A stretch of DNA of 60,406 nt from Oscillospiraceae bacterium (lineage in GTDB: Bacteria; Bacillota; Clostridia; Oscillospirales; Ruminococcaceae). Numbering within the stretch: the first letter of the stretch is position 1; each line of letters opens with the position of its first letter. A program made the position numbers and the translations under genes. Shown here in pieces: positions 1 through 60,406 of the stretch. The notes under the pieces are model-generated. The model made no database searches. It worked only from the letters and a program-made list of their open reading frames with translations, and had not been told where the DNA came from. The DNA is taken from contig WRHO01000010.1 of assembly GCA_009783205.1 (NCBI GenBank), forward strand, positions 1-60,406, in the 5' to 3' direction.

Positions 1-47
1 GCTTCGGGGCGGCAGAGCCACCCCTGCCAGCTTTTATTCAAACTTTT

Positions 48-1406
48 TCACCTTTTTGCATAGTTCTTAATCGCTTTAAACATTGTTTTAAGATTTTCGG
101 CGGGAATCAGCTCTATTCCTGTAGCCGAAAAGTCGCCCTTCGGAATGACGCAATGAGTAAACCCCATACGTTTACACTCGCGAACCCTTTCGGCTGTATA
201 ATTAACGCCGCGAATTTCTCCGCCCAAGCCTATTTCGCCGAATACAGCCAAATTCTCCGGCACAACCTCGTCGCACAGCCCCGAATATAACGCCAACGCC
301 ACCGCAAGGTCGGCGGCGGGTTCGGTTGCCGAAATACCGCCGATAATGTTTATATAAACGTCACAGCTTCCGAAAAAAATCCCGGTTCGCTTTTCGAGGA
401 CGGCTAAAATCAGACAAAGGCGGTTGTAGTCAAAGCCGTTGGCGACTCTTCGCGGGGCGGCAAATCCGCTTTTTGTTACCAAAGCCTGTACCTCTGCAAG
501 AATCGGGCGCGTCCCCTCCATTGTGCATAAAACGCCGATTCCCGAAACGCCCTTCGGTCTCCCCGAAAGGAGCATTTCCGATGGGTTTTCGACCTCGCGT
601 AAGCCTCGCTCGTGCATTTCAAAAACGCCTATCTCGTTAGTTGAACCAAAACGGTTTTTTACCGCGCGTAATATTCGATGACTACTTCTGCGTTCGCCCT
701 CAAAATATAAAACGGTATCAACTATATGCTCGAGAACCTTCGGCCCGGCAATCCCCCCGTCTTTATTGACGTGTCCTATTATCAAAATAGGAATTTCTTT
801 CTTTTTTGCGATTTCGGTCAATAAATTTGTACATTCGCGAACCTGTGCAACGCTCCCTTGTGCCGAGCTTAAGGCTTCGATTTTCATTGTTTGTATTGAA
901 TCGACAATGACGACCGCGGGCGACTCGCGCTCAATTGCCGCGATAATACCGCATAAATCGGTGCTTTGCGCGATAAGCAAGTTTTCGGATGAGATTCCGA
1001 GGCGGTCTGCGCGAATTTTGATTTGTCGCCGACTCTCCTCTCCCGCCGCATAAAGAATACTGCTCTTTGTTTTGATTTTAGCGCAAATTTGTAGTAATAA
1101 TGTCGACTTACCTATCCCCGGGTCACCCGATAAAAGTACAACCGAGCCTTTCACAAGCCCACCGCCTAAAACGCGATTAAGTTCATTTGTTCCGGTGTCG
1201 ATACGAATATCCTCGTCACAGCTTATGTCGTTTAGCGCGTGGGTCGAAACCGGAGAGTATTCGTTTGCGGAAAATGCCGAAACGCCCGAAGAAGCGGTCG
1301 CTTCCTCAAGCGTGTTCCATGAGCGACAGTCGGCGCATTGTCCGTTCCATTTAGGATGCTCCCGACCGCACTCGGTACATATATAAAGTGTTTTCGTTTT
1401 CGCCAT
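48..1406 (-). CDS. radA: DNA repair protein RadA
   Basis: RadA (Sms) is a RecA-like ATPase that processes branched recombination intermediates in the cytoplasm. The 452 residues match the usual family length. The order is an N-terminal four-cysteine zinc finger (CTECG near residue 10, CADC near 24), a RecA-type ATPase with Walker A GDPGIGKST near residue 95, the RadA signature KNRFGS near 250, and a C-terminal Lon-protease-like domain. The start ATG is preceded by a purine-rich stretch, and a consensus promoter lies about 65 bases upstream. It is transcribed towards the window edge, and only 47 bases follow its stop. Assignment is by family recognition and is very secure. Confidence 0.97.
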   Translation of the reverse strand: MAKTKTLYICTECGREHPKWNGQCADCRSWNTLEEATASSGVSAFSANEYSPVSTHALNDISCDEDIRIDTGTNELNRVLGGGLVKGSVVLLSGDPGIGKSTLLLQICAKIKTKSSILYAAGEESRRQIKIRADRLGISSENLLIAQSTDLCGIIAAIERESPAVVIVDSIQTMKIEALSSAQGSVAQVRECTNLLTEIAKKKEIPILIIGHVNKDGGIAGPKVLEHIVDTVLYFEGERRSSHRILRAVKNRFGSTNEIGVFEMHERGLREVENPSEMLLSGRPKGVSGIGVLCTMEGTRPILAEVQALVTKSGFAAPRRVANGFDYNRLCLILAVLEKRTGIFFGSCDVYINIIGGISATEPAADLAVALALYSGLCDEVVPENLAVFGEIGLGGEIRGVNYTAERVRECKRMGFTHCVIPKGDFSATGIELIPAENLKTMFKAIKNYAKR

Positions 1407-1468
1407 TTTTCTGACCTTTACTTTCCGAGTCCCGAGCAGAAATAATAAACAGGCTCTTAGATATTCCT

Positions 1469-1497
1469 ATTATATCATCTCGAAAAGATTTTGTCAA
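1469..1497 (-). promoter_or_regulatory. SigA-type promoter of radA
   Basis: On the minus strand TTGACA (1492-1497) and TATAAT (1469-1474) are separated by 17 bases, a perfect vegetative consensus. It lies about 63 bases upstream of the radA start and just after the cwlD-like stop, so radA need not depend on read-through. Confidence 0.8.
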
Positions 1498-1504
1498 GGC
1501 AACC

Positions 1505-2221
1505 TCAAGAACTTAAATATTGTATAATTCCTTTATAAATCGTGAACGCAACTTTCTTTTGATAATCGGCATTATTTAACATAGACGCTTCGTTTGAATT
1601 CGAAAGAAAGCCACATTCTATTAAAACGGACGGTTGCGCGGCGGATTTAAAAAGGTATAAATCATTATCTATGACTTTAATTTCTCTGTCGTTGCCGCTT
1701 TGTAATTCCGCAAACCCGTCTTGCAGAATTTGCGCCAAAATGTGGTTCTCGGGGTTTTGAGTTGTGTAAAACATTTGCGCGCCGGTATACTTCGGGTCGG
1801 TAAAGCGATTTTGATGAACAGAAAAGAAAAGGCTGTTCGGGTGAGAATCAATGACCGATTTGCGATTTTCCATATCGGATACCTTTTGATTCCGTATTCC
1901 CACTATGCCCTCCGAGTGCATGGAGCGGTCTTCTCCGCGAGTCAATATGACACCGATTCCCGAAAACTCAAGAAGGTGTTGCAGATTTTTAACAATTGCT
2001 AAATTTATATCCTTTTCGAGTTCGCCGTTTGCGCCGACCGCACCCCCGTCCATTCCCCCGTGTCCCGCGTCGAGTACAATAATCAACCGCCCGTCGTCCG
2101 CACCGTTGCCCGCGGGGACTACGGCATTATTTGCGTTAAACGTAAGCGTTATTACGAGAAAACAGACTAAAAAAGCAATTGTGAGCGGAAGTTTATTCTT
2201 TCTGATGTTCATAATTATCAT
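1505..2221 (-). CDS. cwlD: N-acetylmuramoyl-L-alanine amidase (Amidase_3, CwlD-like)
   Basis: Secreted zinc amidase that cuts the bond between N-acetylmuramic acid and L-alanine in peptidoglycan. In spore formers CwlD acts in making cortex muramic lactam. An N-terminal membrane or signal segment (about residues 10-30) precedes an Amidase_3 domain with LDAGHGGMDGGA (zinc His), a conserved Glu in the ELEKDIN stretch, SVHQN (second His) and IECGFLSN (catalytic Glu). The length of 238 residues fits CwlD. Two in-frame starts exist (2221 and 2212); a GAGG sits at good distance from the first. The cwlD symbol rests on size and architecture and is probable. Other Amidase_3 paralogues remain possible. 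Confidence 0.85.
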   Translation of the reverse strand: MIIMNIRKNKLPLTIAFLVCFLVITLTFNANNAVVPAGNGADDGRLIIVLDAGHGGMDGGAVGANGELEKDINLAIVKNLQHLLEFSGIGVILTRGEDRSMHSEGIVGIRNQKVSDMENRKSVIDSHPNSLFFSVHQNRFTDPKYTGAQMFYTTQNPENHILAQILQDGFAELQSGNDREIKVIDNDLYLFKSAAQPSVLIECGFLSNSNEASMLNNADYQKKVAFTIYKGIIQYLSS

Positions 2222-2351
2222 AATACCTCATATAACGTAGTTTTTTATAAATTATATTAAGGCTTTCGGACAAATATGACAAGTTATTTTTGAAGGAGTA
2301 TACAACCTTTGATAGTTTTTAGCGGAATTTTCACAATCTTTAAAATTATAC

Positions 2352-2380
2352 TTGACAAAGTAACGGCGGTTTGATACAAT
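2352..2380 (+). promoter_or_regulatory. Promoter of the response regulator / hybrid kinase operon
   Basis: TTGACA (2352-2357), a 17-base spacer and TACAAT (2375-2380) lie about 50 bases before the GTG start at 2433. This is close to the SigA consensus. Confidence 0.75.
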
Positions 2381-2432
2381 GTAAATAGTGTAAAAAATAC
2401 GTAAATACAATGTAAAGGCGGGTACAAATACA

Positions 2433-2795
2433 GTGAAAACGATTTTTGTTGTTGATGATAGCGACGTGAACCTTTTGATGGCGGAGAACGCGCTTTCGGA
2501 GCGTTACGACGTGTTCACGCTTTCGTCCGCCGCACTTATGTTTAAGCTTTTAAATAACGTAATGCCGAATTTAATATTATTGGATATTATGATGCCCGAT
2601 ACAGACGGGTTTGAGGCACTCGAACGGTTAAAAGCCGATTCTCGGTACCGAGAAATCCCCGTCATGTTTTTAACGAGCAGACAAGATACAGCCGCCAAGA
2701 CTCAAGGTATTGAGTTGGGCGCGAAGGGATTTATAGCAAAACCGTTTACAGATACGAGCTTGCTCGATTGCGTAAACGAAAGCATAAACGGGTGA
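2433..2795 (+). CDS. Single-domain response regulator (CheY-like receiver)
   Basis: A stand-alone phosphoreceiver of 120 residues without an output domain. The acidic pair DD at residues 7-8, the phospho-acceptor Asp in LLDIMMPD near 52, Thr in FLTSR near 80 and Lys in AKPF near 102 are all present, so it should be phosphorylatable. The start is GTG. The hybrid kinase begins 58 bases after its stop and both appear to share the promoter at 2352, so it is a likely phosphorelay partner. It would pass a signal by protein-protein contact, not by DNA binding. The target is unknown. Confidence 0.9.
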   Translation: MKTIFVVDDSDVNLLMAENALSERYDVFTLSSAALMFKLLNNVMPNLILLDIMMPDTDGFEALERLKADSRYREIPVMFLTSRQDTAAKTQGIELGAKGFIAKPFTDTSLLDCVNESING

Positions 2796-2853
2796 CGTAC
2801 AAGCAATTGCAAAATTTAAGCGTTAAGCGGTATACATAAAGAGGAGAAACATT

Positions 2854-5800
2854 ATGAATACAATTGAAAACAAAACGGCGGTCATATCCGCTATTTATGA
2901 TTTGCTTCCCGATATGGTGTTTACAAAGGATATAAACGGAGTATATACGAGCGTCAACCACAGCTTTGAAAAGTTTGCGGGTCAAATAGGTGCGGCGGTT
3001 TCCGGGAAAGACCCTCTCGGCATATATGTCGCCGATGAGGAAGCCGCATTAAGTTTTATTGAATCGGACAAAATTGTATTGAACGAAAAACGCTCTTTAA
3101 AAGTTGAACAGAGAATTAAGTTTTCAAACGGAGATGTAAGATTTTTTGAAATAGTCAAAACTCCGTTGTTCGAAAACGGGGAGGTTACGGGTCTTCTCGG
3201 AATCGCAAGAGATATTACAGAAAACAAAGAGCTTCTCGAAAAAAACAAAAAACTCGCAGACTATGAATTGATGAAATATACCCTCGCAAGCAGTGCGATT
3301 AAAATTGGCTTTTGGGATTTGGAAATTGTGGGGGGCGACCCCTACAACAAGGATAATAAGTATATGTGGTCGCCGGAATTTCGCGAGCTGCTCGGTTTTA
3401 AAGATGAAAAAGAATTTCCGAATGTGTTAAATAGTTTTAGCGACAGAATCCACCCCGATGAACGGCGCGATGTACTTAGAGCTTTCAGAAATCACGTTAA
3501 AGATAAAACGGGGGAGACGACCTACGACTTGGAATATCGTATCATGCTGAAAAACGGAGAGTATAAATATTTCCGTGCCTTCGGGACGACAATGCGTGAC
3601 GAAGAAGGCAACCCGCTCAGAACGGCGGGCGGTATCGAAAACGTGACAAAAAAAGTGAAAATCAAAGAAAAGCTTGAGGAGTCGTTGGAATCCGAGCGCG
3701 AAGCAAACAGAGAGAAAAATGTCGCTCTCGATTCACTTAAAAACATTTTTAACGCTTTAGACACAATGATTTACGTTACCGACCCCGTAACCTGTGAAAC
3801 GCTTTTTATCAACGACACTATGAAAAAGCATTATAATATTACCGGTGACATAAGCGGGCAAAAATGCTACAAGCTTCTTCAGCGCGGAATGGACGAAATG
3901 TGTGATTTCTGCCCCTGCCGAAAGCTCGAGGAGGACAACGATACGCCCGTCATTTGGGAAGAGCTCAGCACCATGACCAATCGCCATTACCGCAACGTAG
4001 ACAAATATATACGTTGGCCCAACGGTAATTTGGTTCATATTCAACACTCGATAGACATAACCGAATATAAAGAGCTTATTGAAAAGACGCAGTATCTTTC
4101 AAAGTATGAACTCGATAAATACCTTCTGACAATCGACGCGCTCGGCGTCGGGCTTTGGAATATGGAGATTTCCAACGACAACCCCTTTGACCCCGAAAGT
4201 AAGTTTACATGGTCAAAGGAAATACGCAAAATGTTAGGCTACGATACCGGCGTACTTCCCAATATGTTGAAAAGCTTCAGCCAGACGATACACCCCGAGG
4301 ACAGACCAAGGGTGAATCAGGCGTTTGGCGCGCATATAAAGGACGTTACGGGGAAAACGCCGTACAACCTTGAGTACCGTATGAAGATGAAGGACGGTAC
4401 GTACAAATACTTCCGCGCATACGGAAATACCCAGCGCGACGAAAACGGAAGACCTATAAGAATTGCGGGCGCGTTTGAGGATATACACGAGAGGAAGCTT
4501 TTGCAAATGCAGCTCGAGGACGCGCTTGAAAAAGCGAGCGCGGCAAATACGGCAAAGAGTAAGTTTTTAGCCCAAATGAGCCACGAAATACGCACGCCCA
4601 TGAACGCGATATTAGGCATTGCCGAGATTCAGCTTCGCGACGAAATTCACCTTTCCGACACTGCGGCGGATGGATTCAAAAAAATATACGATTCGGGCAA
4701 CCTTCTTTTGAACATTATTAACGATATTCTCGATTTCTCAAAAATTGAAGCGGGGAAGATGGAGATTATTCCGGGCAAATACGATATACCGAGCCTTGTA
4801 AACGATACGGTTCAGCTTTGTCGCCTTCGTTTTGAAAGTAAGGTAATAGAATTTAATCTTCATATAGACGAAAAAACGCCCCTCGAAATGATAGGCGACA
4901 ACCTTCGTATAAGACAAATTCTCAACAACCTTTTGTCGAATGCGTTCAAATACACGAACGCGGGAGAGGTTAAGCTTTCAATATCTGCCGAGCCGGAAGA
5001 CGCGGACGGCAATTTGACCCTCATATTCTGCGTGAGCGACACGGGACAGGGTATGAGAAAGGAACAGGTTGAAAGACTGTTCGATGAATATTCGCGTTTT
5101 AATATGGAGACAAATCACGGTATATTCGGCACGGGACTGGGAATGAACATAACCAAGCGATTGATTGACATGATGAACGGTGAGATTTTTGTTGAGAGCG
5201 AACCGGACAAAGGCTCCGTTTTTACCGTGCGATTGCCGCAGAAGAGCTGTGGTTCGGTCGTCTGCGGAACGGAGGTTTCAAATAGCTTACACAACTTCGA
5301 TTTCAGCAGTATATCAATCTCAAAAAAGTCGCAGATTGTGCATGAGTATATGCCTTACGGAAGCGTTTTAATTGTTGACGACGTTGAATCCAATCTATAC
5401 GTTGCACAAGGTATGCTGTTGCCCTACGGGTTGAATATCGAAACCGCAAAAAGCGGGTTTGAAGCTATTGATAAAATAGAAAGCGGTAAAGAATACGACA
5501 TTATATTTATGGACCATATGATGCCTAAAATGGACGGCATAACGGCAACGGAAATTATCCGCGGAAAAGGATATAAACGCTGTATAGTCGCGCTGACCGC
5601 AAATGCGGTAATCGGACAAGCGGAGGTCTTTCTTTCAAACGGCTTTGACGGGTTTATTTCGAAGCCCATTGACTCTCGCGAATTAGACCGAATTTTGACC
5701 GAGCAGATAAAAGCCAAACAATCGCGCGAGGTGTTGGACGCCGCACAGAAAGAGCAACATATAAAGGGTAAATTCAATTTGGAAGGTCGCTCCGATAACG

Positions 5801-6342
5801 CAAAAGCGGAGATAAAAAAATGTTTTATCCGCGACGCCGAAGCCGCGATAATTAATCTCGAGAATTTGTATAAAAACATTAACGCCCCGAGCGACGAAGA
5901 ATTGAAATCATATGTAATCTCCGTCCACGGCATGAAGAGCGCGTTGGTGAATATAGGTGAAATGAAGCTGTCCGAATTTGCCAAATCGTTGGAAAAGGCG
6001 GGTAAGGAACAAAGGCTCGATATATTATCGAAGGAAACCGCGGTTTTAATTGACGCGCTAAAATCTCTTATTCAAAAACTAAAATCACCGGAAAATTATG
6101 AGGATATAAAACATTCTTCCAAGGAAGATGAATTTTTAAAAGAGATGCTTTGCGTTATTAAAGCGGCTTGTGACGGTTTTGACAGAAAAGCGGCTAAAAT
6201 CGCCCTCGACGAGTTGAAGCAAAAAGCATGGAGCGGAGAGATAACCGCCGTTACAGATAAAATCTCGGTGCATTTACTGCGCGGCGAATTTAAAGAAGCC
6301 GCAGATATTGCTGAAAAAGCCGCAAATGCTAAGGAGCAATAA
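2854..6342 (+). CDS. Hybrid sensor histidine kinase (4 PAS, HisKA, HATPase, REC, HPt)
   Basis: A 1162-residue phosphorelay kinase with no membrane segment, so probably a cytoplasmic sensor. Order: PAS about 10-125, PAS 145-275, PAS 295-410 (with a DFCPCRK cysteine motif), PAS 425-555, HisKA with SHEIRTPMN and phospho-His H577, HATPase with N box near 689, DTGQGM near 729 and GTGLGM near 760, receiver with VDD near 839 and phospho-Asp D887, then an HPt-like helix bundle with HGMKS, H1025. The second and fourth PAS domains are clearly duplicated copies of each other (IHPDE/IHPED, YDLEYR/YNLEYR, KYFRAFG/KYFRAYG). A GAGGAG site precedes the ATG. All relay residues are intact; the signal is unknown. 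Confidence 0.93.
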   Translation: MNTIENKTAVISAIYDLLPDMVFTKDINGVYTSVNHSFEKFAGQIGAAVSGKDPLGIYVADEEAALSFIESDKIVLNEKRSLKVEQRIKFSNGDVRFFEIVKTPLFENGEVTGLLGIARDITENKELLEKNKKLADYELMKYTLASSAIKIGFWDLEIVGGDPYNKDNKYMWSPEFRELLGFKDEKEFPNVLNSFSDRIHPDERRDVLRAFRNHVKDKTGETTYDLEYRIMLKNGEYKYFRAFGTTMRDEEGNPLRTAGGIENVTKKVKIKEKLEESLESEREANREKNVALDSLKNIFNALDTMIYVTDPVTCETLFINDTMKKHYNITGDISGQKCYKLLQRGMDEMCDFCPCRKLEEDNDTPVIWEELSTMTNRHYRNVDKYIRWPNGNLVHIQHSIDITEYKELIEKTQYLSKYELDKYLLTIDALGVGLWNMEISNDNPFDPESKFTWSKEIRKMLGYDTGVLPNMLKSFSQTIHPEDRPRVNQAFGAHIKDVTGKTPYNLEYRMKMKDGTYKYFRAYGNTQRDENGRPIRIAGAFEDIHERKLLQMQLEDALEKASAANTAKSKFLAQMSHEIRTPMNAILGIAEIQLRDEIHLSDTAADGFKKIYDSGNLLLNIINDILDFSKIEAGKMEIIPGKYDIPSLVNDTVQLCRLRFESKVIEFNLHIDEKTPLEMIGDNLRIRQILNNLLSNAFKYTNAGEVKLSISAEPEDADGNLTLIFCVSDTGQGMRKEQVERLFDEYSRFNMETNHGIFGTGLGMNITKRLIDMMNGEIFVESEPDKGSVFTVRLPQKSCGSVVCGTEVSNSLHNFDFSSISISKKSQIVHEYMPYGSVLIVDDVESNLYVAQGMLLPYGLNIETAKSGFEAIDKIESGKEYDIIFMDHMMPKMDGITATEIIRGKGYKRCIVALTANAVIGQAEVFLSNGFDGFISKPIDSRELDRILTEQIKAKQSREVLDAAQKEQHIKGKFNLEGRSDNAKAEIKKCFIRDAEAAIINLENLYKNINAPSDEELKSYVISVHGMKSALVNIGEMKLSEFAKSLEKAGKEQRLDILSKETAVLIDALKSLIQKLKSPENYEDIKHSSKEDEFLKEMLCVIKAACDGFDRKAAKIALDELKQKAWSGEITAVTDKISVHLLRGEFKEAADIAEKAANAKEQ

Positions 6343-6375
6343 ATAAAGTTATACATTTCTTTTTACCCGACGTCA

Positions 6376-6420
6376 AGATTCGCCCCGCGGACGAGCAAAG
6401 CCCGTCCGCGGGGCGAATCT
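6376..6420. terminator. Bidirectional terminator between convergent genes
   Basis: A GC-rich inverted repeat with an 18-bp perfect stem (arms AGATTCGCCCCGCGGACG and its complement) and an 8-base loop. It lies between the kinase stop at 6342 and the stop of the convergent minus-strand gene at 6422. Confidence 0.85.
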
Positions 6421-6421
6421 C

Positions 6422-7210
6422 TTATTTGGCATTTGGCTTTCTTAAAATAACGATAAAAATTCCCGCAGTTACGGCAAGAATCCCGTATATCGGAGTTATA
6501 CCGGTTTTGGGGTTAGCGTCTTTGTATATTGCGGGATTTGTTGTGTCCGAATGTCCGACGGAGTTCGAGTCAAACGACATGGCTTGTGTTGTGTTATCGG
6601 TTATATTTGTTGACATTTCTGTTGATTCTATAATAATATCATAGCCGATAAACGGAGCGTCATGTGTGGTTATATGCGACTCTTCAATTTCAAACGCCTT
6701 ATTTGTTTCGGAGAGATATGCGGACGTATCGGCGCGGAGAACATCGCTTATAATAATCGGGAGCGTTACCGATTCAGTTGTTTCGGTCTCGGGGGAGCCG
6801 TCTTTCTCAAAATAAAGTTGAGATTCGGTTTGAATCGGAACGGTGTTTGTTTCGGGCGGCAAAGTCTTGTTGTTTACACCCTCGTTTTCGAGTTCGTCCA
6901 ATACATCTTTTTTTGTGCGTATATCACCCGACTTAACTTGAACATTATTATAATTGCCGCCAAAATTGCTGTCCGCAACCATTAAAAGCTCGGTGTCACA
7001 ATTTGGGCAATTAAACAATATATTGTACCGTTTTAAGCTTTCGCCTAAAACAATAATGCTCAGCTTTTCGCCGGTTGTATACCCGCACACGGGACATGGT
7101 GTGTTTTTTAGCGCGTCGGCGGTTCCGAAATGATTTACCGCGAACACATTAAAGCTTAGTGTGTTAAGCATACAAATAAGCATAAAAAAAGCAACTATAT
7201 TTTTATTCAT
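6422..7210 (-). CDS. Secreted protein with zinc-ribbon and C-terminal NPKTG sorting-like signal
   Basis: I do not recognise a named family. The 262 residues carry a signal peptide (about 1-24), two CxxC pairs (CPVCG near 39 and CPNC near 69) that could form a zinc ribbon, a long Thr/Ser/Glu-rich spacer, and a C-terminal NPKTG motif at residues 233-237 followed by a hydrophobic helix and the charged tail RKPNAK. That layout is the cell-wall sorting signal read by sortases, here with Asn in place of Leu. It lies downstream of the phosphonate locus in the same direction, 90 bases after the broken sulfatase gene. Wall anchoring is inferred; no sortase is in the window. Confidence 0.7.
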   Translation of the reverse strand: MNKNIVAFFMLICMLNTLSFNVFAVNHFGTADALKNTPCPVCGYTTGEKLSIIVLGESLKRYNILFNCPNCDTELLMVADSNFGGNYNNVQVKSGDIRTKKDVLDELENEGVNNKTLPPETNTVPIQTESQLYFEKDGSPETETTESVTLPIIISDVLRADTSAYLSETNKAFEIEESHITTHDAPFIGYDIIIESTEMSTNITDNTTQAMSFDSNSVGHSDTTNPAIYKDANPKTGITPIYGILAVTAGIFIVILRKPNAK

Positions 7211-7300
7211 AAAAAAACTCCAATAAATTATTGACGGAAGCGGTATATTATACTCCCAAATAAATTATGTGCAGTTTTTTTACAAATATGAATACAGCTT

Positions 7301-7981
7301 CTAAGGATTATTCGATTGTGGGATAATCGGGAGATACTCCCAATTATCGAATTCATTTGCGTCGCCGTTTACTTCATAAATTGAAGCAAGCTCAATACGA
7401 CCCGCCGTATACCAACGATTAATCTTAATTGTTCGAGTCGGCGACAAGCCGCCATTAATAATGTCAAAATAAGATAGCCCGTATTTTTCATGCGGAAGCC
7501 CCGCAAACTCTAATATACTCGCGGGGAAGTTTTCATGAGAGAGCTCCGAAACACTGTCTCTTTTCATTTCGCCGCGTGCATCTTTAGTTTTTATTAATAA
7601 AGCAGAGGTTATTTCTTTCTCCAAGAAAATTGTTAACTCGTATTCAATATCATATGACGGATTACCGTGGTCGGCTACAATAATAATGGTCGATTTATCA
7701 TAAATATTAAGCTTTTTCATCTGAGAGAAATAATCGTCGAGTATATCTAAAGCTTCCTTTGCTCTTCCGTAATAACCTATTTCTCCGCTGTCGTGTACGC
7801 CCGCAAAATGTATAAAGGTGAACATTTTATTCTTATTTTGCACCGAAAGACCTATGTCCTTTAAATTAGCTTGAAAAGTGCGGTCTGTATCATATGAAAC
7901 GCTCGGTTGTGCAAAGCTCTCGTCTGATTCGACATCAAATTTATAAAACGTGGTGTTAACATCAACTCCATCCGCTTCCAA
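7301..7981 (-). CDS. C-terminal part of the sulfatase-fold protein
   Basis: This frame continues that of 8063-9046 after the premature TAA. It holds TFIHFAGVHD, IIVADHG and LSHENFPA, the conserved C-terminal metal-site segments of the alkaline-phosphatase superfamily. The only nearby start is a TTG at 7979-7981, with GGAGAGC just before it, so independent translation is possible but has little support. There is no signal peptide or membrane helix, so a separate product would be cytoplasmic and lack the nucleophile. Confidence 0.55.
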   Translation of the reverse strand: MEADGVDVNTTFYKFDVESDESFAQPSVSYDTDRTFQANLKDIGLSVQNKNKMFTFIHFAGVHDSGEIGYYGRAKEALDILDDYFSQMKKLNIYDKSTIIIVADHGNPSYDIEYELTIFLEKEITSALLIKTKDARGEMKRDSVSELSHENFPASILEFAGLPHEKYGLSYFDIINGGLSPTRTIKINRWYTAGRIELASIYEVNGDANEFDNWEYLPIIPQSNNP

Positions 7982-8062
7982 AAAGCTCTCCTTAAAATAG
8001 TACGGAACGGCTTTTCCAAAGGAGATATTAAATAAAGTTTTACATAACTGTAAAAAGTTTAT

Positions 8063-9046
8063 TTAAATTTCCGAATCGCGCAAATTCATCATATTGTCGC
8101 TTTTGTCAAAAATTTGTTCTTCGGTTCCAAAGGTCGAAACCTTATCTATAAGCATTGTTGAACCATATCCGTTATCGCGCAGTTCATCAATAACACCATA
8201 ATTCGACCACGCCTTGTCCCAATATTCGGCAAATGTATCGTCATATTCATATACCTCGTTCGTCAGCATACGAGTGACGGCGGGAAAAGTGTTTGTGTCG
8301 GTCGAAAGATTATTTTCGTAATATGTGAACCCGTCTAACATTTCATATAACTCCGGGAAGTTATCGAGAGCCTCGTTCATAAATTTAACATCAAGCCTGT
8401 CTACTATAAAAACACATATATTCTCTTTTGATGATAATTCAAGAGTCTTGTTATATGAAAAAAAGCATTCTCCGCCCACGCTCTTGCCGTCATATTTGGA
8501 TAAAGCCGGTATAAGTCCTACCGCTTGCATGCCTATCATAACAATCGAAATACCGGTTATAATCGGAAATAAACACTTCTTCTTTTTTTTCAACAATATA
8601 TGTGCTACAAACGGTAGAATAACAATCAAACACCATAAAACGAAATTAACAGTGCGTTTAAATGTTATATCGCCATAATTAGCGGTATTTCCATTAAGAT
8701 TGACCATATCGGAATTGAATAATAGTACCTGTATATAACAAGCAAGAGCAACCCCAAGCATTAGAAGTAAAATCATTTCGAGAACGATTTTTTTAAATTC
8801 TCTGAATAAAACGGGATTAATTACAGCGGTTATTAAAAAAACAATTAAGCTTACTGTGGCGAGCGGCAGAAGAACATTAGAAATGCTTACGTTAAAATCA
8901 TTATAGTTGTTTAAGTATAAATCAAACGGCATAAAAAAGAACAATGTTAAAGTAAACGCCGCACAAGATAAAATATATGCCGCGCGTTTCCTTTTCTCTT
9001 CAAATAACATCGGAAAGACCGATTTTAATATCGTTTTGTTTTTCAT
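8063..9046 (-). CDS. N-terminal part of the sulfatase-fold membrane protein
   Basis: 327 residues: five hydrophobic helices (about 15-210), then the beginning of the sulfatase/alkaline-phosphatase domain (IVDRLD near 218, DTNTFPAVTRM near 255). The ATG overlaps the stop of the upstream YidC-fusion gene (ATGA), so it is translationally coupled. It ends at a TAA at 8063-8065 before the metal-binding HG motif is reached and should be inactive alone. Confidence 0.7.
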   Translation of the reverse strand: MKNKTILKSVFPMLFEEKRKRAAYILSCAAFTLTLFFFMPFDLYLNNYNDFNVSISNVLLPLATVSLIVFLITAVINPVLFREFKKIVLEMILLLMLGVALACYIQVLLFNSDMVNLNGNTANYGDITFKRTVNFVLWCLIVILPFVAHILLKKKKKCLFPIITGISIVMIGMQAVGLIPALSKYDGKSVGGECFFSYNKTLELSSKENICVFIVDRLDVKFMNEALDNFPELYEMLDGFTYYENNLSTDTNTFPAVTRMLTNEVYEYDDTFAEYWDKAWSNYGVIDELRDNGYGSTMLIDKVSTFGTEEQIFDKSDNMMNLRDSEI

Positions 9047-10911
9047 TTTCTTTTCTCTTTAATACTGTTGATTAAATATTCGCCACCGATTTGTGCCGAT
9101 TGTCCCGGGTGATAAATACACTCGTTAAACACATCTGTAATCTTTTCATAATAATCATCACTTTTCTCGATTAAATCTAAACAAAGCTCGCTTATATTCG
9201 CTAATTTATCAACGTCCGCCGAGACACCGATTTTATCACGAATCCATATATCAATAGGTGTAACATCAATTCTATCCCACTCGGGGTTCATAATTTTCAT
9301 TGGGGTATTAATATACAGCGACGGTTTTCTTGTTGTGAAAGAGAACTCAAGCGCGATTGCCGACCAATCGGTGATTATTAAGTCCGAGCAATATATAGTT
9401 GAATTAGACGAAAAATCGGTCTGTATCTCAAAATTATCCCCTTCTCTATCTCCGTATTTATCAAAAATTGCTTTCATTCGCCAAGGGAAACGCTTAACAA
9501 ATTCGGGGTGCGGTCGAAGTATAACTTTATAGCTTTCATTAAGCAACGCGCCTAACAATTCATCGAGACAAATTTCAAGTATGTTATCCTTTTGCCAAGA
9601 TGGTGCGATTAAAATTTGCGGCTTGTCGTTTTTTTGTTTCTCCAAAGCTTGATATTGTTCTATAAGCATATCGAGTAAGCCGAAGCCTACGTTTACGAGC
9701 TTTTTCGCGTGTAAATTATAAATCCGCTCCATTGCTTTAATTTCATCGTTATGATTTTTCCCGTAACAAAAAATCGTGTCGAAATTATTTAACGCACCTT
9801 TTCGATATATCATATTAAAGCTTCCAAATCCGTGGTCGATATATACGTACTCTATATCTTTTCTGACGAGCGAGCGTTTATAATGATAGGTTTCTAAATC
9901 GGGCATTGTCATAGCGACAATATCCGAATCCATTTTCATAAATGCCGAAATAAGCCCGTTTGATGTACAAAAATAAGGTTCAAATCTCGGTTTATTAAAT
10001 TCAAACACCCGGTCATTATAGTCGGCGGTCAAATAATGAACCGTAATATCGGAATTGTCGAGTATATAATTTATAAAATGTTCAAAATATTTCCAAAAAC
10101 CGCTCGCCTCCGAAAAGAAAACAAGTTGTTTTTTTGCGGCGTAAAACCGCTCCATATCCTTTTTCTCGCGCTCTTTTTCAAGCTTTTTGCGGTCTCTTTT
10201 TTCGGTCTTGTCACCCTTAGACAAAACCGGCTTTACAAAATCGCTCGCGTTATAACCAAGCTTTTTGGGGTTATAAATCATCGTGCATAAAACGGTTACC
10301 AAAATGCTGAACACGTTACCGCACACCCAGTAAAGCCCGACGCTCGCCTGACACACGAAGGCGAAATAGCCGGAAAATCCCGTAAGGAATATCGCCACGC
10401 CCCATTTTGTTAAAAAACCCTGTGCTTTTGTTAAGGGGTTAAGGCTATTTTGTACGAGACACAATAAAAAAGAAGAAAGTGCCGCTAAAATCGGAAAGAC
10501 AACAAGGCTCGAGGTAAGCGTAGGAACCCTTGCCAAATCCAATCCCAAAAAGTAAAAGTCATAACTACTGTCCTCTACAACGGTATATACCGCCCGTACA
10601 ACGCCAATAATAATCGGGATTTGGATAAAAAGCGGTAAAAGTGCTTTAAGTGTGCTGTATTTTTCTTTTTTATAAAGCTTATTTTGTTCGCGGAACATTT
10701 CGCCGGGTTCGCCCGAATGTCTCGCTTTTAAATCCGCCAACTGCGGCTGAAGCTTAAAAAGAACGAGCGAATTTTTTTGTGATATGAGAGAAATAGGGAA
10801 TAGAATAACCCTTGTTAAAAGGGTAAACAAAATAATCGCTATACCAAAATTCCCCGTCGTTATATAGCATTTGTCTATTACATAAATTAACGGCTCGATT
10901 AACAAATTCAA
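9043..10911 (-). CDS. YidC/Oxa1 membrane insertase fused to TagF-like CDP-alcohol phosphotransferase
   Basis: 622 residues with two known families joined. Residues 1-215 are a YidC/Oxa1/SpoIIIJ domain: five membrane helices, LLTRVILFP near 30, LQPQLADLK near 55, and no lipoprotein signal or extracytoplasmic domain. A charged linker (about 220-250, rich in KEKR) follows. Residues 255-615 resemble CDP-glycerol glycerophosphotransferases (TagB/TagF): DHGFGS with H360, ILIAPSW near 437, RPHPE with H468, and ITDWSAIALEF near 512. The start is TTG, with GAGGT upstream at good spacing. It sits between a LicC-like nucleotidyltransferase and a sulfatase-fold enzyme in the phosphonate operon. I infer that it transfers a CDP/CMP-activated group to a polymer at the membrane, with the YidC part as anchor or channel. 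Its substrate is unproven. Confidence 0.85.
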   Translation of the reverse strand: MNLLIEPLIYVIDKCYITTGNFGIAIILFTLLTRVILFPISLISQKNSLVLFKLQPQLADLKARHSGEPGEMFREQNKLYKKEKYSTLKALLPLFIQIPIIIGVVRAVYTVVEDSSYDFYFLGLDLARVPTLTSSLVVFPILAALSSFLLCLVQNSLNPLTKAQGFLTKWGVAIFLTGFSGYFAFVCQASVGLYWVCGNVFSILVTVLCTMIYNPKKLGYNASDFVKPVLSKGDKTEKRDRKKLEKEREKKDMERFYAAKKQLVFFSEASGFWKYFEHFINYILDNSDITVHYLTADYNDRVFEFNKPRFEPYFCTSNGLISAFMKMDSDIVAMTMPDLETYHYKRSLVRKDIEYVYIDHGFGSFNMIYRKGALNNFDTIFCYGKNHNDEIKAMERIYNLHAKKLVNVGFGLLDMLIEQYQALEKQKNDKPQILIAPSWQKDNILEICLDELLGALLNESYKVILRPHPEFVKRFPWRMKAIFDKYGDREGDNFEIQTDFSSNSTIYCSDLIITDWSAIALEFSFTTRKPSLYINTPMKIMNPEWDRIDVTPIDIWIRDKIGVSADVDKLANISELCLDLIEKSDDYYEKITDVFNECIYHPGQSAQIGGEYLINSIKEKRK

Positions 10912-10916
10912 TTGAT

Positions 10917-11615
10917 TTATACCTCGTTTATAAGCTTCAATTCCGCAACGGTATCAATTTCGATTATTTGCTCCGGTTTAACCGGCGAAACCGAAACATT
11001 AATATCGCGGAGAACACCGTCTACAATTTCGTCCCAGTATAGCTCCTCATGACCGGCTTTATCATATGCTTGATTCAATGCGCGCATAATAACTTGTATA
11101 TCGTCCTTAAGCCAAAAAGATATGCCGCACATATTATAAAGGTCTGTGCCGTTTCTGTCTAATTTTATTATTCTGTCGGTATTTTCTTCGGTAATAAATA
11201 CCCATTCATCGGAAAACCCGGATACATATTTCCCCAAATAACACGATTTACAAAACTCGGTTAAAAGCATATTGCGGTCAGAAATATATAAATCCGCCTC
11301 GCATATAAAGCAATTTGTATCACCTAAAATATTCTCCGCCGCTTTAAGAGAGGATATATTATTTTTTGTCATATACTCTTTATTTTCGAGTAAAGTAACA
11401 TTATTATACTTATCGGTCAAATATTTAAACTGTTCCTTTTTATAACCGGTCATGATAAAAATTTTCATATCGCCGCGTTTTTTTAGCGTTTCTATAACCG
11501 TTTCAATCATCGGAGTCCCTTTGACCTTTATCAAAGGCTTAGCGGTTTTTTCGGTTAGCGGACGCATTCTCGTTCCTAATCCCGCCGCCATTATTAATGC
11601 AATTTCGTTTATCAT
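10917..11615 (-). CDS. LicC-like phospho-alcohol/phosphonate nucleotidyltransferase
   Basis: 232 residues of a sugar-nucleotidyltransferase fold close to LicC (phosphocholine cytidylyltransferase). The nucleotide-binding loop IMAAGLGTRMRPLTEKTAKP starts near residue 8, and the metal-binding acidic segment EADLY is near 107. The family couples CTP to phosphocholine, AEP or sugar phosphates. In this operon it could make CMP-AEP or the CDP-activated unit for the adjacent TagF-like domain. A second nucleotidyltransferase is fused to the PEP mutase, so the two must divide the work. It starts 14 bases after the transaminase stop, with AAGGA upstream. The fold is secure; the substrate is inferred. 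Confidence 0.85.
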   Translation of the reverse strand: MINEIALIMAAGLGTRMRPLTEKTAKPLIKVKGTPMIETVIETLKKRGDMKIFIMTGYKKEQFKYLTDKYNNVTLLENKEYMTKNNISSLKAAENILGDTNCFICEADLYISDRNMLLTEFCKSCYLGKYVSGFSDEWVFITEENTDRIIKLDRNGTDLYNMCGISFWLKDDIQVIMRALNQAYDKAGHEELYWDEIVDGVLRDINVSVSPVKPEQIIEIDTVAELKLINEV

Positions 11616-11629
11616 TTATATATCGTTCC

Positions 11630-12763
11630 TTAACCCGCTATATATTTCACCGGAATTTCTACATTCGCCTTTTTCAACCCCGCTTCAAATGTTTTAAAAA
11701 AATCATGTATATCCGAAGCGTCAATTGCCCCGAATGAACACAATCTGAACGTATTGGTTCCCCGAATAACGCCGGGGTAAATGGTAAATCCTCGGTCATA
11801 ACAATAATCGTGAATATCGTTAAAGCTCCAATTTTTGTCGTCGGGATAAATTGCAGAAATGACCAATCCCGACTGTTGTTCTTTTTTTATATATTCTTTA
11901 AATCCGAGTTTTTTTAATCCGTTATGAATAGCGTCATTAACGCTTTTATGTCTCAAGAATTTGTTTTTCTCGCCCTCAAAAAAGTATTCCTCCATCGCTT
12001 GAACGGCGGCATACACCGTTTGTACGGGGGGGGTAAAGTGCATTTGTTTATTCTTGATAAAATGTTCATACTGCATAAAAAGATTACAATAATACGAGCG
12101 TTTCGGGTATTTCTCCGACTCAATGATTAGCCGCGTTTTACCTATGACATATGAAAGCCCCGTCATCGCCATAAGCCCTTTTTGCGCCGAAGACATACAA
12201 AAGTCGATATTATCCGCTTCGACATCAATCGGTATCATTCCGTAGGTAGATGTTGTATCAATCACCGATATGCAGTTATATTTATGCGCGAGCGCGCCTA
12301 TTTCGCGAATGGGGTTTAAAATGCCGGTTCCCGTTTCGTTATGGGTAGTGTAAACAACCGCAATGTCGTCGTTTTTTAATAGAGCGTCTTCAATTTCGTG
12401 CAAAACCGGTAATTCATCATCGCGAAATTTCAACTCAATGTACGATAAGCCGTAGTGTTGGCATATTTCTACCGCCCTCGAGGTGTACGCGCCGTTATTT
12501 ATAACGAGGATTCTTTTGTTTTCGGGTAAAAGCGAGTTTAAGCAAACGTCCATACAGATAGTTCCCGAGCCGCAAAAAAGCACAGCCGAATAATCATCAC
12601 CGCCATGAACAATTTTTACCAAATCGCACTGTAACCGTTCCAATATATTAGCAAACTCTTTTTCACGCGGACAGATATCAGGGACAATTTGCGCCGCCTT
12701 AACGCCGTCGGTTGTTGTAGCGGGGCCGGGATTAAGAAGGACTTTCTTCTCTTTTTTAATCAT
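11630..12763 (-). CDS. phnW: 2-aminoethylphosphonate-pyruvate transaminase (PhnW/AEPT-like)
   Basis: A class V PLP aminotransferase of 377 residues. In the biosynthetic direction it aminates phosphonoacetaldehyde to 2-aminoethylphosphonate. Family features are LLNPGPATTTDGVK near residue 9, the CGSGT motif near 65, VYTTHNETGTG near 140, VIDTTSTYG near 170, and the PLP Schiff-base lysine K195 in SSAQKG. The flanking PEP mutase and phosphonopyruvate decarboxylase point to AEP synthesis and not degradation; no phnX phosphonatase is present. ATG start with an AGAAATAGAGAG purine tract. Very likely an AEP transaminase. Confidence 0.92.
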   Translation of the reverse strand: MIKKEKKVLLNPGPATTTDGVKAAQIVPDICPREKEFANILERLQCDLVKIVHGGDDYSAVLFCGSGTICMDVCLNSLLPENKRILVINNGAYTSRAVEICQHYGLSYIELKFRDDELPVLHEIEDALLKNDDIAVVYTTHNETGTGILNPIREIGALAHKYNCISVIDTTSTYGMIPIDVEADNIDFCMSSAQKGLMAMTGLSYVIGKTRLIIESEKYPKRSYYCNLFMQYEHFIKNKQMHFTPPVQTVYAAVQAMEEYFFEGEKNKFLRHKSVNDAIHNGLKKLGFKEYIKKEQQSGLVISAIYPDDKNWSFNDIHDYCYDRGFTIYPGVIRGTNTFRLCSFGAIDASDIHDFFKTFEAGLKKANVEIPVKYIAG

Positions 12764-12771
12764 TTAACTCT

Positions 12772-13533
12772 CTATTTCTTTCTAAGCACAAGAAAAATAT
12801 CGGTTGAATTTGAGCTTTCCTCAATTATTGTGAATCCGCATTTTATAAGCAAGCTTTTAATTTGCTCGGGGGTATAATATCTGTAGGTGATATTATCCTC
12901 GATTGTTTCAAATCTGCCGTCGGGAGCCGTTATTTCATAAATTGAAACATATTCGATAATTTGTTTTTCTTGGTCAGATTTTATATTTTTTGTATAACGA
13001 CGAATTTTATTGTTTGTGGCGGGGTCGACCGTTATATACGCCTCGGTTTCTTTCCCGAGCCAGTCGTCGCCGTATGATTGTCTCGGAATAAACACACTGA
13101 ATAAAAAAAGCGAATCGTCATTCATATGCTTTTTTATATTTTTCAAACATTGAACCGCATCCGATTCATTAAGTAAAACTTGGAAGGCGCGCCATATTAA
13201 AATAACTAATCCGAAGGTTTTATTTAAGTTGAATATTGTCATATTTGCATTTTCAATTGAGAGATTTTTTGTTATTTCATCGGGAAGCTTTGCCGCTTTT
13301 TCCCTAAAAACGGAAAGCATTGTATCCGATAAATCGAAGGCGGTAACATTACGGTCAATTGCTTTTTTAAGCACGGGGATTGTCACCCTTCCCGTACCGC
13401 AGGCGATTTCCAAAATATCTCCTTTTGTTTTTTCAACACATTCTAATGCAATTTTTACATCGTCGTTTAACAAATCTCTATTGTCAAAATCATAGAGATA
13501 CGCCGTGTTCTCGTATAAATTTTTTGTAGCCAT
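12772..13533 (-). CDS. SAM-dependent class I methyltransferase
   Basis: About 253 residues from the ATG at 13533, chosen over an upstream TTG at 13542 because AGGAAGG lies ten bases before it. The Rossmann SAM site is EIACGTGRVTIPVL near residue 43, followed by an acidic motif in TAFDLS. It resembles small-molecule methyltransferases, with no rRNA or DNA target signature. It lies between the decarboxylase and the transaminase in a tight operon, so methylation of AEP nitrogen or of a phosphonate intermediate is a reasonable guess. Nothing in the sequence fixes the substrate. Confidence 0.8.
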   Translation of the reverse strand: MATKNLYENTAYLYDFDNRDLLNDDVKIALECVEKTKGDILEIACGTGRVTIPVLKKAIDRNVTAFDLSDTMLSVFREKAAKLPDEITKNLSIENANMTIFNLNKTFGLVILIWRAFQVLLNESDAVQCLKNIKKHMNDDSLFLFSVFIPRQSYGDDWLGKETEAYITVDPATNNKIRRYTKNIKSDQEKQIIEYVSIYEITAPDGRFETIEDNITYRYYTPEQIKSLLIKCGFTIIEESSNSTDIFLVLRKK

Positions 13534-13550
13534 TTTAATCAAACCTTCCT

Positions 13551-14618
13551 TTAAACTGTTTTTAAACCTTCTTTAAACCTCGTCGCCTGTCCAAATATTA
13601 AATCGCGTTCGGGGCGCGGTAAATCCTTCATTGTTCCGACGCGGATTCTCGAATACATCTGTGTATAACGGGGAGTCGCTCTAAAAGCTTTGATTAACCC
13701 CGCCAACTCATCGGGAGAATTGACGTAAGCCGTCGGATAAAGCCGCTCCATAACATCAAAAACGCGGCTCTCGCCAAAGCTGTTCCTTTGCCCGCCGGTG
13801 GATTCGTTTGCGGAGTTGTCCAACACGATATAGCACAGATTGTCGGGCTTCTTTTGCGTGAGGGTATACAACCCGCCGAGCCGCATCAGACAAGCACTGT
13901 CTCCGTCAATCGCAATAATCGTTTTGTTTGGTAAATTCTCGCTTAATCCTAACGCCAATGATGAAAGACAGCCCATTGAGCCGACCATATAAAAGTTTTC
14001 TGCCCTATCCTTTATACAATACATTTCGCGACTTGTGAAACCGGTTGCGGTTACTATTACAGAGTCTCCCGCGCCGCTTGATATTGCTTTTAGAACATCA
14101 TAACGCAACGGAAACTCATTTGTTTCGGTTACGACAGAATTGAGCTTTACCGAAGAAAAAGTAGTTTTTTCATTAACAAGAATTGCCGCCGAGCTTTGTG
14201 CGAGACAGGCGTTTGCGTTTTTCAAACAATCCTCGTCCTCTGCGTTAAAATACGGTATGTTTAAAGCGTCCAAAAAAGGCTTAACCACGGTTGCCATTAT
14301 ACGATGCTGCGGTTCGTCGTCAACCCCGCGGTTTCCTATTATAAGCAACGTGTGTAACCCGAACAATTCGTTAAGCGACGTGAGCGGCGAAAGTGCGTTT
14401 GAAAGACCCGAATTTTGCATAAGAACCGCACATTTGTTTCCGCCGAGCGACGCCCCCGCCGCATATGCCAAAGCGTCGCCTTCGTTCACAAACGCTTCAT
14501 ACAAACCGCGGTTTTCAACCTCGTTTATTATTGAGCCGAGAAAGGAACATGGAACGCCCGCAAATTTCTCAAACCCGTATTCTTTTAATTCGTCAATAAA
14601 AAGCTTTGTATCATTCAT
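13551..14618 (-). CDS. aepY: Phosphonopyruvate decarboxylase
   Basis: A thiamine-diphosphate enzyme that decarboxylates phosphonopyruvate to phosphonoacetaldehyde, the step that pulls the unfavourable PEP mutase equilibrium. About 355 residues. The pyrimidine-binding segment includes NEGDALAYAAGA near 50, and the ThDP/Mg motif is GDSACLMRLGG near 236 with LDNSANESTGGQ after it. The start is the ATG at 14618, preceded by GGAGAAG; it lies inside the last codons of the PEP mutase gene, an eight-base overlap that implies translational coupling. A longer in-frame extension to 14675 has no ribosome site and is rejected. Confidence 0.93.
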   Translation of the reverse strand: MNDTKLFIDELKEYGFEKFAGVPCSFLGSIINEVENRGLYEAFVNEGDALAYAAGASLGGNKCAVLMQNSGLSNALSPLTSLNELFGLHTLLIIGNRGVDDEPQHRIMATVVKPFLDALNIPYFNAEDEDCLKNANACLAQSSAAILVNEKTTFSSVKLNSVVTETNEFPLRYDVLKAISSGAGDSVIVTATGFTSREMYCIKDRAENFYMVGSMGCLSSLALGLSENLPNKTIIAIDGDSACLMRLGGLYTLTQKKPDNLCYIVLDNSANESTGGQRNSFGESRVFDVMERLYPTAYVNSPDELAGLIKAFRATPRYTQMYSRIRVGTMKDLPRPERDLIFGQATRFKEGLKTV

Positions 14619-16218
14619 AGACTTCTCCGACTTTAAGAAGGTCGTTAATTGAATTAATATCAACGATTGAATCACGAGACGAAACGATTGAAACTATATT
14701 TAACCCTTGTTCAATTGCGCGGCATAAAAATCCGGAACAAGATAGGCTTTCGATATCCTCAGCTTTTAATAATTCGCCTATCGCCGAATAATTATTAATC
14801 ATCATTAACCCGCTGAAATAAACCGTGTCGCCGTTTCCGGAAGAACTCGGTTCGGGACAGTCGGGACAAACCGCAACGACCTCAACGCCGTTGCCCGCGT
14901 GAAACAAGTCGTCAAAATCATTGTTCAGTTTTAGCGAAAAACCATTGTTGATATAATTCTCTTTAACGCATACCAAAACCAAATCCGCGTCGGCGTGGTC
15001 ATCAATACAACCGAGAATATCGCGCAATAAATACCTCTTAAAAAATACATCGCCGTATAACGCAAAATACGGTTGCTTCGCCTTTGCTGAATAGAGCGAA
15101 AGGGTATACATTACCTTTGTCGTTTCCCATTTGTCGTTATCAATTATTGTCAACTCGGGGTATTCAATTTCTTCTTTTTTATACCCCCTCACAATAGAAA
15201 TGTCGGATATACCTATTTCGTTTAACGCCTCAATTTGGCGGTCGAGTATGGTCTTACCTTTAATAGTCAGAAGCGATTTAGGCTTACTGTAATCGAGCGT
15301 TTCGGATGCACCCGCCGCTAAAACAACCGCGCCGAAGCCGGAACCGGAGGGCATATATTCCTTTTCCATTTCGAGATATTCTTCATTTTTTTGAAGTCTG
15401 AATATTTCCGAAACCGACGCAATCGCCCCCTCAACATTTGCAATAGAATTGTCCTTATAAATCTTGGCGCACACCTGTTGCATGGCGGTAACGCAGGAAC
15501 GGACATTGTGGTTAGCCCAAATAATGCCGCTGATTCTCGGGTCTTTTGTTAATTGCTTGACGGGGATTGAATAATATTTTGTGGGTACAATAAAGATAGG
15601 CGTTTCGCGTTTAAACGCCCCGAGAAATTCAAAAATGTCTTTAGGGTTTGCGAGCTTCGAATGAACCAATAAAGCATCCGCACCGGCATCTAAATACATT
15701 TCTGCACGTTTTATAGCATCGGCTACACCCGCGCCGACAATCAACGATTCCAACCGCGCTATAACCGAAAAATCGGGGTCGGTTTGAACCGCTTTCATTG
15801 CGCGAATTTTACCGGAAAATTCAACGGGGTCGGCAAGAGCATCAAGCTTTGTTTCTAAAAACGAGTTTGTCTTAGGGAATTTCTTGTCTTCGATACAAAC
15901 GGCGGCTATCCCCGTTTGCTCTAACTTTGTCAACAAGCGACAGGCGTTGTTGAAATTGCCGTAGCCGGTATCGCCGTCAACAAGTATCGGAAGGTCGCAC
16001 GCGTCGTTCATGTATTCGAGTACGTCGAGCAACTGTGTGTATGAGATTTCGTTGTTGTCGCGTACTCCGAGAGAGGCGGTTATGGACAAACCGCTCGCCC
16101 ATATAGCCTCAAACCCCGCTTCTTCAACTATCTTTGCGGACAGCCCGTTATGCGCCTCCATAAGAAAAAAATGACTTTTCGAATTTAATAATTCTCTGAA
16201 TTTTTTAGTTTTGCTCAT
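14611..16218 (-). CDS. aepX: Phosphoenolpyruvate mutase fused to a PntC-like nucleotidyltransferase
   Basis: A bifunctional 535-residue protein. Residues 1-285 are PEP mutase, which forms the C-P bond of phosphonopyruvate. The diagnostic EDKX5NS motif is present as EDKKFPKTNS (residues 110-119), which separates PepM from isocitrate and methylisocitrate lyases. LVDGDTGYG near 78 supplies Mg ligands. Residues 293-535 form a nucleotidyltransferase with VLAAGASETLDYSKPKSLL and a metal-binding YGDVFF segment. Its loop lacks the usual GTR, as AAGASETLD replaces AAGxGTRL. PepM-nucleotidyltransferase fusions are known in surface-phosphonate loci, and PntC makes CMP-AEP. The ATG is five bases after the upstream small gene. 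First committed enzyme of the operon. Confidence 0.95.
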   Translation of the reverse strand: MSKTKKFRELLNSKSHFFLMEAHNGLSAKIVEEAGFEAIWASGLSITASLGVRDNNEISYTQLLDVLEYMNDACDLPILVDGDTGYGNFNNACRLLTKLEQTGIAAVCIEDKKFPKTNSFLETKLDALADPVEFSGKIRAMKAVQTDPDFSVIARLESLIVGAGVADAIKRAEMYLDAGADALLVHSKLANPKDIFEFLGAFKRETPIFIVPTKYYSIPVKQLTKDPRISGIIWANHNVRSCVTAMQQVCAKIYKDNSIANVEGAIASVSEIFRLQKNEEYLEMEKEYMPSGSGFGAVVLAAGASETLDYSKPKSLLTIKGKTILDRQIEALNEIGISDISIVRGYKKEEIEYPELTIIDNDKWETTKVMYTLSLYSAKAKQPYFALYGDVFFKRYLLRDILGCIDDHADADLVLVCVKENYINNGFSLKLNNDFDDLFHAGNGVEVVAVCPDCPEPSSSGNGDTVYFSGLMMINNYSAIGELLKAEDIESLSCSGFLCRAIEQGLNIVSIVSSRDSIVDINSINDLLKVGEVYE

Positions 16219-16223
16219 ATTAT

Positions 16224-16472
16224 TTACTGTTCCTTATCGGATTTTTCAATTTGTTTTTGTAACGATTTGACTTTCAAGCCTTTAAAAAACATGATTATCT
16301 TATGTCTTAATAAACCAAAAACCACACCGAGCGTTATAAACACACCCGCAACTATTTGTATCAGCAGGGCTGATGTTGTCGGGTCTATATAAGCCGATGC
16401 GGTATTAATGAATAAAAGCGAGGCTAAAAGCATAAAATACGTATATCTCGCGGCTGTCCCTATTTTTTTCAT
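16224..16472 (-). CDS. Small membrane protein with AYIDPTTS motif
   Basis: 82 residues from the ATG at 16472, preceded by AAGGAG; an in-frame ATG at 16496 lacks a ribosome site. There is an N-terminal signal or membrane helix, then SAYIDPTTSALLIQIV and a second hydrophobic helix, ending in a Lys-rich cytoplasmic tail. I recall similar small proteins with an AYIDPGTGS-type motif beside surface-polymer and sulfatase-fold genes, but I know of no assigned function. It is the first gene of the phosphonate operon, five bases before the PEP mutase start, so it is probably a subunit or accessory of the membrane step. Confidence 0.75.
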   Translation of the reverse strand: MKKIGTAARYTYFMLLASLLFINTASAYIDPTTSALLIQIVAGVFITLGVVFGLLRHKIIMFFKGLKVKSLQKQIEKSDKEQ

Positions 16473-16559
16473 TTGACACTCCTTATTATAAAACATTATT
16501 AATAATACAATCCTGTGTAAATTTTTTACAAATCCCCATGAATCAATAATTAATATTAA

Positions 16560-16587
16560 ATTATATCACGAAAAAAATAATTGTCAA
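16560..16587 (-). promoter_or_regulatory. Promoter of the phosphonate operon
   Basis: Minus-strand TTGACA (16582-16587), 16-base spacer, TATAAT (16560-16565). It lies about 88 bases before the first start codon at 16472. No other strong promoter was seen inside the operon, whose genes are separated by short gaps or overlaps. Confidence 0.75.
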
Positions 16588-16626
16588 GCCTTTTAATGAG
16601 ATTTTTTTGTTTTTTTGGACGAACAA

Positions 16627-16657
16627 AAAGCCGAGTGGGTCAACCATTCGGCTTTTC
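16627..16657 (-). terminator. Terminator of the sugar ABC operon
   Basis: Inverted repeat AAAAGCCGAGTGG / CCATTCGGCTTTT with a five-base loop and a T run on the minus strand. It lies 30 bases after the permease stop at 16687 and before the phosphonate promoter. Confidence 0.8.
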
Positions 16658-16686
16658 CGTATATCCTCTACACCATATCCCCCAAC

Positions 16687-17814
16687 TCATTCCTTCAAGC
16701 TTCCGAGCGTTACGCCGGAAATTATATGCTTAGATAATATCAAATAAAACATCAGCAAAGGGAGCGCGGTTAGGCTTAAACCGAGGAAAATTGCCCCTTT
16801 TTCAATTTGATGCCGACTTCCCGACAATAGACTTACATAAACCGGAACGGTTCGCCATTCGCCCGATAAAAGAACCATCGGTAAAAACAGATTATTCCAC
16901 GAGGCGACCACCGCGAATATTGCCATAACCGCAATTCCCGGTCTTAATATAGGTAAAGCAACGGTGTTAAATATACGCATTTCGGAACAACCGTCTATGC
17001 GCGCCGCTTCAATCATCTCTAACGATAATACCGATTTCATGTATTGCCTGAGAAAGAATATCGTCGCGGGCGCAACCCCCGCGGGAATAATAAGGCTTAA
17101 GAATGATTTCCACCCGCTGCTCCACCCTATTGTCTGCATTAAATCATAAAACGCTACTACGGAAATTTGCGGGGGTATCATCATAAACGCCAATATCAAC
17201 GGGAAAAGTATATTTTTGCCCTTAAAAGTGTAGACCGAAAACCCATACGCGGTAAGTGCCGATATATAAACGCTTAAAATTGTTGAAGTCGCGGCGACTA
17301 TTATTGAGTTTAAAAAAGCTCTTTCAATTTTGAATCCGACGACATCGGCGGTAAGCAGATGATTCAGATTTTCTTTAAAAAACTTGCTCGGAATAAAATT
17401 ACCCCAAAAACCGCCGGCGGCCGCGCTTAATTCATACGCCGATTTTGTCGCATTGACAAACATAATGATAAACGGCGTGATACAAAGAATAGTCAAGGCT
17501 ATACACATCAAAAAACCGGCTTCGCTTCTCAATACGTCGCGCAATTTTTCGGTTTTCTTTAGTGCCATAGGAATATAATAATCTAACGACGTAAAAAAAT
17601 CCAATATTTTAATAAATAATTTATCAGACGCGGTATCATTGTGCGACGCGTTTACTTTGTCCTTTTTGTGAACGGTCTCGGTTGAAGCCGACGAGCCGCG
17701 AGCGTTTTCGTTATTGTCGAAATAATCAATATGCTCTAAACCTTTTCTGTCCTCATATTCGGCGATTTTCGCCGCTAACTCTTCTTCGTATTTCTTTTTC
17801 ATTTCAGGAGTCAT
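16687..17814 (-). CDS. Carbohydrate ABC transporter permease (MalG-like)
   Basis: Inner permease of a CUT1-type sugar importer. 375 residues, about 100 more than typical MalG proteins because of an N-terminal hydrophilic extension (residues 1-75, charged, HKKDKVNASHND). Six membrane helices follow, with the EAA loop EAARIDGCSEMRIFNTVALP near 265, which docks the ATPase. It overlaps the stop of the MalF-like gene by four bases (ATGA), so the two are coupled. No ATPase gene is in the operon; a shared MsmK-type ATPase elsewhere is probable, as in many Bacillota. Confidence 0.93.
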   Translation of the reverse strand: MTPEMKKKYEEELAAKIAEYEDRKGLEHIDYFDNNENARGSSASTETVHKKDKVNASHNDTASDKLFIKILDFFTSLDYYIPMALKKTEKLRDVLRSEAGFLMCIALTILCITPFIIMFVNATKSAYELSAAAGGFWGNFIPSKFFKENLNHLLTADVVGFKIERAFLNSIIVAATSTILSVYISALTAYGFSVYTFKGKNILFPLILAFMMIPPQISVVAFYDLMQTIGWSSGWKSFLSLIIPAGVAPATIFFLRQYMKSVLSLEMIEAARIDGCSEMRIFNTVALPILRPGIAVMAIFAVVASWNNLFLPMVLLSGEWRTVPVYVSLLSGSRHQIEKGAIFLGLSLTALPLLMFYLILSKHIISGVTLGSLKE

Positions 17815-19001
17815 ACCACATTACCTCCCGCCCTTGTTTGTTTTTGTTTGGCTTCCGCCTTTTTAAACTGTTTTATTAATCGCTCGTCTCTTCTTTCAGA
17901 GGCTGTACGCATAAACAAGAAAATCGTTATACTGCAAATAGCCGTAAAAGTAAACAATACAACCGACATCGCGGCGGCCAACCCCATATTTTTTGAGGAG
18001 AACGCGATTTGGTGTATGCTCGTCATAATTGTCCTCGTTCCGTCCGCATTAAAAGCACCGCCTACACCCGCGCCCATTAATGAGGGAACGTCAAACATTT
18101 GGAGACCGCCGACGAGACTTTGAATTAACGTAAACAATATTACCGGCTTAATAGACGGAATAGTTATGTTCCAAAAAATTTGATTGCGGGTTGCTCCGTC
18201 AATTATTGCGGCTTCAATCCGCGCTTTATCGACGCTTAACATGGCGGCGATTAAAACAATCATTGTATTCCCGAACCACAGCCAAAAATTTATAAAGGCT
18301 ATTACGCCGCGCGTAAACCAAATCCCGGTAATCGGCGTCGTCGCATTTTTAACATACCCCGTGGCTACCGCGATTTGATGAATAAACCCTCCGTTAGTGA
18401 CTAAAACGATAAATAATGCCGAAATTGTTGCCGCGGTCATAATGTTCGGCATATAGAATAAAACCTTAAAAACTCGGGTTCCTCTTATTTTTACCCTTAT
18501 ATCGGTGAATAACGCCGCCAATAATAACGCTATAACTATTTGCGGGATAAACCCCATAAGCCATAATATGGGGGTGTTTACAAACGAATTTCTAAGAAGC
18601 TTTATGCCGAAAACGCCGCCCATCTGCTTAGAAACGACATACATCGAACCGTCTGTATTGTGTTCTAAAAAATACTTCGTCTCATCAAAGGGCAACAGAA
18701 CATATTGCTTCCCCGTCTCCTCGTCGGTCATAACCTCTCTCGGCGACGACGCACCGTCAACCTTAACCTTCCCCGTTTCGGGGTCAAGCACGACGGGAAA
18801 TTGCGCTACATCGCTTCTATAAAAATTATCGAACCCGACAAAGCTAACTTCATTCGCCGTGTTATCATATGTGTCTCTGTCGGTCCATGCGTAAAAAAAA
18901 GTGGACAATAGCGGATATGCCGAGAATATACAAAACAATATGAAAAACGGGGCGATACATATATAACCCCAATAGTTTTTGTTCACCCGAAATTTTTTCA
19001 T
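17811..19001 (-). CDS. Carbohydrate ABC transporter permease (MalF-like)
   Basis: 396 residues with about six membrane helices and a large extracytoplasmic insertion between helices 1 and 2 (about 35-135, DPETGKVKVDG and YVLLPFDETKY). That places it with MalF-type subunits. The EAA loop reads EAAIIDGATRNQIFWNITIP near 265. It is the partner of the downstream MalG-like protein and of the upstream lipoprotein. A stem-loop in the gap between the binding-protein gene and this one probably lowers permease expression relative to the binding protein. Confidence 0.93.
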   Translation of the reverse strand: MKKFRVNKNYWGYICIAPFFILFCIFSAYPLLSTFFYAWTDRDTYDNTANEVSFVGFDNFYRSDVAQFPVVLDPETGKVKVDGASSPREVMTDEETGKQYVLLPFDETKYFLEHNTDGSMYVVSKQMGGVFGIKLLRNSFVNTPILWLMGFIPQIVIALLLAALFTDIRVKIRGTRVFKVLFYMPNIMTAATISALFIVLVTNGGFIHQIAVATGYVKNATTPITGIWFTRGVIAFINFWLWFGNTMIVLIAAMLSVDKARIEAAIIDGATRNQIFWNITIPSIKPVILFTLIQSLVGGLQMFDVPSLMGAGVGGAFNADGTRTIMTSIHQIAFSSKNMGLAAAMSVVLFTFTAICSITIFLFMRTASERRDERLIKQFKKAEAKQKQTRAGGNVV

Positions 19002-19046
19002 AATAAGATTTTTCCTTTCGAGATATAGCGCAAGAGATAGAGCAAA

Positions 19047-19102
19047 GGGGGCTTCTGAAAACCCGTTTCGACAAACGTCGTAAGAGATTTTCAGAAGCCC
19101 CC
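19047..19102 (-). terminator. Stem-loop between binding protein and permease genes
   Basis: Inverted repeat with 14-15 bp arms (GGGGGCTTCTGAAAA and its complement) around a 26-base loop. It lies 12 bases after the binding-protein stop. It lacks a clear T run, so it is better read as an mRNA-stabilising or partial-termination element than as a full terminator. Confidence 0.6.
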
Positions 19103-19113
19103 CGTATTACTCA

Positions 19114-20607
19114 TTACATAACTGTAATAGAACTTAAGTCGGCTTTAACGCCTTCTTTCATTATTGCCATTGCTTCGGATATCGACATTTCATTCGTAAA
19201 GACATTCGTTATGAAGTCGGTGAAAAGGTCGTCCATATCGGCGTCGTGTTTGGTAATATTGCGCGTGATATCAATATCTTCCGCGATTTCTGCAAACACT
19301 TGATAATGATTCGTTTCCCACAAGAAAAGCTTATTGTTAAATTCGTCGGAATCCTTAATTTTATCAACAACCTTTTTGTTAGAAACAAAGTCGCCTATTT
19401 CCTTAGCGAGACCTTCCATAGATTCTTCGTTTACACAGAAGAATTCAATTATGTCTTTTACCGCCTGTGCCTTTTCCTCGTCATTGGTTACGGTTTCCTT
19501 GCTTGCATACCAGTAGGTACCGCCCCAGTAAAACGGTGCCGGCCCGGGAATCATTCCCCATTTACCGTAGCTTCCGCCCTCTTGAGCATTTTTAGCAAGT
19601 ACAAAGTGCAGATACCACGTTGAGCCGAAATAAGCGAACGCAGAATCTTCATTGTCGCCCATGCCGCGAACCCAACCGTCAGACCATTGTGCGTTACCGG
19701 TGTTTCTCAGCCCGTCCAAATCTTTAATCGCTTGTGTTACGCGCACAAACTCGGTAATTGTGTCTTCGTCAATTGTGAAGGTGTCGTTTTCATCTACCCA
19801 ACCCATGTCGCGACCATTCAAGAAGTTACGCTTGAGCTCGTCGGCACCGTAAATCATAGCGAGGTCGGATTCGGTGGTGATTTTCTCGGCTACGTCAATA
19901 AAGCCGTCCCAATCGTTTACCAACGCCTGCATCTCTTCTTCCGATTCAACCCCGAGAACCTCCTTCGCTATGTCCGCTCTGTAGTACATTGCGCCGGGTG
20001 TAGCCTGATGAGATAAGCCCATAATCGCGTTGTCGGATTTACGTCTCATTAAATCGAGAGTGTAATCATAATAATCGTCTTCGTTAATTTCTATACCGAT
20101 TTCATCAATTGTCGCCGTTCCGCTTAATTCAGCAAAGTGCATAGCGTAATCGACGTCAGCCACAAATACGTCGGGCCCGTCGTTCTCGCCGAGTTTCGTG
20201 TTAATTGCTAATCTGTGTGCCGCGTGGTCTGCCGCCATTTCTACGTTAATGTAAAACTTATCGGTGAAATCGTTGGGATTAGCTTTTAAAAACATCGGAA
20301 GAAGGTCGTCAACCGTTTCGGTAGTGAAACTGTAAATATTGATAATGGTTCTTCCGTTGACTTCACCTTGAAGCTCGTTAAACGCGGCAACCGCCGCCGC
20401 TTGAGTGTCGTCATTGTTGAAAACGTCTTGGTCTTCATCGTCCTCTTCGCCGTCCTCCGGCACATTTTCTTCGTTGTCGTCAACGGGAACGGTTTCCGCT
20501 TGTCCAGAACCGTTATCGACATCCTTTTCCTGACACGCCGTAAGCCCAAATGTTGTAACCGCCAACATCGCCATCGTCAGAATAATGGCTAAAAGTTTCT
20601 TTTGCAT
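19114..20607 (-). CDS. Sugar ABC transporter substrate-binding lipoprotein
   Basis: About 497 residues from the ATG at 20607 (MQKKLLAIILTMA), preceded by AGAGGG; an in-frame ATG at 20643 has no ribosome site. The type II signal peptide ends in the lipobox LTAC, so the mature protein is lipid-anchored at its Cys. A highly acidic linker (about 35-70, repeated E/D) separates anchor and domain. The body is a CUT1-type binding fold with FYINVEMAADHAAH, YRADIAKEVLG and WYLHF segments. The ligand is unknown; by family an oligosaccharide. First gene of the operon, with its own promoter. Confidence 0.92.
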   Translation of the reverse strand: MQKKLLAIILTMAMLAVTTFGLTACQEKDVDNGSGQAETVPVDDNEENVPEDGEEDDEDQDVFNNDDTQAAAVAAFNELQGEVNGRTIINIYSFTTETVDDLLPMFLKANPNDFTDKFYINVEMAADHAAHRLAINTKLGENDGPDVFVADVDYAMHFAELSGTATIDEIGIEINEDDYYDYTLDLMRRKSDNAIMGLSHQATPGAMYYRADIAKEVLGVESEEEMQALVNDWDGFIDVAEKITTESDLAMIYGADELKRNFLNGRDMGWVDENDTFTIDEDTITEFVRVTQAIKDLDGLRNTGNAQWSDGWVRGMGDNEDSAFAYFGSTWYLHFVLAKNAQEGGSYGKWGMIPGPAPFYWGGTYWYASKETVTNDEEKAQAVKDIIEFFCVNEESMEGLAKEIGDFVSNKKVVDKIKDSDEFNNKLFLWETNHYQVFAEIAEDIDITRNITKHDADMDDLFTDFITNVFTNEMSISEAMAIMKEGVKADLSSITVM

Positions 20608-20640
20608 GATTTTCCCTCTTTTCATAAATTTTTTATTTTC

Positions 20641-20684
20641 CAAGCATTGTAACCGACTATAACACAGCTATAATGCTTGTTCAA
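20641..20684 (-). promoter_or_regulatory. Promoter and candidate operator of the sugar ABC operon
   Basis: Minus-strand TTGAAC (20679-20684), 17-base spacer, TATAGT (20656-20661). An inverted repeat CAAGCATT ... AATGCTTG (20641-20648 and 20673-20680) brackets the -10 box, a suitable place for a repressor to bind. The regulator is not identified. Confidence 0.6.
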
Positions 20685-20834
20685 AACATAATTATCAGAG
20701 TCCATTATATATCACTTAAGAAAGTTTAATGTAAAGTTTTAACAAAATTTATGTAATAGGTATGTAGGGCTACTATAACATACATTTTAATCAATGTCAA
20801 CCGTTTTTTGGAAAAACATTTTAAAAAATAACAC

Positions 20835-20862
20835 TTGACAAATATCGCCTTTATGCTACAAT
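20835..20862 (+). promoter_or_regulatory. Promoter of the small hydrophobic peptide
   Basis: TTGACA (20835-20840), 16-base spacer, TACAAT (20857-20862). The transcript would start near 20870, about 50 bases before the peptide start. Confidence 0.7.
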
Positions 20863-20920
20863 ACATCACGGCAGATACATACGGTGGCGGTCGTTCCTCT
20901 CCGAAAGGAGGTGAATGTCT

Positions 20921-21010
20921 ATGGAAATGTTACTTTTAACATATATATTGGTTGTAATCGAATACCTTCAACTAATTATTCTCCTCGCAGACTTCATTAA
21001 AAGGAAATAG
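20921..21010 (+). CDS. 29-residue hydrophobic peptide, probable type I toxin
   Basis: ATG at 20921 lies nine bases after a perfect AAAGGAGGTG site. The product begins MEMLLLTYILVVIEY, is one continuous hydrophobic helix and ends in IKRK. That is the design of type I membrane toxins of Bacillota (TxpA, BsrG and holin-like peptides). A strong minus-strand promoter just beyond the stop would make an antisense RNA ending at a hairpin over the last codons. An alternative start at 20915 adds two residues but is too close to the ribosome site. Toxicity is inferred from architecture only. Confidence 0.65.
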   Translation: MEMLLLTYILVVIEYLQLIILLADFIKRK

Positions 21011-21081
21011 CCGCCCTACTCTCCAAAGTGTGCGGCTATTAATAGCGACATTCTGAGGAAGACCGTCACTGGTCTGCCGTT
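20996..21081 (-). ncRNA. Antisense RNA, probable type I antitoxin
   Basis: Predicted from the promoter at 21088-21116 to a hairpin at 21006-21040 (arms AATAGCCGC and GCGGCTATT) followed on the minus strand by TTTCCTTTT. About 85 bases, complementary to the 3' end of the peptide mRNA, including its stop codon. Ends are estimates. Confidence 0.55.
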
Positions 21082-21087
21082 ACATAC

Positions 21088-21116
21088 ATTATACCACGCT
21101 CCCCCCACTCTGTCAA
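21088..21116 (-). promoter_or_regulatory. Antitoxin RNA promoter, copy 1
   Basis: Perfect TTGACA (21111-21116) and TATAAT (21088-21093) with a 17-base G-rich spacer, read leftwards towards the peptide gene. Part of a 56-bp direct repeat with copy 2. Confidence 0.8.
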
Positions 21117-21125
21117 CCCCTTTTT

Positions 21126-21204
21126 TAACAAAAAGTAACCGCCCCCGCTAAAGTGTGGTTACTTTTTAACTACAATTTCAGCTAACCGTTTAAGGTCTGC
21201 CGTT
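21126..21204 (-). ncRNA. Second, orphan antitoxin-like RNA
   Basis: Predicted from promoter copy 2 to a hairpin at 21133-21164 (arms AAGTAACC and GGTTACTT) with a T run on the minus strand. It aligns with the first antisense RNA: the start GGTCTGCCG side, CCGCCC, and AAAGTGTG in the loop. No second peptide gene is present, so it is a duplicated antitoxin unit without a toxin. The hairpin can also terminate the plus-strand peptide mRNA (ACTTTTT). Confidence 0.5.
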
Positions 21205-21210
21205 ACATAC

Positions 21211-21239
21211 ATTATACCACGCTCCCCCCACCCTGTCAA
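21211..21239 (-). promoter_or_regulatory. Antitoxin RNA promoter, copy 2
   Basis: TTGACA (21234-21239), 17-base spacer, TATAAT (21211-21216), leftward. Confidence 0.75.
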
Positions 21240-21302
21240 CCCCTTTTTTCCACATTTGCTCAAAAAGTTTCACCGGTTTCAAAAAAATTTTTTAACTTTG
21301 CT

Positions 21303-21330
21303 AAAGTTCAACCCCCACACGTCCGATATA
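21303..21330 (+). promoter_or_regulatory. SigD (sigma-28) type flagellin promoter
   Basis: TAAA (21303-21306), a 16-base gap and TCCGATAT (21323-21330) closely match the Bacillota SigD consensus TAAA-N14-16-GCCGATAT. It lies about 158 bases before the flagellin start. Confidence 0.8.
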
Positions 21331-21336
21331 ATCCTC

Positions 21337-21488
21337 GTAAGCGGCAAATAGCAGTTGAGATTCTTGACAGAGAGGGAGTGCACACCTATCCATATTGAAT
21401 AGCTCTGCTACTTGAACCGCCTACTATTATTATTAACGCTCGCGGGAAGGATTCTGCGGGTGAAACACAATCAAGGAGGAATTGTATC
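21337..21488 (+). promoter_or_regulatory. Long structured flagellin leader
   Basis: The leader of about 150 bases contains paired segments GCGG...TAGCAG and CTGCTA...CCGC (about 21352-21422), then two GGA-containing sites, AAGGATT and AAGGAGG, the latter being the ribosome site. In Bacillus the hag leader has CsrA sites of this kind. CsrA control here is only suggested by the layout. Confidence 0.35.
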
Positions 21489-23552
21489 ATGTCAATGATA
21501 ATTCAAAACAACTTAAACGCGATTAACGCCCATAACAAATTGGGAGTAAACGTAATCGGAACAAAGAAAGCTACAGAAAAGCTTTCATCGGGATTCAGAA
21601 TTAACCGCGCGGCTGACGACGCTGCCGGATTAGCAATCTCCGAAAAAATGCGCGCTCAACTTCGCGGTATCGGGCAAGCTATACGCAACGCTAACGACGG
21701 TATTAGCCTTATTCAAACCGCTGAAGGCGCATTAGACGAAACTCACGCTATGCTCAAAAGATTAAAGGAACTTGCTGTTTTAGCGGGTAACGAAACATAC
21801 ACCGACGAAGAACGTGAATACGCTCAAATGGAAATCGACGAAATCAAAACCGAAATCGACAGAATCGCTTTAGCAACCGACTTTAACGGTATCAAATTAT
21901 TAGACGGTTCTCTCGACGGCTTAGCAATAGGCGCGAGCAAATTCGGTCCCGACTATGCTGTATATTTAACAAACAGACCTATCCCCGGTTCTACACAACA
22001 TGACCTTAACGGTAACAACCTCACCCTCGAAGGCGCGGTTTTAACCTCTAACGTAACCGGCGTTACCTTAGAACTTAAGGATTCCGCAACAATCGGCGGC
22101 GAAAACGCTGAATGGAGTACCGACGGTAAAACCTTAACCTTAAATCTTCAAGTTGGTCAAACCTACACCCAGGCGCAAATTGATGATTTAATCAAAAACG
22201 CTAAGGATTATAAAGATGACCCGCAGGCTAATTCGCCCGCAATCGTTTCCTTAAATCTCAAATACGGCGTTCTCGCATTTGACGCGGCGGATTCTTTCAC
22301 AACCGCTACCGGAATTTTGGCGGCTACCTCGGCACCGACGGCGGCTATCCAAGGTAACCTCAGCCAATTCTTAATCGGCGCAACCGGCTCTACCGCTAAA
22401 TATGCCGATACAATCAGATTAGTTGCCAACAACTACGGCGACGACGCTCGTAACATCACTATTTTAACCAACGCCGATAAAGGCGAGGAAAAAGTAACCG
22501 TTGCTAACAGAGCTGACGAGTCCATGGGTATCAAAAACGGTAGCTTTGTTTTACACCTTTCTACCGGTGTTGAATACACGGAACAAGATATCCAAAAGAT
22601 TCTCGCTAAAGCGGGTCTCGACTACACCGTAGAATTAACCTCGCAGAATATTGACCCCAACGGCGATAAAGTATTCTTCGCAAGCAATATGGTAACATTA
22701 GGACAAACAAGCTATGACTACGCTACCATAGAAGGCAACACAACCGAATTCTCCGATTTCGCAGCGGCAGCGGCAGCGTGGGACTTCGATACTTTTGGAA
22801 CCTTCGATGACGCGGGCATTAGGGCGGCAATTGCCACCGACGTCGCGGCTATGACATCATTATCTGCGGCAGACAGAACTGCTTTCGAAGACTCAATCGT
22901 AAAAGCTATATACAGCTCGGTATCGAAAACATTAATTGATGAAGGTTTCCAAGCTTCGGATGACGGGTACCAACAATTCATCCTCGCCGGTCTTACTATG
23001 ACCGGTATAAATGACCTTCAGGACGATTTACTTGCTTTGACTTTAGTCACCGATGAAACAGATTTCTTCCAGGTTTTAGACATTTTCGGAGGCACCTCGC
23101 TTACTTTAGCGAACGGTTCCGGTGTCGGCGCCGATAAAGAACTCGGAAAGGGCGACGGCTTAACCTTCCAAATCGGTGCTAATAACGCAATCGAACAGAG
23201 AGTTACCCTTAACATCAAGGCTATGGATTCTCGTTCAATCGGAATCGCAGACTTTGACGTTTCTACCGTTAAAGACGCACAACGCGCTATGGATAACGTA
23301 GAAAAAGCAATCGTAAACGTATCTCGTCAGAGAGCAAGTCTCGGTGCTATGCAGAACAGACTCGAGCATACCGTTAATTCGTTGACCACAACTCACGAAA
23401 ACCTCACCGCCGCTGAATCTCAAATCAGAGATACAGACATGGCTAAGGAAATGGTACAATACACCAAGTTCAACATTCTGCAACAGGCTGCACAGGCTAT
23501 GTTGGCACAAGCTAACCAAGCGCCTCAAGCAGTTCTTCAACTTCTCAGATAA
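21489..23552 (+). CDS. fliC: Flagellin with large variable central region
   Basis: 687 residues, against about 270-500 for most Bacillota flagellins. The conserved N-terminal D0/D1 (residues 1-140: IIQNNLNAINAHN, KLSSGFRINRAADDAAGLAI, RNANDGISLIQTAEGAL) and C-terminal D1/D0 (about 590-687: RASLGAMQNRLEHTV, DTDMAKEMVQYTKFNIL, ending QLLR) are intact. The roughly 450 residues between are Thr/Ala/Asp-rich and outside the conserved flagellin core, so surface-exposed. Preceded by a SigD promoter and AAGGAGG. No other flagellar gene is in the window, so it is expressed as a single-gene unit ended by the terminator at 23627. Codon use is strongly biased, as expected for a highly expressed protein. 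Confidence 0.96.
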   Translation: MSMIIQNNLNAINAHNKLGVNVIGTKKATEKLSSGFRINRAADDAAGLAISEKMRAQLRGIGQAIRNANDGISLIQTAEGALDETHAMLKRLKELAVLAGNETYTDEEREYAQMEIDEIKTEIDRIALATDFNGIKLLDGSLDGLAIGASKFGPDYAVYLTNRPIPGSTQHDLNGNNLTLEGAVLTSNVTGVTLELKDSATIGGENAEWSTDGKTLTLNLQVGQTYTQAQIDDLIKNAKDYKDDPQANSPAIVSLNLKYGVLAFDAADSFTTATGILAATSAPTAAIQGNLSQFLIGATGSTAKYADTIRLVANNYGDDARNITILTNADKGEEKVTVANRADESMGIKNGSFVLHLSTGVEYTEQDIQKILAKAGLDYTVELTSQNIDPNGDKVFFASNMVTLGQTSYDYATIEGNTTEFSDFAAAAAAWDFDTFGTFDDAGIRAAIATDVAAMTSLSAADRTAFEDSIVKAIYSSVSKTLIDEGFQASDDGYQQFILAGLTMTGINDLQDDLLALTLVTDETDFFQVLDIFGGTSLTLANGSGVGADKELGKGDGLTFQIGANNAIEQRVTLNIKAMDSRSIGIADFDVSTVKDAQRAMDNVEKAIVNVSRQRASLGAMQNRLEHTVNSLTTTHENLTAAESQIRDTDMAKEMVQYTKFNILQQAAQAMLAQANQAPQAVLQLLR

Positions 23553-23626
23553 AGCTAAACAAGAGCGGAGGTGTCGGTGGCTACGCCGCCGCGCGGTCCG
23601 CTTGACGAAGCTAAACGAGTTCGTGA

Positions 23627-23659
23627 TACCCGCCCCAATATTCCTTTGGGGCGGGTATT
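23627..23659 (+). terminator. Flagellin terminator
   Basis: Stem ATACCCGCCCC / GGGGCGGGTAT with a loop of about 11 bases, followed by TTTCTT. Confidence 0.85.
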
Positions 23660-23664
23660 TCTTA

Positions 23665-23699
23665 AAGGCTGTGTTAAACGTGTGTATTTTAATATATTA
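23665..23699 (+). repeat. Left terminal inverted repeat of the TA element
   Basis: Begins AAGGCTGTGTTAAAC and ends TTTTAATATATTA. It pairs with 24348-24380. Confidence 0.8.
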
Positions 23700-23700
23700 C

Positions 23701-23729
23701 TTGCATTTAAAATCTTTTTGTGGTATACT
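23701..23729 (+). promoter_or_regulatory. Promoter of the toxin-antitoxin pair
   Basis: TTGCAT (23701-23706), 17-base spacer, TATACT (23724-23729), directly inside the left inverted repeat, so the module carries its own promoter. Confidence 0.7.
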
Positions 23730-23749
23730 AAATATCGGGGGGTGATTTT

Positions 23750-24058
23750 ATGTCGAGAATAGCGCATACACAGAAAACGTCCGATGTTAATATACGCATA
23801 TTACCCGAATTAAAAGCCGAAGCGGAAAGAGTTTTTGGGTATCACGGGCTTACTTTGCCCGAAGCCGTTACCGTGTTTATAAAACACGCTTGTCGCGTCG
23901 GCGGTTTTCCGTTTGATTTACGCGGCGCGCCTTATACCGACCTCGAATCTATGGAGGCGTTAAACGAAGCTTATTCTTTAATGAACGACCCTAACGCTAA
24001 GAAATTCAATAACGTGAAAAGTCTTTTTGAAGAATGTTTGAAAGATAATAATGATTGA
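23750..24058 (+). CDS. RelB/DinJ-family antitoxin
   Basis: 102 residues with an N-terminal ribbon-helix-helix DNA-binding segment (SDVNIRILPELKAEAERVF and the GLTLPEAVTVFIK helix), typical of RelB/DinJ. The family neutralises a RelE/YafQ nuclease and represses its own promoter. A GGGGGGTG ribosome site precedes the ATG. It overlaps the toxin start by eight bases. Confidence 0.9.
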   Translation: MSRIAHTQKTSDVNIRILPELKAEAERVFGYHGLTLPEAVTVFIKHACRVGGFPFDLRGAPYTDLESMEALNEAYSLMNDPNAKKFNNVKSLFEECLKDNND

Positions 24059-24344
24059 AGATACTAAACGCGAAATTATACGTACCGCAAAGTTTAAAAA
24101 GGAGCTTCGTCAATCTCAAAAACAAGGTAAGGATATAGTTTTAGCCGAAGAAGTTATAACCATACTTGCGAATGACGAAATATTACCGCCGAAACATCGC
24201 GACCACGCTTTAACGGGTAATTGGGCGGGGTTTCGTGAGTGCCATATTACGCCGGATTGGTTATTAGTTTATAGAAAATCGGATAATGGCGAACTATTAT
24301 TAGTTTTAGTGAGATTAACCTCGCACAGTCAATTGGATTTTTAA
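24051..24344 (+). CDS. YafQ-family mRNA interferase toxin
   Basis: 97 residues of the RelE/YafQ superfamily. These toxins cleave mRNA on the ribosome. Features are AKFKKELRQSQKQGKD near residue 13, LPPKHRDHALTGNW near 46, ECHITPDWLLVYR near 63 and a C-terminal RLTSHSQLDF with the catalytic His characteristic of YafQ. All segments appear intact, so it is probably active. It overlaps the antitoxin gene and is bounded by the inverted repeat three bases after its stop. Confidence 0.93.
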   Translation: MIEDTKREIIRTAKFKKELRQSQKQGKDIVLAEEVITILANDEILPPKHRDHALTGNWAGFRECHITPDWLLVYRKSDNGELLLVLVRLTSHSQLDF

Positions 24345-24347
24345 AGT

Positions 24348-24380
24348 TAATATATTAAAACACAGGTTTAACACAGCCTT
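24348..24380 (-). repeat. Right terminal inverted repeat of the TA element
   Basis: Reverse complement begins AAGGCTGTGTTAAAC and ends TTTTAATATATTA. It matches the left repeat at 23665-23699. Confidence 0.8.
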
Positions 24381-24415
24381 TTAAAACGCAAAACTATTCG
24401 GAGGTGATTTTCCAT

Positions 24416-25021
24416 ATGGCTTCAAAAGCCCCGACCCCAAAAGAAAAAACAGACGTACCCGTTAAGGAGAAATATTTCGGGAGCAAGAGGTTTTATAAGC
24501 ATATTGTTATAGCTCTTGTAATACTCATTATATTGGCTCTTGTGGGGGTAATTGTTTATCTCCTTTGGGACAGAAATAATGAAGAATTGGGAATACCGCC
24601 GGTTGACGTCACCGAAAGAGGAGACGGTCGCGGTTTGCTCGTTACGCCGGAGAATGTAGACGAAATACGGAGCGCGGAAAAGCCGGACGACACCTATTTG
24701 CGTACAAGAATGACGACCGAGTGGAATTTTGCGACCTGGGACGCGCCTTCCGAAAACGCTATGATTGAAAACCCCGAGGAAAACGCGCGCACAATTTATT
24801 TTGAGGTTCATTTGGTATCGGAAGATAACGAAGAAGAAATCGGCGAAATGATTTACGATTCGCCGTATATCCCTCTCGGCGGAAGGTTGACCGATTTTGC
24901 GTTGACAAAACCGCTCTCTGCGGGGGAATATAATGCAGTTGTGACCTATTATCTCGTTGATGATGATTACGAGGTTATTACGACAACTGCGGTAGCCGTA
25001 CTCATACGAGTACAAAATTAA
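24416..25021 (+). CDS. Membrane-anchored extracellular protein of unknown function
   Basis: About 201 residues from the ATG at 24416; the upstream GTG at 24404 is part of the GGAGGTG ribosome site. A short Lys-rich cytoplasmic start and one membrane helix (about 30-52) are followed by an acidic extracellular domain with beta-rich character (TYLRTRMTTEWNFA, ARTIYFEVHLV, LSAGEYNAVVTYYLVDD). The last part looks like an Ig-like strand pattern. I do not recognise the family. It lies 59 bases before a secreted Ala/Thr-rich protein on the same strand and may act with it at the surface. Confidence 0.8.
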   Translation: MASKAPTPKEKTDVPVKEKYFGSKRFYKHIVIALVILIILALVGVIVYLLWDRNNEELGIPPVDVTERGDGRGLLVTPENVDEIRSAEKPDDTYLRTRMTTEWNFATWDAPSENAMIENPEENARTIYFEVHLVSEDNEEEIGEMIYDSPYIPLGGRLTDFALTKPLSAGEYNAVVTYYLVDDDYEVITTTAVAVLIRVQN

Positions 25022-25080
25022 TGTTTATATATTTGTATATATAAAAAAACAATTTTTTATGAAAAAGAGGTGTATTTCTA

Positions 25081-26916
25081 ATGAAGAAAAGAATTCTTGC
25101 TTACTTAATCGCGGGTGCGATGGCTCTCTCGTTAGCGACAACCGTAAACGCTTCGCCTACCGGCGGCACAACCTTAGACCCGGACGGTGATGTTGTATAC
25201 AAAAACACAAAGGTATTTGACGTAACCCTTCCTACGGCGACCGCGCTTGACTTTAAACTCGACCCTCAAGGCTTGCTCGGTGCAACCGGCGGCGAATCCC
25301 TTGCCGATTTAGCGGCGGGTGCGGGCGGTATAATTTTCGACAGCCCCGCTCCGATTATTAATAACAGTTCTATTCCCGTAACCGTTACTGCGGCAATAAA
25401 AGCTACCGGCAGTGCGTCACACCTTGTTGTTCCCGTAGCAAACAGCCCCGCTAACGCAGGTAACATGACGAGCGGCACGGGTACAGCCGCAAGTCCGTTC
25501 GTTCCCTTCGACTGGGACAATTTATGGGACGGCGACGACATAATGAATGCTTTAAAAGCGAACAAAAACACAACCGTAAGCATTTTTGCTTCTCCCTCGG
25601 CTGATTCCGTCACCGCGCCGACCGACGCGTATGTTTCCTCCGGTTTAGGCTACGTTTTGGGAACAACGGCTACCTCGATTAAATTTGTTCTCGAGGCGGC
25701 TGATTATACCGTTGACGCGGTTAATCCTATCGACAATCCTCTTACCCTCGTTGCGGGTACGGGACACGGAACCCTTCTTCAACTCGGCGGCTACGCAAAC
25801 CCCAACGCCGACTGGAGCGGTTTTCTTCAAGACCCGATAATCCCGAGAAAACCGGCACAAGCTAACCTTACCGCGGCATATGGTACTGCGGCATTAGCTA
25901 CCGCTGCCGATGCGACCGTTGACAACCATAAATTGTGGATTGCTGTAGGCGGCGATATTACCGATATGACAAACCCGACTACAACAAACTCCGTTGCTCT
26001 TCCCTCATCCGGGCCTTTATCCAACCCGACCGCATTGGTAAGAGTAACCACAAATCTCCCCGCAACCGCTCCTTCCGGCTACGCCTTCTCGACAATAGGC
26101 GGCACACCTACATTGGTAAGAGGAACTGCGGCTAATGCCGATACAACTAATAACGTAGTTTATACCGTTGACGGCGACTATGATAACTTAGACAGAGTAG
26201 ACCCGAACTATGTTCTTATGCCGAGAAGCTTTGTTCTCTCTGCGTTAGCTCCCGCTATGATGAACAACACAAACGTAGGAAGAATCGGCTTAAACGCTGT
26301 TTTCAGCTATGCAGAATCCACCGACGCAGAAGTGACCGCATTTAGCACACCTTTTGGTGTAGCAAACATCACCGCCGAAGGCTTCGCAAATGATAAAGAT
26401 ACCGGCGACGCGATTGCTTACGGTTTATTGGGACTCGGAATCAATAAGGCAAAGGTTGTTGCTGTTGGTAATATTGCCGCCGGCGGCTCTACAAGTTCAT
26501 TCGCCTTTGCTAACCCCACATGGTCGGGTGCGTTTAACACTATCGCGGGTGCCGCGACTATAAACCAAACCTTTACTTTGAACAATGTTCCTGCGGGTGC
26601 GACCATTACCGGAGCGACCTTTACCGTTTCTGACGGCACGAACACAACCCTTCCGACTAGTCTCACAATTGGTACCGGAACGGGCGCGGCGACAGTCAAC
26701 GGTGCAGTTTCCGTATCGACCGCCGGCGAAGTTACCGCAATCACAATAGGTCTCTCGTCAAGTGCAGACTGTAATATTGCCGCCGGAAATATTAATGGTG
26801 TTACCGGCTTCGGCACGGCGGCGGCATCTCGTCTTAACTCTGCCCTCACCGCAAAGGTAGTTGTTACACTCAGCACGGGAGCAACCGCAACCCTCAACCT
26901 TTCGTTCACAAACTAA
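25081..26916 (+). CDS. Large secreted Ala/Thr-rich surface protein
   Basis: 611 residues with a clear signal peptide (about 1-24, AMALSLATTVNAS). The mature start has KVFDVTLPTATALDFKLDPQ, a pattern I associate with WxL-like or pilin-like surface proteins of Clostridia, without firm identification. The rest is low in charge, very rich in Ala, Thr, Gly and Asn and probably beta-structured, with no catalytic motif, LPXTG or membrane tail. Codon use resembles the flagellin (strongly biased), which suggests high expression. GAGGTG precedes the ATG and a terminator follows 40 bases after the stop. Confidence 0.8.
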   Translation: MKKRILAYLIAGAMALSLATTVNASPTGGTTLDPDGDVVYKNTKVFDVTLPTATALDFKLDPQGLLGATGGESLADLAAGAGGIIFDSPAPIINNSSIPVTVTAAIKATGSASHLVVPVANSPANAGNMTSGTGTAASPFVPFDWDNLWDGDDIMNALKANKNTTVSIFASPSADSVTAPTDAYVSSGLGYVLGTTATSIKFVLEAADYTVDAVNPIDNPLTLVAGTGHGTLLQLGGYANPNADWSGFLQDPIIPRKPAQANLTAAYGTAALATAADATVDNHKLWIAVGGDITDMTNPTTTNSVALPSSGPLSNPTALVRVTTNLPATAPSGYAFSTIGGTPTLVRGTAANADTTNNVVYTVDGDYDNLDRVDPNYVLMPRSFVLSALAPAMMNNTNVGRIGLNAVFSYAESTDAEVTAFSTPFGVANITAEGFANDKDTGDAIAYGLLGLGINKAKVVAVGNIAAGGSTSSFAFANPTWSGAFNTIAGAATINQTFTLNNVPAGATITGATFTVSDGTNTTLPTSLTIGTGTGAATVNGAVSVSTAGEVTAITIGLSSSADCNIAAGNINGVTGFGTAAASRLNSALTAKVVVTLSTGATATLNLSFTN

Positions 26917-26955
26917 GCGACCTCCCCGTGAAAAAGGTTTAACACAACACACAAA

Positions 26956-26984
26956 ACCCCGCTCTTTAATGAGCGGGGGTTTCC
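26956..26984 (+). terminator. Terminator after the surface protein gene
   Basis: Stem AAACCCCGCTC / GAGCGGGGGTTT with a short TTTAAT loop. Confidence 0.8.
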
Positions 26985-27036
26985 TATCCCAATTTTTCAT
27001 AATCTTGTATAATTTTCAGAAAATATTTTATAGTTC

Positions 27037-27066
27037 TTGACTTATTGGGATTTATTGTGGTATAAT
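27037..27066 (+). promoter_or_regulatory. Promoter of the M16 peptidase operon
   Basis: TTGACT (27037-27042), 18-base spacer, TATAAT (27061-27066), about 39 bases before the ATG at 27105. Confidence 0.7.
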
Positions 27067-27104
27067 ACATTTTATATGAATAAACGTCTATAGGAGAAGT
27101 TTTA

Positions 27105-28385
27105 ATGGACATACTCAACCGCAAAGAAATTGCCCCCGGAATATTTATAAGCAAGATTACCGATTCTCGGTTTAAACAAAATCGCATATCGGTAAGCTTT
27201 TTGACACAGCTTAACGAGGACAAGGCGTCTGTAAACGCGGTAATACCTAAGATTCTCACAAATTCCTGTCGTATTCTGCCGGATTTACGCCTTTTAAACG
27301 CAAAACTGTCCTCATTATATGCCGCGAGATTGACGGGAAGCGCGGGGAGCCTTGGCGACACACAGGAAATAGGAATCTCCGTAAAAGCCATAGATTCGCG
27401 CTATGCTCTTGAACAAGAGGACGTTATAGCCGAATCGCTGAACATTTTATTGAACTGCATTTTTGACCCGCTGACAGAAGGGGACGGGTTCAAATCGAGC
27501 GTTACCGAAAACGAGAAACAAGCCTGTATAGACCAAATTGAGGCGGAGCTTAATGATAAGCGGGTGTACGCGGTACGCAAGGCGAGCCAATTAGTGTGCA
27601 TGGGTGAACCCGCCGCCGTTTTCTCACACGGTACAATTGAAGGGGTGAACGCCGTAACGCCCGAATCTGCATACAAAGCCTATCTCAGCCTTTTGAAAAC
27701 TGCGCGGGTTGAGATAATATGCGTGGGTTGTAACGATTTTGCAAAGGTCGGCGATACCTTTATAAAGGCATTTGCGGGGTTTGAACGAGAAAAAATGGAG
27801 GACTGTCATTCTTTCCCGAGTCCCGCTAAGTCCGATATACTCAACCATATTGAGAAAATGGACGTTAATCAAAGTAAAATGGTGTTGGGCTTTACGTCGA
27901 GTTCGGACGATGTTGACGCGTTATCGCTCATGTCTAAGATTTACGGCGGCTCGGCGACGTCGAAGCTTTTTGAGAATGTAAGAGAAAAGATGTCGCTGTG
28001 TTATTATTGTTGGTCAAAATTTGCGGTAAATAAGCGAATAATGCTTACAGAGTGCGGGGTGGAAAAGGAGAACATTGAAAAAGCAAAAGCGGAGATATTG
28101 GCACAGTTTGAGTTTATGAAAAAGGGTGCGGCTTCGGACTTCACCGATATCGAAATGAATCAAGCCGTTCTCTCCCTTCAAAACGACCTAAAATTAGTCA
28201 ACGACAGCCTTAACGGAATTAAAACGTGGTATATGAATCAAATCTACCGTTGTGATATTATTACGCCGGAAAACGCAATTAAGCGTTATGAGGGGGTTAC
28301 GCGCGAGCGTATTGTCGCGGCGGCAAATAGCGTTAAGCTCGATACAATCTATGTTTTAACCGACGGAGGTGACGATAATGCGTGA
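27105..28385 (+). CDS. M16-family peptidase-like protein without zinc motif (YfmF-like)
   Basis: 426 residues of the pitrilysin (M16) fold. The HxxEH zinc site is absent, as in YfmF and other non-catalytic M16 partners that pair with an active subunit. Conserved C-terminal segments include GGSATSKLFENVREK near 285 and CYYCWSKF near 305. It overlaps the next gene, which carries the zinc site. The pair probably forms a heterodimeric peptidase. In Bacillota such pairs lie near ymdB and spoVS, as here. Confidence 0.9.
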   Translation: MDILNRKEIAPGIFISKITDSRFKQNRISVSFLTQLNEDKASVNAVIPKILTNSCRILPDLRLLNAKLSSLYAARLTGSAGSLGDTQEIGISVKAIDSRYALEQEDVIAESLNILLNCIFDPLTEGDGFKSSVTENEKQACIDQIEAELNDKRVYAVRKASQLVCMGEPAAVFSHGTIEGVNAVTPESAYKAYLSLLKTARVEIICVGCNDFAKVGDTFIKAFAGFEREKMEDCHSFPSPAKSDILNHIEKMDVNQSKMVLGFTSSSDDVDALSLMSKIYGGSATSKLFENVREKMSLCYYCWSKFAVNKRIMLTECGVEKENIEKAKAEILAQFEFMKKGAASDFTDIEMNQAVLSLQNDLKLVNDSLNGIKTWYMNQIYRCDIITPENAIKRYEGVTRERIVAAANSVKLDTIYVLTDGGDDNA

Positions 28386-29646
28386 AATAATTAAAAGCGA
28401 CAGAGTAAACGAGAAATATACTCGAATTAAGCACAAAAGCGGTTGTACAATCTGTCTGTGCCCTATGCCCGGGTTTTCGTCGGCATACGCGCTTTTCGGA
28501 ACAAAATACGGCTCGGTTGACAGCACGTTTAAAACGGTCAATGATAACGATTATGTCACCGTTCCTGCGGGTATCGCACATTTCTTAGAACACAAGCTGT
28601 TCGAAAATGAGGAATGTGACGCATTTAAGCTGTACGCCGAAACGGGGGCGAACGCAAACGCTTATACCTCATTTGATAAAACTGCATATCTGTTCCTATG
28701 CTCTCAAAGCTTTAATAAAAACCTCGAAATACTTTTGAAATTCGTTCAAGAGCCGTATTTTACCGCAGAAACGGTTCAAAAGGAACAGGGGATTATTGCA
28801 CAAGAAATCAAGATGTATGACGATTCCCCCGATTGGCGGGTATTCTTCAATTGTCTTGAAGCGGCATACCACAATAACCCCGTGCGGATTAATATAGCGG
28901 GGACGGTCGATACAATTTCGGAAATAGATAAAGACCTACTCTACCGCTGTTACAAAACTTTTTACAATCTTAATAATATGGTCATTTCAATTGCCGGCAA
29001 CTTTGACCCGGAGGAAGCGTTGGAAATATGCGACAGACTTCTTAAACCCTCCCCGGATATAGAGCTACAGTCGGTTATTCCCGAGGAGCCGTATGCGGTT
29101 AAGGAAAAAATCGTTCGTGAAAAGCTCCCCTGCGGAATCCCGCTTTTTAACATTATGTTTAAACTCCCGAATGAATATTCTGCGGTTGCGGAGAATTATG
29201 TATTGTACAATATAATGCTCGAGACGGCTTTAGGAAAAAGCTCGAGGTTTTATCTGTCGGCATATGAAAGCGGCCTGATTAACGAAACCTTTAATGTTAC
29301 GGTATTTAACGGGCGCGGATTCTTCCTTTGCGTGGCGGACGGAGAAGCCCGCGAACCCGAAAAGGTATACGACGCAATTAAAGCGGAGCTGTTGCGTTTG
29401 AAAGAGGCGGGACTCGACAAAGACGACTTCATTCGAATAAAGAAACAAACCTATGGCGAATTACTCGGCGCGTTGACAAGTGCCGAGGCGGTTGCGAGCG
29501 CAATGATGAACAGCGAATTTGAAAACGTCGATATGTACACAAATATCGAAATAGCCGCAACGGTAACATTTGAAGACATAACAGCTTTATTGGACAAATT
29601 TGACGTCGAGAACAGTTGTGTTTCTATTATTAATTGTAGTGAATAA
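28378..29646 (+). CDS. M16-family zinc peptidase (YfmH-like)
   Basis: About 422 residues from the ATG at 28378, preceded by GGAGGTG; the in-frame ATG at 28369 overlaps that site. The inverted zinc motif HFLEH (near residue 65) and the downstream Glu in the EQGIIAQEIKMYDD segment are present, so this is the catalytic partner of the YfmF-like protein. It overlaps that gene by eight bases. The substrate is unknown. Confidence 0.92.
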   Translation: MREIIKSDRVNEKYTRIKHKSGCTICLCPMPGFSSAYALFGTKYGSVDSTFKTVNDNDYVTVPAGIAHFLEHKLFENEECDAFKLYAETGANANAYTSFDKTAYLFLCSQSFNKNLEILLKFVQEPYFTAETVQKEQGIIAQEIKMYDDSPDWRVFFNCLEAAYHNNPVRINIAGTVDTISEIDKDLLYRCYKTFYNLNNMVISIAGNFDPEEALEICDRLLKPSPDIELQSVIPEEPYAVKEKIVREKLPCGIPLFNIMFKLPNEYSAVAENYVLYNIMLETALGKSSRFYLSAYESGLINETFNVTVFNGRGFFLCVADGEAREPEKVYDAIKAELLRLKEAGLDKDDFIRIKKQTYGELLGALTSAEAVASAMMNSEFENVDMYTNIEIAATVTFEDITALLDKFDVENSCVSIINCSE

Positions 29647-29663
29647 TTAAAGGACAAAACAAA

Positions 29664-30641
29664 ATGATTGAATTTCCTAATCTATTCTCCGGAATAAGCA
29701 TAGATATAAGCAGACGGGCTTTTTCGCTCTTCGGGCTTGAGGTCTATTGGTATGGCATTATTATAACTGCGGCGGTCGTTTTAGGAATTGCATACGGCGT
29801 AAAGCTCGCCGACAGAGCGGGAATCCTCTCGGACGATGTGTTTGAAATTGCATTTTGGGGCGTGCTTTGCGGAGTAATCGGGGCGCGAACGTATTATGTT
29901 ATTTTTAGCCCGTCAAAAATGTCGTTGGCGACCGCCATTTTCGGTATACGCGACGGCGGACTCGCCGTTTACGGCGGTTTAATAGGCGCGGTACTTGGCG
30001 GGTTTATTGCCGCGAGGATAAAGAGGGTCAAATTTCTCCCCCTTTCCGATTTAATCGGTCTCGGCTTTTTAATCGGACATTGTGTGGGACGCTGGGGAAA
30101 CTTTTTTAATCAAGAAGCCTATGGCGCGGCGACCGCGGGAAATCTCCCCTGGGGAATGACGGGAGACAAGATTATGAGCGACCTGGCACTTATCGGGGTT
30201 GACCCGTTTGCTTTAGTTCACCCCTGTTTCTTATACGAGAGCATTTGGTGTTTATTGGGGTTCATATCGTTACACCTTTATGCAAAAAAACTCAGAAGCT
30301 TTGACGGCGAGGTATTCCTTTTATACTTAGTATGGTACGGTTCCGGCAGGGCGTGGATTGAATCGCTTCGCGCCGATTCACTAATGGCGGGCGGGGTAAG
30401 AGTGTCACAGGTGTTGGCGGTTTTAAGCGCGGTGTTTGCATTGGGATTGTTTTTGTATTTGAAAACAACGCTTCCTAAGAAAAACTACGTCATGTACAAG
30501 GATACGGAAGAAAGCCGACAACTTATCAATGAGAACAAAACCCGCATAAAGCTCGAAAAAGAAAAGGAAAAAGCAAAAGACAGTTTAAGGAAAACTAAAC
30601 GGGAATTGACCGACCCATTTGACGATACAGTTGACAATTGA
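29664..30641 (+). CDS. lgt: Prolipoprotein diacylglyceryl transferase
   Basis: 325 residues, a polytopic membrane enzyme that attaches diacylglycerol from phosphatidylglycerol to the lipobox cysteine of prolipoproteins, such as the binding protein and the GH5 enzyme here. The Lgt signature GRWGNFFNQEAYG is near residue 150, YGGLIGA near 108 and the HPCFLYE segment near 190. A charged tail of about 45 residues (KLEKEKEKAKDS) extends the C terminus beyond the membrane domain. The stop lies within a TTGACAA triple repeat just before the MITE at 30669. Confidence 0.96.
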   Translation: MIEFPNLFSGISIDISRRAFSLFGLEVYWYGIIITAAVVLGIAYGVKLADRAGILSDDVFEIAFWGVLCGVIGARTYYVIFSPSKMSLATAIFGIRDGGLAVYGGLIGAVLGGFIAARIKRVKFLPLSDLIGLGFLIGHCVGRWGNFFNQEAYGAATAGNLPWGMTGDKIMSDLALIGVDPFALVHPCFLYESIWCLLGFISLHLYAKKLRSFDGEVFLLYLVWYGSGRAWIESLRADSLMAGGVRVSQVLAVLSAVFALGLFLYLKTTLPKKNYVMYKDTEESRQLINENKTRIKLEKEKEKAKDSLRKTKRELTDPFDDTVDN

Positions 30642-30652
30642 CAATTGACAGT
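30632..30652 (+). repeat. Short tandem TTGACAA repeat
   Basis: Three consecutive TTGACA-containing heptamers span the lgt stop codon. They look like -35 boxes but no -10 box follows at the right distance. Confidence 0.6.
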
Positions 30653-30668
30653 TGGTTAAGATTATTAA

Positions 30669-30825
30669 GGGACTGCCAATAAATAAAGTTGACAAATTTG
30701 CCGCCGGATTTTTGTCGACAGACGAGGCAAAATTTTTCGTAATGCTTTGTGCCTTGCGGAAAATTTTAACGAAGTATGGCGGCAAAAATACAAGGGAAAT
30801 GTCAAGTTTATTTATTGGCAGTCCC
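30669..30825. mobile_element. MITE-like element, family B (157 bp)
   Basis: Terminal inverted repeats of 26 bases with one mismatch, beginning GGGACTGCCAATAAA. TAA is duplicated at both ends (30666-30668 and 30826-30828). The minus strand of the interior holds the same core as the family A elements: GCCATACTTCGTT and GCCTCGTCTG. No coding capacity. It lies immediately upstream of folD, which starts 16 bases after its end. Confidence 0.8.
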
Positions 30826-30841
30826 TAAGAGGTGTATGCTT

Positions 30842-31678
30842 ATGGCTGAAATATTAGACGGCGTTGCGCTCGCGAAAAGGATTAAAGACGATATAAAAAA
30901 AGAAATTGTTCAAAAAAATTTAGAGGTTGGGCTTGCCGTTGTTTTAGTGGGAAACGACCCGGCGAGTCGAATATATGTTAATAATAAGAAGAAGGATTGT
31001 GAGGAATGTGGTATATCCTCCGTTGAATATATATTTTCGGAAAGCGCGAGTCAAGAAGAGGTTATAGCTTTGATTCAACGGCTTAATTCAGATAAACAAA
31101 TCAACGGCATTTTAATTCAACAGCCGTTTCCGTCACACATAGATGTTTTTACGGTAAATGAATCGGTATCGCCGCTAAAGGACGTTGACGCATTTCGCGC
31201 AGATACGGTCGGAAGAATTGCCGTCGGGAGCTACGGCTTTTTACCCTGCACTCCTGCGGGTGTAATGGAGCTTATTCACAGCACGGGGGTTCCCGTCGCC
31301 GGTAAAGAATGTGTTGTTGTCGGGCGGTCAAATATAGTAGGAAAACCGATGGCTTTAATGCTTCTCAACGAAAGCGCGACGGTAACAATTTGTCACAGTC
31401 GCACCCGCGATTTGGGTGACGTAACCCGACGCGCAGATATTCTCGTGAGCGCGGCGGGAAGAGCGGGGTTAATAACCGCAGAAATGGTAAAAAAAGGCGC
31501 GATTGTTATTGACGTGGGAATGAACCGCGATAAAAACGGAAGGCTTTGCGGCGACGTCGATTTTGAGGGAGCGTCAAAAAAAGCCGATTACATCACCCCC
31601 GTCCCCGGCGGCGTAGGCCCTATGACAAGGGCGTTATTAATGAAAAATACATTGACGGCAAAGAGCCTACAGTCATGA
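30842..31678 (+). CDS. folD: Bifunctional methylenetetrahydrofolate dehydrogenase / cyclohydrolase
   Basis: 279 residues from the ATG at 30842, preceded by GAGGTG. The frame stays open upstream, but that stretch is the MITE, so the longer reading is rejected. FolD interconverts methylene- and formyl-tetrahydrofolate. Conserved segments are YVNNKKKDCEECG (catalytic Lys, near 55), ILIQQPFP near 98, the PCTPAGVMELI segment near 138, VVGRSNIVGKPMA near 163 and the C-terminal PVPGGVGPMTRALLM. Full length. It overlaps the next small gene by four bases. Confidence 0.96.
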   Translation: MAEILDGVALAKRIKDDIKKEIVQKNLEVGLAVVLVGNDPASRIYVNNKKKDCEECGISSVEYIFSESASQEEVIALIQRLNSDKQINGILIQQPFPSHIDVFTVNESVSPLKDVDAFRADTVGRIAVGSYGFLPCTPAGVMELIHSTGVPVAGKECVVVGRSNIVGKPMALMLLNESATVTICHSRTRDLGDVTRRADILVSAAGRAGLITAEMVKKGAIVIDVGMNRDKNGRLCGDVDFEGASKKADYITPVPGGVGPMTRALLMKNTLTAKSLQS

Positions 31679-31893
31679 AGAATAAAGACTTTAAGCCGTT
31701 TAAGCGTTATAACGGCGGCTCTCGCGGTAAATCACACGCTATAATAAACTTTTTTGTAATAGCCGCCGTAATTATAGGGCTTTGTGCATACTTTACGGTA
31801 AAGTCCCTTTGGAACGCGGGAACAATTGCGGTTATTGTGATTCTTTTGTTCCCCGCCGCTCTTTACTTTTGGCTATGGAGGACATACTTTTAA
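31675..31893 (+). CDS. Small membrane protein
   Basis: 72 residues, overlapping the folD stop (ATGA). A basic N terminus (KNKDFKPFKRYNGGSRGKS) is followed by two hydrophobic helices (about 25-45 and 50-70). No recognised family. The tight position between folD and ymdB supports that it is real and co-expressed. Confidence 0.7.
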   Translation: MKNKDFKPFKRYNGGSRGKSHAIINFFVIAAVIIGLCAYFTVKSLWNAGTIAVIVILLFPAALYFWLWRTYF

Positions 31894-31897
31894 CCAC

Positions 31898-32674
31898 ATG
31901 AAAATACTTTTTATAGGTGATGTACAAGGGCAGGCGAACGTCGAAAAGCTTAAGGACATTGTACCCGAATTACGCATTTCCGAAAAAATCGAATTTGTTA
32001 TAATCAACGGCGAAAATTCCGCAGACGGCAACGGAATCACCCCTCATTCGGCAAATCTTCTCTTTTCAAAAGCGGGAGCAGATATAATCACAACGGGTAA
32101 TCATGCGTTTAAACGCAAGGAAATGGATACAATGTTCAACGATAGGGCGGAGGTGCTTCGCCCCGCCAACTACGGCGAGCATTGTCCGGGGAAAGGGGTT
32201 CATATAATCGACTTCGGATATTGCGGCATATGCGTGGTAAATATAATGGGTACACAGTTCATGCCGCCGTGTGATAATCCTTTCCGAAACATGGATATTA
32301 TATTGGAGCAAATAGATACGAAAAATATAATTGTTGACTTTCACGCGGAGGCGACCGCCGAAAAGAAAGCAATGGCGTATTATTTATCGGGAAGGGTGAG
32401 CGCGGTTGTGGGAACACATACTCATGTTCAGACCGCAGACGAACAAATTATAGACGGGCATACCGCTTTTATTACAGATGTGGGAATGGTCGGCGGGGTC
32501 GATTCGGTAATCGGTGCCGACAAAAAGGTTGTCGACGTTTTTGTTGACTATTACCCGCAAAAACACATCTATGCGGGCGGAAAAAGCACATTTAATGCCG
32601 TTTTATTAGATATAGATACCGCAACAGGTAAGGCAAATTCTATCAAACGTATCAATAAATTTTTAGTAAAATAA
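31898..32674 (+). CDS. ymdB: Metallophosphoesterase YmdB (TIGR00282 type)
   Basis: 258 residues of the calcineurin-like YmdB family, 2',3'-cyclic nucleotide phosphodiesterases; Bacillus YmdB affects biofilm and motility decisions. Metal-ligand motifs are FIGDVQGQ near 5, INGENSADGNG near 37, TGNHAFKRKEM near 65, DFHAEATAEK near 148, GTHTHVQTAD near 172 and DVGMVGG near 192. The spoVS gene follows 22 bases downstream, the usual order in Bacillota. Confidence 0.95.
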   Translation: MKILFIGDVQGQANVEKLKDIVPELRISEKIEFVIINGENSADGNGITPHSANLLFSKAGADIITTGNHAFKRKEMDTMFNDRAEVLRPANYGEHCPGKGVHIIDFGYCGICVVNIMGTQFMPPCDNPFRNMDIILEQIDTKNIIVDFHAEATAEKKAMAYYLSGRVSAVVGTHTHVQTADEQIIDGHTAFITDVGMVGGVDSVIGADKKVVDVFVDYYPQKHIYAGGKSTFNAVLLDIDTATGKANSIKRINKFLVK

Positions 32675-32696
32675 ATATAATGAGGAGAGAAGAAAC

Positions 32697-33023
32697 ATGA
32701 GAACAGGAACGGAAATACTCAAGGTATCATCAAGGTCGGTACCAAAGCTTACCGCGGGAGCAATTGCCGCGGTAATAAGAGAAGGCGGCAAAGCAGAGGT
32801 ACAGGCGGTCGGCGCGGGTGCCGCGAATCAGGGGATTAAGGCAATCGCTATTGCGCGTACCTATATGCAATTGGAAGATGTCGATTTAATATGTCGCCCC
32901 GCGTTCACACAAATCACAATTGAAGAGGACGAAAGAACGGCAATATCTATGCTCGTCGAAAAAGCAGAAACCGTTAATAACACAGAATCTTCGGAAGATG
33001 CGGGATACGGATTTGTGTTATAG
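32697..33023 (+). CDS. spoVS: Stage V sporulation protein S
   Basis: 108 residues; the first 86 are the highly conserved SpoVS core (ILKVSSRSVPKLTAGAIAAV, VQAVGAGAANQGIKAIAIAR, CRPAFTQITIEEDERTAI). An extra acidic tail of about 20 residues follows. SpoVS is a small alpha/beta regulator needed for normal spore coat and septum development. Preceded by AGGAGAG. Its presence supports a spore-forming ancestry. Confidence 0.96.
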   Translation: MRTGTEILKVSSRSVPKLTAGAIAAVIREGGKAEVQAVGAGAANQGIKAIAIARTYMQLEDVDLICRPAFTQITIEEDERTAISMLVEKAETVNNTESSEDAGYGFVL

Positions 33024-33059
33024 GAACATTTAATTTTTTAAAAAAAGGAGGGCAAATTA

Positions 33060-34343
33060 ATGGGTCTTATAAAATCGGCGGTAAGCTCCGTTAAAGGAAC
33101 ATTAGCAGACCAATGGAAGGACGCGGTGCATTGTCCGGCTATGGGCGGCGACGTTATTTTAAGGCGCGGCTCGCGCATGAATCAAGGGAAGGGCTCTAAC
33201 ACAAAGGGAAGCCCCGACGTCATAACAAACGGCTCGGTTATAATGGTTGAGGAAAACACCTGTATGCTGACCATCGACAACGGGAAAATAACCAACATTG
33301 TTTCCGAACCCGGGGCATTCGTTTTTGATAATTCTACGGCTCCGTCTATTTTTGCGGGACAAATAGAAGAATCGTTTAAAGAGGTGTTGAAGCGGTTTAC
33401 CTTTGGGGGTACCGCGTCGGTTCAGCAAAGGGTGGTTTACATCAATCTGATGCCGTTACCGGGAATAAAATTCGGAACGACCGCCCCCGTACCTTATTTT
33501 GACCCCGCATATAATACATCTATTGAGCTACGCTTTTTCGGAACATATGAGGTTCAGGTTCCGGACGCAGAAATGGCGGTTAAGTTTTATAGTCAGGTTG
33601 CGAGTAAAGGAACCTCGTCCGATGATATGACCGCCGTCGGAATATTCGGGAGCGAACAATATAAGCTCGAATTTATGCAGGCGTTGAAAATGTCGCTCGC
33701 GAGATTGTCGAATCAAGGGGTTCGATATAGCCAAATATCGGCATATTTAGGCGATTTAACCCGAGAAGCAAAAGCGGCGGTTAAGGAAGATTGGTCGCCG
33801 AGAGGGTTTACTATCACAAATGTTGCGATGGGGCCCGCAACCCTCACCGACGACAGCAAGGCGTTGCTCGGCGACCGCCTCAAAGCCGACACCATGCTCG
33901 GTGGCGACGTTCAACGGGCAATGATGGCGGGGAGCGTAGCGAGAGGTATTGAAGCGGCGGCAGGGAATCAGGGTGGCTCGATGATGGGGTTCATGGGAAT
34001 GAACATGGCGAGTCAAACCGGAGGAAACATCTTAGGGCAAATGGGCGAGGCACCCCCGTCATATCCCGCTCCGCAGCCCGCTGCGGCAAATTCGGCAAAT
34101 TCGGTAAATTCTGAAGGTACATGGAAATGCCCCTGCGGTAAAGACAACACGGGGAAGTTCTGTGCCGAGTGCGGCGCGGCGAAACCCGTACAGACGGGTT
34201 GGACTTGTTCCTGCGGCGCGGTTAATGCGGGCAAATTCTGCGCCGACTGTGGCGCGCCTAAGCCCGAAGCGAGCGAATGGGCTTGTGTTTGCGGCGCGGT
34301 CAACACCGGAAAGTTTTGTGCCGAGTGCGGAAAATCGAAATAG
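33060..34343 (+). CDS. SPFH-domain protein with triple zinc ribbon (YdjI / virion-core-like)
   Basis: 427 residues. Residues 1-300 are the SPFH/virion-core domain seen in Bacillus YdjI (VHCPAMGGDVILRRGSRM, FVFDNSTAPSIFAGQ, TVQVPD-like segments). A Pro/Ala/Asn linker follows. The C terminus carries three near-identical zinc-ribbon repeats (CPCG...FCAECG, CSCG...FCADCG, CVCG...FCAECG), which look like an internal tandem duplication. Preceded by AAGGAGGG. YdjI acts at the membrane with YdjG/YdjH, whose likely counterparts lie 1-3 kb downstream here. Role: envelope stress, by homology. Confidence 0.88.
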   Translation: MGLIKSAVSSVKGTLADQWKDAVHCPAMGGDVILRRGSRMNQGKGSNTKGSPDVITNGSVIMVEENTCMLTIDNGKITNIVSEPGAFVFDNSTAPSIFAGQIEESFKEVLKRFTFGGTASVQQRVVYINLMPLPGIKFGTTAPVPYFDPAYNTSIELRFFGTYEVQVPDAEMAVKFYSQVASKGTSSDDMTAVGIFGSEQYKLEFMQALKMSLARLSNQGVRYSQISAYLGDLTREAKAAVKEDWSPRGFTITNVAMGPATLTDDSKALLGDRLKADTMLGGDVQRAMMAGSVARGIEAAAGNQGGSMMGFMGMNMASQTGGNILGQMGEAPPSYPAPQPAAANSANSVNSEGTWKCPCGKDNTGKFCAECGAAKPVQTGWTCSCGAVNAGKFCADCGAPKPEASEWACVCGAVNTGKFCAECGKSK

Positions 34344-34349
34344 TGAACA

Positions 34350-34396
34350 AAAATATTTGCGGTATGATTATTTATAAATCATACCGCAAATATTTT
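34350..34396. terminator. Bidirectional terminator
   Basis: Stem AATATTTGCGGTATGAT and its complement around a short AT-rich loop, flanked by A and T runs. It lies between the convergent stops at 34343 and 34400. Confidence 0.85.
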
Positions 34397-34399
34397 ATT

Positions 34400-34576
34400 T
34401 TACAAATCGTCCGCATCCTGCGTCGGCTTCTCGCCGGGCTTTTCGGGTGTACCGGTGTACGAACCCAGCGGGTCGGCAGATTGCGCCATTATCGGAATAA
34501 TCTCGCGCGGTTTTATCATAGCCCCCGTTTCCTTATACTTTTTCTTTATAGCCTCATTCTGTTCCTTATTATCCAT
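34400..34576 (-). CDS. Conserved small protein ending QDADDL
   Basis: 58 residues from the ATG at 34576, preceded by AAAGGGGGA; the frame continues to 34612 without a ribosome site. Features are a charged N-terminal helix (NEAIKKKYKETG), then SADPLGSYTGTP and a C-terminal PTQDADDL. I recall short Clostridia proteins with the same SYTG and QDADDL pattern; no function is known to me. Monocistronic, with a terminator directly after the stop. Confidence 0.75.
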   Translation of the reverse strand: MDNKEQNEAIKKKYKETGAMIKPREIIPIMAQSADPLGSYTGTPEKPGEKPTQDADDL

Positions 34577-34641
34577 CACAATCCCCCTTTCATGTTTATA
34601 CTCCTTAACCACTAAATATTATACCGTTTTTTGAATATTCT

Positions 34642-34720
34642 CCATCATACTGCGTTGATTTTTTCTTAAATATAAGCGTATATTCGCGAAAAAATCGCCT
34701 TGTCTGACGAAAAATATTCT
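34642..34720 (+). repeat. Core-only relative of the MITE repeats
   Basis: CATACTGCGTTGATTTTTTC ... GAAAAAATCGCCTTGTCTG aligns with the core of the elements at 48134 and 58916, including the internal stem GATTTTTTC/GAAAAAATC. No terminal inverted repeats are detectable, so it is a remnant or a separately maintained structured element. Confidence 0.6.
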
Positions 34721-34803
34721 GCAAAATCACTGCAAAATTTAGCAGTTAAGGAGTATACCTATTCATTATTCCCTATTTTTTATTCATTATTATTATGTTA
34801 CCA

Positions 34804-34832
34804 TTGACGAAATAATAAACCTATGATATACT
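34804..34832 (+). promoter_or_regulatory. Promoter of the YdjGH-like operon
   Basis: TTGACG (34804-34809), 17-base spacer, TATACT (34827-34832), about 40 bases before the ATG at 34872. Confidence 0.7.
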
Positions 34833-34871
34833 TATAGGCACCCCCCAAAAAGCAAAGGAGCGGTTATACAA

Positions 34872-35405
34872 ATGGATATATTCATCGAACAAATTATTGA
34901 AGCTAAGCCGGATTTACGCGCAAATGTATTAAAAATATCTGTTATTGCGTCAATGGTGCTGTTTTGCGGCTTGTTGTTATTGGCGGCGGTTGCGTTTATG
35001 GGGTCAATCTCGTTTATAGCGGCGGCGGCAATTTTGGGGGTTATATGGTTAGGGGTACACTTTTTTAAAGGCTTAACGGTCGAATATGAATATATTCTCA
35101 CAAATAAAGATTTAGATATCGACAAAATTACTGGAAGGCGAAATCGCAAAAGATTAATAACGCTCAACCTCGCTAACGCGGAAAGCTTTAATATATGCAA
35201 GGAAGAGGTAAGCTTTAACGCCGACGTTACGGTATCGGCGCACGATAATACCTATTTGAATATGTGGTATCTTATTGTGAAGCACGATTCGCTCGGAAGG
35301 GTTATATTATTATTTAACCCCAATGACCGATTTGCGGTTAAGCTCAATAAAGCCTTACCGGGAAACACAAGAAACAACAATATTAATATGGAGAAAGAGT
35401 TTTAA
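34872..35405 (+). CDS. Membrane protein with two helices and PH-like domain, unknown function
   Basis: 177 residues: two membrane helices (about 25-45 and 50-68), then a soluble part with VEYEYILTNKDLDIDKITGR, reminiscent of bacterial PH-like membrane domains. No named family is certain. GGAG precedes the ATG. Its stop overlaps the start of the zinc-ribbon gene by one base, so it belongs to the same operon. Confidence 0.8.
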   Translation: MDIFIEQIIEAKPDLRANVLKISVIASMVLFCGLLLLAAVAFMGSISFIAAAAILGVIWLGVHFFKGLTVEYEYILTNKDLDIDKITGRRNRKRLITLNLANAESFNICKEEVSFNADVTVSAHDNTYLNMWYLIVKHDSLGRVILLFNPNDRFAVKLNKALPGNTRNNNINMEKEF

Positions 35406-36481
35406 TGGAAGTTATACAATATAAATGTCCGAATTGCGGCGCGGATTTGGTGTTCAGAGCGGATAGCCAAAGCTTTATGTGTGCCTATTGTGAGAGTGCA
35501 TTTTCGAGCGAACAAATTGCCGAAATTTTCCCGCAAAAGGAAGAGCATAAGCTCGATATTGAGGAGCCGACAAAAACCGCCGATGAGCTTGAACTCGAGA
35601 AGGAGTTCGGCGAGTTCAACGCCCTTTACAATTGTCCGAGCTGCGGCGCGTCGGTTATCACCGACGCGAACACCTCGGCGACGCAATGCGTCTTTTGTCT
35701 TTCGCCGGTTATTTTGACGGGGCGATTGTCGGGCGAGCATAAGCCGTCAAAATTGATTCCTTTTAAGATTACAAAAGAAAAAGCCGCCGAAATGTTTAAA
35801 GAATATTGTCGCAAGCGTTGGTTTTTACCGTCGGGGTTTCGTTCGGGGGCGCATTTGCACGAGATGACCGCAATTTACGTCCCTTATTGGATTTCCGATT
35901 GTTCGACGGCGGGTACTATTACCGCCAATTGTAAAAAAATAAGAAGCTGGACATCGGGAAACTATCGCTATACCGAAACAAAAGAATATATAGCCGTTCG
36001 CGACGGCGGTATGAAGTTCGACGGAATACCGCACGATGCGTCGTCGAGAATCGACGACGTAATGATGGAGTGTATCGAGCCGTTTAATTATAAAGAAACC
36101 ACCGATTTTAAAATGTCATATCTGTCGGGGTTTATTGCAGAAAAGTATGACGTTACCAAGGAACAGGTTGAGCCGCGTATAACAAAACGCGCAATTAACT
36201 CCGCTACAGAAACAATGCGCGCAACAATTACGGGATACAGCGCGGTTAACGTCACTTCAAACAGCATTGCGCTAAACGGCAATAAGTGGTCGCATTTTCT
36301 TCTTCCGGTATGGTTCTTAACGTACAAGCATAACGATAAATTCTATCATTTTGCGGTAAACGGACAAACGGGAAAATTTGCGGGAAACCTCCCGGTTATA
36401 AAGGCAAAGGTTGCGTTGGCGGCGGGAATAACCGCCGTTATAGCCAACCTCATTATAGGGGGGATTATACATTATGTTTAG
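35405..36481 (+). CDS. TFIIB-type zinc-ribbon membrane protein (YdjG-like)
   Basis: 358 residues. Two zinc ribbons at the N terminus (CPNCGADL...CAYCE near 9-30, CPSCGASV...CVFCL near 79-99) are followed by a large domain (IPFKITKEKAAEMFKEYC, YVPYWISDCSTAG, HFLLPVWFLTYKHNDKFYHF) and a C-terminal membrane helix. This matches Bacillus YdjG, which with YdjH anchors a PspA/ESCRT-III-like protein at stressed membranes. GAGAAAG precedes the ATG. It overlaps the next gene by eight bases. Confidence 0.85.
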   Translation: MEVIQYKCPNCGADLVFRADSQSFMCAYCESAFSSEQIAEIFPQKEEHKLDIEEPTKTADELELEKEFGEFNALYNCPSCGASVITDANTSATQCVFCLSPVILTGRLSGEHKPSKLIPFKITKEKAAEMFKEYCRKRWFLPSGFRSGAHLHEMTAIYVPYWISDCSTAGTITANCKKIRSWTSGNYRYTETKEYIAVRDGGMKFDGIPHDASSRIDDVMMECIEPFNYKETTDFKMSYLSGFIAEKYDVTKEQVEPRITKRAINSATETMRATITGYSAVNVTSNSIALNGNKWSHFLLPVWFLTYKHNDKFYHFAVNGQTGKFAGNLPVIKAKVALAAGITAVIANLIIGGIIHYV

Positions 36482-37217
36482 ATTATTTGTTAAAACGTCT
36501 GCGGTGTTGATTTTCGCAATATGTATGATTTTTCCCGCGTCCGCCGAGCTGATTATGAATACCGTGAGGGTGGATTTTGACGATTATACAATTGAATCAA
36601 TTGAATCGTCAATAAATAAAGCCGAGGCAAAAACCGGATATAGAATCATTGTTATTTTAACCGATATGAGGTTTTCGTCATTAGAAGAGTCGGGGCGGTT
36701 TGCCGAATCCTTCTACGTTGAGTATTTAGGGCGGAGTACCTCGGGGGTTGTACTTTTATTGAATACGCACGGGATAAAAGGGCAAATGCACGATTATATT
36801 TATGCGGAAAGAGAAGCCTCAGATGTAATTACTAATTTCCGTATTCAAAGAATATTTGACAGAATGGAAGGATATTTAGACGCCGAACAATACGAAAAAG
36901 CAATTCTTAACGGGTTTATTCCCGCGGTTGTCGATTATACCGAAAGCGGGCCGCCGAGTCGCTTGGGTGCGGCGTTGCTTATTATGTTTATTGCCGACGC
37001 CGTTATTGTTTTGGGGTATATATTCGGGGTGAAAAACGCATACAAAATGAGCCCCGCAAAAAGCGCGATAAATTATTTAAACCGCGAATCTGTTTATTAT
37101 CGACAAAAAAGCGATACCTACATACGAACGTATGTAACTCAGGTGAGAATTCAATCGAGTTCGAGTTCGGGCGGCGGTGGCGGCGGAAGAAGCTCGGGCG
37201 GCGGCAGAAGCAGATAA
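36474..37217 (+). CDS. TPM-domain membrane protein (YdjH/YgcG-like)
   Basis: 247 residues: signal peptide (about 1-25), TPM domain (YTIESIESSINKAEAKTGYR, GVVLLLNTHG, QYEKAILNGFIPAVVDY), one membrane helix (about 165-185) and a cytoplasmic tail ending in a Ser/Gly tract (SSSSSGGGGGGRSSGGG). A glycine-rich tail of this type is common in YgcG/TPM proteins. It overlaps the YdjG-like gene, which supports a joint complex. Confidence 0.85.
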   Translation: MFRLFVKTSAVLIFAICMIFPASAELIMNTVRVDFDDYTIESIESSINKAEAKTGYRIIVILTDMRFSSLEESGRFAESFYVEYLGRSTSGVVLLLNTHGIKGQMHDYIYAEREASDVITNFRIQRIFDRMEGYLDAEQYEKAILNGFIPAVVDYTESGPPSRLGAALLIMFIADAVIVLGYIFGVKNAYKMSPAKSAINYLNRESVYYRQKSDTYIRTYVTQVRIQSSSSSGGGGGGRSSGGGRSR

Positions 37218-37247
37218 GGAACAGTAAACAAAACGGGAGGACATTAT

Positions 37248-38186
37248 ATGTCATTATGTGTAGATTCAATAAAAAAGAAATACGGCGATTATTACGCGGT
37301 GAATCAATTAACCTTCGCGATTGAACGCCCGGGTGTTTTCGCATTGCTCGGAACGAACGGCGCGGGAAAAACTACCGCAATTCGGGTTATACTCGGTATG
37401 TTGGCTAAGGAATCGGGAACCGTCACCTGGAACGACAGACCGCTTAATGTTGTAAATGAGCGGGTGGGATATTTGGCGGAGGAGCGCGGGTTGTATCCCA
37501 AATATAAAATTATAGAACAGATGCACTATTTTGCGCGACTCAAGGGCATGAACAAACGCGACGCGGTTAGGTCAATCGACTATTGGTTCGGGCGGTTAGG
37601 GGTTGACGAATACAGGAAAAAGCGCGCAGAACAACTTTCTAAAGGGAACCAACAAAAGATACAGCTCGCCGCGGCGTTGGTCTCCGACCCCGAGCTTCTT
37701 ATTCTCGATGAACCTATGTCCGGGCTTGACCCGGTAAATACCGATTTATTCAAGAGTATTATAACCGAGCAAATCAAAAAGGATAAGTTCATTATAATGT
37801 CGAGTCATCAAATGTCGACCGTTGAGGAATTTTGCGAGGGGATTGTTATTATGAATCGCGGGAATATCGTTTTACAGGGGGATTTAAACCAAATAAAGAA
37901 GGGCTACGGGCGGGTCAATTTGAGCGTTAAGGCGGACTCGAATATTCTGCCGTTAGCGGCGGAGTGTGGGCTTTACCCTATTTCACATACGCCGAAGCAA
38001 ATTGAGTTTAAGGTTGATAACGAAGCAAAGGCGGGCGAACTTTTAAAAAAAATTGTCGCCGCAAATATAACGCTCGTAAGGTTCGAATTGCGCGAACCGT
38101 CGTTACATGAAATATTTGTTGAAAAAGTCGGCGGCGATTTGAGCGAAGCCGTAAAAGCTACAGGAGGGGGAGCAAATGAGAATTAA
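37248..38186 (+). CDS. ABC transporter ATP-binding protein (NatA-like)
   Basis: 312 residues. Walker A is LGTNGAGKTT near 35, signature QLSKGNQQK near 127, Walker B LLILDEPMSGLDP near 150 and the switch His in MSSHQMS near 185. The C-terminal extension (about 215-300, DUF4162 type) is typical of NatA-like exporters. It overlaps its permease gene by 11 bases. NatAB pairs export Na+; other cargo is possible. Confidence 0.93.
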   Translation: MSLCVDSIKKKYGDYYAVNQLTFAIERPGVFALLGTNGAGKTTAIRVILGMLAKESGTVTWNDRPLNVVNERVGYLAEERGLYPKYKIIEQMHYFARLKGMNKRDAVRSIDYWFGRLGVDEYRKKRAEQLSKGNQQKIQLAAALVSDPELLILDEPMSGLDPVNTDLFKSIITEQIKKDKFIIMSSHQMSTVEEFCEGIVIMNRGNIVLQGDLNQIKKGYGRVNLSVKADSNILPLAAECGLYPISHTPKQIEFKVDNEAKAGELLKKIVAANITLVRFELREPSLHEIFVEKVGGDLSEAVKATGGGANEN

Positions 38187-39663
38187 GGGGTGGGAAAAAA
38201 TATTAAAATTCACCTATATTCAAATAGTTAAATCTAAATCGTTTATAGTGAGTACCGTTCTCATGCTTGTGATATTCGGCTTAATGATTGGCGTAACAAA
38301 TTTTTTGCCCGGTCTTCTTTCGGATAAACAATCTAAGAAGGAAGCGGGCAACGAAAACGAATATATCGAGGTAACCGATGAAGAAGGTAACGTCACAAAG
38401 GAAAAGGCGGGATATGCAATCAAAAAGGTAGACATTTATAATAATTCGGCTCTCGATATCGACTTTTCCTTTTTGACAATGCTTAAAATTGAATATGAAA
38501 CAAAGATTATCGACGGAGAAGACGAGTATGTTCAAAACGCAACAGAGGAATTGAAGAATAGCGATGAAGCGCGGGCAATAACCGTTATAACCGAAACAAA
38601 TTCGGGATATAACGTGATAATATCCCGACCGGAAAACGTCGATTCGATTAAGAACTCACATTGTTACGATTTACTCACAATGTTTAGCGAAGCAATCAGA
38701 GAAGCAAATCTTATTAATCTCGGGGTATCCTCCGACGATATTGAAAAAACCGCGCCGCATATCTCCACCTCAATTAATGTCGGAGATGAAGCCGTAAAAA
38801 ACGACGTCGCGGAAGCAATTTCTATGTCCTTAACCATGTCGACCTCAATTATCCTTTTTGTCCTTATTCTTTCATACGGACAATTGACGGCTCAAGCGAT
38901 TGCCACGGAAAAGGCGTCGCGGGTTATGGAGCTTTTATTGACGAGCGTAAAGCCGTTAGCCGTAATAGTCGGAAAGGTATTGGGGACTCTATTGGTAGCG
39001 TTTACGGCAATAATAACGGTGGTCATTGCGTCATCAATAATGTTTATGGCGTTCGCGCCGTTCGGAACGCTCGGAGAGGTTTTCGGGATAGGCGGTACAA
39101 ATGAATCTACCGTTTCCGGTTTAGTTTTGGAAATCGGCGAATCTGCGGGAATCGGAAAACCGAACGAATCGACAATCGCCGCCTTAAGTGCCGAGCTTCC
39201 GACCGCTATTTCGGGATTTTCGCCCGTTAATATCCTTTTAATTGTTATTATATTCATTATGGGTTTCCTTTTCTATTCGTTAATAGCGGGGCTTATAGGC
39301 GCGAGCGTAAGTAAAATCGAAGACCTTCAGACGGCATTACAGCCTTTAGTTTTAATCAGTATGTTGGGGTTTTATCTGACATATTTTTCGACCTTTACCG
39401 GACTCGACCCCGATAAAAAGGGCAATATATTAGTGACAATATCGAGATACCTTCCAATATCGTCTCCGTTTGCTCTTCCTTCCGCTATTTTAGCGGGACA
39501 GATGACCGCCGTCGAAATTGCCGTATCAATAGGCGTATTGGCATTATGCTTAGTTTTATTCGCGCTTTTTGTTGCAAAGATATACGAGCATATTATTCTC
39601 CAAAACGGGAATAGGGTTAAAATAAAAGATATGGTCAAATTAGCGCGCGCTAAAAATAAATGA
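38176..39663 (+). CDS. ABC transporter permease (NatB-like, ABC-2 type)
   Basis: 495 residues of the ABC-2 family. One N-terminal helix (about 22-42), a large extracytoplasmic domain (about 45-210, VTDEEGNVTKEKAGYAIKKV), then five or six helices with AIATEKASRVMELLLTSVKP near 240, the conserved cytoplasmic loop of NatB-like permeases. An insertion of about 60 residues (IGGTNESTVSGLVLEIGESA, duplicated as IGKPNESTIAALS) lies between helices. Its last bases overlap the sigma factor frame. Confidence 0.92.
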   Translation: MRIKGWEKILKFTYIQIVKSKSFIVSTVLMLVIFGLMIGVTNFLPGLLSDKQSKKEAGNENEYIEVTDEEGNVTKEKAGYAIKKVDIYNNSALDIDFSFLTMLKIEYETKIIDGEDEYVQNATEELKNSDEARAITVITETNSGYNVIISRPENVDSIKNSHCYDLLTMFSEAIREANLINLGVSSDDIEKTAPHISTSINVGDEAVKNDVAEAISMSLTMSTSIILFVLILSYGQLTAQAIATEKASRVMELLLTSVKPLAVIVGKVLGTLLVAFTAIITVVIASSIMFMAFAPFGTLGEVFGIGGTNESTVSGLVLEIGESAGIGKPNESTIAALSAELPTAISGFSPVNILLIVIIFIMGFLFYSLIAGLIGASVSKIEDLQTALQPLVLISMLGFYLTYFSTFTGLDPDKKGNILVTISRYLPISSPFALPSAILAGQMTAVEIAVSIGVLALCLVLFALFVAKIYEHIILQNGNRVKIKDMVKLARAKNK

Positions 39664-40199
39664 AACACGCAACCTTATCAGAGGTTGGATTGTGTTATTA
39701 CTATAGAAAGAATAATGTTATGGTTGAAGAGGTTGTACGCAAATATTCCGATATGCTCTACCGGTTAGCTTTGGCGAAAACCGGTAATACTCATGATGCC
39801 GAGGATATTATACAAGAGGTTTTCCTTAAGCTCGTTACCTCAAATAAATCGTTCAACGACGACGAACACCAAAAGGCTTGGCTCATTCGCGTTACAATTA
39901 ACGCGGGGAAAAACTTAGTTAAATCTTCGGTTAAACAAAAAGAAGTAGCTATAACCGAATCATACAATTTAGCCGATGACTTTGATATTAAGACGTTGGA
40001 AACACATTCGCTCGTTTATCCCGCGGTAATGTCATTAGATGAAAAATATCGGGTTATAATACACCTGTTCTATTATGAGGATATGCAAATTACCGACATA
40101 TGTAAAGCGACGGGATTAGGCGAGAACACGGTTAAATCCCGTCTTCATCGCGCACGAAATATACTTAAAGAAAAGCTGAAGGGGGTGGATTTTTCATGA
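39660..40199 (+). CDS. ECF RNA polymerase sigma factor
   Basis: 179 residues from the ATG that overlaps the permease stop (ATGA); a second in-frame ATG at 39720 (MVEEVVRKYSD) would give 159 residues and fits the usual ECF start better. Region 2 is DMLYRLALAKTGNTHDAEDI, with QEVFLKLV after it; region 4 has DEKYRVIIHLFYYEDMQI and GENTVKSRLHRARNILK. The next gene is a membrane protein overlapping by four bases, the standard anti-sigma arrangement. The regulon is unknown; the preceding ABC exporter genes are candidates. Confidence 0.92.
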   Translation: MKHATLSEVGLCYYYRKNNVMVEEVVRKYSDMLYRLALAKTGNTHDAEDIIQEVFLKLVTSNKSFNDDEHQKAWLIRVTINAGKNLVKSSVKQKEVAITESYNLADDFDIKTLETHSLVYPAVMSLDEKYRVIIHLFYYEDMQITDICKATGLGENTVKSRLHRARNILKEKLKGVDFS

Positions 40200-40915
40200 A
40201 TTTGAACGATAATATTAATTTCAGAGAAGCGTATAAAAAAGAAAATGATTCAATTAAACCCGATTCGGCTTTTGTGGATAAAATGCTCTCCGATTTAAAG
40301 CAAGCCCAAAAGCTTCAAAAAAATAGGCGTATACGGATTATTTCCGCTACCGCTACCGTTGCCGCGGCGGTCTGTTTTATTGTAATAGGATTGTATGCAT
40401 TAATGAACAATAACGGTATGATGGATACGGCGATTTCCGATATGCAAAACGGCGGTTTCGTTCAGCAAAATGAAGAGCCGGAGCCTTCCGAAAAAATGAA
40501 AAACAATATGCGCGACCGAAGCGGCAACGATAACGAATACGATTATTATAACGACAACGCCGATGCGATTGACGCAGAGCTTGAAGATAATGACGAAGGC
40601 GATGAATATATCAGGGGCGGCGCGGCGGACAATGAATACGAAAAAGAATACGACAATGTATACGCAGAAGAAGAATACGACAACGTATACGCAGAAGAAG
40701 AATACGAAGACGAATACGAATACGACGGCGAAGAGCGACAGCATCCCGTTGAACCGGCGCGGGGCGACAATAAAGCTCCGAGCAATTTTGACGGGGTTGA
40801 AATAGCTGCTTCAATAGAAAATGATGAGTTTTCTTATTATCAAACCGGCGTTCCTCTCGCCGACTGGTTATATGAAATAATTATAGGAATATTAAGGGTT
40901 TTAGGTGAATATTAA
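40196..40915 (+). CDS. Putative membrane anti-sigma factor with acidic repeats
   Basis: 239 residues. A cytoplasmic N terminus (about 1-45, FREAYKKENDSIKPDSAFVD) precedes one membrane helix (about 50-70). The extracytoplasmic part is extremely acidic and contains a nine-residue repeat EYDNVYAEE encoded by two 27-bp units (40646-40672 and 40673-40699), followed by decayed copies. A hydrophobic C terminus (WLYEIIIGILRVLG) may be a second membrane contact. Position after an ECF sigma gene with a four-base overlap indicates an anti-sigma role; no zinc-binding motif is seen. Confidence 0.75.
   Translation: MNLNDNINFREAYKKENDSIKPDSAFVDKMLSDLKQAQKLQKNRRIRIISATATVAAAVCFIVIGLYALMNNNGMMDTAISDMQNGGFVQQNEEPEPSEKMKNNMRDRSGNDNEYDYYNDNADAIDAELEDNDEGDEYIRGGAADNEYEKEYDNVYAEEEYDNVYAEEEYEDEYEYDGEERQHPVEPARGDNKAPSNFDGVEIAASIENDEFSYYQTGVPLADWLYEIIIGILRVLGEY
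40646..40699 (+). repeat. 27-bp coding tandem repeat
   Basis: Two copies of a 27-bp unit that begins GAATACGACAAYGTATACGC and continues AGAAGAA, with one C/T difference and partial copies on both sides. It encodes EYDNVYAEE in the anti-sigma factor. Confidence 0.85.
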
Positions 40916-40918
40916 ACT

Positions 40919-41821
40919 ATGGCGACAAAAAAACTTCTTTTGATAATCAACCCGAACGCGGGAAAAATGAAGGCTAATTCGACATTGCTCGAATTGGTCA
41001 GTAAATTTTCGTCATGCAATTATGAGGTTACCGTTTTCCCCACCGAAAAGAAATCGGACGCAGAAAAAAAGGTTGTCAAGTGCGGCGAAGGATATGATTT
41101 GGTGGTGTGCTACGGCGGCGACGGAACCCTTTCCGAAACCGTCAACGGGATTGCTCGGTTGGATTCGCCGCCGATATTCAGCTTTGTTCCGTCGGGAACG
41201 GCAAACGATTTTGCGGCAACGGTGGGTATGCCGTCGGACATAGGCGAGGCGGTCAATAAAATCGTCAACGGGAAGAATCACCCTCTCGATATAGGAAAGC
41301 TTTATCATAAGCATACGAGCGGCAAATATTTTGTTTATATCGCCGCCTTCGGGCTTTTCACATCGGTCGCTTATACAGTACCGCAGGATATGAAGAAGGC
41401 GTTCGGACAGCTTTCGTATGTTATGGAGGGGATTAAACAGGCAATTGATGTTACAAGCTATAAAATGACAATAGAATGGGGAGATAAGGTTATTAAAGAT
41501 GATTTTGTCATAGGGCTTATTACTAATACAACCTCTGTGGCGGGAATGTTTAAATTAGATAAATCAAAGGTTAAATTAGACGACGGCGAATTTGAACTTC
41601 TTCTCGTAAAAAACCCCAACAACCCTATTTTACTAAGTAAGATTATTATGGATTTATCGGTACAGCGGTTTGACCCTAATTATGTTATATTTGAACGCGC
41701 CGCAAAAGTGAAAATCCGCTGTGACGAGGCGGTAGCCTGGTGCCTCGACGGTGAAAACGGCGGTATGTATAAAAGCGTTACGGTTGAAAACTTATACAAA
41801 AAAGGGACAATTAGAATTTAG
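40919..41821 (+). CDS. Diacylglycerol/lipid kinase family protein (YegS/DgkB-like)
   Basis: 300 residues of the DAGK catalytic family, which phosphorylate diacylglycerol or related lipids with ATP. Features are LLIINPNAGKMKA near 5, the glycine loop VVCYGGDGTLSETVNGIA near 61, PSGTANDFAAT near 91 and ITNTTSVAGMFKL near 200. The start is four bases after the anti-sigma stop. Full length. Whether it is DgkB or a paralogue cannot be decided from sequence alone. Confidence 0.9.
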   Translation: MATKKLLLIINPNAGKMKANSTLLELVSKFSSCNYEVTVFPTEKKSDAEKKVVKCGEGYDLVVCYGGDGTLSETVNGIARLDSPPIFSFVPSGTANDFAATVGMPSDIGEAVNKIVNGKNHPLDIGKLYHKHTSGKYFVYIAAFGLFTSVAYTVPQDMKKAFGQLSYVMEGIKQAIDVTSYKMTIEWGDKVIKDDFVIGLITNTTSVAGMFKLDKSKVKLDDGEFELLLVKNPNNPILLSKIIMDLSVQRFDPNYVIFERAAKVKIRCDEAVAWCLDGENGGMYKSVTVENLYKKGTIRI

Positions 41822-41853
41822 GGAACATCTGAAAAAACACAAACGGAGGTTAC

Positions 41854-42771
41854 ATGATTGACGTATGTCTCCCCGGAACCGGGGGTATGATTCCTTTGCC
41901 CAATAGGTGGTTGACCTGTTGCTGGATTGAGCATCAAGGGGCGGCAATTTTAATTGATTGTGGTGAAGGAACGCAGATTGCAATAAAAAAAGCGGGACTT
42001 AAGCCGTCGAGGATTGAGCTGCTTTTAATTACACATTTTCACGCAGACCACATATCGGGTTTACCCGGGTTACTTTTGACATTGGCAAATGTCCCGCGTA
42101 CAGCCCCCTTGACAATTGCGGGGCCGCCGGGACTCGGCAAAATTGTATCCGCGTTAACCGTAATAACGCCGAGACTTCCGTTCCCCCTCGAGATAATCGA
42201 ACTGAATCATAAATCGGAGCAACCGCCTCCCCCCTTAGAAAGGGGCGGACTTTCGGTTACATCGTTATCTATGCGACACGGTATGACCTGTCTCGGATAT
42301 AGAGTCGATTTGTTCAGAAAGCCGATTTTTAACCCCCAAAAAGCCGCCGCGCTCGATATCCCCGTAAAGCTTTATAAGGTTTTACACGCGGGAGAAACGG
42401 TAACGCTCCCCGATAAGAGAGTTATTACACCGGAACAGGTGTTGGACGGTGAACGTAAGCCTATTTCGATTTGTTATTTTACAGACACCCGCCCTTTTAT
42501 ACAAATGTCTGAATTTGCAAAAAATGTTGATTTATTGATAAGCGAGGGAATGTATTATGACGAAGAAATGCGACAAAAAACAGAAGAAAAAAAGCATATG
42601 ATGTTTTTGGATTCTGCAAAATTGGCGGCAAAATGCGGGGCGAAACGACTATGGCTGACGCATTACAGCCCCGCGCTCGAACGCCCCAAGGACGGCGTGC
42701 ATATCGCTAAAAGGGTGTTCCCCTATATAATCGCGGCACACGACGGGATACAGTTGACTATTGACAAATAA
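41854..42771 (+). CDS. rnz: Ribonuclease Z family metallo-beta-lactamase hydrolase
   Basis: 305 residues of the RNase Z/ElaC family, which trim tRNA 3' ends. The zinc motif THFHADHISG is near 63, LPLPNRW-like start segment near 8, HGMTCLGYRVD near 142, DTRPF near 210 and WLTHYSPA near 268. It ends in the TTGACA of the ftsY promoter. GGAGGT precedes the ATG. Confidence 0.88.
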   Translation: MIDVCLPGTGGMIPLPNRWLTCCWIEHQGAAILIDCGEGTQIAIKKAGLKPSRIELLLITHFHADHISGLPGLLLTLANVPRTAPLTIAGPPGLGKIVSALTVITPRLPFPLEIIELNHKSEQPPPPLERGGLSVTSLSMRHGMTCLGYRVDLFRKPIFNPQKAAALDIPVKLYKVLHAGETVTLPDKRVITPEQVLDGERKPISICYFTDTRPFIQMSEFAKNVDLLISEGMYYDEEMRQKTEEKKHMMFLDSAKLAAKCGAKRLWLTHYSPALERPKDGVHIAKRVFPYIIAAHDGIQLTIDK

Positions 42772-42789
42772 ATAACAATATGCTAAAAT
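42761..42789 (+). promoter_or_regulatory. Promoter of the ftsY operon
   Basis: TTGACA (42761-42766), 17-base spacer, TAAAAT (42784-42789). It overlaps the rnz stop codon. Confidence 0.7.
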
Positions 42790-42844
42790 AAATAAAAATA
42801 GTATAAATAAAGGGAATATCTAAAGAATACGGAGAAAAATAACA

Positions 42845-43753
42845 TTGGGATTATTTTCAAAGCTTAAAGACGGGCTAAAAAAAACAAAAGACTCATTTGC
42901 GGGCGGGGTCGAGCGTGTTGTCAACTCTTTCACAAAAATTGATGAAGATTTTTTTGAAGAGCTTGAGGAAACGCTCATTCTCGCCGATTTGGGTATGCAG
43001 ACCTCTACGGAGATTTGTGAACGGCTACGGGTTGAGATAAAAAAGACGGGCGCGACCGATACAACCGTAATAACGGGAATGTTAAAGGAAATATTAGCCG
43101 AAATTCTCACCGGCGGAAACGAGCTTGACCTTTCGTCAAAGCCCGCCGTCATAATGGTAATAGGGGTCAACGGTGCGGGAAAAACAACAACGGTTGGGAA
43201 GCTCGCGGCAAATTTGAAAGCCGACGGCAAAAAGGTGATTATCGCGGCGGCGGATACATTTCGCGCGGCGGCAATTGAACAGCTTTCGGAGTGGGCAAAC
43301 CGCGCCGATGTCGATATAATACGTCATGCGGAAGGCTCCGACCCCGCCGCCGTTGTTTACGACGCCTGTAACGCGGCAAAATCGAGGGGCGCAGATGTGC
43401 TTATAATTGATACCGCGGGGCGGCTTCATAATAAGAAGCATTTGATGGAAGAGTTGCGTAAAATTGCCCGTTCGGTCGGCTCACAATTGCCCGATTCGAC
43501 CCTCGAAACGCTCTTGGTATTAGACGCGACAACCGGTCAAAACGCCGTTAATCAGGCGCGATTGTTCGGCGAGGTTACCGATATTACGGGAATCGCCCTG
43601 ACAAAATTAGACGGAACGGCTAAGGGGGGGATTATCGTTTCCATAAAAAATGAATTAGGCTTCCCCGTCAAGTTGGTCGGGGTGGGCGAAAAAATAAACG
43701 ATTTACAGACGTTTGTACCCGAAGACTATGTTAATATTATTTTTAGCAGTTAA
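42845..43753 (+). CDS. ftsY: Signal recognition particle receptor FtsY
   Basis: 302 residues with a TTG start, preceded by GGAG at good spacing. SRP GTPase that docks ribosome-SRP complexes at the membrane. The N-terminal helical bundle (1-95) lacks the long acidic A domain of proteobacterial FtsY, as usual in Bacillota. GTPase motifs are GVNGAGKTTTVGKLA near 103, DTFRAAA near 140, DTAGRLHNKKHLMEE near 190, TKLDGTAKGG near 250 and the GVGEKINDL segment near 275. Complete. Confidence 0.96.
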   Translation: MGLFSKLKDGLKKTKDSFAGGVERVVNSFTKIDEDFFEELEETLILADLGMQTSTEICERLRVEIKKTGATDTTVITGMLKEILAEILTGGNELDLSSKPAVIMVIGVNGAGKTTTVGKLAANLKADGKKVIIAAADTFRAAAIEQLSEWANRADVDIIRHAEGSDPAAVVYDACNAAKSRGADVLIIDTAGRLHNKKHLMEELRKIARSVGSQLPDSTLETLLVLDATTGQNAVNQARLFGEVTDITGIALTKLDGTAKGGIIVSIKNELGFPVKLVGVGEKINDLQTFVPEDYVNIIFSS

Positions 43754-43782
43754 GAACTTGACAATTCGTTGAGGAGTATGAA

Positions 43783-44349
43783 ATGAAGGTTATAATAGCA
43801 TCTAATAATCAAGGGAAAATACGCGAATTTAAACAGCTTCTCCAACCCATAGGGTATCAAGCTTTGTCGCAGGCGGAGGCGGGCATTACCGTTGAGGTTG
43901 AGGAGAGCGGCAAAACCTTTGAGGAAAACGCACTTATTAAGGCGCGGGCAATCTTTGAAAAAACGAAAATCCCCGTTATAGCGGACGACAGCGGGCTCGA
44001 AGTAGATTTTCTCGGCGGCGAACCCGGCGTGTACTCGGCGCGATACGCACCCGTAGGACAACGAAAACGTACAATTTTGAAAAAAATGGAAGGGGTCACC
44101 GATAAAGCTCAACGCGCCGCGAGATTTGTATGCTGTATTTGTTATACGGACGGGAACGACACTAAAATAGTTCATGGCAGGTGCGAGGGATATATAGGTT
44201 TTGAGGAACGCGGCGAAAACGGCTTTGGTTATGATTCGATTTTCATGGTCGGAGAAAAATCATTTGCGGAATTAAGCGACAATGAAAAAAACACCGTAAG
44301 TCACCGCGGAATTGCACTAAAAAAATTAGTCAAAGAATTGGAAGCGTGA
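43783..44349 (+). CDS. rdgB: XTP/dITP diphosphatase (RdgB/HAM1)
   Basis: 188 residues. Removes non-canonical purine triphosphates (ITP, XTP). Conserved ASNNQGKIREF near 5, EENALIKARA near 47, ADDSGLEVD near 66, YSARYAP near 83 and GFGYDSIF near 145. GAGGAGT precedes the ATG. It overlaps nadD by four bases. Confidence 0.96.
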   Translation: MKVIIASNNQGKIREFKQLLQPIGYQALSQAEAGITVEVEESGKTFEENALIKARAIFEKTKIPVIADDSGLEVDFLGGEPGVYSARYAPVGQRKRTILKKMEGVTDKAQRAARFVCCICYTDGNDTKIVHGRCEGYIGFEERGENGFGYDSIFMVGEKSFAELSDNEKNTVSHRGIALKKLVKELEA

Positions 44350-45365
44350 TTATGAAAATAGCAGTATTCGGGGGGGCGTTTAACCCGCCGCATTTGGGGC
44401 ATATAAATATAGTCAAATCGGTTTGCGCGATTATTAAACCCGAAAAGACGTTAATAATCCCTACCGGGAACGCCCCGCATAAATCCACAATGACCCTTTA
44501 TGATAAGCGGCTTAAGCTTGCAAAGGCGGCTTTCCCCGGTTGTGAAATAAGCGACATTGAGAATAAGCCCGTATTAAGCTACACAATTGATACTATTCGA
44601 GAATTAAAAGCGAGTTATCCCGAAGACACAGAGCTTTTTTTGATAATCGGCTCGGATATGCTTTTGAACTTTGCGCAATGGAATAATTACGAAGAAATTT
44701 TAAAACAATGTACCGTTGTCGCGGCGGCACGAGATTCGTTTGAATACGGCGAATATGCAAAGCGATTCGGGATTACGCTTATTGATATTCCGATAGTAGA
44801 AATGTCATCGAGCGGTATAAGAGAAATGTTCAAGCCGAAACGCTATGTACACAGCGTAAACGTCGCTATTATGTGCGGGGAATTATCCGAAAGGTGGGGG
44901 TTATCGTCGGAATTGGCGGAAAAAGCCTACATAGCGGGTATTCTTCACGATATAATGAAAAAAAGCGAGGTCGTTCCGAATTTTGCAGAGTATCAGCCTT
45001 CGCCGGAGGAACTCGCCGAGCCTAAGCTTTGGCACGCAATTTCGGGCGCGAAGTATGTACGCGATGTGATGCATATTGTTGATTTTGATATTGTGAACGC
45101 CATTAGATTTCACACGGTCGGAAGACCCGAAATGAGCATTGTTGAAAAAATTGTGTATATAGCCGATAAAATTTCCGAGGAGCGGGATTATAAAGACGTT
45201 GATGAATTGCGCGCATTGGCTTTTGAAAATCTCGATTTAGCGGTTTATGAATCAATAAAAGCATCAATAAAAAAGACGTTAAAAAAGGACAAGCGAATCC
45301 CCCCGTACACAATAGACGCATATCATTATTACAGGAATAAAAAAGATAGGAGTGACTCACAATGA
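44346..45365 (+). CDS. nadD: NadD-YqeK fusion: nicotinate-nucleotide adenylyltransferase and HD hydrolase
   Basis: 339 residues, twice the length of NadD. Residues 1-165 are NadD: GGAFNPPHLGHINI near 7, PTGNAPHK near 40 and SSSGIREMFK near 155. Residues 170-339 are a YqeK-type HD phosphohydrolase: HSVNVAIMCGELS near 171, AGILHDIMKK with the HD pair near 200 and H...ADKISEERDY near 275. YqeK hydrolyses diadenosine tetraphosphate. In Bacillus these are adjacent separate genes; here they are one protein. rsfS follows with a four-base overlap, the classical nadD-yqeK-rsfS order. Confidence 0.95.
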   Translation: MIMKIAVFGGAFNPPHLGHINIVKSVCAIIKPEKTLIIPTGNAPHKSTMTLYDKRLKLAKAAFPGCEISDIENKPVLSYTIDTIRELKASYPEDTELFLIIGSDMLLNFAQWNNYEEILKQCTVVAAARDSFEYGEYAKRFGITLIDIPIVEMSSSGIREMFKPKRYVHSVNVAIMCGELSERWGLSSELAEKAYIAGILHDIMKKSEVVPNFAEYQPSPEELAEPKLWHAISGAKYVRDVMHIVDFDIVNAIRFHTVGRPEMSIVEKIVYIADKISEERDYKDVDELRALAFENLDLAVYESIKASIKKTLKKDKRIPPYTIDAYHYYRNKKDRSDSQ

Positions 45366-45727
45366 CCGATTTAGAAATACTTCAAATTGCGGTAAAAACG
45401 CTCGATGAAAAAAAGGGACAAGATTTAAAGATTATCAAAATAGACGACGTTTCATCAATCGCAAATTACTTTGTTTTGGCAACGGGGACGAGTTCCGCAC
45501 AGGTAAAGACGCTCGCCGACGAAACCGAACACAAGCTCGAAAAAGCGGGAGTTATACCGCAACGTACCGAGAATTATCGCGGCGCAGATTGGGTTGTGCT
45601 TGATTATATCGACGTCGTTATACACATATTTTATAAGGAAACGAGAGATTTCTACGATTTAGAACGCTTGTGGCAGGATGGTGAGGAAATAGATACGACT
45701 AAGTTTTTAGGAAAGGGCAAAGTTTGA
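45362..45727 (+). CDS. rsfS: Ribosomal silencing factor RsfS
   Basis: 121 residues of the RsfS/Iojap family, which binds uL14 and blocks subunit joining in starvation. Conserved LDEKKGQDLKIIKIDDVSSI near 14, ANYFVLATGTSSAQVKTLAD near 34, GADWVVLDYIDVVIHIF near 77 and FYDLERLWQD near 101. Confidence 0.96.
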   Translation: MTDLEILQIAVKTLDEKKGQDLKIIKIDDVSSIANYFVLATGTSSAQVKTLADETEHKLEKAGVIPQRTENYRGADWVVLDYIDVVIHIFYKETRDFYDLERLWQDGEEIDTTKFLGKGKV

Positions 45728-45731
45728 ATAA

Positions 45732-46748
45732 ATGATAAAAGAAGCGATATTGTCTCTTTCTAAGAAAGAGGATTTGTCTTATGAAACCGCCGAAAAGGTA
45801 ATGAACGAGATTATGACGGGAAAGGCTACCGACGTACAAATGAGCGCGTATTTGACCGCGTTGAGCTTAAAAGGGGAAACAATTGACGAAATTACCGCGA
45901 GTGCGTCCGGAATGCGTTTTCATTGTACGCGGTTGTTACACGATATTGACGCGCTCGAAATAGTCGGAACGGGCGGCGACGGCGCAAACACCTTTAATAT
46001 CTCCACAACGGCGGCAATTATCATTGCGGCGGCGGGCGTTCCCGTTGCAAAACACGGTAACCGAAGCGCGTCGAGCAAATGCGGCTCTGCCGACGTTTTG
46101 GAAGCCTTAGGGGTGAATATAAACATTCCGCCCGAAAAAAGCGCGAAGCTCTTAAACGATATAGGAATATGCTTTTTATTCGCCCAAAACTATCATATAG
46201 CCATGAAATACGTCGCGCCCATTCGTCGCGAATTGGGGATTAGGACAGTTTTTAACATTCTCGGGCCGCTGACCAACCCCGCGGGTGCAAAAATGGAGCT
46301 TATGGGGGTTTACGACAAGGATTTGGTCGAACCGTTGGCACAGGTTCTTTGTAATTTGGGGGTAAAAAACGCAATGGTTGTTCACGGCGAGGACGGACTC
46401 GACGAAATATCCATATGCGCGCCGACGTTTATTTGCGAGGTCAAGGACGGGTGGTTAAAAAAGTACACAATTTCCCCCGAACAATTTGGGTTTGAGCGAT
46501 ATGATAAATCGGCGTTGACGGGGGGAACGCCCGACGAAAACGCAGATATTCTCATAAAGGTTTTACAAGGCGAAATGCCCGCAAAGCGCAACGCCGCCGT
46601 TTTAAACGCCGCCGCCGCGCTTTATGTTGCGGGAAAATCCGATTCAATCGAGGCGGCGGTTCATATTGTTGAAGATGTAATCGACTCGGGTAAAGCCTTA
46701 AATAAGCTAAAAGAATTTATTAAAGAGAGCCGGTTAAACAATAGCTGA
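45732..46748 (+). CDS. trpD: Anthranilate phosphoribosyltransferase
   Basis: 338 residues. Joins anthranilate and PRPP in tryptophan synthesis. Conserved GTGGDGANTFNIST near 77, KHGNRSASSKCGSADVLEAL near 104 and RELGIRTVFNILGPLTNPA near 161. It begins four bases after rsfS, so trpDCF appears to be read from the ftsY/rsfS unit. Confidence 0.96.
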   Translation: MIKEAILSLSKKEDLSYETAEKVMNEIMTGKATDVQMSAYLTALSLKGETIDEITASASGMRFHCTRLLHDIDALEIVGTGGDGANTFNISTTAAIIIAAAGVPVAKHGNRSASSKCGSADVLEALGVNINIPPEKSAKLLNDIGICFLFAQNYHIAMKYVAPIRRELGIRTVFNILGPLTNPAGAKMELMGVYDKDLVEPLAQVLCNLGVKNAMVVHGEDGLDEISICAPTFICEVKDGWLKKYTISPEQFGFERYDKSALTGGTPDENADILIKVLQGEMPAKRNAAVLNAAAALYVAGKSDSIEAAVHIVEDVIDSGKALNKLKEFIKESRLNNS

Positions 46749-46768
46749 AAGGTGTTGTAATAAAACTG

Positions 46769-47530
46769 ATGAACATTCTTGAACAAATTGCGGCGCGCAC
46801 AAGAACACGTATTGAAGAACAAAAAAAGCGTATGCCGCTACAGCGGCCTTCCGTAAATTCAAGCTCCGTTTTTCATTTTGAAAAAGCATTAAAAAAACAA
46901 AACGATATCTCCTTTATATGCGAGGTCAAGAAGGCGTCGCCGTCAAAGGGCGTTATTTGTGAAGATTTCGATTATATAAAAATTGCAAAGGCGTATGTCG
47001 AGGCGGGCGCGGACGCAATTTCGGTTTTGACCGAGCCATATTGGTTCAAGGGGAGCGACGCATACCTCGAGGAAATATCAAAAACGGTCAATGTACTCGA
47101 CACCCCCCTTTTACGCAAGGACTTTGTTGTTGATGAATACATGATTTATGAAGCGAGACTTTTGGGGGCGAGCGCGGTTTTATTAATCGTCGCGCTACTT
47201 GATTCAAAAACGCTCAAGGGGTATATTGAGCTGTGTCACGATATGGGTCTTTCCGCATTAGTCGAAACACATGATGAAGACGAAGTGAAAATCGCACTTG
47301 AGGCGGGGGCGCGAATAATCGGAGTGAACAATCGTAACCTCAAAACCTTTGAGGTTGATATTAAATTGAGCGAGCGGTTGCGAAAATTAGTTCCGCTTAA
47401 CATATGCTTTGTTTCGGAAAGCGGAATTAAAACCCGCGAAGATGTACAAAGCCTTATACAAATAGGTGCGGACGCCGTATTAATCGGCGAAACACTTATG
47501 AAGGGCGGAACGCTCGGTGATTTAAGATGA
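46769..47530 (+). CDS. trpC: Indole-3-glycerol phosphate synthase
   Basis: 253 residues. Conserved ICEVKKASPSKGVI near 49, DAISVLTEPYWFKGS near 75, LLRKDFVVDEYMIYEAR near 107, GVNNRNLKTFEVD near 180 and VSESGIKTREDV near 210. It overlaps trpF by four bases. Confidence 0.96.
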   Translation: MNILEQIAARTRTRIEEQKKRMPLQRPSVNSSSVFHFEKALKKQNDISFICEVKKASPSKGVICEDFDYIKIAKAYVEAGADAISVLTEPYWFKGSDAYLEEISKTVNVLDTPLLRKDFVVDEYMIYEARLLGASAVLLIVALLDSKTLKGYIELCHDMGLSALVETHDEDEVKIALEAGARIIGVNNRNLKTFEVDIKLSERLRKLVPLNICFVSESGIKTREDVQSLIQIGADAVLIGETLMKGGTLGDLR

Positions 47531-48093
47531 AGACAAAAATAAAGATTTGCGGGCTTTTCCGCGACGAAGATATAGCCATTGTTAATATATATAAGCCCGA
47601 TTATATAGGGTTTGTATTTGCAAAAAGCAGAAGGCGGGTAACGCCGGAGCGTGCTTTACAGCTACGGAAAAATCTCGATTCAAATATAATACCGGTGGGC
47701 GTATTTGTCGACGAGCCGATAGAAAACATTGTTGCTCTTATAAAAAACGGCGTAACAGACATGATACAATTGCACGGGGGCGAGGACGAGGATTATATAC
47801 GCGAACTCAAAAGCAAAACAAAAAAACCCGTTATAAAAGCAAACGGGGTTTGCGAAACGGCGGACTATCTGCTTTTTGACGGCGTTATACCGGGGTCGGG
47901 GCGGACATTCGATTGGAACGAAATACCCAAAGTAAATAAGCCTTTCTTTTTAGCGGGCGGGCTAAACCCGTCAAATGTCGCCGACGCAATTAAACTTGTA
48001 AACCCATATGCGGTCGACGTAAGCAGCGGTGTAGAAACAAACGGAGTAAAGGATATTCACAAAATTGAAGATTTTATAAAAAATTGTTCCTGA
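47527..48093 (+). CDS. trpF: Phosphoribosylanthranilate isomerase
   Basis: 188 residues, somewhat short for TrpF (about 200). Conserved KICGLFRDEDI near 5 (catalytic Cys), YIGFVFAKSRRRVTPERA near 24, IQLHGGEDEDYI near 79, and FLAGGLNPSNVADAI near 140. DVSSGVETNGVKD near 160 carries the second-half phosphate site. The stop lies inside the terminator loop. trpA and trpB are not in the window. Confidence 0.95.
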   Translation: MKTKIKICGLFRDEDIAIVNIYKPDYIGFVFAKSRRRVTPERALQLRKNLDSNIIPVGVFVDEPIENIVALIKNGVTDMIQLHGGEDEDYIRELKSKTKKPVIKANGVCETADYLLFDGVIPGSGRTFDWNEIPKVNKPFFLAGGLNPSNVADAIKLVNPYAVDVSSGVETNGVKDIHKIEDFIKNCS

Positions 48094-48116
48094 AAAATGG
48101 GACAATTTTGTTTTAT
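48081..48116 (+). terminator. Terminator of the trpDCF unit
   Basis: Stem AAATTGTTCC / GGGACAATTT (one G-U pair), loop TGAAAAAT that includes the trpF stop, then TTGTTTTAT. Confidence 0.75.
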
Positions 48117-48133
48117 ATTTTGTATTATATATA

Positions 48134-48292
48134 GGCAACCTCCGAAAACCTCTTCCGGCACTCGCCGGCTGAAAATTCCGCCATACTTCGTTGATTTTTC
48201 ATTAAATATCAACGGATATTCGCAGAAAAATCGCCTCGTCTGACGAAATTTTCATATCGACGATTACACGAAACAGGTTTTCGGAGGTTGCC
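48134..48292. mobile_element. MITE-like element, family A, copy 1 (159 bp)
   Basis: Perfect 18-bp terminal inverted repeats GGCAACCTCCGAAAACCT. The interior has core CCATACTTCGTTGATTTTTC and GAAAAATCGCCTCGTCTG. Flanked by ATA and ATG, so a target duplication is not exact. About 90 percent like copy 2 at 58916. No coding capacity. Confidence 0.85.
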
Positions 48293-48333
48293 ATGAAGTG
48301 CTTCAAAAACTTTTTCGAAGAAGGAGGTATTAA

Positions 48334-48843
48334 ATGAATCGTGATATTTTAACCGAAAGCGTCATCGCGTACAGAGATACCGTTTTGCGCGTCGCGTTGG
48401 GATATATGAAAAATATCCACGACGCGGAGGATATAGCTCAAAATGTGTTCATGAAGCTGTACAATTGTGAAAAAAGCTTCCCGAGTAAGGAAGCGGAAAA
48501 AGCTTGGCTTATTCGCGTCACTATTAATGAAGCAAAGAATGTATTGGGTTCCGCATGGTTCAGGAATCGCGGAAACATGAACGAACGCGATGAAGGTCTT
48601 ATCGCACCGGGCTACATGAATCCCGACGATTTAAATGTCTATGATTATGTTAAGACGTTAAATCCAAAGTATCGCACCGTGATTTACTTGTATTATTATG
48701 AGGGATACTCGACAAAGGAAATCTCGTCTATATTGAAAATATCACAATCCACGGTGACGACCCAACTAAAACGCGCAAGAAAACAACTTAAAGATACTAT
48801 CGAGAAGGAGGAGGAAACTAATGAAATACAAGGATTTATTTGA
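48334..48843 (+). CDS. ECF RNA polymerase sigma factor (second)
   Basis: 169 residues. Region 2: YRDTVLRVALGYMKNIHDAE, then DIAQNVFMKLYN. Region 4: NPKYRTVIYLYYYEGYSTKE and SQSTVTTQLKRARKQLKDTI. Similar in design to the sigma factor at 39660 but a different paralogue. AGGAGGT precedes the ATG. It overlaps the next gene by 23 bases. The family A repeat ends 41 bases upstream. Confidence 0.93.
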   Translation: MNRDILTESVIAYRDTVLRVALGYMKNIHDAEDIAQNVFMKLYNCEKSFPSKEAEKAWLIRVTINEAKNVLGSAWFRNRGNMNERDEGLIAPGYMNPDDLNVYDYVKTLNPKYRTVIYLYYYEGYSTKEISSILKISQSTVTTQLKRARKQLKDTIEKEEETNEIQGFI

Positions 48844-50044
48844 TGTAGCTTTTATCGACGATTATGAACGGTTCGCCGATGAGGTTATTACAAAAGCAAT
48901 TATTGAAAAAAACGAGAAAGCGCAGAGTAAAAGGCGACTTAATCCCATTTACGGTTTGTCGGCGGCGTTGCTTGTGTTGGCGGTAATGGCGGGGGGGGCG
49001 GCAATGCTTCTGCTCGATAACGCCGGGAATAAAATTATCGCGCCGCCGCTTTCGGGAACCATTGATAACAATTCGTTTTCCGCTTTTGCGCCCGCGTCGG
49101 TTCAATCCGAACTCGAAAACGAAACAGAGGCGGTTGTCGCTACGCTTCCGCCGCTCAACTCCGAAAACCCGTACAATATCGAAATCCTCGAAAACTCTCA
49201 CGACTTAGATGTTGAGTTTAATATGTACGGCGACGAAAAAGCAATGTTTCTTTCAATGGTGCTTAAACCCACGGGCGATTTGACGTTCTACAGAGCTTCG
49301 GGCAAGGACGAAGAGCTGAACGAAAAGCATCAGGCACTTTGGGATAAAGCTTGTGAAATAAACAGGAATAATGATATACGCGGGTTGTGCGGGTTAATCA
49401 CTCCTTCCGAGTCGATTTGTACACTAAATGCGGGTACCGAGCCAAAAAACGGTAATTACCACACAGACTGGCGCGTTCTTTCGACAAGAGGGGAAGCAAT
49501 AGTCGGCGAAACCTTCACCATTGATTTTGTAAACGTAATCGGTTACGGCGACAACGCCGAGCTTGTCACGTTCAAGGCGACTTTTACGGCAAATTACGAG
49601 CTTTTTAAAAGTAAAACATTTGAGTATAACCGAGAATTGACCCTCGGCACAACCGACCATGAAGCTCAAAAAGGAATAGCGATTGACGAATACGGCGAAG
49701 AGACAGAGTTCACCGCTGTGTTAAGGAATCAAGCCGAGGAGCCGTTTATCATTGAATCTATAATCGTTTCAAATACGACTATTACTTTTAACATTAAAGC
49801 CGAAAACGCCGAAGACGCTATGTTCTGCGGTCAAGAATTGGACAGATTCGGGGTATGGTTTGATGTGGAAGGCGAAGATGACCTTTTGTATTTTAAGGTT
49901 GTCGGCGGCGGCGGGGTTGACGCCCGTGAAGACGTGAGCGACGGAACAAGGAGGCAGGTGCGATTCTTTGTTAATGAAGACTTTGATGTAAAAACGATTA
50001 ATTCAATTCGATTGTACGGCGAGGTTTTTGAATTAGCTTGGTAA
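48821..50044 (+). CDS. Putative anti-sigma factor / membrane protein with extracytoplasmic domain
   Basis: 407 residues: cytoplasmic helix-rich N terminus (1-45, FIDDYERFADEVITKAI), one membrane helix (about 47-70), and an extracytoplasmic beta-rich domain (about 110-407) that resembles the C-terminal half of DUF4179-type anti-sigma proteins of Clostridia. GGAGGAGGAAA lies before the ATG inside the sigma gene. The position after an ECF sigma gene supports membrane sequestration of that sigma factor. Confidence 0.78.
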   Translation: MKYKDLFDVAFIDDYERFADEVITKAIIEKNEKAQSKRRLNPIYGLSAALLVLAVMAGGAAMLLLDNAGNKIIAPPLSGTIDNNSFSAFAPASVQSELENETEAVVATLPPLNSENPYNIEILENSHDLDVEFNMYGDEKAMFLSMVLKPTGDLTFYRASGKDEELNEKHQALWDKACEINRNNDIRGLCGLITPSESICTLNAGTEPKNGNYHTDWRVLSTRGEAIVGETFTIDFVNVIGYGDNAELVTFKATFTANYELFKSKTFEYNRELTLGTTDHEAQKGIAIDEYGEETEFTAVLRNQAEEPFIIESIIVSNTTITFNIKAENAEDAMFCGQELDRFGVWFDVEGEDDLLYFKVVGGGGVDAREDVSDGTRRQVRFFVNEDFDVKTINSIRLYGEVFELAW

Positions 50045-50073
50045 GCGTTAAACTGCGTCGAAACTGATTAAAC

Positions 50074-50103
50074 AAAAACGAGGGAATAAACTCCCTCGTT
50101 TTT
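50074..50103. terminator. Bidirectional terminator
   Basis: AAAAACGAGGGA / TCCCTCGTTTTT stem with an ATAAAC loop, between the convergent stops at 50044 and 50122. Confidence 0.85.
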
Positions 50104-50121
50104 GTAATAAAATCAATAAAA

Positions 50122-51030
50122 TCAATAAAAACGCGCTTCGTATTCATCACGGGTCATGTCCGCTTCAAACAAAAGGATTAATGCGCCCGGCCCGACGTGT
50201 GCCCCGATTATAGGCCCCATCATCATTACCGTTATATTGCGAACACTAACGGTTGCCCTTACCATTTCGGCAAGCAATAACGCTTCGTCCTCACAATCGG
50301 TATGTGCTATATATACCGTATCGAGAACGGTATTCTCGTTTATGCTTCGCTTAAGCTGTTCCGTGAGCAACTCGAGAGATGCTTTTCTTCCGCGCACTTT
50401 ATCCTTAACCGCCAAGGTTCCGGTCGGCGTAAGGTTCAACACCGGTTTAATGCTCAACATTGAACCGGCTATTGCCGATAGCTTGCTGAGTCTTCCCCCT
50501 CTGTGAAGATACATTAAATCGTCTACGGTGAACAAACCGAGACACCTGTGCTTTAAGCCTTCGAGATAATCCGCCGTTTCGGTCACCGAAAGCCCGTCGG
50601 CGCGCTTTTTCACCGCTAAATCGGTTAATAAGCCTATGCCGACCGACGCGCTTATACTGTCAACCGGGTATATGTCACACTCGGGATATCTCTCCTTAAC
50701 CTCCCGCAACGCGATTTGCGCGCTTTGATATGTTCCCGAAAGTCCGCTCGACAATATGAGGAATATAAGCCCCTCACCGCGCTTTGCATAGTCTGTGAAA
50801 AGCGCGGCAAAGGTTTCGGGGTTAATTTGAGCCGTTTTTGCTACGCCGCCCTTCCGCAATACGTCGTAAAAGCTTTTTGCGGTTATATCCCGCCAATACC
50901 CTTCATTATGCGACGCGCCGTCTAAGTCGAATGTAATGGGCAGTTTTTTTATATTATTTTGCGCGATATATTCGTCGGGAAGGTCGCAGCTTGTGTCAAT
51001 CATTATCGAAAAAGAATTTGCCGTTTTCAT
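50122..51030 (-). CDS. DegV family fatty-acid-binding protein
   Basis: 302 residues. DegV/FakB-type proteins bind a fatty acid for phosphorylation by FakA. Conserved IMIDTSCDLPDEYI near 9, the ISSGLSGTYQSA segment near 92, PVDSISASVGIG near 118 and GPIIGAHVGPGALILLF near 276. A GAGGTG site lies before the ATG. It starts 22 bases after the PEPCK stop on the same strand, so the two may be co-transcribed. Confidence 0.93.
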   Translation of the reverse strand: MKTANSFSIMIDTSCDLPDEYIAQNNIKKLPITFDLDGASHNEGYWRDITAKSFYDVLRKGGVAKTAQINPETFAALFTDYAKRGEGLIFLILSSGLSGTYQSAQIALREVKERYPECDIYPVDSISASVGIGLLTDLAVKKRADGLSVTETADYLEGLKHRCLGLFTVDDLMYLHRGGRLSKLSAIAGSMLSIKPVLNLTPTGTLAVKDKVRGRKASLELLTEQLKRSINENTVLDTVYIAHTDCEDEALLLAEMVRATVSVRNITVMMMGPIIGAHVGPGALILLFEADMTRDEYEARFY

Positions 51031-51051
51031 AAGCTTTATTTATCACCTCGC

Positions 51052-53067
51052 TCAAGCGTTCATCAATCGTTTTTCCAAATCAATCAACTGTTCCTTCAGC
51101 TCTTCGGGAAGTCTTTCGCCGAATTTAGCGTACAATTGTTTCGCACCGTTGACATCTTCCTTCCAAAGAATTTTATCCACGTAAAGTAAGCTTTGAATCG
51201 TTTCGACGGTAAAATCCAAACCTTCTAATCCCGAAATATCAATATCCTCCGCTTTGGGTACATACCCCACCGGTGATTCGATTATCCCGGGCTTAACCGC
51301 CCCCGCTTTTGTTTCAACGCGGCGAATTATCCAGTCGAGAACGCGGATATTCTCACCAAAGCCGGGCCATAAGGGTTTTCCGTTGGGACCCATTTTGAAC
51401 CAGTTGACGTTGAATATCTTTGGGGCGTTTCTGCCGAGCCTTTTGCCCATTTTAAGCCAATGCTTCCAATAATCCCCCATGTTATATCCACAGTATCGGA
51501 GCATTGCCATAGGCTCGCGCCGCACAACGGGAGAATTTGGCTTTGCGGGGGTAACCGATTCGGTTCCCAATATTGAACCGACGAAAACGCCGTGCGTCCA
51601 ATCAAACGCCTGATACACTAACGGAACCGCCTTAGACCTTCTTCCGCCAAAAATAATTGCGGATATGGGAACCCCTTCCGCCCCGTTCCACTTTTCGGAA
51701 AGACAAGCACATTCTTCAAGCGCGGCGGTGAAACGACTTCCGGAGTGCGCCCCCCTTTTTGTATTAACGGTCAAATAACTTGACGCGCTCCGCTCGTCGT
51801 CTGCCTCGTCGTCATCATCTTCATTATCGTCGTCTTGTGTATCATCGCCAATATCGTCCTCGTCATTATTGTCTATATCCTCGTCATCAATTGCATCGTC
51901 GAGATAATCGTCGTTTTCATCAGCCTCGTCATAAGCCTCGTCGTCCGCTTGAACGGGGATTTCGGGCATTTCGGGACGTATATTGTCCCAAGGATTACCC
52001 CGCCAATCAATGGCGTTGGTTATTTCTTCGTCGTTCATTCCCTCCCACCAAACGGTGTTATCGTCTAAATTAAGAGCGGTATTTGCATAAATAGTATTTT
52101 TGCTCGCCATAGCGATTATATTTGGGTTTGACGCGGCGTTAATCCCCGGGAGAGAGCCGAAGACGCCCGATTCCGGATTAAATGCCCAAAGTCTTCCGTC
52201 GGTGCCTTTTTTGAGCCAGGCGATGTCCTCGCTTATACAACGGACTTTATATCCTTTTTTTGTATATGTTTCGGGTAAGTCGAGCATGGCGAGACTCGTT
52301 TTCCCCGCGCCGGACGGAAACGCCGCCGCCAAATAGATTACATCGCCGTCGGGCTTTTCAACCTCGATAATAGCCATATGCTCGGCAAGCCAGCCCTCTG
52401 CCTTTGCGAGACGAGACGCAAGCCTTAACGAGATTGATTTTTTGCTCAAAAACGCATTAACCCCATATCCTGTGTTAATAGCCCAGACGGAATTATCCTT
52501 CGGAAAATGACAGATATATCTGTTATCCTCGCCCTTTGGGTCGCGATTTCCCGTAGAATGAAGCCCCCTAAACCAATTCTCACCGCAATTATCGAGCAAA
52601 TCAATTGCCGATTTACCGCAACGCGCTAAAATCACCGTGTTTAATACAACATAAATACTGTCGGTTATTTTTATGCCCGCTCTGCAAAGGGGGGAATCGG
52701 GATGCCCGAGACAAAACGGTATAACATACATTGTACGCTTTTCCATAACCCCTTTAAACAATTCGCGAAGCTCTTCATATGCTTCGTCCGAATGTTTCCA
52801 ATTATTTGATGGCCCCGCCTCTTCCTTTTCTTCACAGCATATAAATGTTCTCTGCTCGCTTCGCGCGGCGTCCGCAACCGTTGTGCGGTGAAGAGTACAG
52901 CCGGGGAGCTTTTCTTGATTAAGCGGCGTTAATATTCCCGCCTCGGTCGCAATTCGTTTTAATTCCGCAGCTTGCTCTTTAGTACCGTCAATCCAAATTT
53001 CCTTTTCCGGCTTAACTAAAGCCTTAATTTCCGAGACCCAGTTAAGTATTGCAGGATTTGTCGTCAT
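51052..53067 (-). CDS. pckG: Phosphoenolpyruvate carboxykinase (GTP) with acidic insertion
   Basis: 671 residues against about 590-620 for the family. Interconverts oxaloacetate and PEP with GTP/GDP. Recognisable segments are LHSTGNRDPKG near 170, GWLAEHMAIIEVE near 228, the P-loop FPSGAGKTSLAML at 250-262, CISEDIAWLKKG near 280, NPESGVFGSLPG near 300, RFTAALEECACLS near 450 and GRRSKAVPLVYQAFDW near 480. Two oddities: the family's P-loop Cys (PSACGKTN) is Ala (A254, with G253), and residues about 375-426 are an almost pure Asp/Glu tract (51.79-51.95 kb), in frame and inside a surface loop. Own promoter upstream. Confidence 0.93.
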   Translation of the reverse strand: MTTNPAILNWVSEIKALVKPEKEIWIDGTKEQAAELKRIATEAGILTPLNQEKLPGCTLHRTTVADAARSEQRTFICCEEKEEAGPSNNWKHSDEAYEELRELFKGVMEKRTMYVIPFCLGHPDSPLCRAGIKITDSIYVVLNTVILARCGKSAIDLLDNCGENWFRGLHSTGNRDPKGEDNRYICHFPKDNSVWAINTGYGVNAFLSKKSISLRLASRLAKAEGWLAEHMAIIEVEKPDGDVIYLAAAFPSGAGKTSLAMLDLPETYTKKGYKVRCISEDIAWLKKGTDGRLWAFNPESGVFGSLPGINAASNPNIIAMASKNTIYANTALNLDDNTVWWEGMNDEEITNAIDWRGNPWDNIRPEMPEIPVQADDEAYDEADENDDYLDDAIDDEDIDNNDEDDIGDDTQDDDNEDDDDEADDERSASSYLTVNTKRGAHSGSRFTAALEECACLSEKWNGAEGVPISAIIFGGRRSKAVPLVYQAFDWTHGVFVGSILGTESVTPAKPNSPVVRREPMAMLRYCGYNMGDYWKHWLKMGKRLGRNAPKIFNVNWFKMGPNGKPLWPGFGENIRVLDWIIRRVETKAGAVKPGIIESPVGYVPKAEDIDISGLEGLDFTVETIQSLLYVDKILWKEDVNGAKQLYAKFGERLPEELKEQLIDLEKRLMNA

Positions 53068-53113
53068 TTGTTGAAAGTCCTCATTTCTTTATAATTCTTT
53101 AATTATATATTTT

Positions 53114-53143
53114 AGTATATACCATTCTTTTTACTTGTGTCAA
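53114..53143 (-). promoter_or_regulatory. Promoter of PEPCK
   Basis: Minus-strand TTGACA (53138-53143), 18-base spacer, TATACT (53114-53119), about 40 bases before the ATG at 53067. Confidence 0.7.
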
Positions 53144-53206
53144 GTAAAATTTGTAAAATAAAATTTATATGTTTTCCTTTTTCTTTATTTTATTGTTTAT
53201 TCGCGC

Positions 53207-53235
53207 TTGACAAATAAGCGTTTATAGTGTAAAAT
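53207..53235 (+). promoter_or_regulatory. Promoter of the GH5 gene
   Basis: TTGACA (53207-53212), 17-base spacer, TAAAAT (53230-53235), divergent from the PEPCK promoter, about 46 bases before the ATG at 53282. Confidence 0.75.
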
Positions 53236-53281
53236 GTTTGTTCGATAGACTCAATAGACTTTGAAAGGAAAACTAATTAAT

Positions 53282-55114
53282 ATGACCATAACTATTACCG
53301 TTAAAAGAATAATAGCCGCCGTATTAACAATCGCCGCGTTACTTTCGGCGGTTACCGCTTGTGACAAGGAAATCGTTGACGAGGCGACCGAAACGCCATC
53401 CGAAACAACATCCTCGGGAACCTCCGTATTACCCGTAAAATTGATGACGCGAGAAGCAAATTCGTGGACGGAGGAGTTTGAAAGCGAGGTTATTAACATT
53501 GAAGGTGACGGAACCTACTTAGAAATAATCAAGCTTGTCGGCGAATACACCGTTTTTCCGAATATTGCCATAAGCGCGGTCGGAACCGATACGGCAGACA
53601 GAGTATTCACCGACGCCGTACCCGCCCCCGCAGAATATAAAAATTCGACGGTTACCGTCGACTCGGTTTTGGTGAACGGCGAGCCGCTCGCGTTAATTGA
53701 CAACGAAGATATTTTATTGATTGCAGAAAGCGACAGCTTAGAGGGCTATGCAAATGTTCAGCTTTGGAACGCCTGGTGGGAACCGAGTCAACGTATTGAC
53801 ACAGAAAACAGCAACGGCGTTACCGTTATTGATATGGGCTACGATTGTTTAAAATTTTCGTCGCCGGTAAAAACAATAGAGATTGAATTTACGGTCAGCG
53901 GGTACGGCTCCGACGCGCCGCCCGAGGTGGTGACGACCGTTCCCGCCGAAACAATTCCGTTCGTTCCGGAGGAACCGGTAGATATAACAATCAGCGGGGC
54001 TTTTGACGCCTCTTTAACCTCCGAACAATTGGTGGGTCAAATAAAAAACGGGTGGAACTTAGGGAACACCCTTGACGCTTATAACGCGGACGAGCCGAGC
54101 GAACCCTTCCCATGGATAGATTACAACAATATGTACGAACTCGAAACGGCTTGGATTAACGGCGTCGAAAACGTCACGACTCGAGATTTGATTAAACGGC
54201 TTAAAGAGGCGGGGTTTGACGCGATAAGATTCCCCGTAACCTGGTACAAAATGGCGGGCGGAGAACCCGATTATAAAATCGAAGAAAAATGGCTCGCACA
54301 CGTTCAAAATATCGTCAATATGGCGGTAGCCGAGGATATGTATATCATATTAAACACACACCACGACGAATATATCATGCGGTTTGACGAGGACGCGGCG
54401 GTCGGCGAACGTGCTGTTGCCGCGTTATGGACGCAAATTGCCGAAAGATTTAAGGATTATAACGAAAAGCTCATTTTTGAGGGGCTTAACGAACCTCGCG
54501 CAAGAAACAATGCTTGGGACGTACGCGGCTCATGGGATTGGAGCGGCGACGAGGATAAGTATATTACGCTCAACCGCTGGAATCAGGCGTTTGTCAATGC
54601 GGTACGCGGTACCGGAGGCAATAACGAAAAGCGGCATTTAATGCTTGCGACATACGCCGCGCAAAGCTATGACGGCCCGATAAACGGATTTGAGCTTCCG
54701 ACCGACCCAATTACGGGAAACGGAACGGATAGGTTTATTTGGTCGATTCATGTGTACTCGCCGCACAATTGGGCGCATAACGCAAACGGGACGTATGACG
54801 GCGCGTCCGCCGTTCAAAACGACCTCGAAAGAGTTGCGGAAAGGGCGGCGGAATTAGGATTACCCGTCATTTTCGGCGAATGGGGAAGCGTATCACAGCT
54901 CGACATTGATATGCGGGTACAACACGCATATGATTATATCAAAATTGCAACAGAAATGCGCGAGCGTTCCGAAAACCCCGTTGTTATGGCTTGTTTCTGG
55001 TGGGATAACGCGAGCGATTTCGGAATATTCAAAAGAGCGGGAAAAAACAAAGAAAACGGCGATAAAATTATTGCCGCCATTATGAAGGCAAGAGAGGGCT
55101 TACCTCTCGAATAA
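53282..55114 (+). CDS. Secreted GH5-family endoglucanase (lipoprotein)
   Basis: About 610 residues from the ATG at 53282, preceded by GAAAGGAAA; an in-frame ATG at 53261 overlaps the ribosome site. A lipoprotein signal ends in the lipobox SAVTAC. Residues about 50-220 are a beta-rich domain (VNGEPLALIDNED, VQLWNAWWEPSQR) that may bind carbohydrate; I cannot name its family. After a Pro/Glu linker, residues 245-605 are a GH5 barrel: NGWNLGNTLDA, FPVTWYK, LNTHHDE, FEGLNEPR (acid/base Glu), WSIHVYSP and FGEWGS (nucleophile Glu). Hydrolyses beta-1,4-glucans or related polysaccharides outside the cell. Confidence 0.93.
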   Translation: MTITITVKRIIAAVLTIAALLSAVTACDKEIVDEATETPSETTSSGTSVLPVKLMTREANSWTEEFESEVINIEGDGTYLEIIKLVGEYTVFPNIAISAVGTDTADRVFTDAVPAPAEYKNSTVTVDSVLVNGEPLALIDNEDILLIAESDSLEGYANVQLWNAWWEPSQRIDTENSNGVTVIDMGYDCLKFSSPVKTIEIEFTVSGYGSDAPPEVVTTVPAETIPFVPEEPVDITISGAFDASLTSEQLVGQIKNGWNLGNTLDAYNADEPSEPFPWIDYNNMYELETAWINGVENVTTRDLIKRLKEAGFDAIRFPVTWYKMAGGEPDYKIEEKWLAHVQNIVNMAVAEDMYIILNTHHDEYIMRFDEDAAVGERAVAALWTQIAERFKDYNEKLIFEGLNEPRARNNAWDVRGSWDWSGDEDKYITLNRWNQAFVNAVRGTGGNNEKRHLMLATYAAQSYDGPINGFELPTDPITGNGTDRFIWSIHVYSPHNWAHNANGTYDGASAVQNDLERVAERAAELGLPVIFGEWGSVSQLDIDMRVQHAYDYIKIATEMRERSENPVVMACFWWDNASDFGIFKRAGKNKENGDKIIAAIMKAREGLPLE

Positions 55115-55136
55115 AGCACTTAAAAATGCTTAAAAG

Positions 55137-55192
55137 CACGCAAAAACATCTTTCGACAAGTGTCGAAAGATGTTTTTGCGTGCTTTTTATTA
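55137..55192. terminator. Strong bidirectional terminator
   Basis: Perfect inverted repeat with stem of about 27 bp (AAAAGCACGCAAAAACATCT and TTCGACA) and a two-base loop, between convergent genes. Confidence 0.9.
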
Positions 55193-55210
55193 TGCAAATC
55201 CCCGCGTTTA

Positions 55211-55753
55211 TCAAAAATATCTTTTTAACAACCCTTGGAACGCCATTCCGTGACGCGCCTCGTCCTTACACATTTCATGAACGGTGTCATGTATAGCGTC
55301 AAGATTAAGCTGTTTTGCTTTTGTCGCCAAATCCTTCTTCCCCTGTGTCGCACCGTGTTCAGCCATTACGCGCATTTCGAGATTTTTCTTTGTTGAGGTG
55401 TCAACAACCTCGCCCAAAAGCTCGGCGAATTTTGCCGCGTGCTCCGCTTCTTCAAATGCGATTCGTTTGTACGCCTCGGCAACCTCGGGAAATCCTTCTC
55501 TGTCGGCTTGTCTGCTCATTGCGAGATACATTCCGACCTCGGTACATTCGCCCATGAAGTTTTGCCGTAACCCCTCGACAATATCGGGGTCAACATCTTT
55601 TGCTGCGCCGATTCTGTGTTCGTCCGCAAAAGCCAAGCCGCCGCCCGATTGTTCGTTGAACTTAGTCGCGGGTGCCTTACATTGCGGACAGCTCGCCGGT
55701 GCTTCCGCCCCCTCATGTACATAACCGCAGATTGAACAAATAAACTTTTTCAT
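55211..55753 (-). CDS. Reverse rubrerythrin (NADH peroxidase type)
   Basis: 180 residues with rubredoxin-like iron domain first ([10 protein letters not shown] near 5, CPQCKAPA near 21) and ferritin-like diiron domain after it ([15 protein letters not shown] near 72, [14 protein letters not shown] near 103, MRVMAEHGA near 128, [15 protein letters not shown] near 163). This reversed order defines the reverse rubrerythrins that detoxify peroxide in anaerobes. CGAGGAG precedes the ATG. Indicates an anaerobic host. Confidence 0.94.
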
Positions 55754-55813
55754 TTTTTTGATTCTCCTCGTTTTTTTATTTAAAACCGGCTGTAACGGTT
55801 TTATTTACAATGC

Positions 55814-56383
55814 CTAAGAAATGCCTAAGAAATTTTCGATAATTTTCTGTCCGTCGGGTGTAAGTATGGATTCCGGGTGAAACTGTACCCCATAAATCGG
55901 GTATTCTTTATGACAGACCGCCATTATTTCGCCGTTTTCGGTTTGTGCGATTACCCGAAGCTCATCGGGCAAGGTTGACGGAACCGCCGCCAACGAATGA
56001 TATCGCGCCGCTTTAAGCATATTCGGAACCCCTTTAAAAAGGCGATTTTCCTCATCCGCTTTTATCGTTGATGCCTTTCCGTGCATAAGCTCTTCCGCAT
56101 ATGAAACCGTCCCCCCGAACGCTTCATATATTGCCTGATGCCCGAGACAAACGCCAAAAATCGGAAATTCTTTATACAATTGTTTTATAACCTCGACGCA
56201 AACCCCCGCGTCGGACGGTTTACCGGGGCCGGGCGAAATAATAATATGTGACGGGGTTAATTGTCTTATTTGCGCTATGGAGATTTGGTCGTTTCTGACA
56301 ACCTTTATATCGCCGTCGGTCATTGCGACCGCTTGATACAAATTATATGAAAAGCTGTCGTAATTGTCGATTAATAATACCAT
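55814..56383 (-). CDS. trpG: Anthranilate synthase glutamine amidotransferase subunit
   Basis: 189 residues of a class I glutamine amidotransferase that supplies ammonia to TrpE. Conserved DNYDSFSYNLYQ near 6, ISPGPGKPSDAG near 50, GVCLGHQAIYEAFGG near 77 (catalytic Cys) and VQFHPESILTPDG near 165 (His/Glu). It begins four bases after trpE. It may also serve PabA. Confidence 0.95.
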   Translation of the reverse strand: MVLLIDNYDSFSYNLYQAVAMTDGDIKVVRNDQISIAQIRQLTPSHIIISPGPGKPSDAGVCVEVIKQLYKEFPIFGVCLGHQAIYEAFGGTVSYAEELMHGKASTIKADEENRLFKGVPNMLKAARYHSLAAVPSTLPDELRVIAQTENGEIMAVCHKEYPIYGVQFHPESILTPDGQKIIENFLGIS

Positions 56384-56387
56384 TTGT

Positions 56388-57863
56388 TCACTCTATCCCC
56401 CCCGCGGCTTGTTCAATTGCCCGTCGTACCGCTAAAGCCTTATTGATACATTCGCGGTATTCCGATTCGGGGTCGGAATCGGCAACTATGCCCGCGCCGG
56501 AGCGTATAAAGACCTTACCGCCTTTTTTATAAGCAATTCTTATCGCTATACAAACGTCCATATTGCCCGAAAGGTCGAGATACCCGACGCCGCCGCCGTA
56601 TATTCCGCGTTTATTCCCTTCGAGTTCGTTAATAATTTCCATTGCGCGTATTTTCGGCGCGCCCGAAAGCGTTCCCGCGGGTAGAACGGCATTAATTGCG
56701 TCGAGACCGTCTAAACCGTCGATTATTTCCCCGCTGACCTCCGAGCCGATGTGCATTACATGAGAAAAACGCAGAATTTCCATGTACTTTTCGAGCCTTA
56801 CGCTTCCCGCCTTACTGATTTTGCCCAAATCGTTGCGCCCTAAATCGACGAGCATATTATGCTCGGCAAGCTCCTTCTCGTCCGATAAAAGATTTTTTTC
56901 AAACATCTTGTCTTCCTCGTCGTCTTTGCCGCGAGGTCGCGTACCGGCGAGCGGAAAGGTGTGTAACCTTCCGTTTTGAAGCTTAACCAATGTCTCGGGA
57001 GACGCACCCGCTATCTCGAGACTCTTTCCCGAAAAGTAAAACATATAAGGCGACGGGTTTAATGTACGCAGTACACGGTAAACATCTAATATACTTCCCG
57101 TAACATCCGCCTCAAATTTGTTTGAAAGCACCGCTTGAAAAATATCGCCTTCTTTAATGTAGCTCTTAGCTGCATTAACCATGTTCACGTAATCATCTTT
57201 TGAGAACAATTCGGTGAAATCGGCATTTATCTGCAACATCTCGTATGTTTCGCGCTCGCCCGTTTTTATTATTTTTTTCATGTCGTCGAGTATATTAACG
57301 GCTTTAATATACTCTATGTCGATATTTGTTGTCGGAATATTCACAATAAGTATAATTTTTTGTCGAAAATTATCAAAGGCAAACACCTTATCGAAAAGCA
57401 TGAGGTCAACATCGTTCCACCCTTCTGTATCGGGGGCGTCTAAGTTTAATCTCGGCTCGGAGTATTTTGCATAATCGTACGCAAAATAACCCATTAACCC
57501 GCCCGTAAACGGAGGGAGGTCATCAAATTGTACGCTTTTATTGTCGGCTAAAAGCCGTTTTATCGCAATATTTGGGTTCTCCTCTTTTGTTTCGAGCGAA
57601 TGAGCGGATTTTATGGTGGTTATACCGTTTACAGAGGTTATTTCGGCTTTGGGTTCAAACCCCAAAAATGTATATCTCCCCCATTTTTTTGTGTCCTCGG
57701 CACTTTCTAAAATAAAACAATTGCCGCTGACCTTTTTTAACTTTCTCAATAAAGTAAGCGGGGTAATCCCGTCGGAGAAAATTTCGGTACTTACGGGAAT
57801 AACGCGACAATCGGCGTTTTCAGAAACGATTCTTTTCACATCATCAAGCGAAGGCTTGAGCAT
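56388..57863 (-). CDS. trpE: Anthranilate synthase component I
   Basis: 491 residues. Converts chorismate and ammonia to anthranilate. The N-terminal part holds the tryptophan feedback region (ILESAEDTKKWGRYTFLGFE near 50, FTGGLMGYFAYDY near 118). The C-terminal chorismate domain has FSGKSLEIAGASPETLVKL near 275, AGTRPRGKDDEED near 310, GRNDLGKI near 343, AGTLSGAPKIRAMEI near 405 and GIYGGGVGYL near 430. It overlaps the aroF stop by one base (57863). Confidence 0.96.
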   Translation of the reverse strand: MLKPSLDDVKRIVSENADCRVIPVSTEIFSDGITPLTLLRKLKKVSGNCFILESAEDTKKWGRYTFLGFEPKAEITSVNGITTIKSAHSLETKEENPNIAIKRLLADNKSVQFDDLPPFTGGLMGYFAYDYAKYSEPRLNLDAPDTEGWNDVDLMLFDKVFAFDNFRQKIILIVNIPTTNIDIEYIKAVNILDDMKKIIKTGERETYEMLQINADFTELFSKDDYVNMVNAAKSYIKEGDIFQAVLSNKFEADVTGSILDVYRVLRTLNPSPYMFYFSGKSLEIAGASPETLVKLQNGRLHTFPLAGTRPRGKDDEEDKMFEKNLLSDEKELAEHNMLVDLGRNDLGKISKAGSVRLEKYMEILRFSHVMHIGSEVSGEIIDGLDGLDAINAVLPAGTLSGAPKIRAMEIINELEGNKRGIYGGGVGYLDLSGNMDVCIAIRIAYKKGGKVFIRSGAGIVADSDPESEYRECINKALAVRRAIEQAAGGIE

Positions 57864-58882
57864 CAGTATATCTCCTTTTCTTCTGTTACTGCCCGTTTTT
57901 TCAACTCGCGCATTAAGTCGGAAAACTCTTCTAAATTTAACGATTGCGCGCCGTCACACAGCGCGTTGGCGGGGTCGTTGTGTGTTTCGACCATTATCCC
58001 GTCTGCCCCAACCGCTAAGATTGCTTTTGAAAGAGGGGCGACAAGGCTTCTTATCCCCGCCGAATGACTCGGGTCGGCTATAACGGGGAGGTGCGACTTT
58101 TGTTTGAGCATAACTATTGCCGATATATCGAGCGTGTTCCTCGTCATTGTTTCAAAGGTACGTATGCCGCGTTCACACAAAATTACATTGGGGTTGCCCG
58201 ACGCGACAATATATTCCGCGCTCATCAATAATTCTTCGAGCGTATTTGCGAGACCCCGTTTGAGCAAAACGGGTTTTTTCAAACCGCCGACCGCCTTTAA
58301 AAGGTCAAAGTTTTGCATATTTCTCGCCCCGATTTGTACGATGTCCACGTTTTCGAATAAGTCAATTTGAGTCTGATTCATTATTTCGGAAACAATGGGG
58401 AGTCCCGTTTCTTTTTTTGCCAATTCGAGTATTTGTAGACCCTCCGCCTGTTTCCCTTGAAAAGCATAAGGTGAGGTTCGCGGCTTAAACGCGCCCCCGC
58501 GAAGAATTTTCGCCCCGCTTTCCTTTACGCTTTTTGCGATTGTCAAAACCTGTTCCTCGCTCTCGACGCTGCACGGGCCGGATATAACCGGGAAAAAGCC
58601 GTCGCCTATGTTCACGTCTCCGACCTTGATAATAGTGCTGACGTTTTCGTGAACGGTTCGATTTACCGCTTTGTATTGCTCGGTAATTCGCTTTCCGTAG
58701 TCAACTATGTCGGTTGTATGAACAACATGGTCTAAATCAATTTGCGCGGTGTTCCCTATAAGGCATACCGCAGTATGCTCGGTTCCCACGCTTAGAATTG
58801 TCGAAAAGCCTTTTTGTTCCCAGCTTTTCATAAAACCGTCTATTTTCTCTTGTTTCACCTTTGGGTTTAATATGAACACCAT
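57863..58882 (-). CDS. aroF: 3-deoxy-7-phosphoheptulonate synthase (type I-beta)
   Basis: 339 residues. First step of the shikimate pathway. The N-terminal ferredoxin-like regulatory domain (1-70) and barrel are typical of the AroF/KDO8P-like I-beta class. Conserved VISGPCSVES near 105, GGAFKPRTSPYAFQG near 137, VQIGARNMQNFDLLK near 186, PVLLKRGLANTLEE near 204, CERGIRTFE near 237, PVIADPSHSAG near 263 and MVETHNDPANALCDGAQSL near 295. Preceded by AAGGAG. It heads the aroF-trpE-trpG operon. Its promoter is on the far side of a MITE. Confidence 0.96.
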   Translation of the reverse strand: MVFILNPKVKQEKIDGFMKSWEQKGFSTILSVGTEHTAVCLIGNTAQIDLDHVVHTTDIVDYGKRITEQYKAVNRTVHENVSTIIKVGDVNIGDGFFPVISGPCSVESEEQVLTIAKSVKESGAKILRGGAFKPRTSPYAFQGKQAEGLQILELAKKETGLPIVSEIMNQTQIDLFENVDIVQIGARNMQNFDLLKAVGGLKKPVLLKRGLANTLEELLMSAEYIVASGNPNVILCERGIRTFETMTRNTLDISAIVMLKQKSHLPVIADPSHSAGIRSLVAPLSKAILAVGADGIMVETHNDPANALCDGAQSLNLEEFSDLMRELKKRAVTEEKEIY

Positions 58883-58915
58883 ATATTTAACGCTCCTTCG
58901 GTTATATACTCCTTA

Positions 58916-59075
58916 GGCAACCTCCGAAAACCTCTTCCGGCACTCACCGGCTGAAAAATTCCGCCATACTTCGTTAATTTTTCTTTAAATATCAACGGTT
59001 ATTTAAAGAAAAATCGCCTCGTCTGACGAAATTTTCATCTCGACGATTACACGAAACAGGTTTTCGGAGGTTGCC
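58916..59075. mobile_element. MITE-like element, family A, copy 2 (160 bp)
   Basis: Terminal inverted repeats GGCAACCTCCGAAAACCT, with TTA duplicated at both ends (58913-58915 and 59076-59078). Same orientation and core as copy 1. It lies inside the transcribed leader of aroF-trpEG, between promoter and start codon, so the folded repeat would be part of that mRNA. Confidence 0.88.
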
Positions 59076-59081
59076 TTAACT

Positions 59082-59110
59082 ATTTTACTTTAAACTATGA
59101 TATAAGTCAA
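59082..59110 (-). promoter_or_regulatory. Promoter of aroF-trpE-trpG
   Basis: Minus-strand TTGACT (59105-59110), 17-base spacer, TAAAAT (59082-59087). It lies about 200 bases before the aroF start, with the MITE between. Confidence 0.7.
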
Positions 59111-59212
59111 CTATTTTGAAAAATTAACAAATAAAAAATGAAAAAAACGGAAATGTTATTGCGAAATAAAGAAAGCTGTGATATACTGTTTAGAAGACTG
59201 TGGTATACCGTC

Positions 59213-60100
59213 TTATACTCGAAGCACTGCGTTTTTAAACGCTTGTGCCGCGGGAGAAAGGGTGACATTTTTTATTTGAGCGAGCGCAATGTGTCTCACC
59301 GGTAGTTGTTCTTTGAATTGAAGCTCGAACAACTCCCCGTTTTCCAACATTTCCGGGACGTCCTCTTTAATTGTTGCGGCAATTCCCAACCCCTCTTTTG
59401 CAAATTTCGGCATTAATCCGAGACTCGCAAACTCGATTGCCGGTTCGATTTCGATACCGTGTTGCGCTAAAAAGCGGTCAATTTGTTTACGCGAATTGCT
59501 TGTGCTTTCGACCATTAATATAGGATAATCCCGCAAATCGGACAGATTAAGCACGGTATTTGTCAAGTGTTCATATTTTTCGCCGACAATGAAACAATCG
59601 TGAATAGGCATAATCGTGATAATTTCAATCGCCGCGTCTTCTATGGTCGGAAGCGTTACAAAGGAAAGGTCAACGGTTCCGTTTTTTACGAGTTCTAAGG
59701 ATTGTTTGGTAGATGTGTCGAGTACGGTAATATGAATGTCGGGGTGGTCGTTTTTAAAGCTTTTGAGGAGGTTGAGTAAAAGCACGCTGCAAATTGTGTC
59801 GGACGCTCCGATTTTAATTGAACCTTCGCTGAGACTCTTCATTTTAGTAAGCTTTTCCTGTGCGTTTTCGATTAGGTTTACCGCATTACTGACATACGAG
59901 AATAAAGTTTTCCCCTCCGGAGTAAGGCTCATTCCACGCGCGCTTCGGTCAAATAATCTTGTTTCGAGCTTATCCTCTAATTGCTTAATCGCCTGTGACA
60001 CCGCCGATTGTGAAATAAAAAGCTTCTCTGCCGCTCTCGTAACATTCCCCGTAGTCGCAACCTCACAGAAGCTTCTATATAATTCCATGCTGACTAACAT
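59213..60100 (-). CDS. LysR-family transcriptional regulator
   Basis: 295 residues, full LysR length. The N-terminal winged helix-turn-helix (FCEVATTGNVTRAAEKLF, ISQSAVSQAIKQLEDKLE, RLFDRSARGMSLTPEGK) is followed by a linker helix and a periplasmic-binding-like effector domain (GSIKIGASDTICSVLLLNLL near 92). It resembles CysL/CysB-type regulators in overall pattern. It is divergent from the cyclic-diphosphoglycerate synthetase-like gene, the usual place for a LysR target. The ligand is unknown. Confidence 0.93.
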   Translation of the reverse strand: MLVSMELYRSFCEVATTGNVTRAAEKLFISQSAVSQAIKQLEDKLETRLFDRSARGMSLTPEGKTLFSYVSNAVNLIENAQEKLTKMKSLSEGSIKIGASDTICSVLLLNLLKSFKNDHPDIHITVLDTSTKQSLELVKNGTVDLSFVTLPTIEDAAIEIITIMPIHDCFIVGEKYEHLTNTVLNLSDLRDYPILMVESTSNSRKQIDRFLAQHGIEIEPAIEFASLGLMPKFAKEGLGIAATIKEDVPEMLENGELFELQFKEQLPVRHIALAQIKNVTLSPAAQAFKNAVLRV

Positions 60101-60144
60101 ATTGATTATTAGCTCCTCTTATCGTTATCATTAAAAAAAGTAAT

Positions 60145-60173
60145 TTGACTTATCGGAACAAATGTATTATACT
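60145..60173 (+). promoter_or_regulatory. Promoter of the 60230 gene
   Basis: TTGACT (60145-60150), 17-base spacer, TATACT (60168-60173), about 56 bases before the ATG. It lies in the gap shared with the divergent LysR gene. Confidence 0.75.
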
Positions 60174-60229
60174 TGATTTGTAAGCAAATGTCAAGGTTAA
60201 AAAATAAAAAGAAACGGAGAACAAAAACA

Positions 60230-60406
60230 ATGGCAAATAAACCGAGAAAAATCCTCATAATAGGTGCGGCGGGGCGCGATTTCCACAACTTCAACACGTT
60301 TTACCGCGACAATGCCGATTATAACGTGGTGGCGTTCACCGCGGCGCAGATTCCCGATATCGCGGACAGGAAATATCCCGCGTCATTAGCGGGAAAGCTC
60401 TACCCC
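60230..60406 (+). CDS. Cyclic 2,3-diphosphoglycerate synthetase-like GTPase/ATPase, partial
   Basis: The first 59 codons only; the gene runs off the window. The start MANKPRKILIIGAAGRDFHN, followed by VVAFTAAQIPDIADRKYP and LAGKLYP, matches the N terminus of the family annotated as cyclic 2,3-diphosphoglycerate synthetase (about 440 residues). Its role in Bacillota is not established. CGGAGAA precedes the ATG. Confidence 0.8.
   Translation, partial: MANKPRKILIIGAAGRDFHNFNTFYRDNADYNVVAFTAAQIPDIADRKYPASLAGKLYP

Follow-up and report, generated by a model that had tools for sequence, protein, structure and literature searches.

A LicD-independent head-group transfer machine predicted from a phosphonate operon with a YidC-TagF fusion and an LtaS-like gene in Clostridia

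Introduction

The Lic pathway for phosphocholine comprises LicA, LicB, LicC and LicD, the last of which is thought to act on lipid-linked glycan inside the cell. Members of the TagF (CDP-glycerol glycerophosphotransferase) family are transferases with CDP-linked donors, and their known acceptors are polymers. In LtaS and the EptA/MCR phosphoethanolamine transferases, about five transmembrane segments are followed by an outer alkaline-phosphatase-type domain with a catalytic Thr and metal ligands, and insertases of the YidC/Oxa1 type carry PF02096. The phosphonyl tailoring (Pnt) pathway of Rice et al. (2019; PMC6697681) includes PepM, nucleotidyltransferases both fused to it and standing alone, synthesis of 2-aminoethylphosphonate (AEP) and activation to CMP-AEP, as is predicted for the locus analysed here; the neighbours described there are LicD-like phosphotransferases or glycosyltransferases, whereas here a YidC-TagF fusion and an LtaS-like protein stand in their place. 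The abstract of that paper calls the tailoring steps after CMP-AEP enigmatic, and its main text mentions neither YidC nor a sulfatase. Descriptions of a YidC/TagF/sulfatase machine were not found among the listed titles and abstract beginnings of open-licence PMC text, and the phosphorylcholine and LicC papers found at the same depth included none with TagF or YidC. What is new lies in the transfer half of the system, the chemistry that supplies CMP-AEP from PEP being known.

Results

Operon layout and borders

The window (the whole stretch analysed, 60,406 nucleotides of an Oscillospiraceae contig) was found to carry the operon on the minus strand from 16496 to 7301, in the order YIDP, PepM-nucleotidyltransferase, Ppd, methyltransferase, AEP transaminase, NT2, YidC-TagF and LtaS-like sulfatase (Table 1). 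Strand, order and short gaps or overlaps agreed with the original prediction of a single operon. The small membrane protein that it had listed last is the first gene, YIDP, for which a profile built from 14 of the 26 type I loci (defined below) found relatives near 24 of them. Nor was a reason found to include, as its span had done, the protein encoded at 6422-7210 (N-terminal hydrophobic segment, CxxC pairs, NPKTG, C-terminal hydrophobic segment), which matched no Pfam family. Completeness had also been claimed and did not hold, since the sulfatase gene carries an in-frame TAA; the seven other operon frames were open. Of the single promoter proposed, a perfect consensus site (16587-16560) was located, but as a consensus match only: the sigma-70-like scan was at chance level overall (34 sites vs 30.6 expected), so that the weight falls on this 12/12 site. 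No tRNA integration site was seen in the window, and a defence role was rejected, the single PADLOC match being weak and to the methyltransferase.

Table 1. Features of the operon and its borders, by position in the window.
Feature	Positions	Strand	Basis
Long hairpin, probable transcription end	6372..6420	.	Read from sequence
LtaS-like transmembrane alkaline-phosphatase-superfamily (sulfatase-fold) gene	7301..9046	-	Single frame, in-frame TAA at 8065-8063
YidC-TagF fusion, 622 aa, TTG start	9043..10911	-	PF02096 and PF04464 in one frame, above Pfam cut-offs
NT2, LicC/PntC-like cytidylyltransferase	10917..11615	-	PF00483
2-Aminoethylphosphonate transaminase	11630..12763	-	TIGR03301, 407.5 bits (cut-off 360.8)
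SAM-dependent methyltransferase	12772..13542	-	PF13649
Phosphonopyruvate decarboxylase Ppd	13551..14618	-	TIGR03297 best family, 256 bits, below cut-off 312.5
PEP mutase (PepM) with C-terminal MobA-like nucleotidyltransferase domain	14611..16218	-	TIGR02320, 342 bits (cut-off 319.6)
YIDP small membrane protein, 90 aa	16224..16496	-	Likely start second ATG near 16472, behind AAGGAG
Promoter-like site TTGACA-16-TATAAT with TG	16560..16587	-	12/12 match; consensus match only

AEP synthesis and activation

PepM with an intact EDKX5NS motif (here EDKKFPKTNS) and the AEP transaminase were confirmed as predicted, both above their family cut-offs. The Ppd assignment held as to best family, but its score lay under the cut-off; the likely start is the ATG at 14618, which overlaps the stop codon of PepM; the listed frame opens at 14675. 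The nearest NCBIfam model to the methyltransferase was that of a daptide methyltransferase (105.9 bits, under the cut-off of 175), and a methyltransferase match was seen at only 2/26 type I loci, both in the window's own genome and one of them partial. N-methylation of AEP is a possible role and, given this gene in the operon, methylated AEP a possible product. Trimethyl-AEP ('phosphonocholine') was kept only as a possibility; the LicC-box W, Y, W and D residues of NT2 were equally present in most importer-linked enzymes.

Both expected nucleotidyltransferase domains were found, one of them as the C-terminal half of PepM. Compared with solved structures, NT2 was nearest to LicC (1jyk, 125.9 bits; PntC 6pd1, 43.7 bits). 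A reading as plain LicC was nevertheless rejected: in a tree of 26 rows (L102 included; the long branches of the PepM-fused domain and L094 left out), the 11 choline-kinase-linked enzymes formed a clade to which NT2 did not belong. Glu106 of NT2 occupies the position of Tde-PntC Glu104, for which residue roles are taken from section 8 of PMC6697681. Glu was found at this position in 8/8 importer-linked NT2 relatives, in two others of the NT2 clade and in 0/11 choline-kinase-linked enzymes; four PntC-type N-terminal domains have His there, so the position alone is not decisive. CMP-AEP would be made by NT2, the PepM-fused domain or both, and a preference for AEP over phosphocholine is predicted only. 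Choline kinase was not detected (PF01633, no match at E 0.01) in the window's own genome, which is 96.6% complete, and phosphocholine was rejected on this ground as the head group of the window operon. The claim that AEP is made and CMP-activated beside YidC-TagF was supported; for synthesis and activation, the Pnt pathway provides precedent (PMC6697681).

The YidC-TagF fusion

The predicted fusion was borne out, and its TagF part scored 43.2 bits against PF04464 (cut-off 22.1). The HG, RPHP and DWS motifs, whose roles in the TagF family are presumed, were invariant or nearly so in a 26-member alignment. The family and its motifs are thus shared with TagF, but the YidC fusion differs, and no solved structure was matched by the TagF part at E 0.01. 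The only PF04464 matches in the own genome were two YidC-TagF copies, so no ordinary polyglycerophosphate polymerase was seen. The reading as a teichoic acid polymerase was rejected accordingly, and nothing was found to support the teichoic-acid-like polymer originally proposed as target. No CDP-glycerol or polymer genes were recognised beside YidC-TagF. At the charged position of the YidC groove the window protein has Arg, and Lys or Arg was found in 26/26 type I proteins and 20/20 canonical YidC proteins; all 15 type II proteins have Asn. Type I groove charge and PF02096 are therefore as in YidC/Oxa1 insertases, whereas the transferase fusion and the type II Asn differ; insertion activity is predicted at most. 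A separate canonical YidC was present in genomes G000, G034 and G036.

The LtaS-like gene and its stop codon

The one frame of the sulfatase-fold gene (7301-9046) is cut by the TAA, which falls before the conserved His and Asp-His of the family and may be a real nonsense codon or an assembly error. Contig C12 carries a paralogue of 580 aa with no such interruption; ahead of the C12 copy, all that was found of a methyltransferase is its C-terminal part. Similarity to this paralogue was 53% before and 51% behind the stop; dS for the part behind it was undefined or >1.5 and hence unusable for selection. At the same threshold, five hydrophobic segments were counted in the window protein and four in the paralogue. 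With the linked gene interrupted, the final step would depend on the C12 paralogue if the stop is genuine rather than an artefact of assembly. Among 16 family members the catalytic Asp, Thr, His and Asp-His positions, with roles assumed from related enzymes, were invariant or nearly so. Against solved structures the family profile matched LtaS best (1.5e-12) and MCR-1 at 1e-4. Transmembrane segments followed by the alkaline-phosphatase-type domain are the likeness to LtaS and EptA/MCR, but true sulfatases matched almost as well as LtaS, and the type II protein is fused to YidC.

Two fusion forms and their neighbours

Two arrangements were found in relatives: type I, YidC-TagF with a free sulfatase (found at 21/26 loci), and type II, free TagF with a YidC-sulfatase fusion, the pair being adjacent at 15/16 loci. 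No sulfatase was found near the remaining five type I loci, among them PepM-linked L004 and L158. A LicC/PntC-type nucleotidyltransferase was near 13/26 type I and 14/16 type II loci; PepM and a PhnSTU-like importer were each near 4/26 and 1/16, choline kinase (LicA) near 1/26 and 10/16, and LicB near seven of the 16 type II loci. Around 20 canonical-YidC control loci, mainly from other genomes and in part ending at contig ends, head-group supply genes were found at none. Machine and supply genes occur together more than chance would explain, and they do so in further families within the class.

The proposed neighbourhood of PepM and YidC-TagF was recovered at ~2.3 kb in G310 (L101), 1.2 kb in G644 (L158) and 5.3 kb at L004, but at only the few type I loci counted above; in G344, PepM is ~2.3 kb away from a free TagF accompanied by a YidC-sulfatase fusion. 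PepM was present in 8/17 fusion genomes vs 17/377 others in the order sample (p 1.4e-6), in 7/16 with the own genome left out (one-sided p 1.0e-5) and, among genomes from outside the order, in 3/4 vs 21/322 (p 0.0013), all p-values being optimistic through shared ancestry. Another 21 PepM neighbourhoods from the order contained no TagF match. The phosphonate link of the machine holds; it is not exclusive, given the choline kinase counts. LicD was not detected in 21 of 35 machine genomes and was present in 14; the 21 include G331 and G210, where LicA and LicB lie next to the machine. The window operon contains no LicD, and one match lies elsewhere in its genome, on C18. Families, linkage, the two fusion forms and the alternative supply modules are direct readings of these loci.

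For the PhnSTU-like importer, the PhnS2-like binding protein was nearer to solved iron, sugar-phosphate and pyridoxal-phosphate binders than to the AEP binder (the ligand of the 4r72 structure group being assumed); AEP is its likely, though not sure, cargo.

Discussion

The operon probably encodes a machine that transfers head groups without LicD and that, in this genome, is charged with AEP, methylated or not. PepM, Ppd and the transaminase would make AEP, which, perhaps after N-methylation, would be converted with CTP to CMP-AEP by NT2 and/or the PepM-fused domain. At the cytosolic face, the TagF-like domain would then transfer the phosphonyl head group from CMP to a membrane-bound acceptor, the YidC-like domain would hold or pass the loaded intermediate, and the LtaS-like enzyme, with its active site outside, would deliver the head group to a molecule of the cell surface. 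Family and gene context are the grounds for predicting the substrates, the sequence in which the steps occur, a lipid intermediate, the topology, the acceptor and the role of YidC. Joint work of the parts is argued by the alternation of the YidC fusion partner (TagF in type I, the sulfatase in type II) and by the type II pair lying side by side at 15/16 loci. Weighing against the proposal are the interrupted sulfatase gene, the five type I loci with no sulfatase found, the small number of PepM-linked loci, the LicD matches in 14 machine genomes and in the own genome, the His of four PntC-type domains, the lack of a solved match to the TagF part and the close matches to true sulfatases. The machine could stand in for LicD: type II loci share LicA, LicB and LicC-like genes with the Lic pathway, but TagF, YidC and sulfatase domains take the transfer position. 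Together with its alternative supply genes, it points to a shared way of decorating cell surfaces. These loci are a concrete candidate for tailoring after CMP-AEP, apparently common to phosphonate and choline decoration in Clostridia, and their exchangeable domain fusions provide a testable parts list. If the proposal is true, surface decoration would be predictable in genomes without LicD, and the YidC fold would have a task beyond protein insertion.

Transfer in a single step, with the TagF domain setting AEP directly on a lipid-linked glycan in the cell, a separate remodelling esterase or hydrolase as sulfatase and YidC as anchor only, was considered unlikely. CMP-linked donors throughout, the position of L002 amid glycan genes (judged solely from gene length and context), the five type I loci where no sulfatase was found nearby and the close standing of true sulfatases behind LtaS would all fit it; the alternation of the YidC fusion partner, the adjacency of the type II pair and the near-invariance of the presumed catalytic residues of the sulfatase speak against it. 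Still less probable is a phosphonolipid, in which TagF would place AEP on diacylglycerol or a lipid like it, where the decoration would then stay: the adjoining LtaS-like enzyme would be left without a task and the acceptors for which the TagF family is known are polymers, even though a YidC membrane domain lies beside the transferase and the genome has just two PF04464 proteins and no visible polymer pathway.

That the operon is a decaying, inactive relic in its own genome was judged highly improbable. The in-frame TAA and the truncated methyltransferase before the C12 copy would be expected of a relic, but seven frames are open, similarity to the paralogue is alike on both sides of the stop, the promoter-like site is perfect and the C12 paralogue is intact.

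Within the favoured transfer machine, a more specific and rather doubtful version would use the insertase fold as the lipid-passing part of a two-faced transferase. TagF would load AEP, another phosphonate or phosphocholine inside, the YidC groove would scramble the lipid outward and the LtaS-like domain would unload it on a surface molecule, with head groups exchangeable and LicD unneeded. The groove Asn of the type II proteins would then mark a change of job for YidC. Lipid scrambling by purified E. coli YidC was observed in liposomes (section 5 of preprint PMC10491306).

Two forms of the YidC-TagF-sulfatase machine

The TagF part was used as query against 394 genomes of the order. Strong matches (18, in 17 genomes) all lay in long frames representing YidC-TagF fusions. 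Weaker matches (16; E 5.2e-24 to 2.2e-35; frames of 416-473 residues) were free TagF-like proteins, 15 of which adjoined an 877-984-residue YidC-sulfatase fusion (Pfam 60KD_IMP and Sulfatase matched on one such protein); the sixteenth locus, L174, stops close to the end of its contig. Loci with YidC-TagF and a free sulfatase were termed type I (26 loci: the 18 strong order matches, G034, three named loci and four of the class) and those with free TagF and YidC-sulfatase type II. The relatives are draft genomes; genes were called mechanically, and spurious frames were checked against tblastn positions. By profile, the sulfatase was found at 21/26 type I, 15/16 type II and 0/20 control loci, and YIDP, the small membrane protein, at 24/26, 2/16 and 0/20; both profiles drew on loci counted here (16 and 14 of them), so these counts are descriptive and not a test. 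Type I loci without a sulfatase found were L003 (3.2 kb contig), L004, L103, L108 and L158. An S26-type signal peptidase relative adjoins the machine at 5/26 type I loci (Pfam on the L095 member only).

Feature coordinates in the window, in the second machine copy of the same genome (contig C12) and at comparison loci
Feature	Location	Coordinates	Strand	Remark
Promoter-like site, TTGACA-16-TATAAT with TG	window	16587-16560	minus	perfect match; scan overall at chance level
Operon: YIDP, PepM-nucleotidyltransferase, Ppd, SAM methyltransferase, AEP transaminase, NT2, YidC-TagF, sulfatase	window	16496-7301	minus	in this order
Ppd start	window	14618	minus	probably this ATG, overlapping the PepM stop
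NT2	window	10917-11615	minus
Sulfatase	window	7301-9046	minus
Protein 3' of operon	window	6422-7210
Long hairpin	window	about 6420-6372		3' of operon; sequence read directly
Second machine copy	C12 (L035)	255-5670		partial methyltransferase, YidC-TagF, sulfatase, 484-aa protein
YidC-TagF	C12	617-2473
S26-type signal peptidase relatives	L003	2929-3212
	L094	12726-13247
	L095	11164-11739
	L096	7924-8427
	L098	2416-2982
Nucleotidyltransferases with N-terminal winged helix-turn-helix domain	L095	7888-8769
	L165	3043-4872

Window operon and AEP supply genes

All eight operon genes lie on the minus strand. PepM is fused to a nucleotidyltransferase domain, NT2 is a second nucleotidyltransferase, the sulfatase gene encodes a transmembrane member of the alkaline-phosphatase superfamily, and the YidC-TagF stop overlaps the sulfatase ATG. 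PepM and the AEP transaminase exceeded the NCBI cut-offs; Ppd was the best family for its gene, scoring under the cut-off. This supply half is known chemistry: PepM-nucleotidyltransferase fusions are common, and clusters carrying fused and separate nucleotidyltransferases have already been described (Rice et al., PMC6697681). Comparison was made with a plasmid collection and 341 genomes of the class. The closest plasmid relatives of the fused protein were proteobacterial AepX proteins (46.6-49.5% identity over 75-77% of the query; best 15 of 432 records); the class PepM matches (29 rows) showed 33-38% identity and stopped near the PepM part, with partial overlap into the linker as the exception. 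Because plasmid AepX is closer than the class matches, transfer between phyla is hinted at.

G+C content fell into two groups within the operon: 41-45% in PepM, Ppd and the transaminase, and 35-38% in YIDP, the methyltransferase, NT2, YidC-TagF and the sulfatase. The protein 3' of the operon matched no Pfam family; hydrophobic segments stand at its N-terminus and at its very end, with two CxxC pairs in the sequence and NPKTG close to the C-terminus, and from this motif we take it to resemble a sortase-type surface protein.

Neighbouring genes and NT2 substrate

Neighbours were sought within 8.5 kb by tblastn (mostly at least 50 bits). Type I loci had a LicC/PntC-type nucleotidyltransferase at 13/26 (none found in this range at the other 13), PepM at 4/26, a PhnS2/PhnU2-like importer at 4/26 and choline kinase at 1/26 (L002, which also has a BCCT transporter). 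Type II loci had the nucleotidyltransferase at 14/16, LicA at 10/16, LicB at 7/16, PepM at 1/16, PhnS2 at 2/16 and PhnU2 at 1/16. No supply genes were found in this range at the 20 canonical YidC control loci, mainly from other genomes. The importer at L095 had PhnS2 (210.5 bits), PhnT2 (298) and PhnU2 (384.7) as best NCBIfam models, all below equivalog cut-offs, and among solved structures its binding protein was closer to iron and similar binders than to the AEP binder. LicA was not found by tblastn within 8.5 kb of importer loci, which fits a phosphonate needing no kinase. Common to the supply sets would be a small head group, expected to finish on CMP.

Against solved structures, NT2 was nearest to LicC (125.9 bits), followed by PntC (43.7 bits). 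According to Rice et al. (PMC6697681), Glu104 and Glu196 of Tde-PntC sit by the AEP amine, LicC having Asp105 and Asp192. When 26 relatives from machine loci were placed in a tree, the 11 choline-kinase-adjoining enzymes formed one clade (support 99/99) with Ser, Cys or Met at the Glu104 position and Glu in 0/11. Glu was present throughout two other clades, the importer-linked one (8 rows, importer in range for 5; support 92/99) and that of NT2 (3 rows; weak support, 90/61); four PntC-type N-terminal domains, three adjoining PepM, had His. From this pattern across clades, and since no choline kinase was detected in its own genome, NT2 is most likely an AEP-type enzyme, the Glu position alone not being decisive. 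The winged helix-turn-helix domain on some machine-linked nucleotidyltransferases hints at self-regulation.

LicD and proposed mechanism

LicD (PF04991) was found in 14/35 machine genomes, the window's own included, and not found in 21/35. In G331 and G210 (96% and 97% complete), LicA and LicB adjoin a type II machine and LicD was not found; these two genomes give the best single argument, which is not general, that the machine could do LicD's job. Donors of TagF-family enzymes are CDP-linked. The sulfatase family profile matched LtaS best among solved structures (1.5e-12), with true sulfatases close behind (from 1.5e-11) and MCR-1 at 1e-4. In the load-cross-unload route that we infer, a lipid would be loaded with the head group inside and unloaded outside; because this needs a way across, YidC, fused to either enzyme, would be placed to provide passage across the membrane.

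A preprint (PMC10491306) reports lipid scrambling in liposomes by E. coli YidC in purified form. The YidC groove held Lys or Arg in 26/26 type I and 20/20 canonical proteins, and Asn in 15/15 type II. PMC8920935 calls the groove charge strictly conserved and reports that it can be dispensable when neighbours change, so the type II Asn alone is no proof of lost insertase work.

Interrupted sulfatase gene and second copy

The window sulfatase is a single frame of 582 codons counting stops, with TAA at codon 328, upstream of the family's conserved His and Asp-His. The C12 YidC-TagF is 78% identical to the window copy, and the sulfatase gene behind it runs without interruption for 580 residues. 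Since the two parts of the window gene are similarly identical to this paralogue (53% and 50%), the part behind the stop is without visible decay. Five hydrophobic segments precede the sulfatase domain in the window copy and four in the paralogue (same threshold). Of a methyltransferase, no more than the C-terminal part was found 5' of the C12 YidC-TagF, near the contig start; the 484-aa protein ending this row has eight hydrophobic segments and matched no Pfam family.

PepM association

PepM occurred in 8/17 fusion genomes of the order sample versus 17/377 others (p 1.4e-6), in 7/16 with the window's own genome excluded (one-sided p 1.0e-5), and outside the order in 3/4 versus 21/322 (p 0.0013; excluding 15 members of the order, a number taken from the listing), all p-values being optimistic owing to shared ancestry. 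The eight PepM-bearing fusion genomes span seven families by database labels. Physical linkage is rarer than genome co-occurrence: PepM is linked to the machine in the window, G310, G644 and L004 (type I) and in G344 (type II), and in G286 an AEP transaminase adjoins PepM with the machine on a different contig. A further 21 neighbourhoods of PepM, drawn from the 25 PepM genomes, were inspected (G322, with partial matches only, left out). None of the 21 had a TagF match nearby, so the majority of the order's PepM operons lie away from the machine. No transferase was recognised in these neighbourhoods (L110-L130); Ppd was near 20/21 and an iron-type dehydrogenase near 14/21, and 13/21 matched a triple fusion of MobA-type domain, CTP_transf_like and PepM over nearly its full length.
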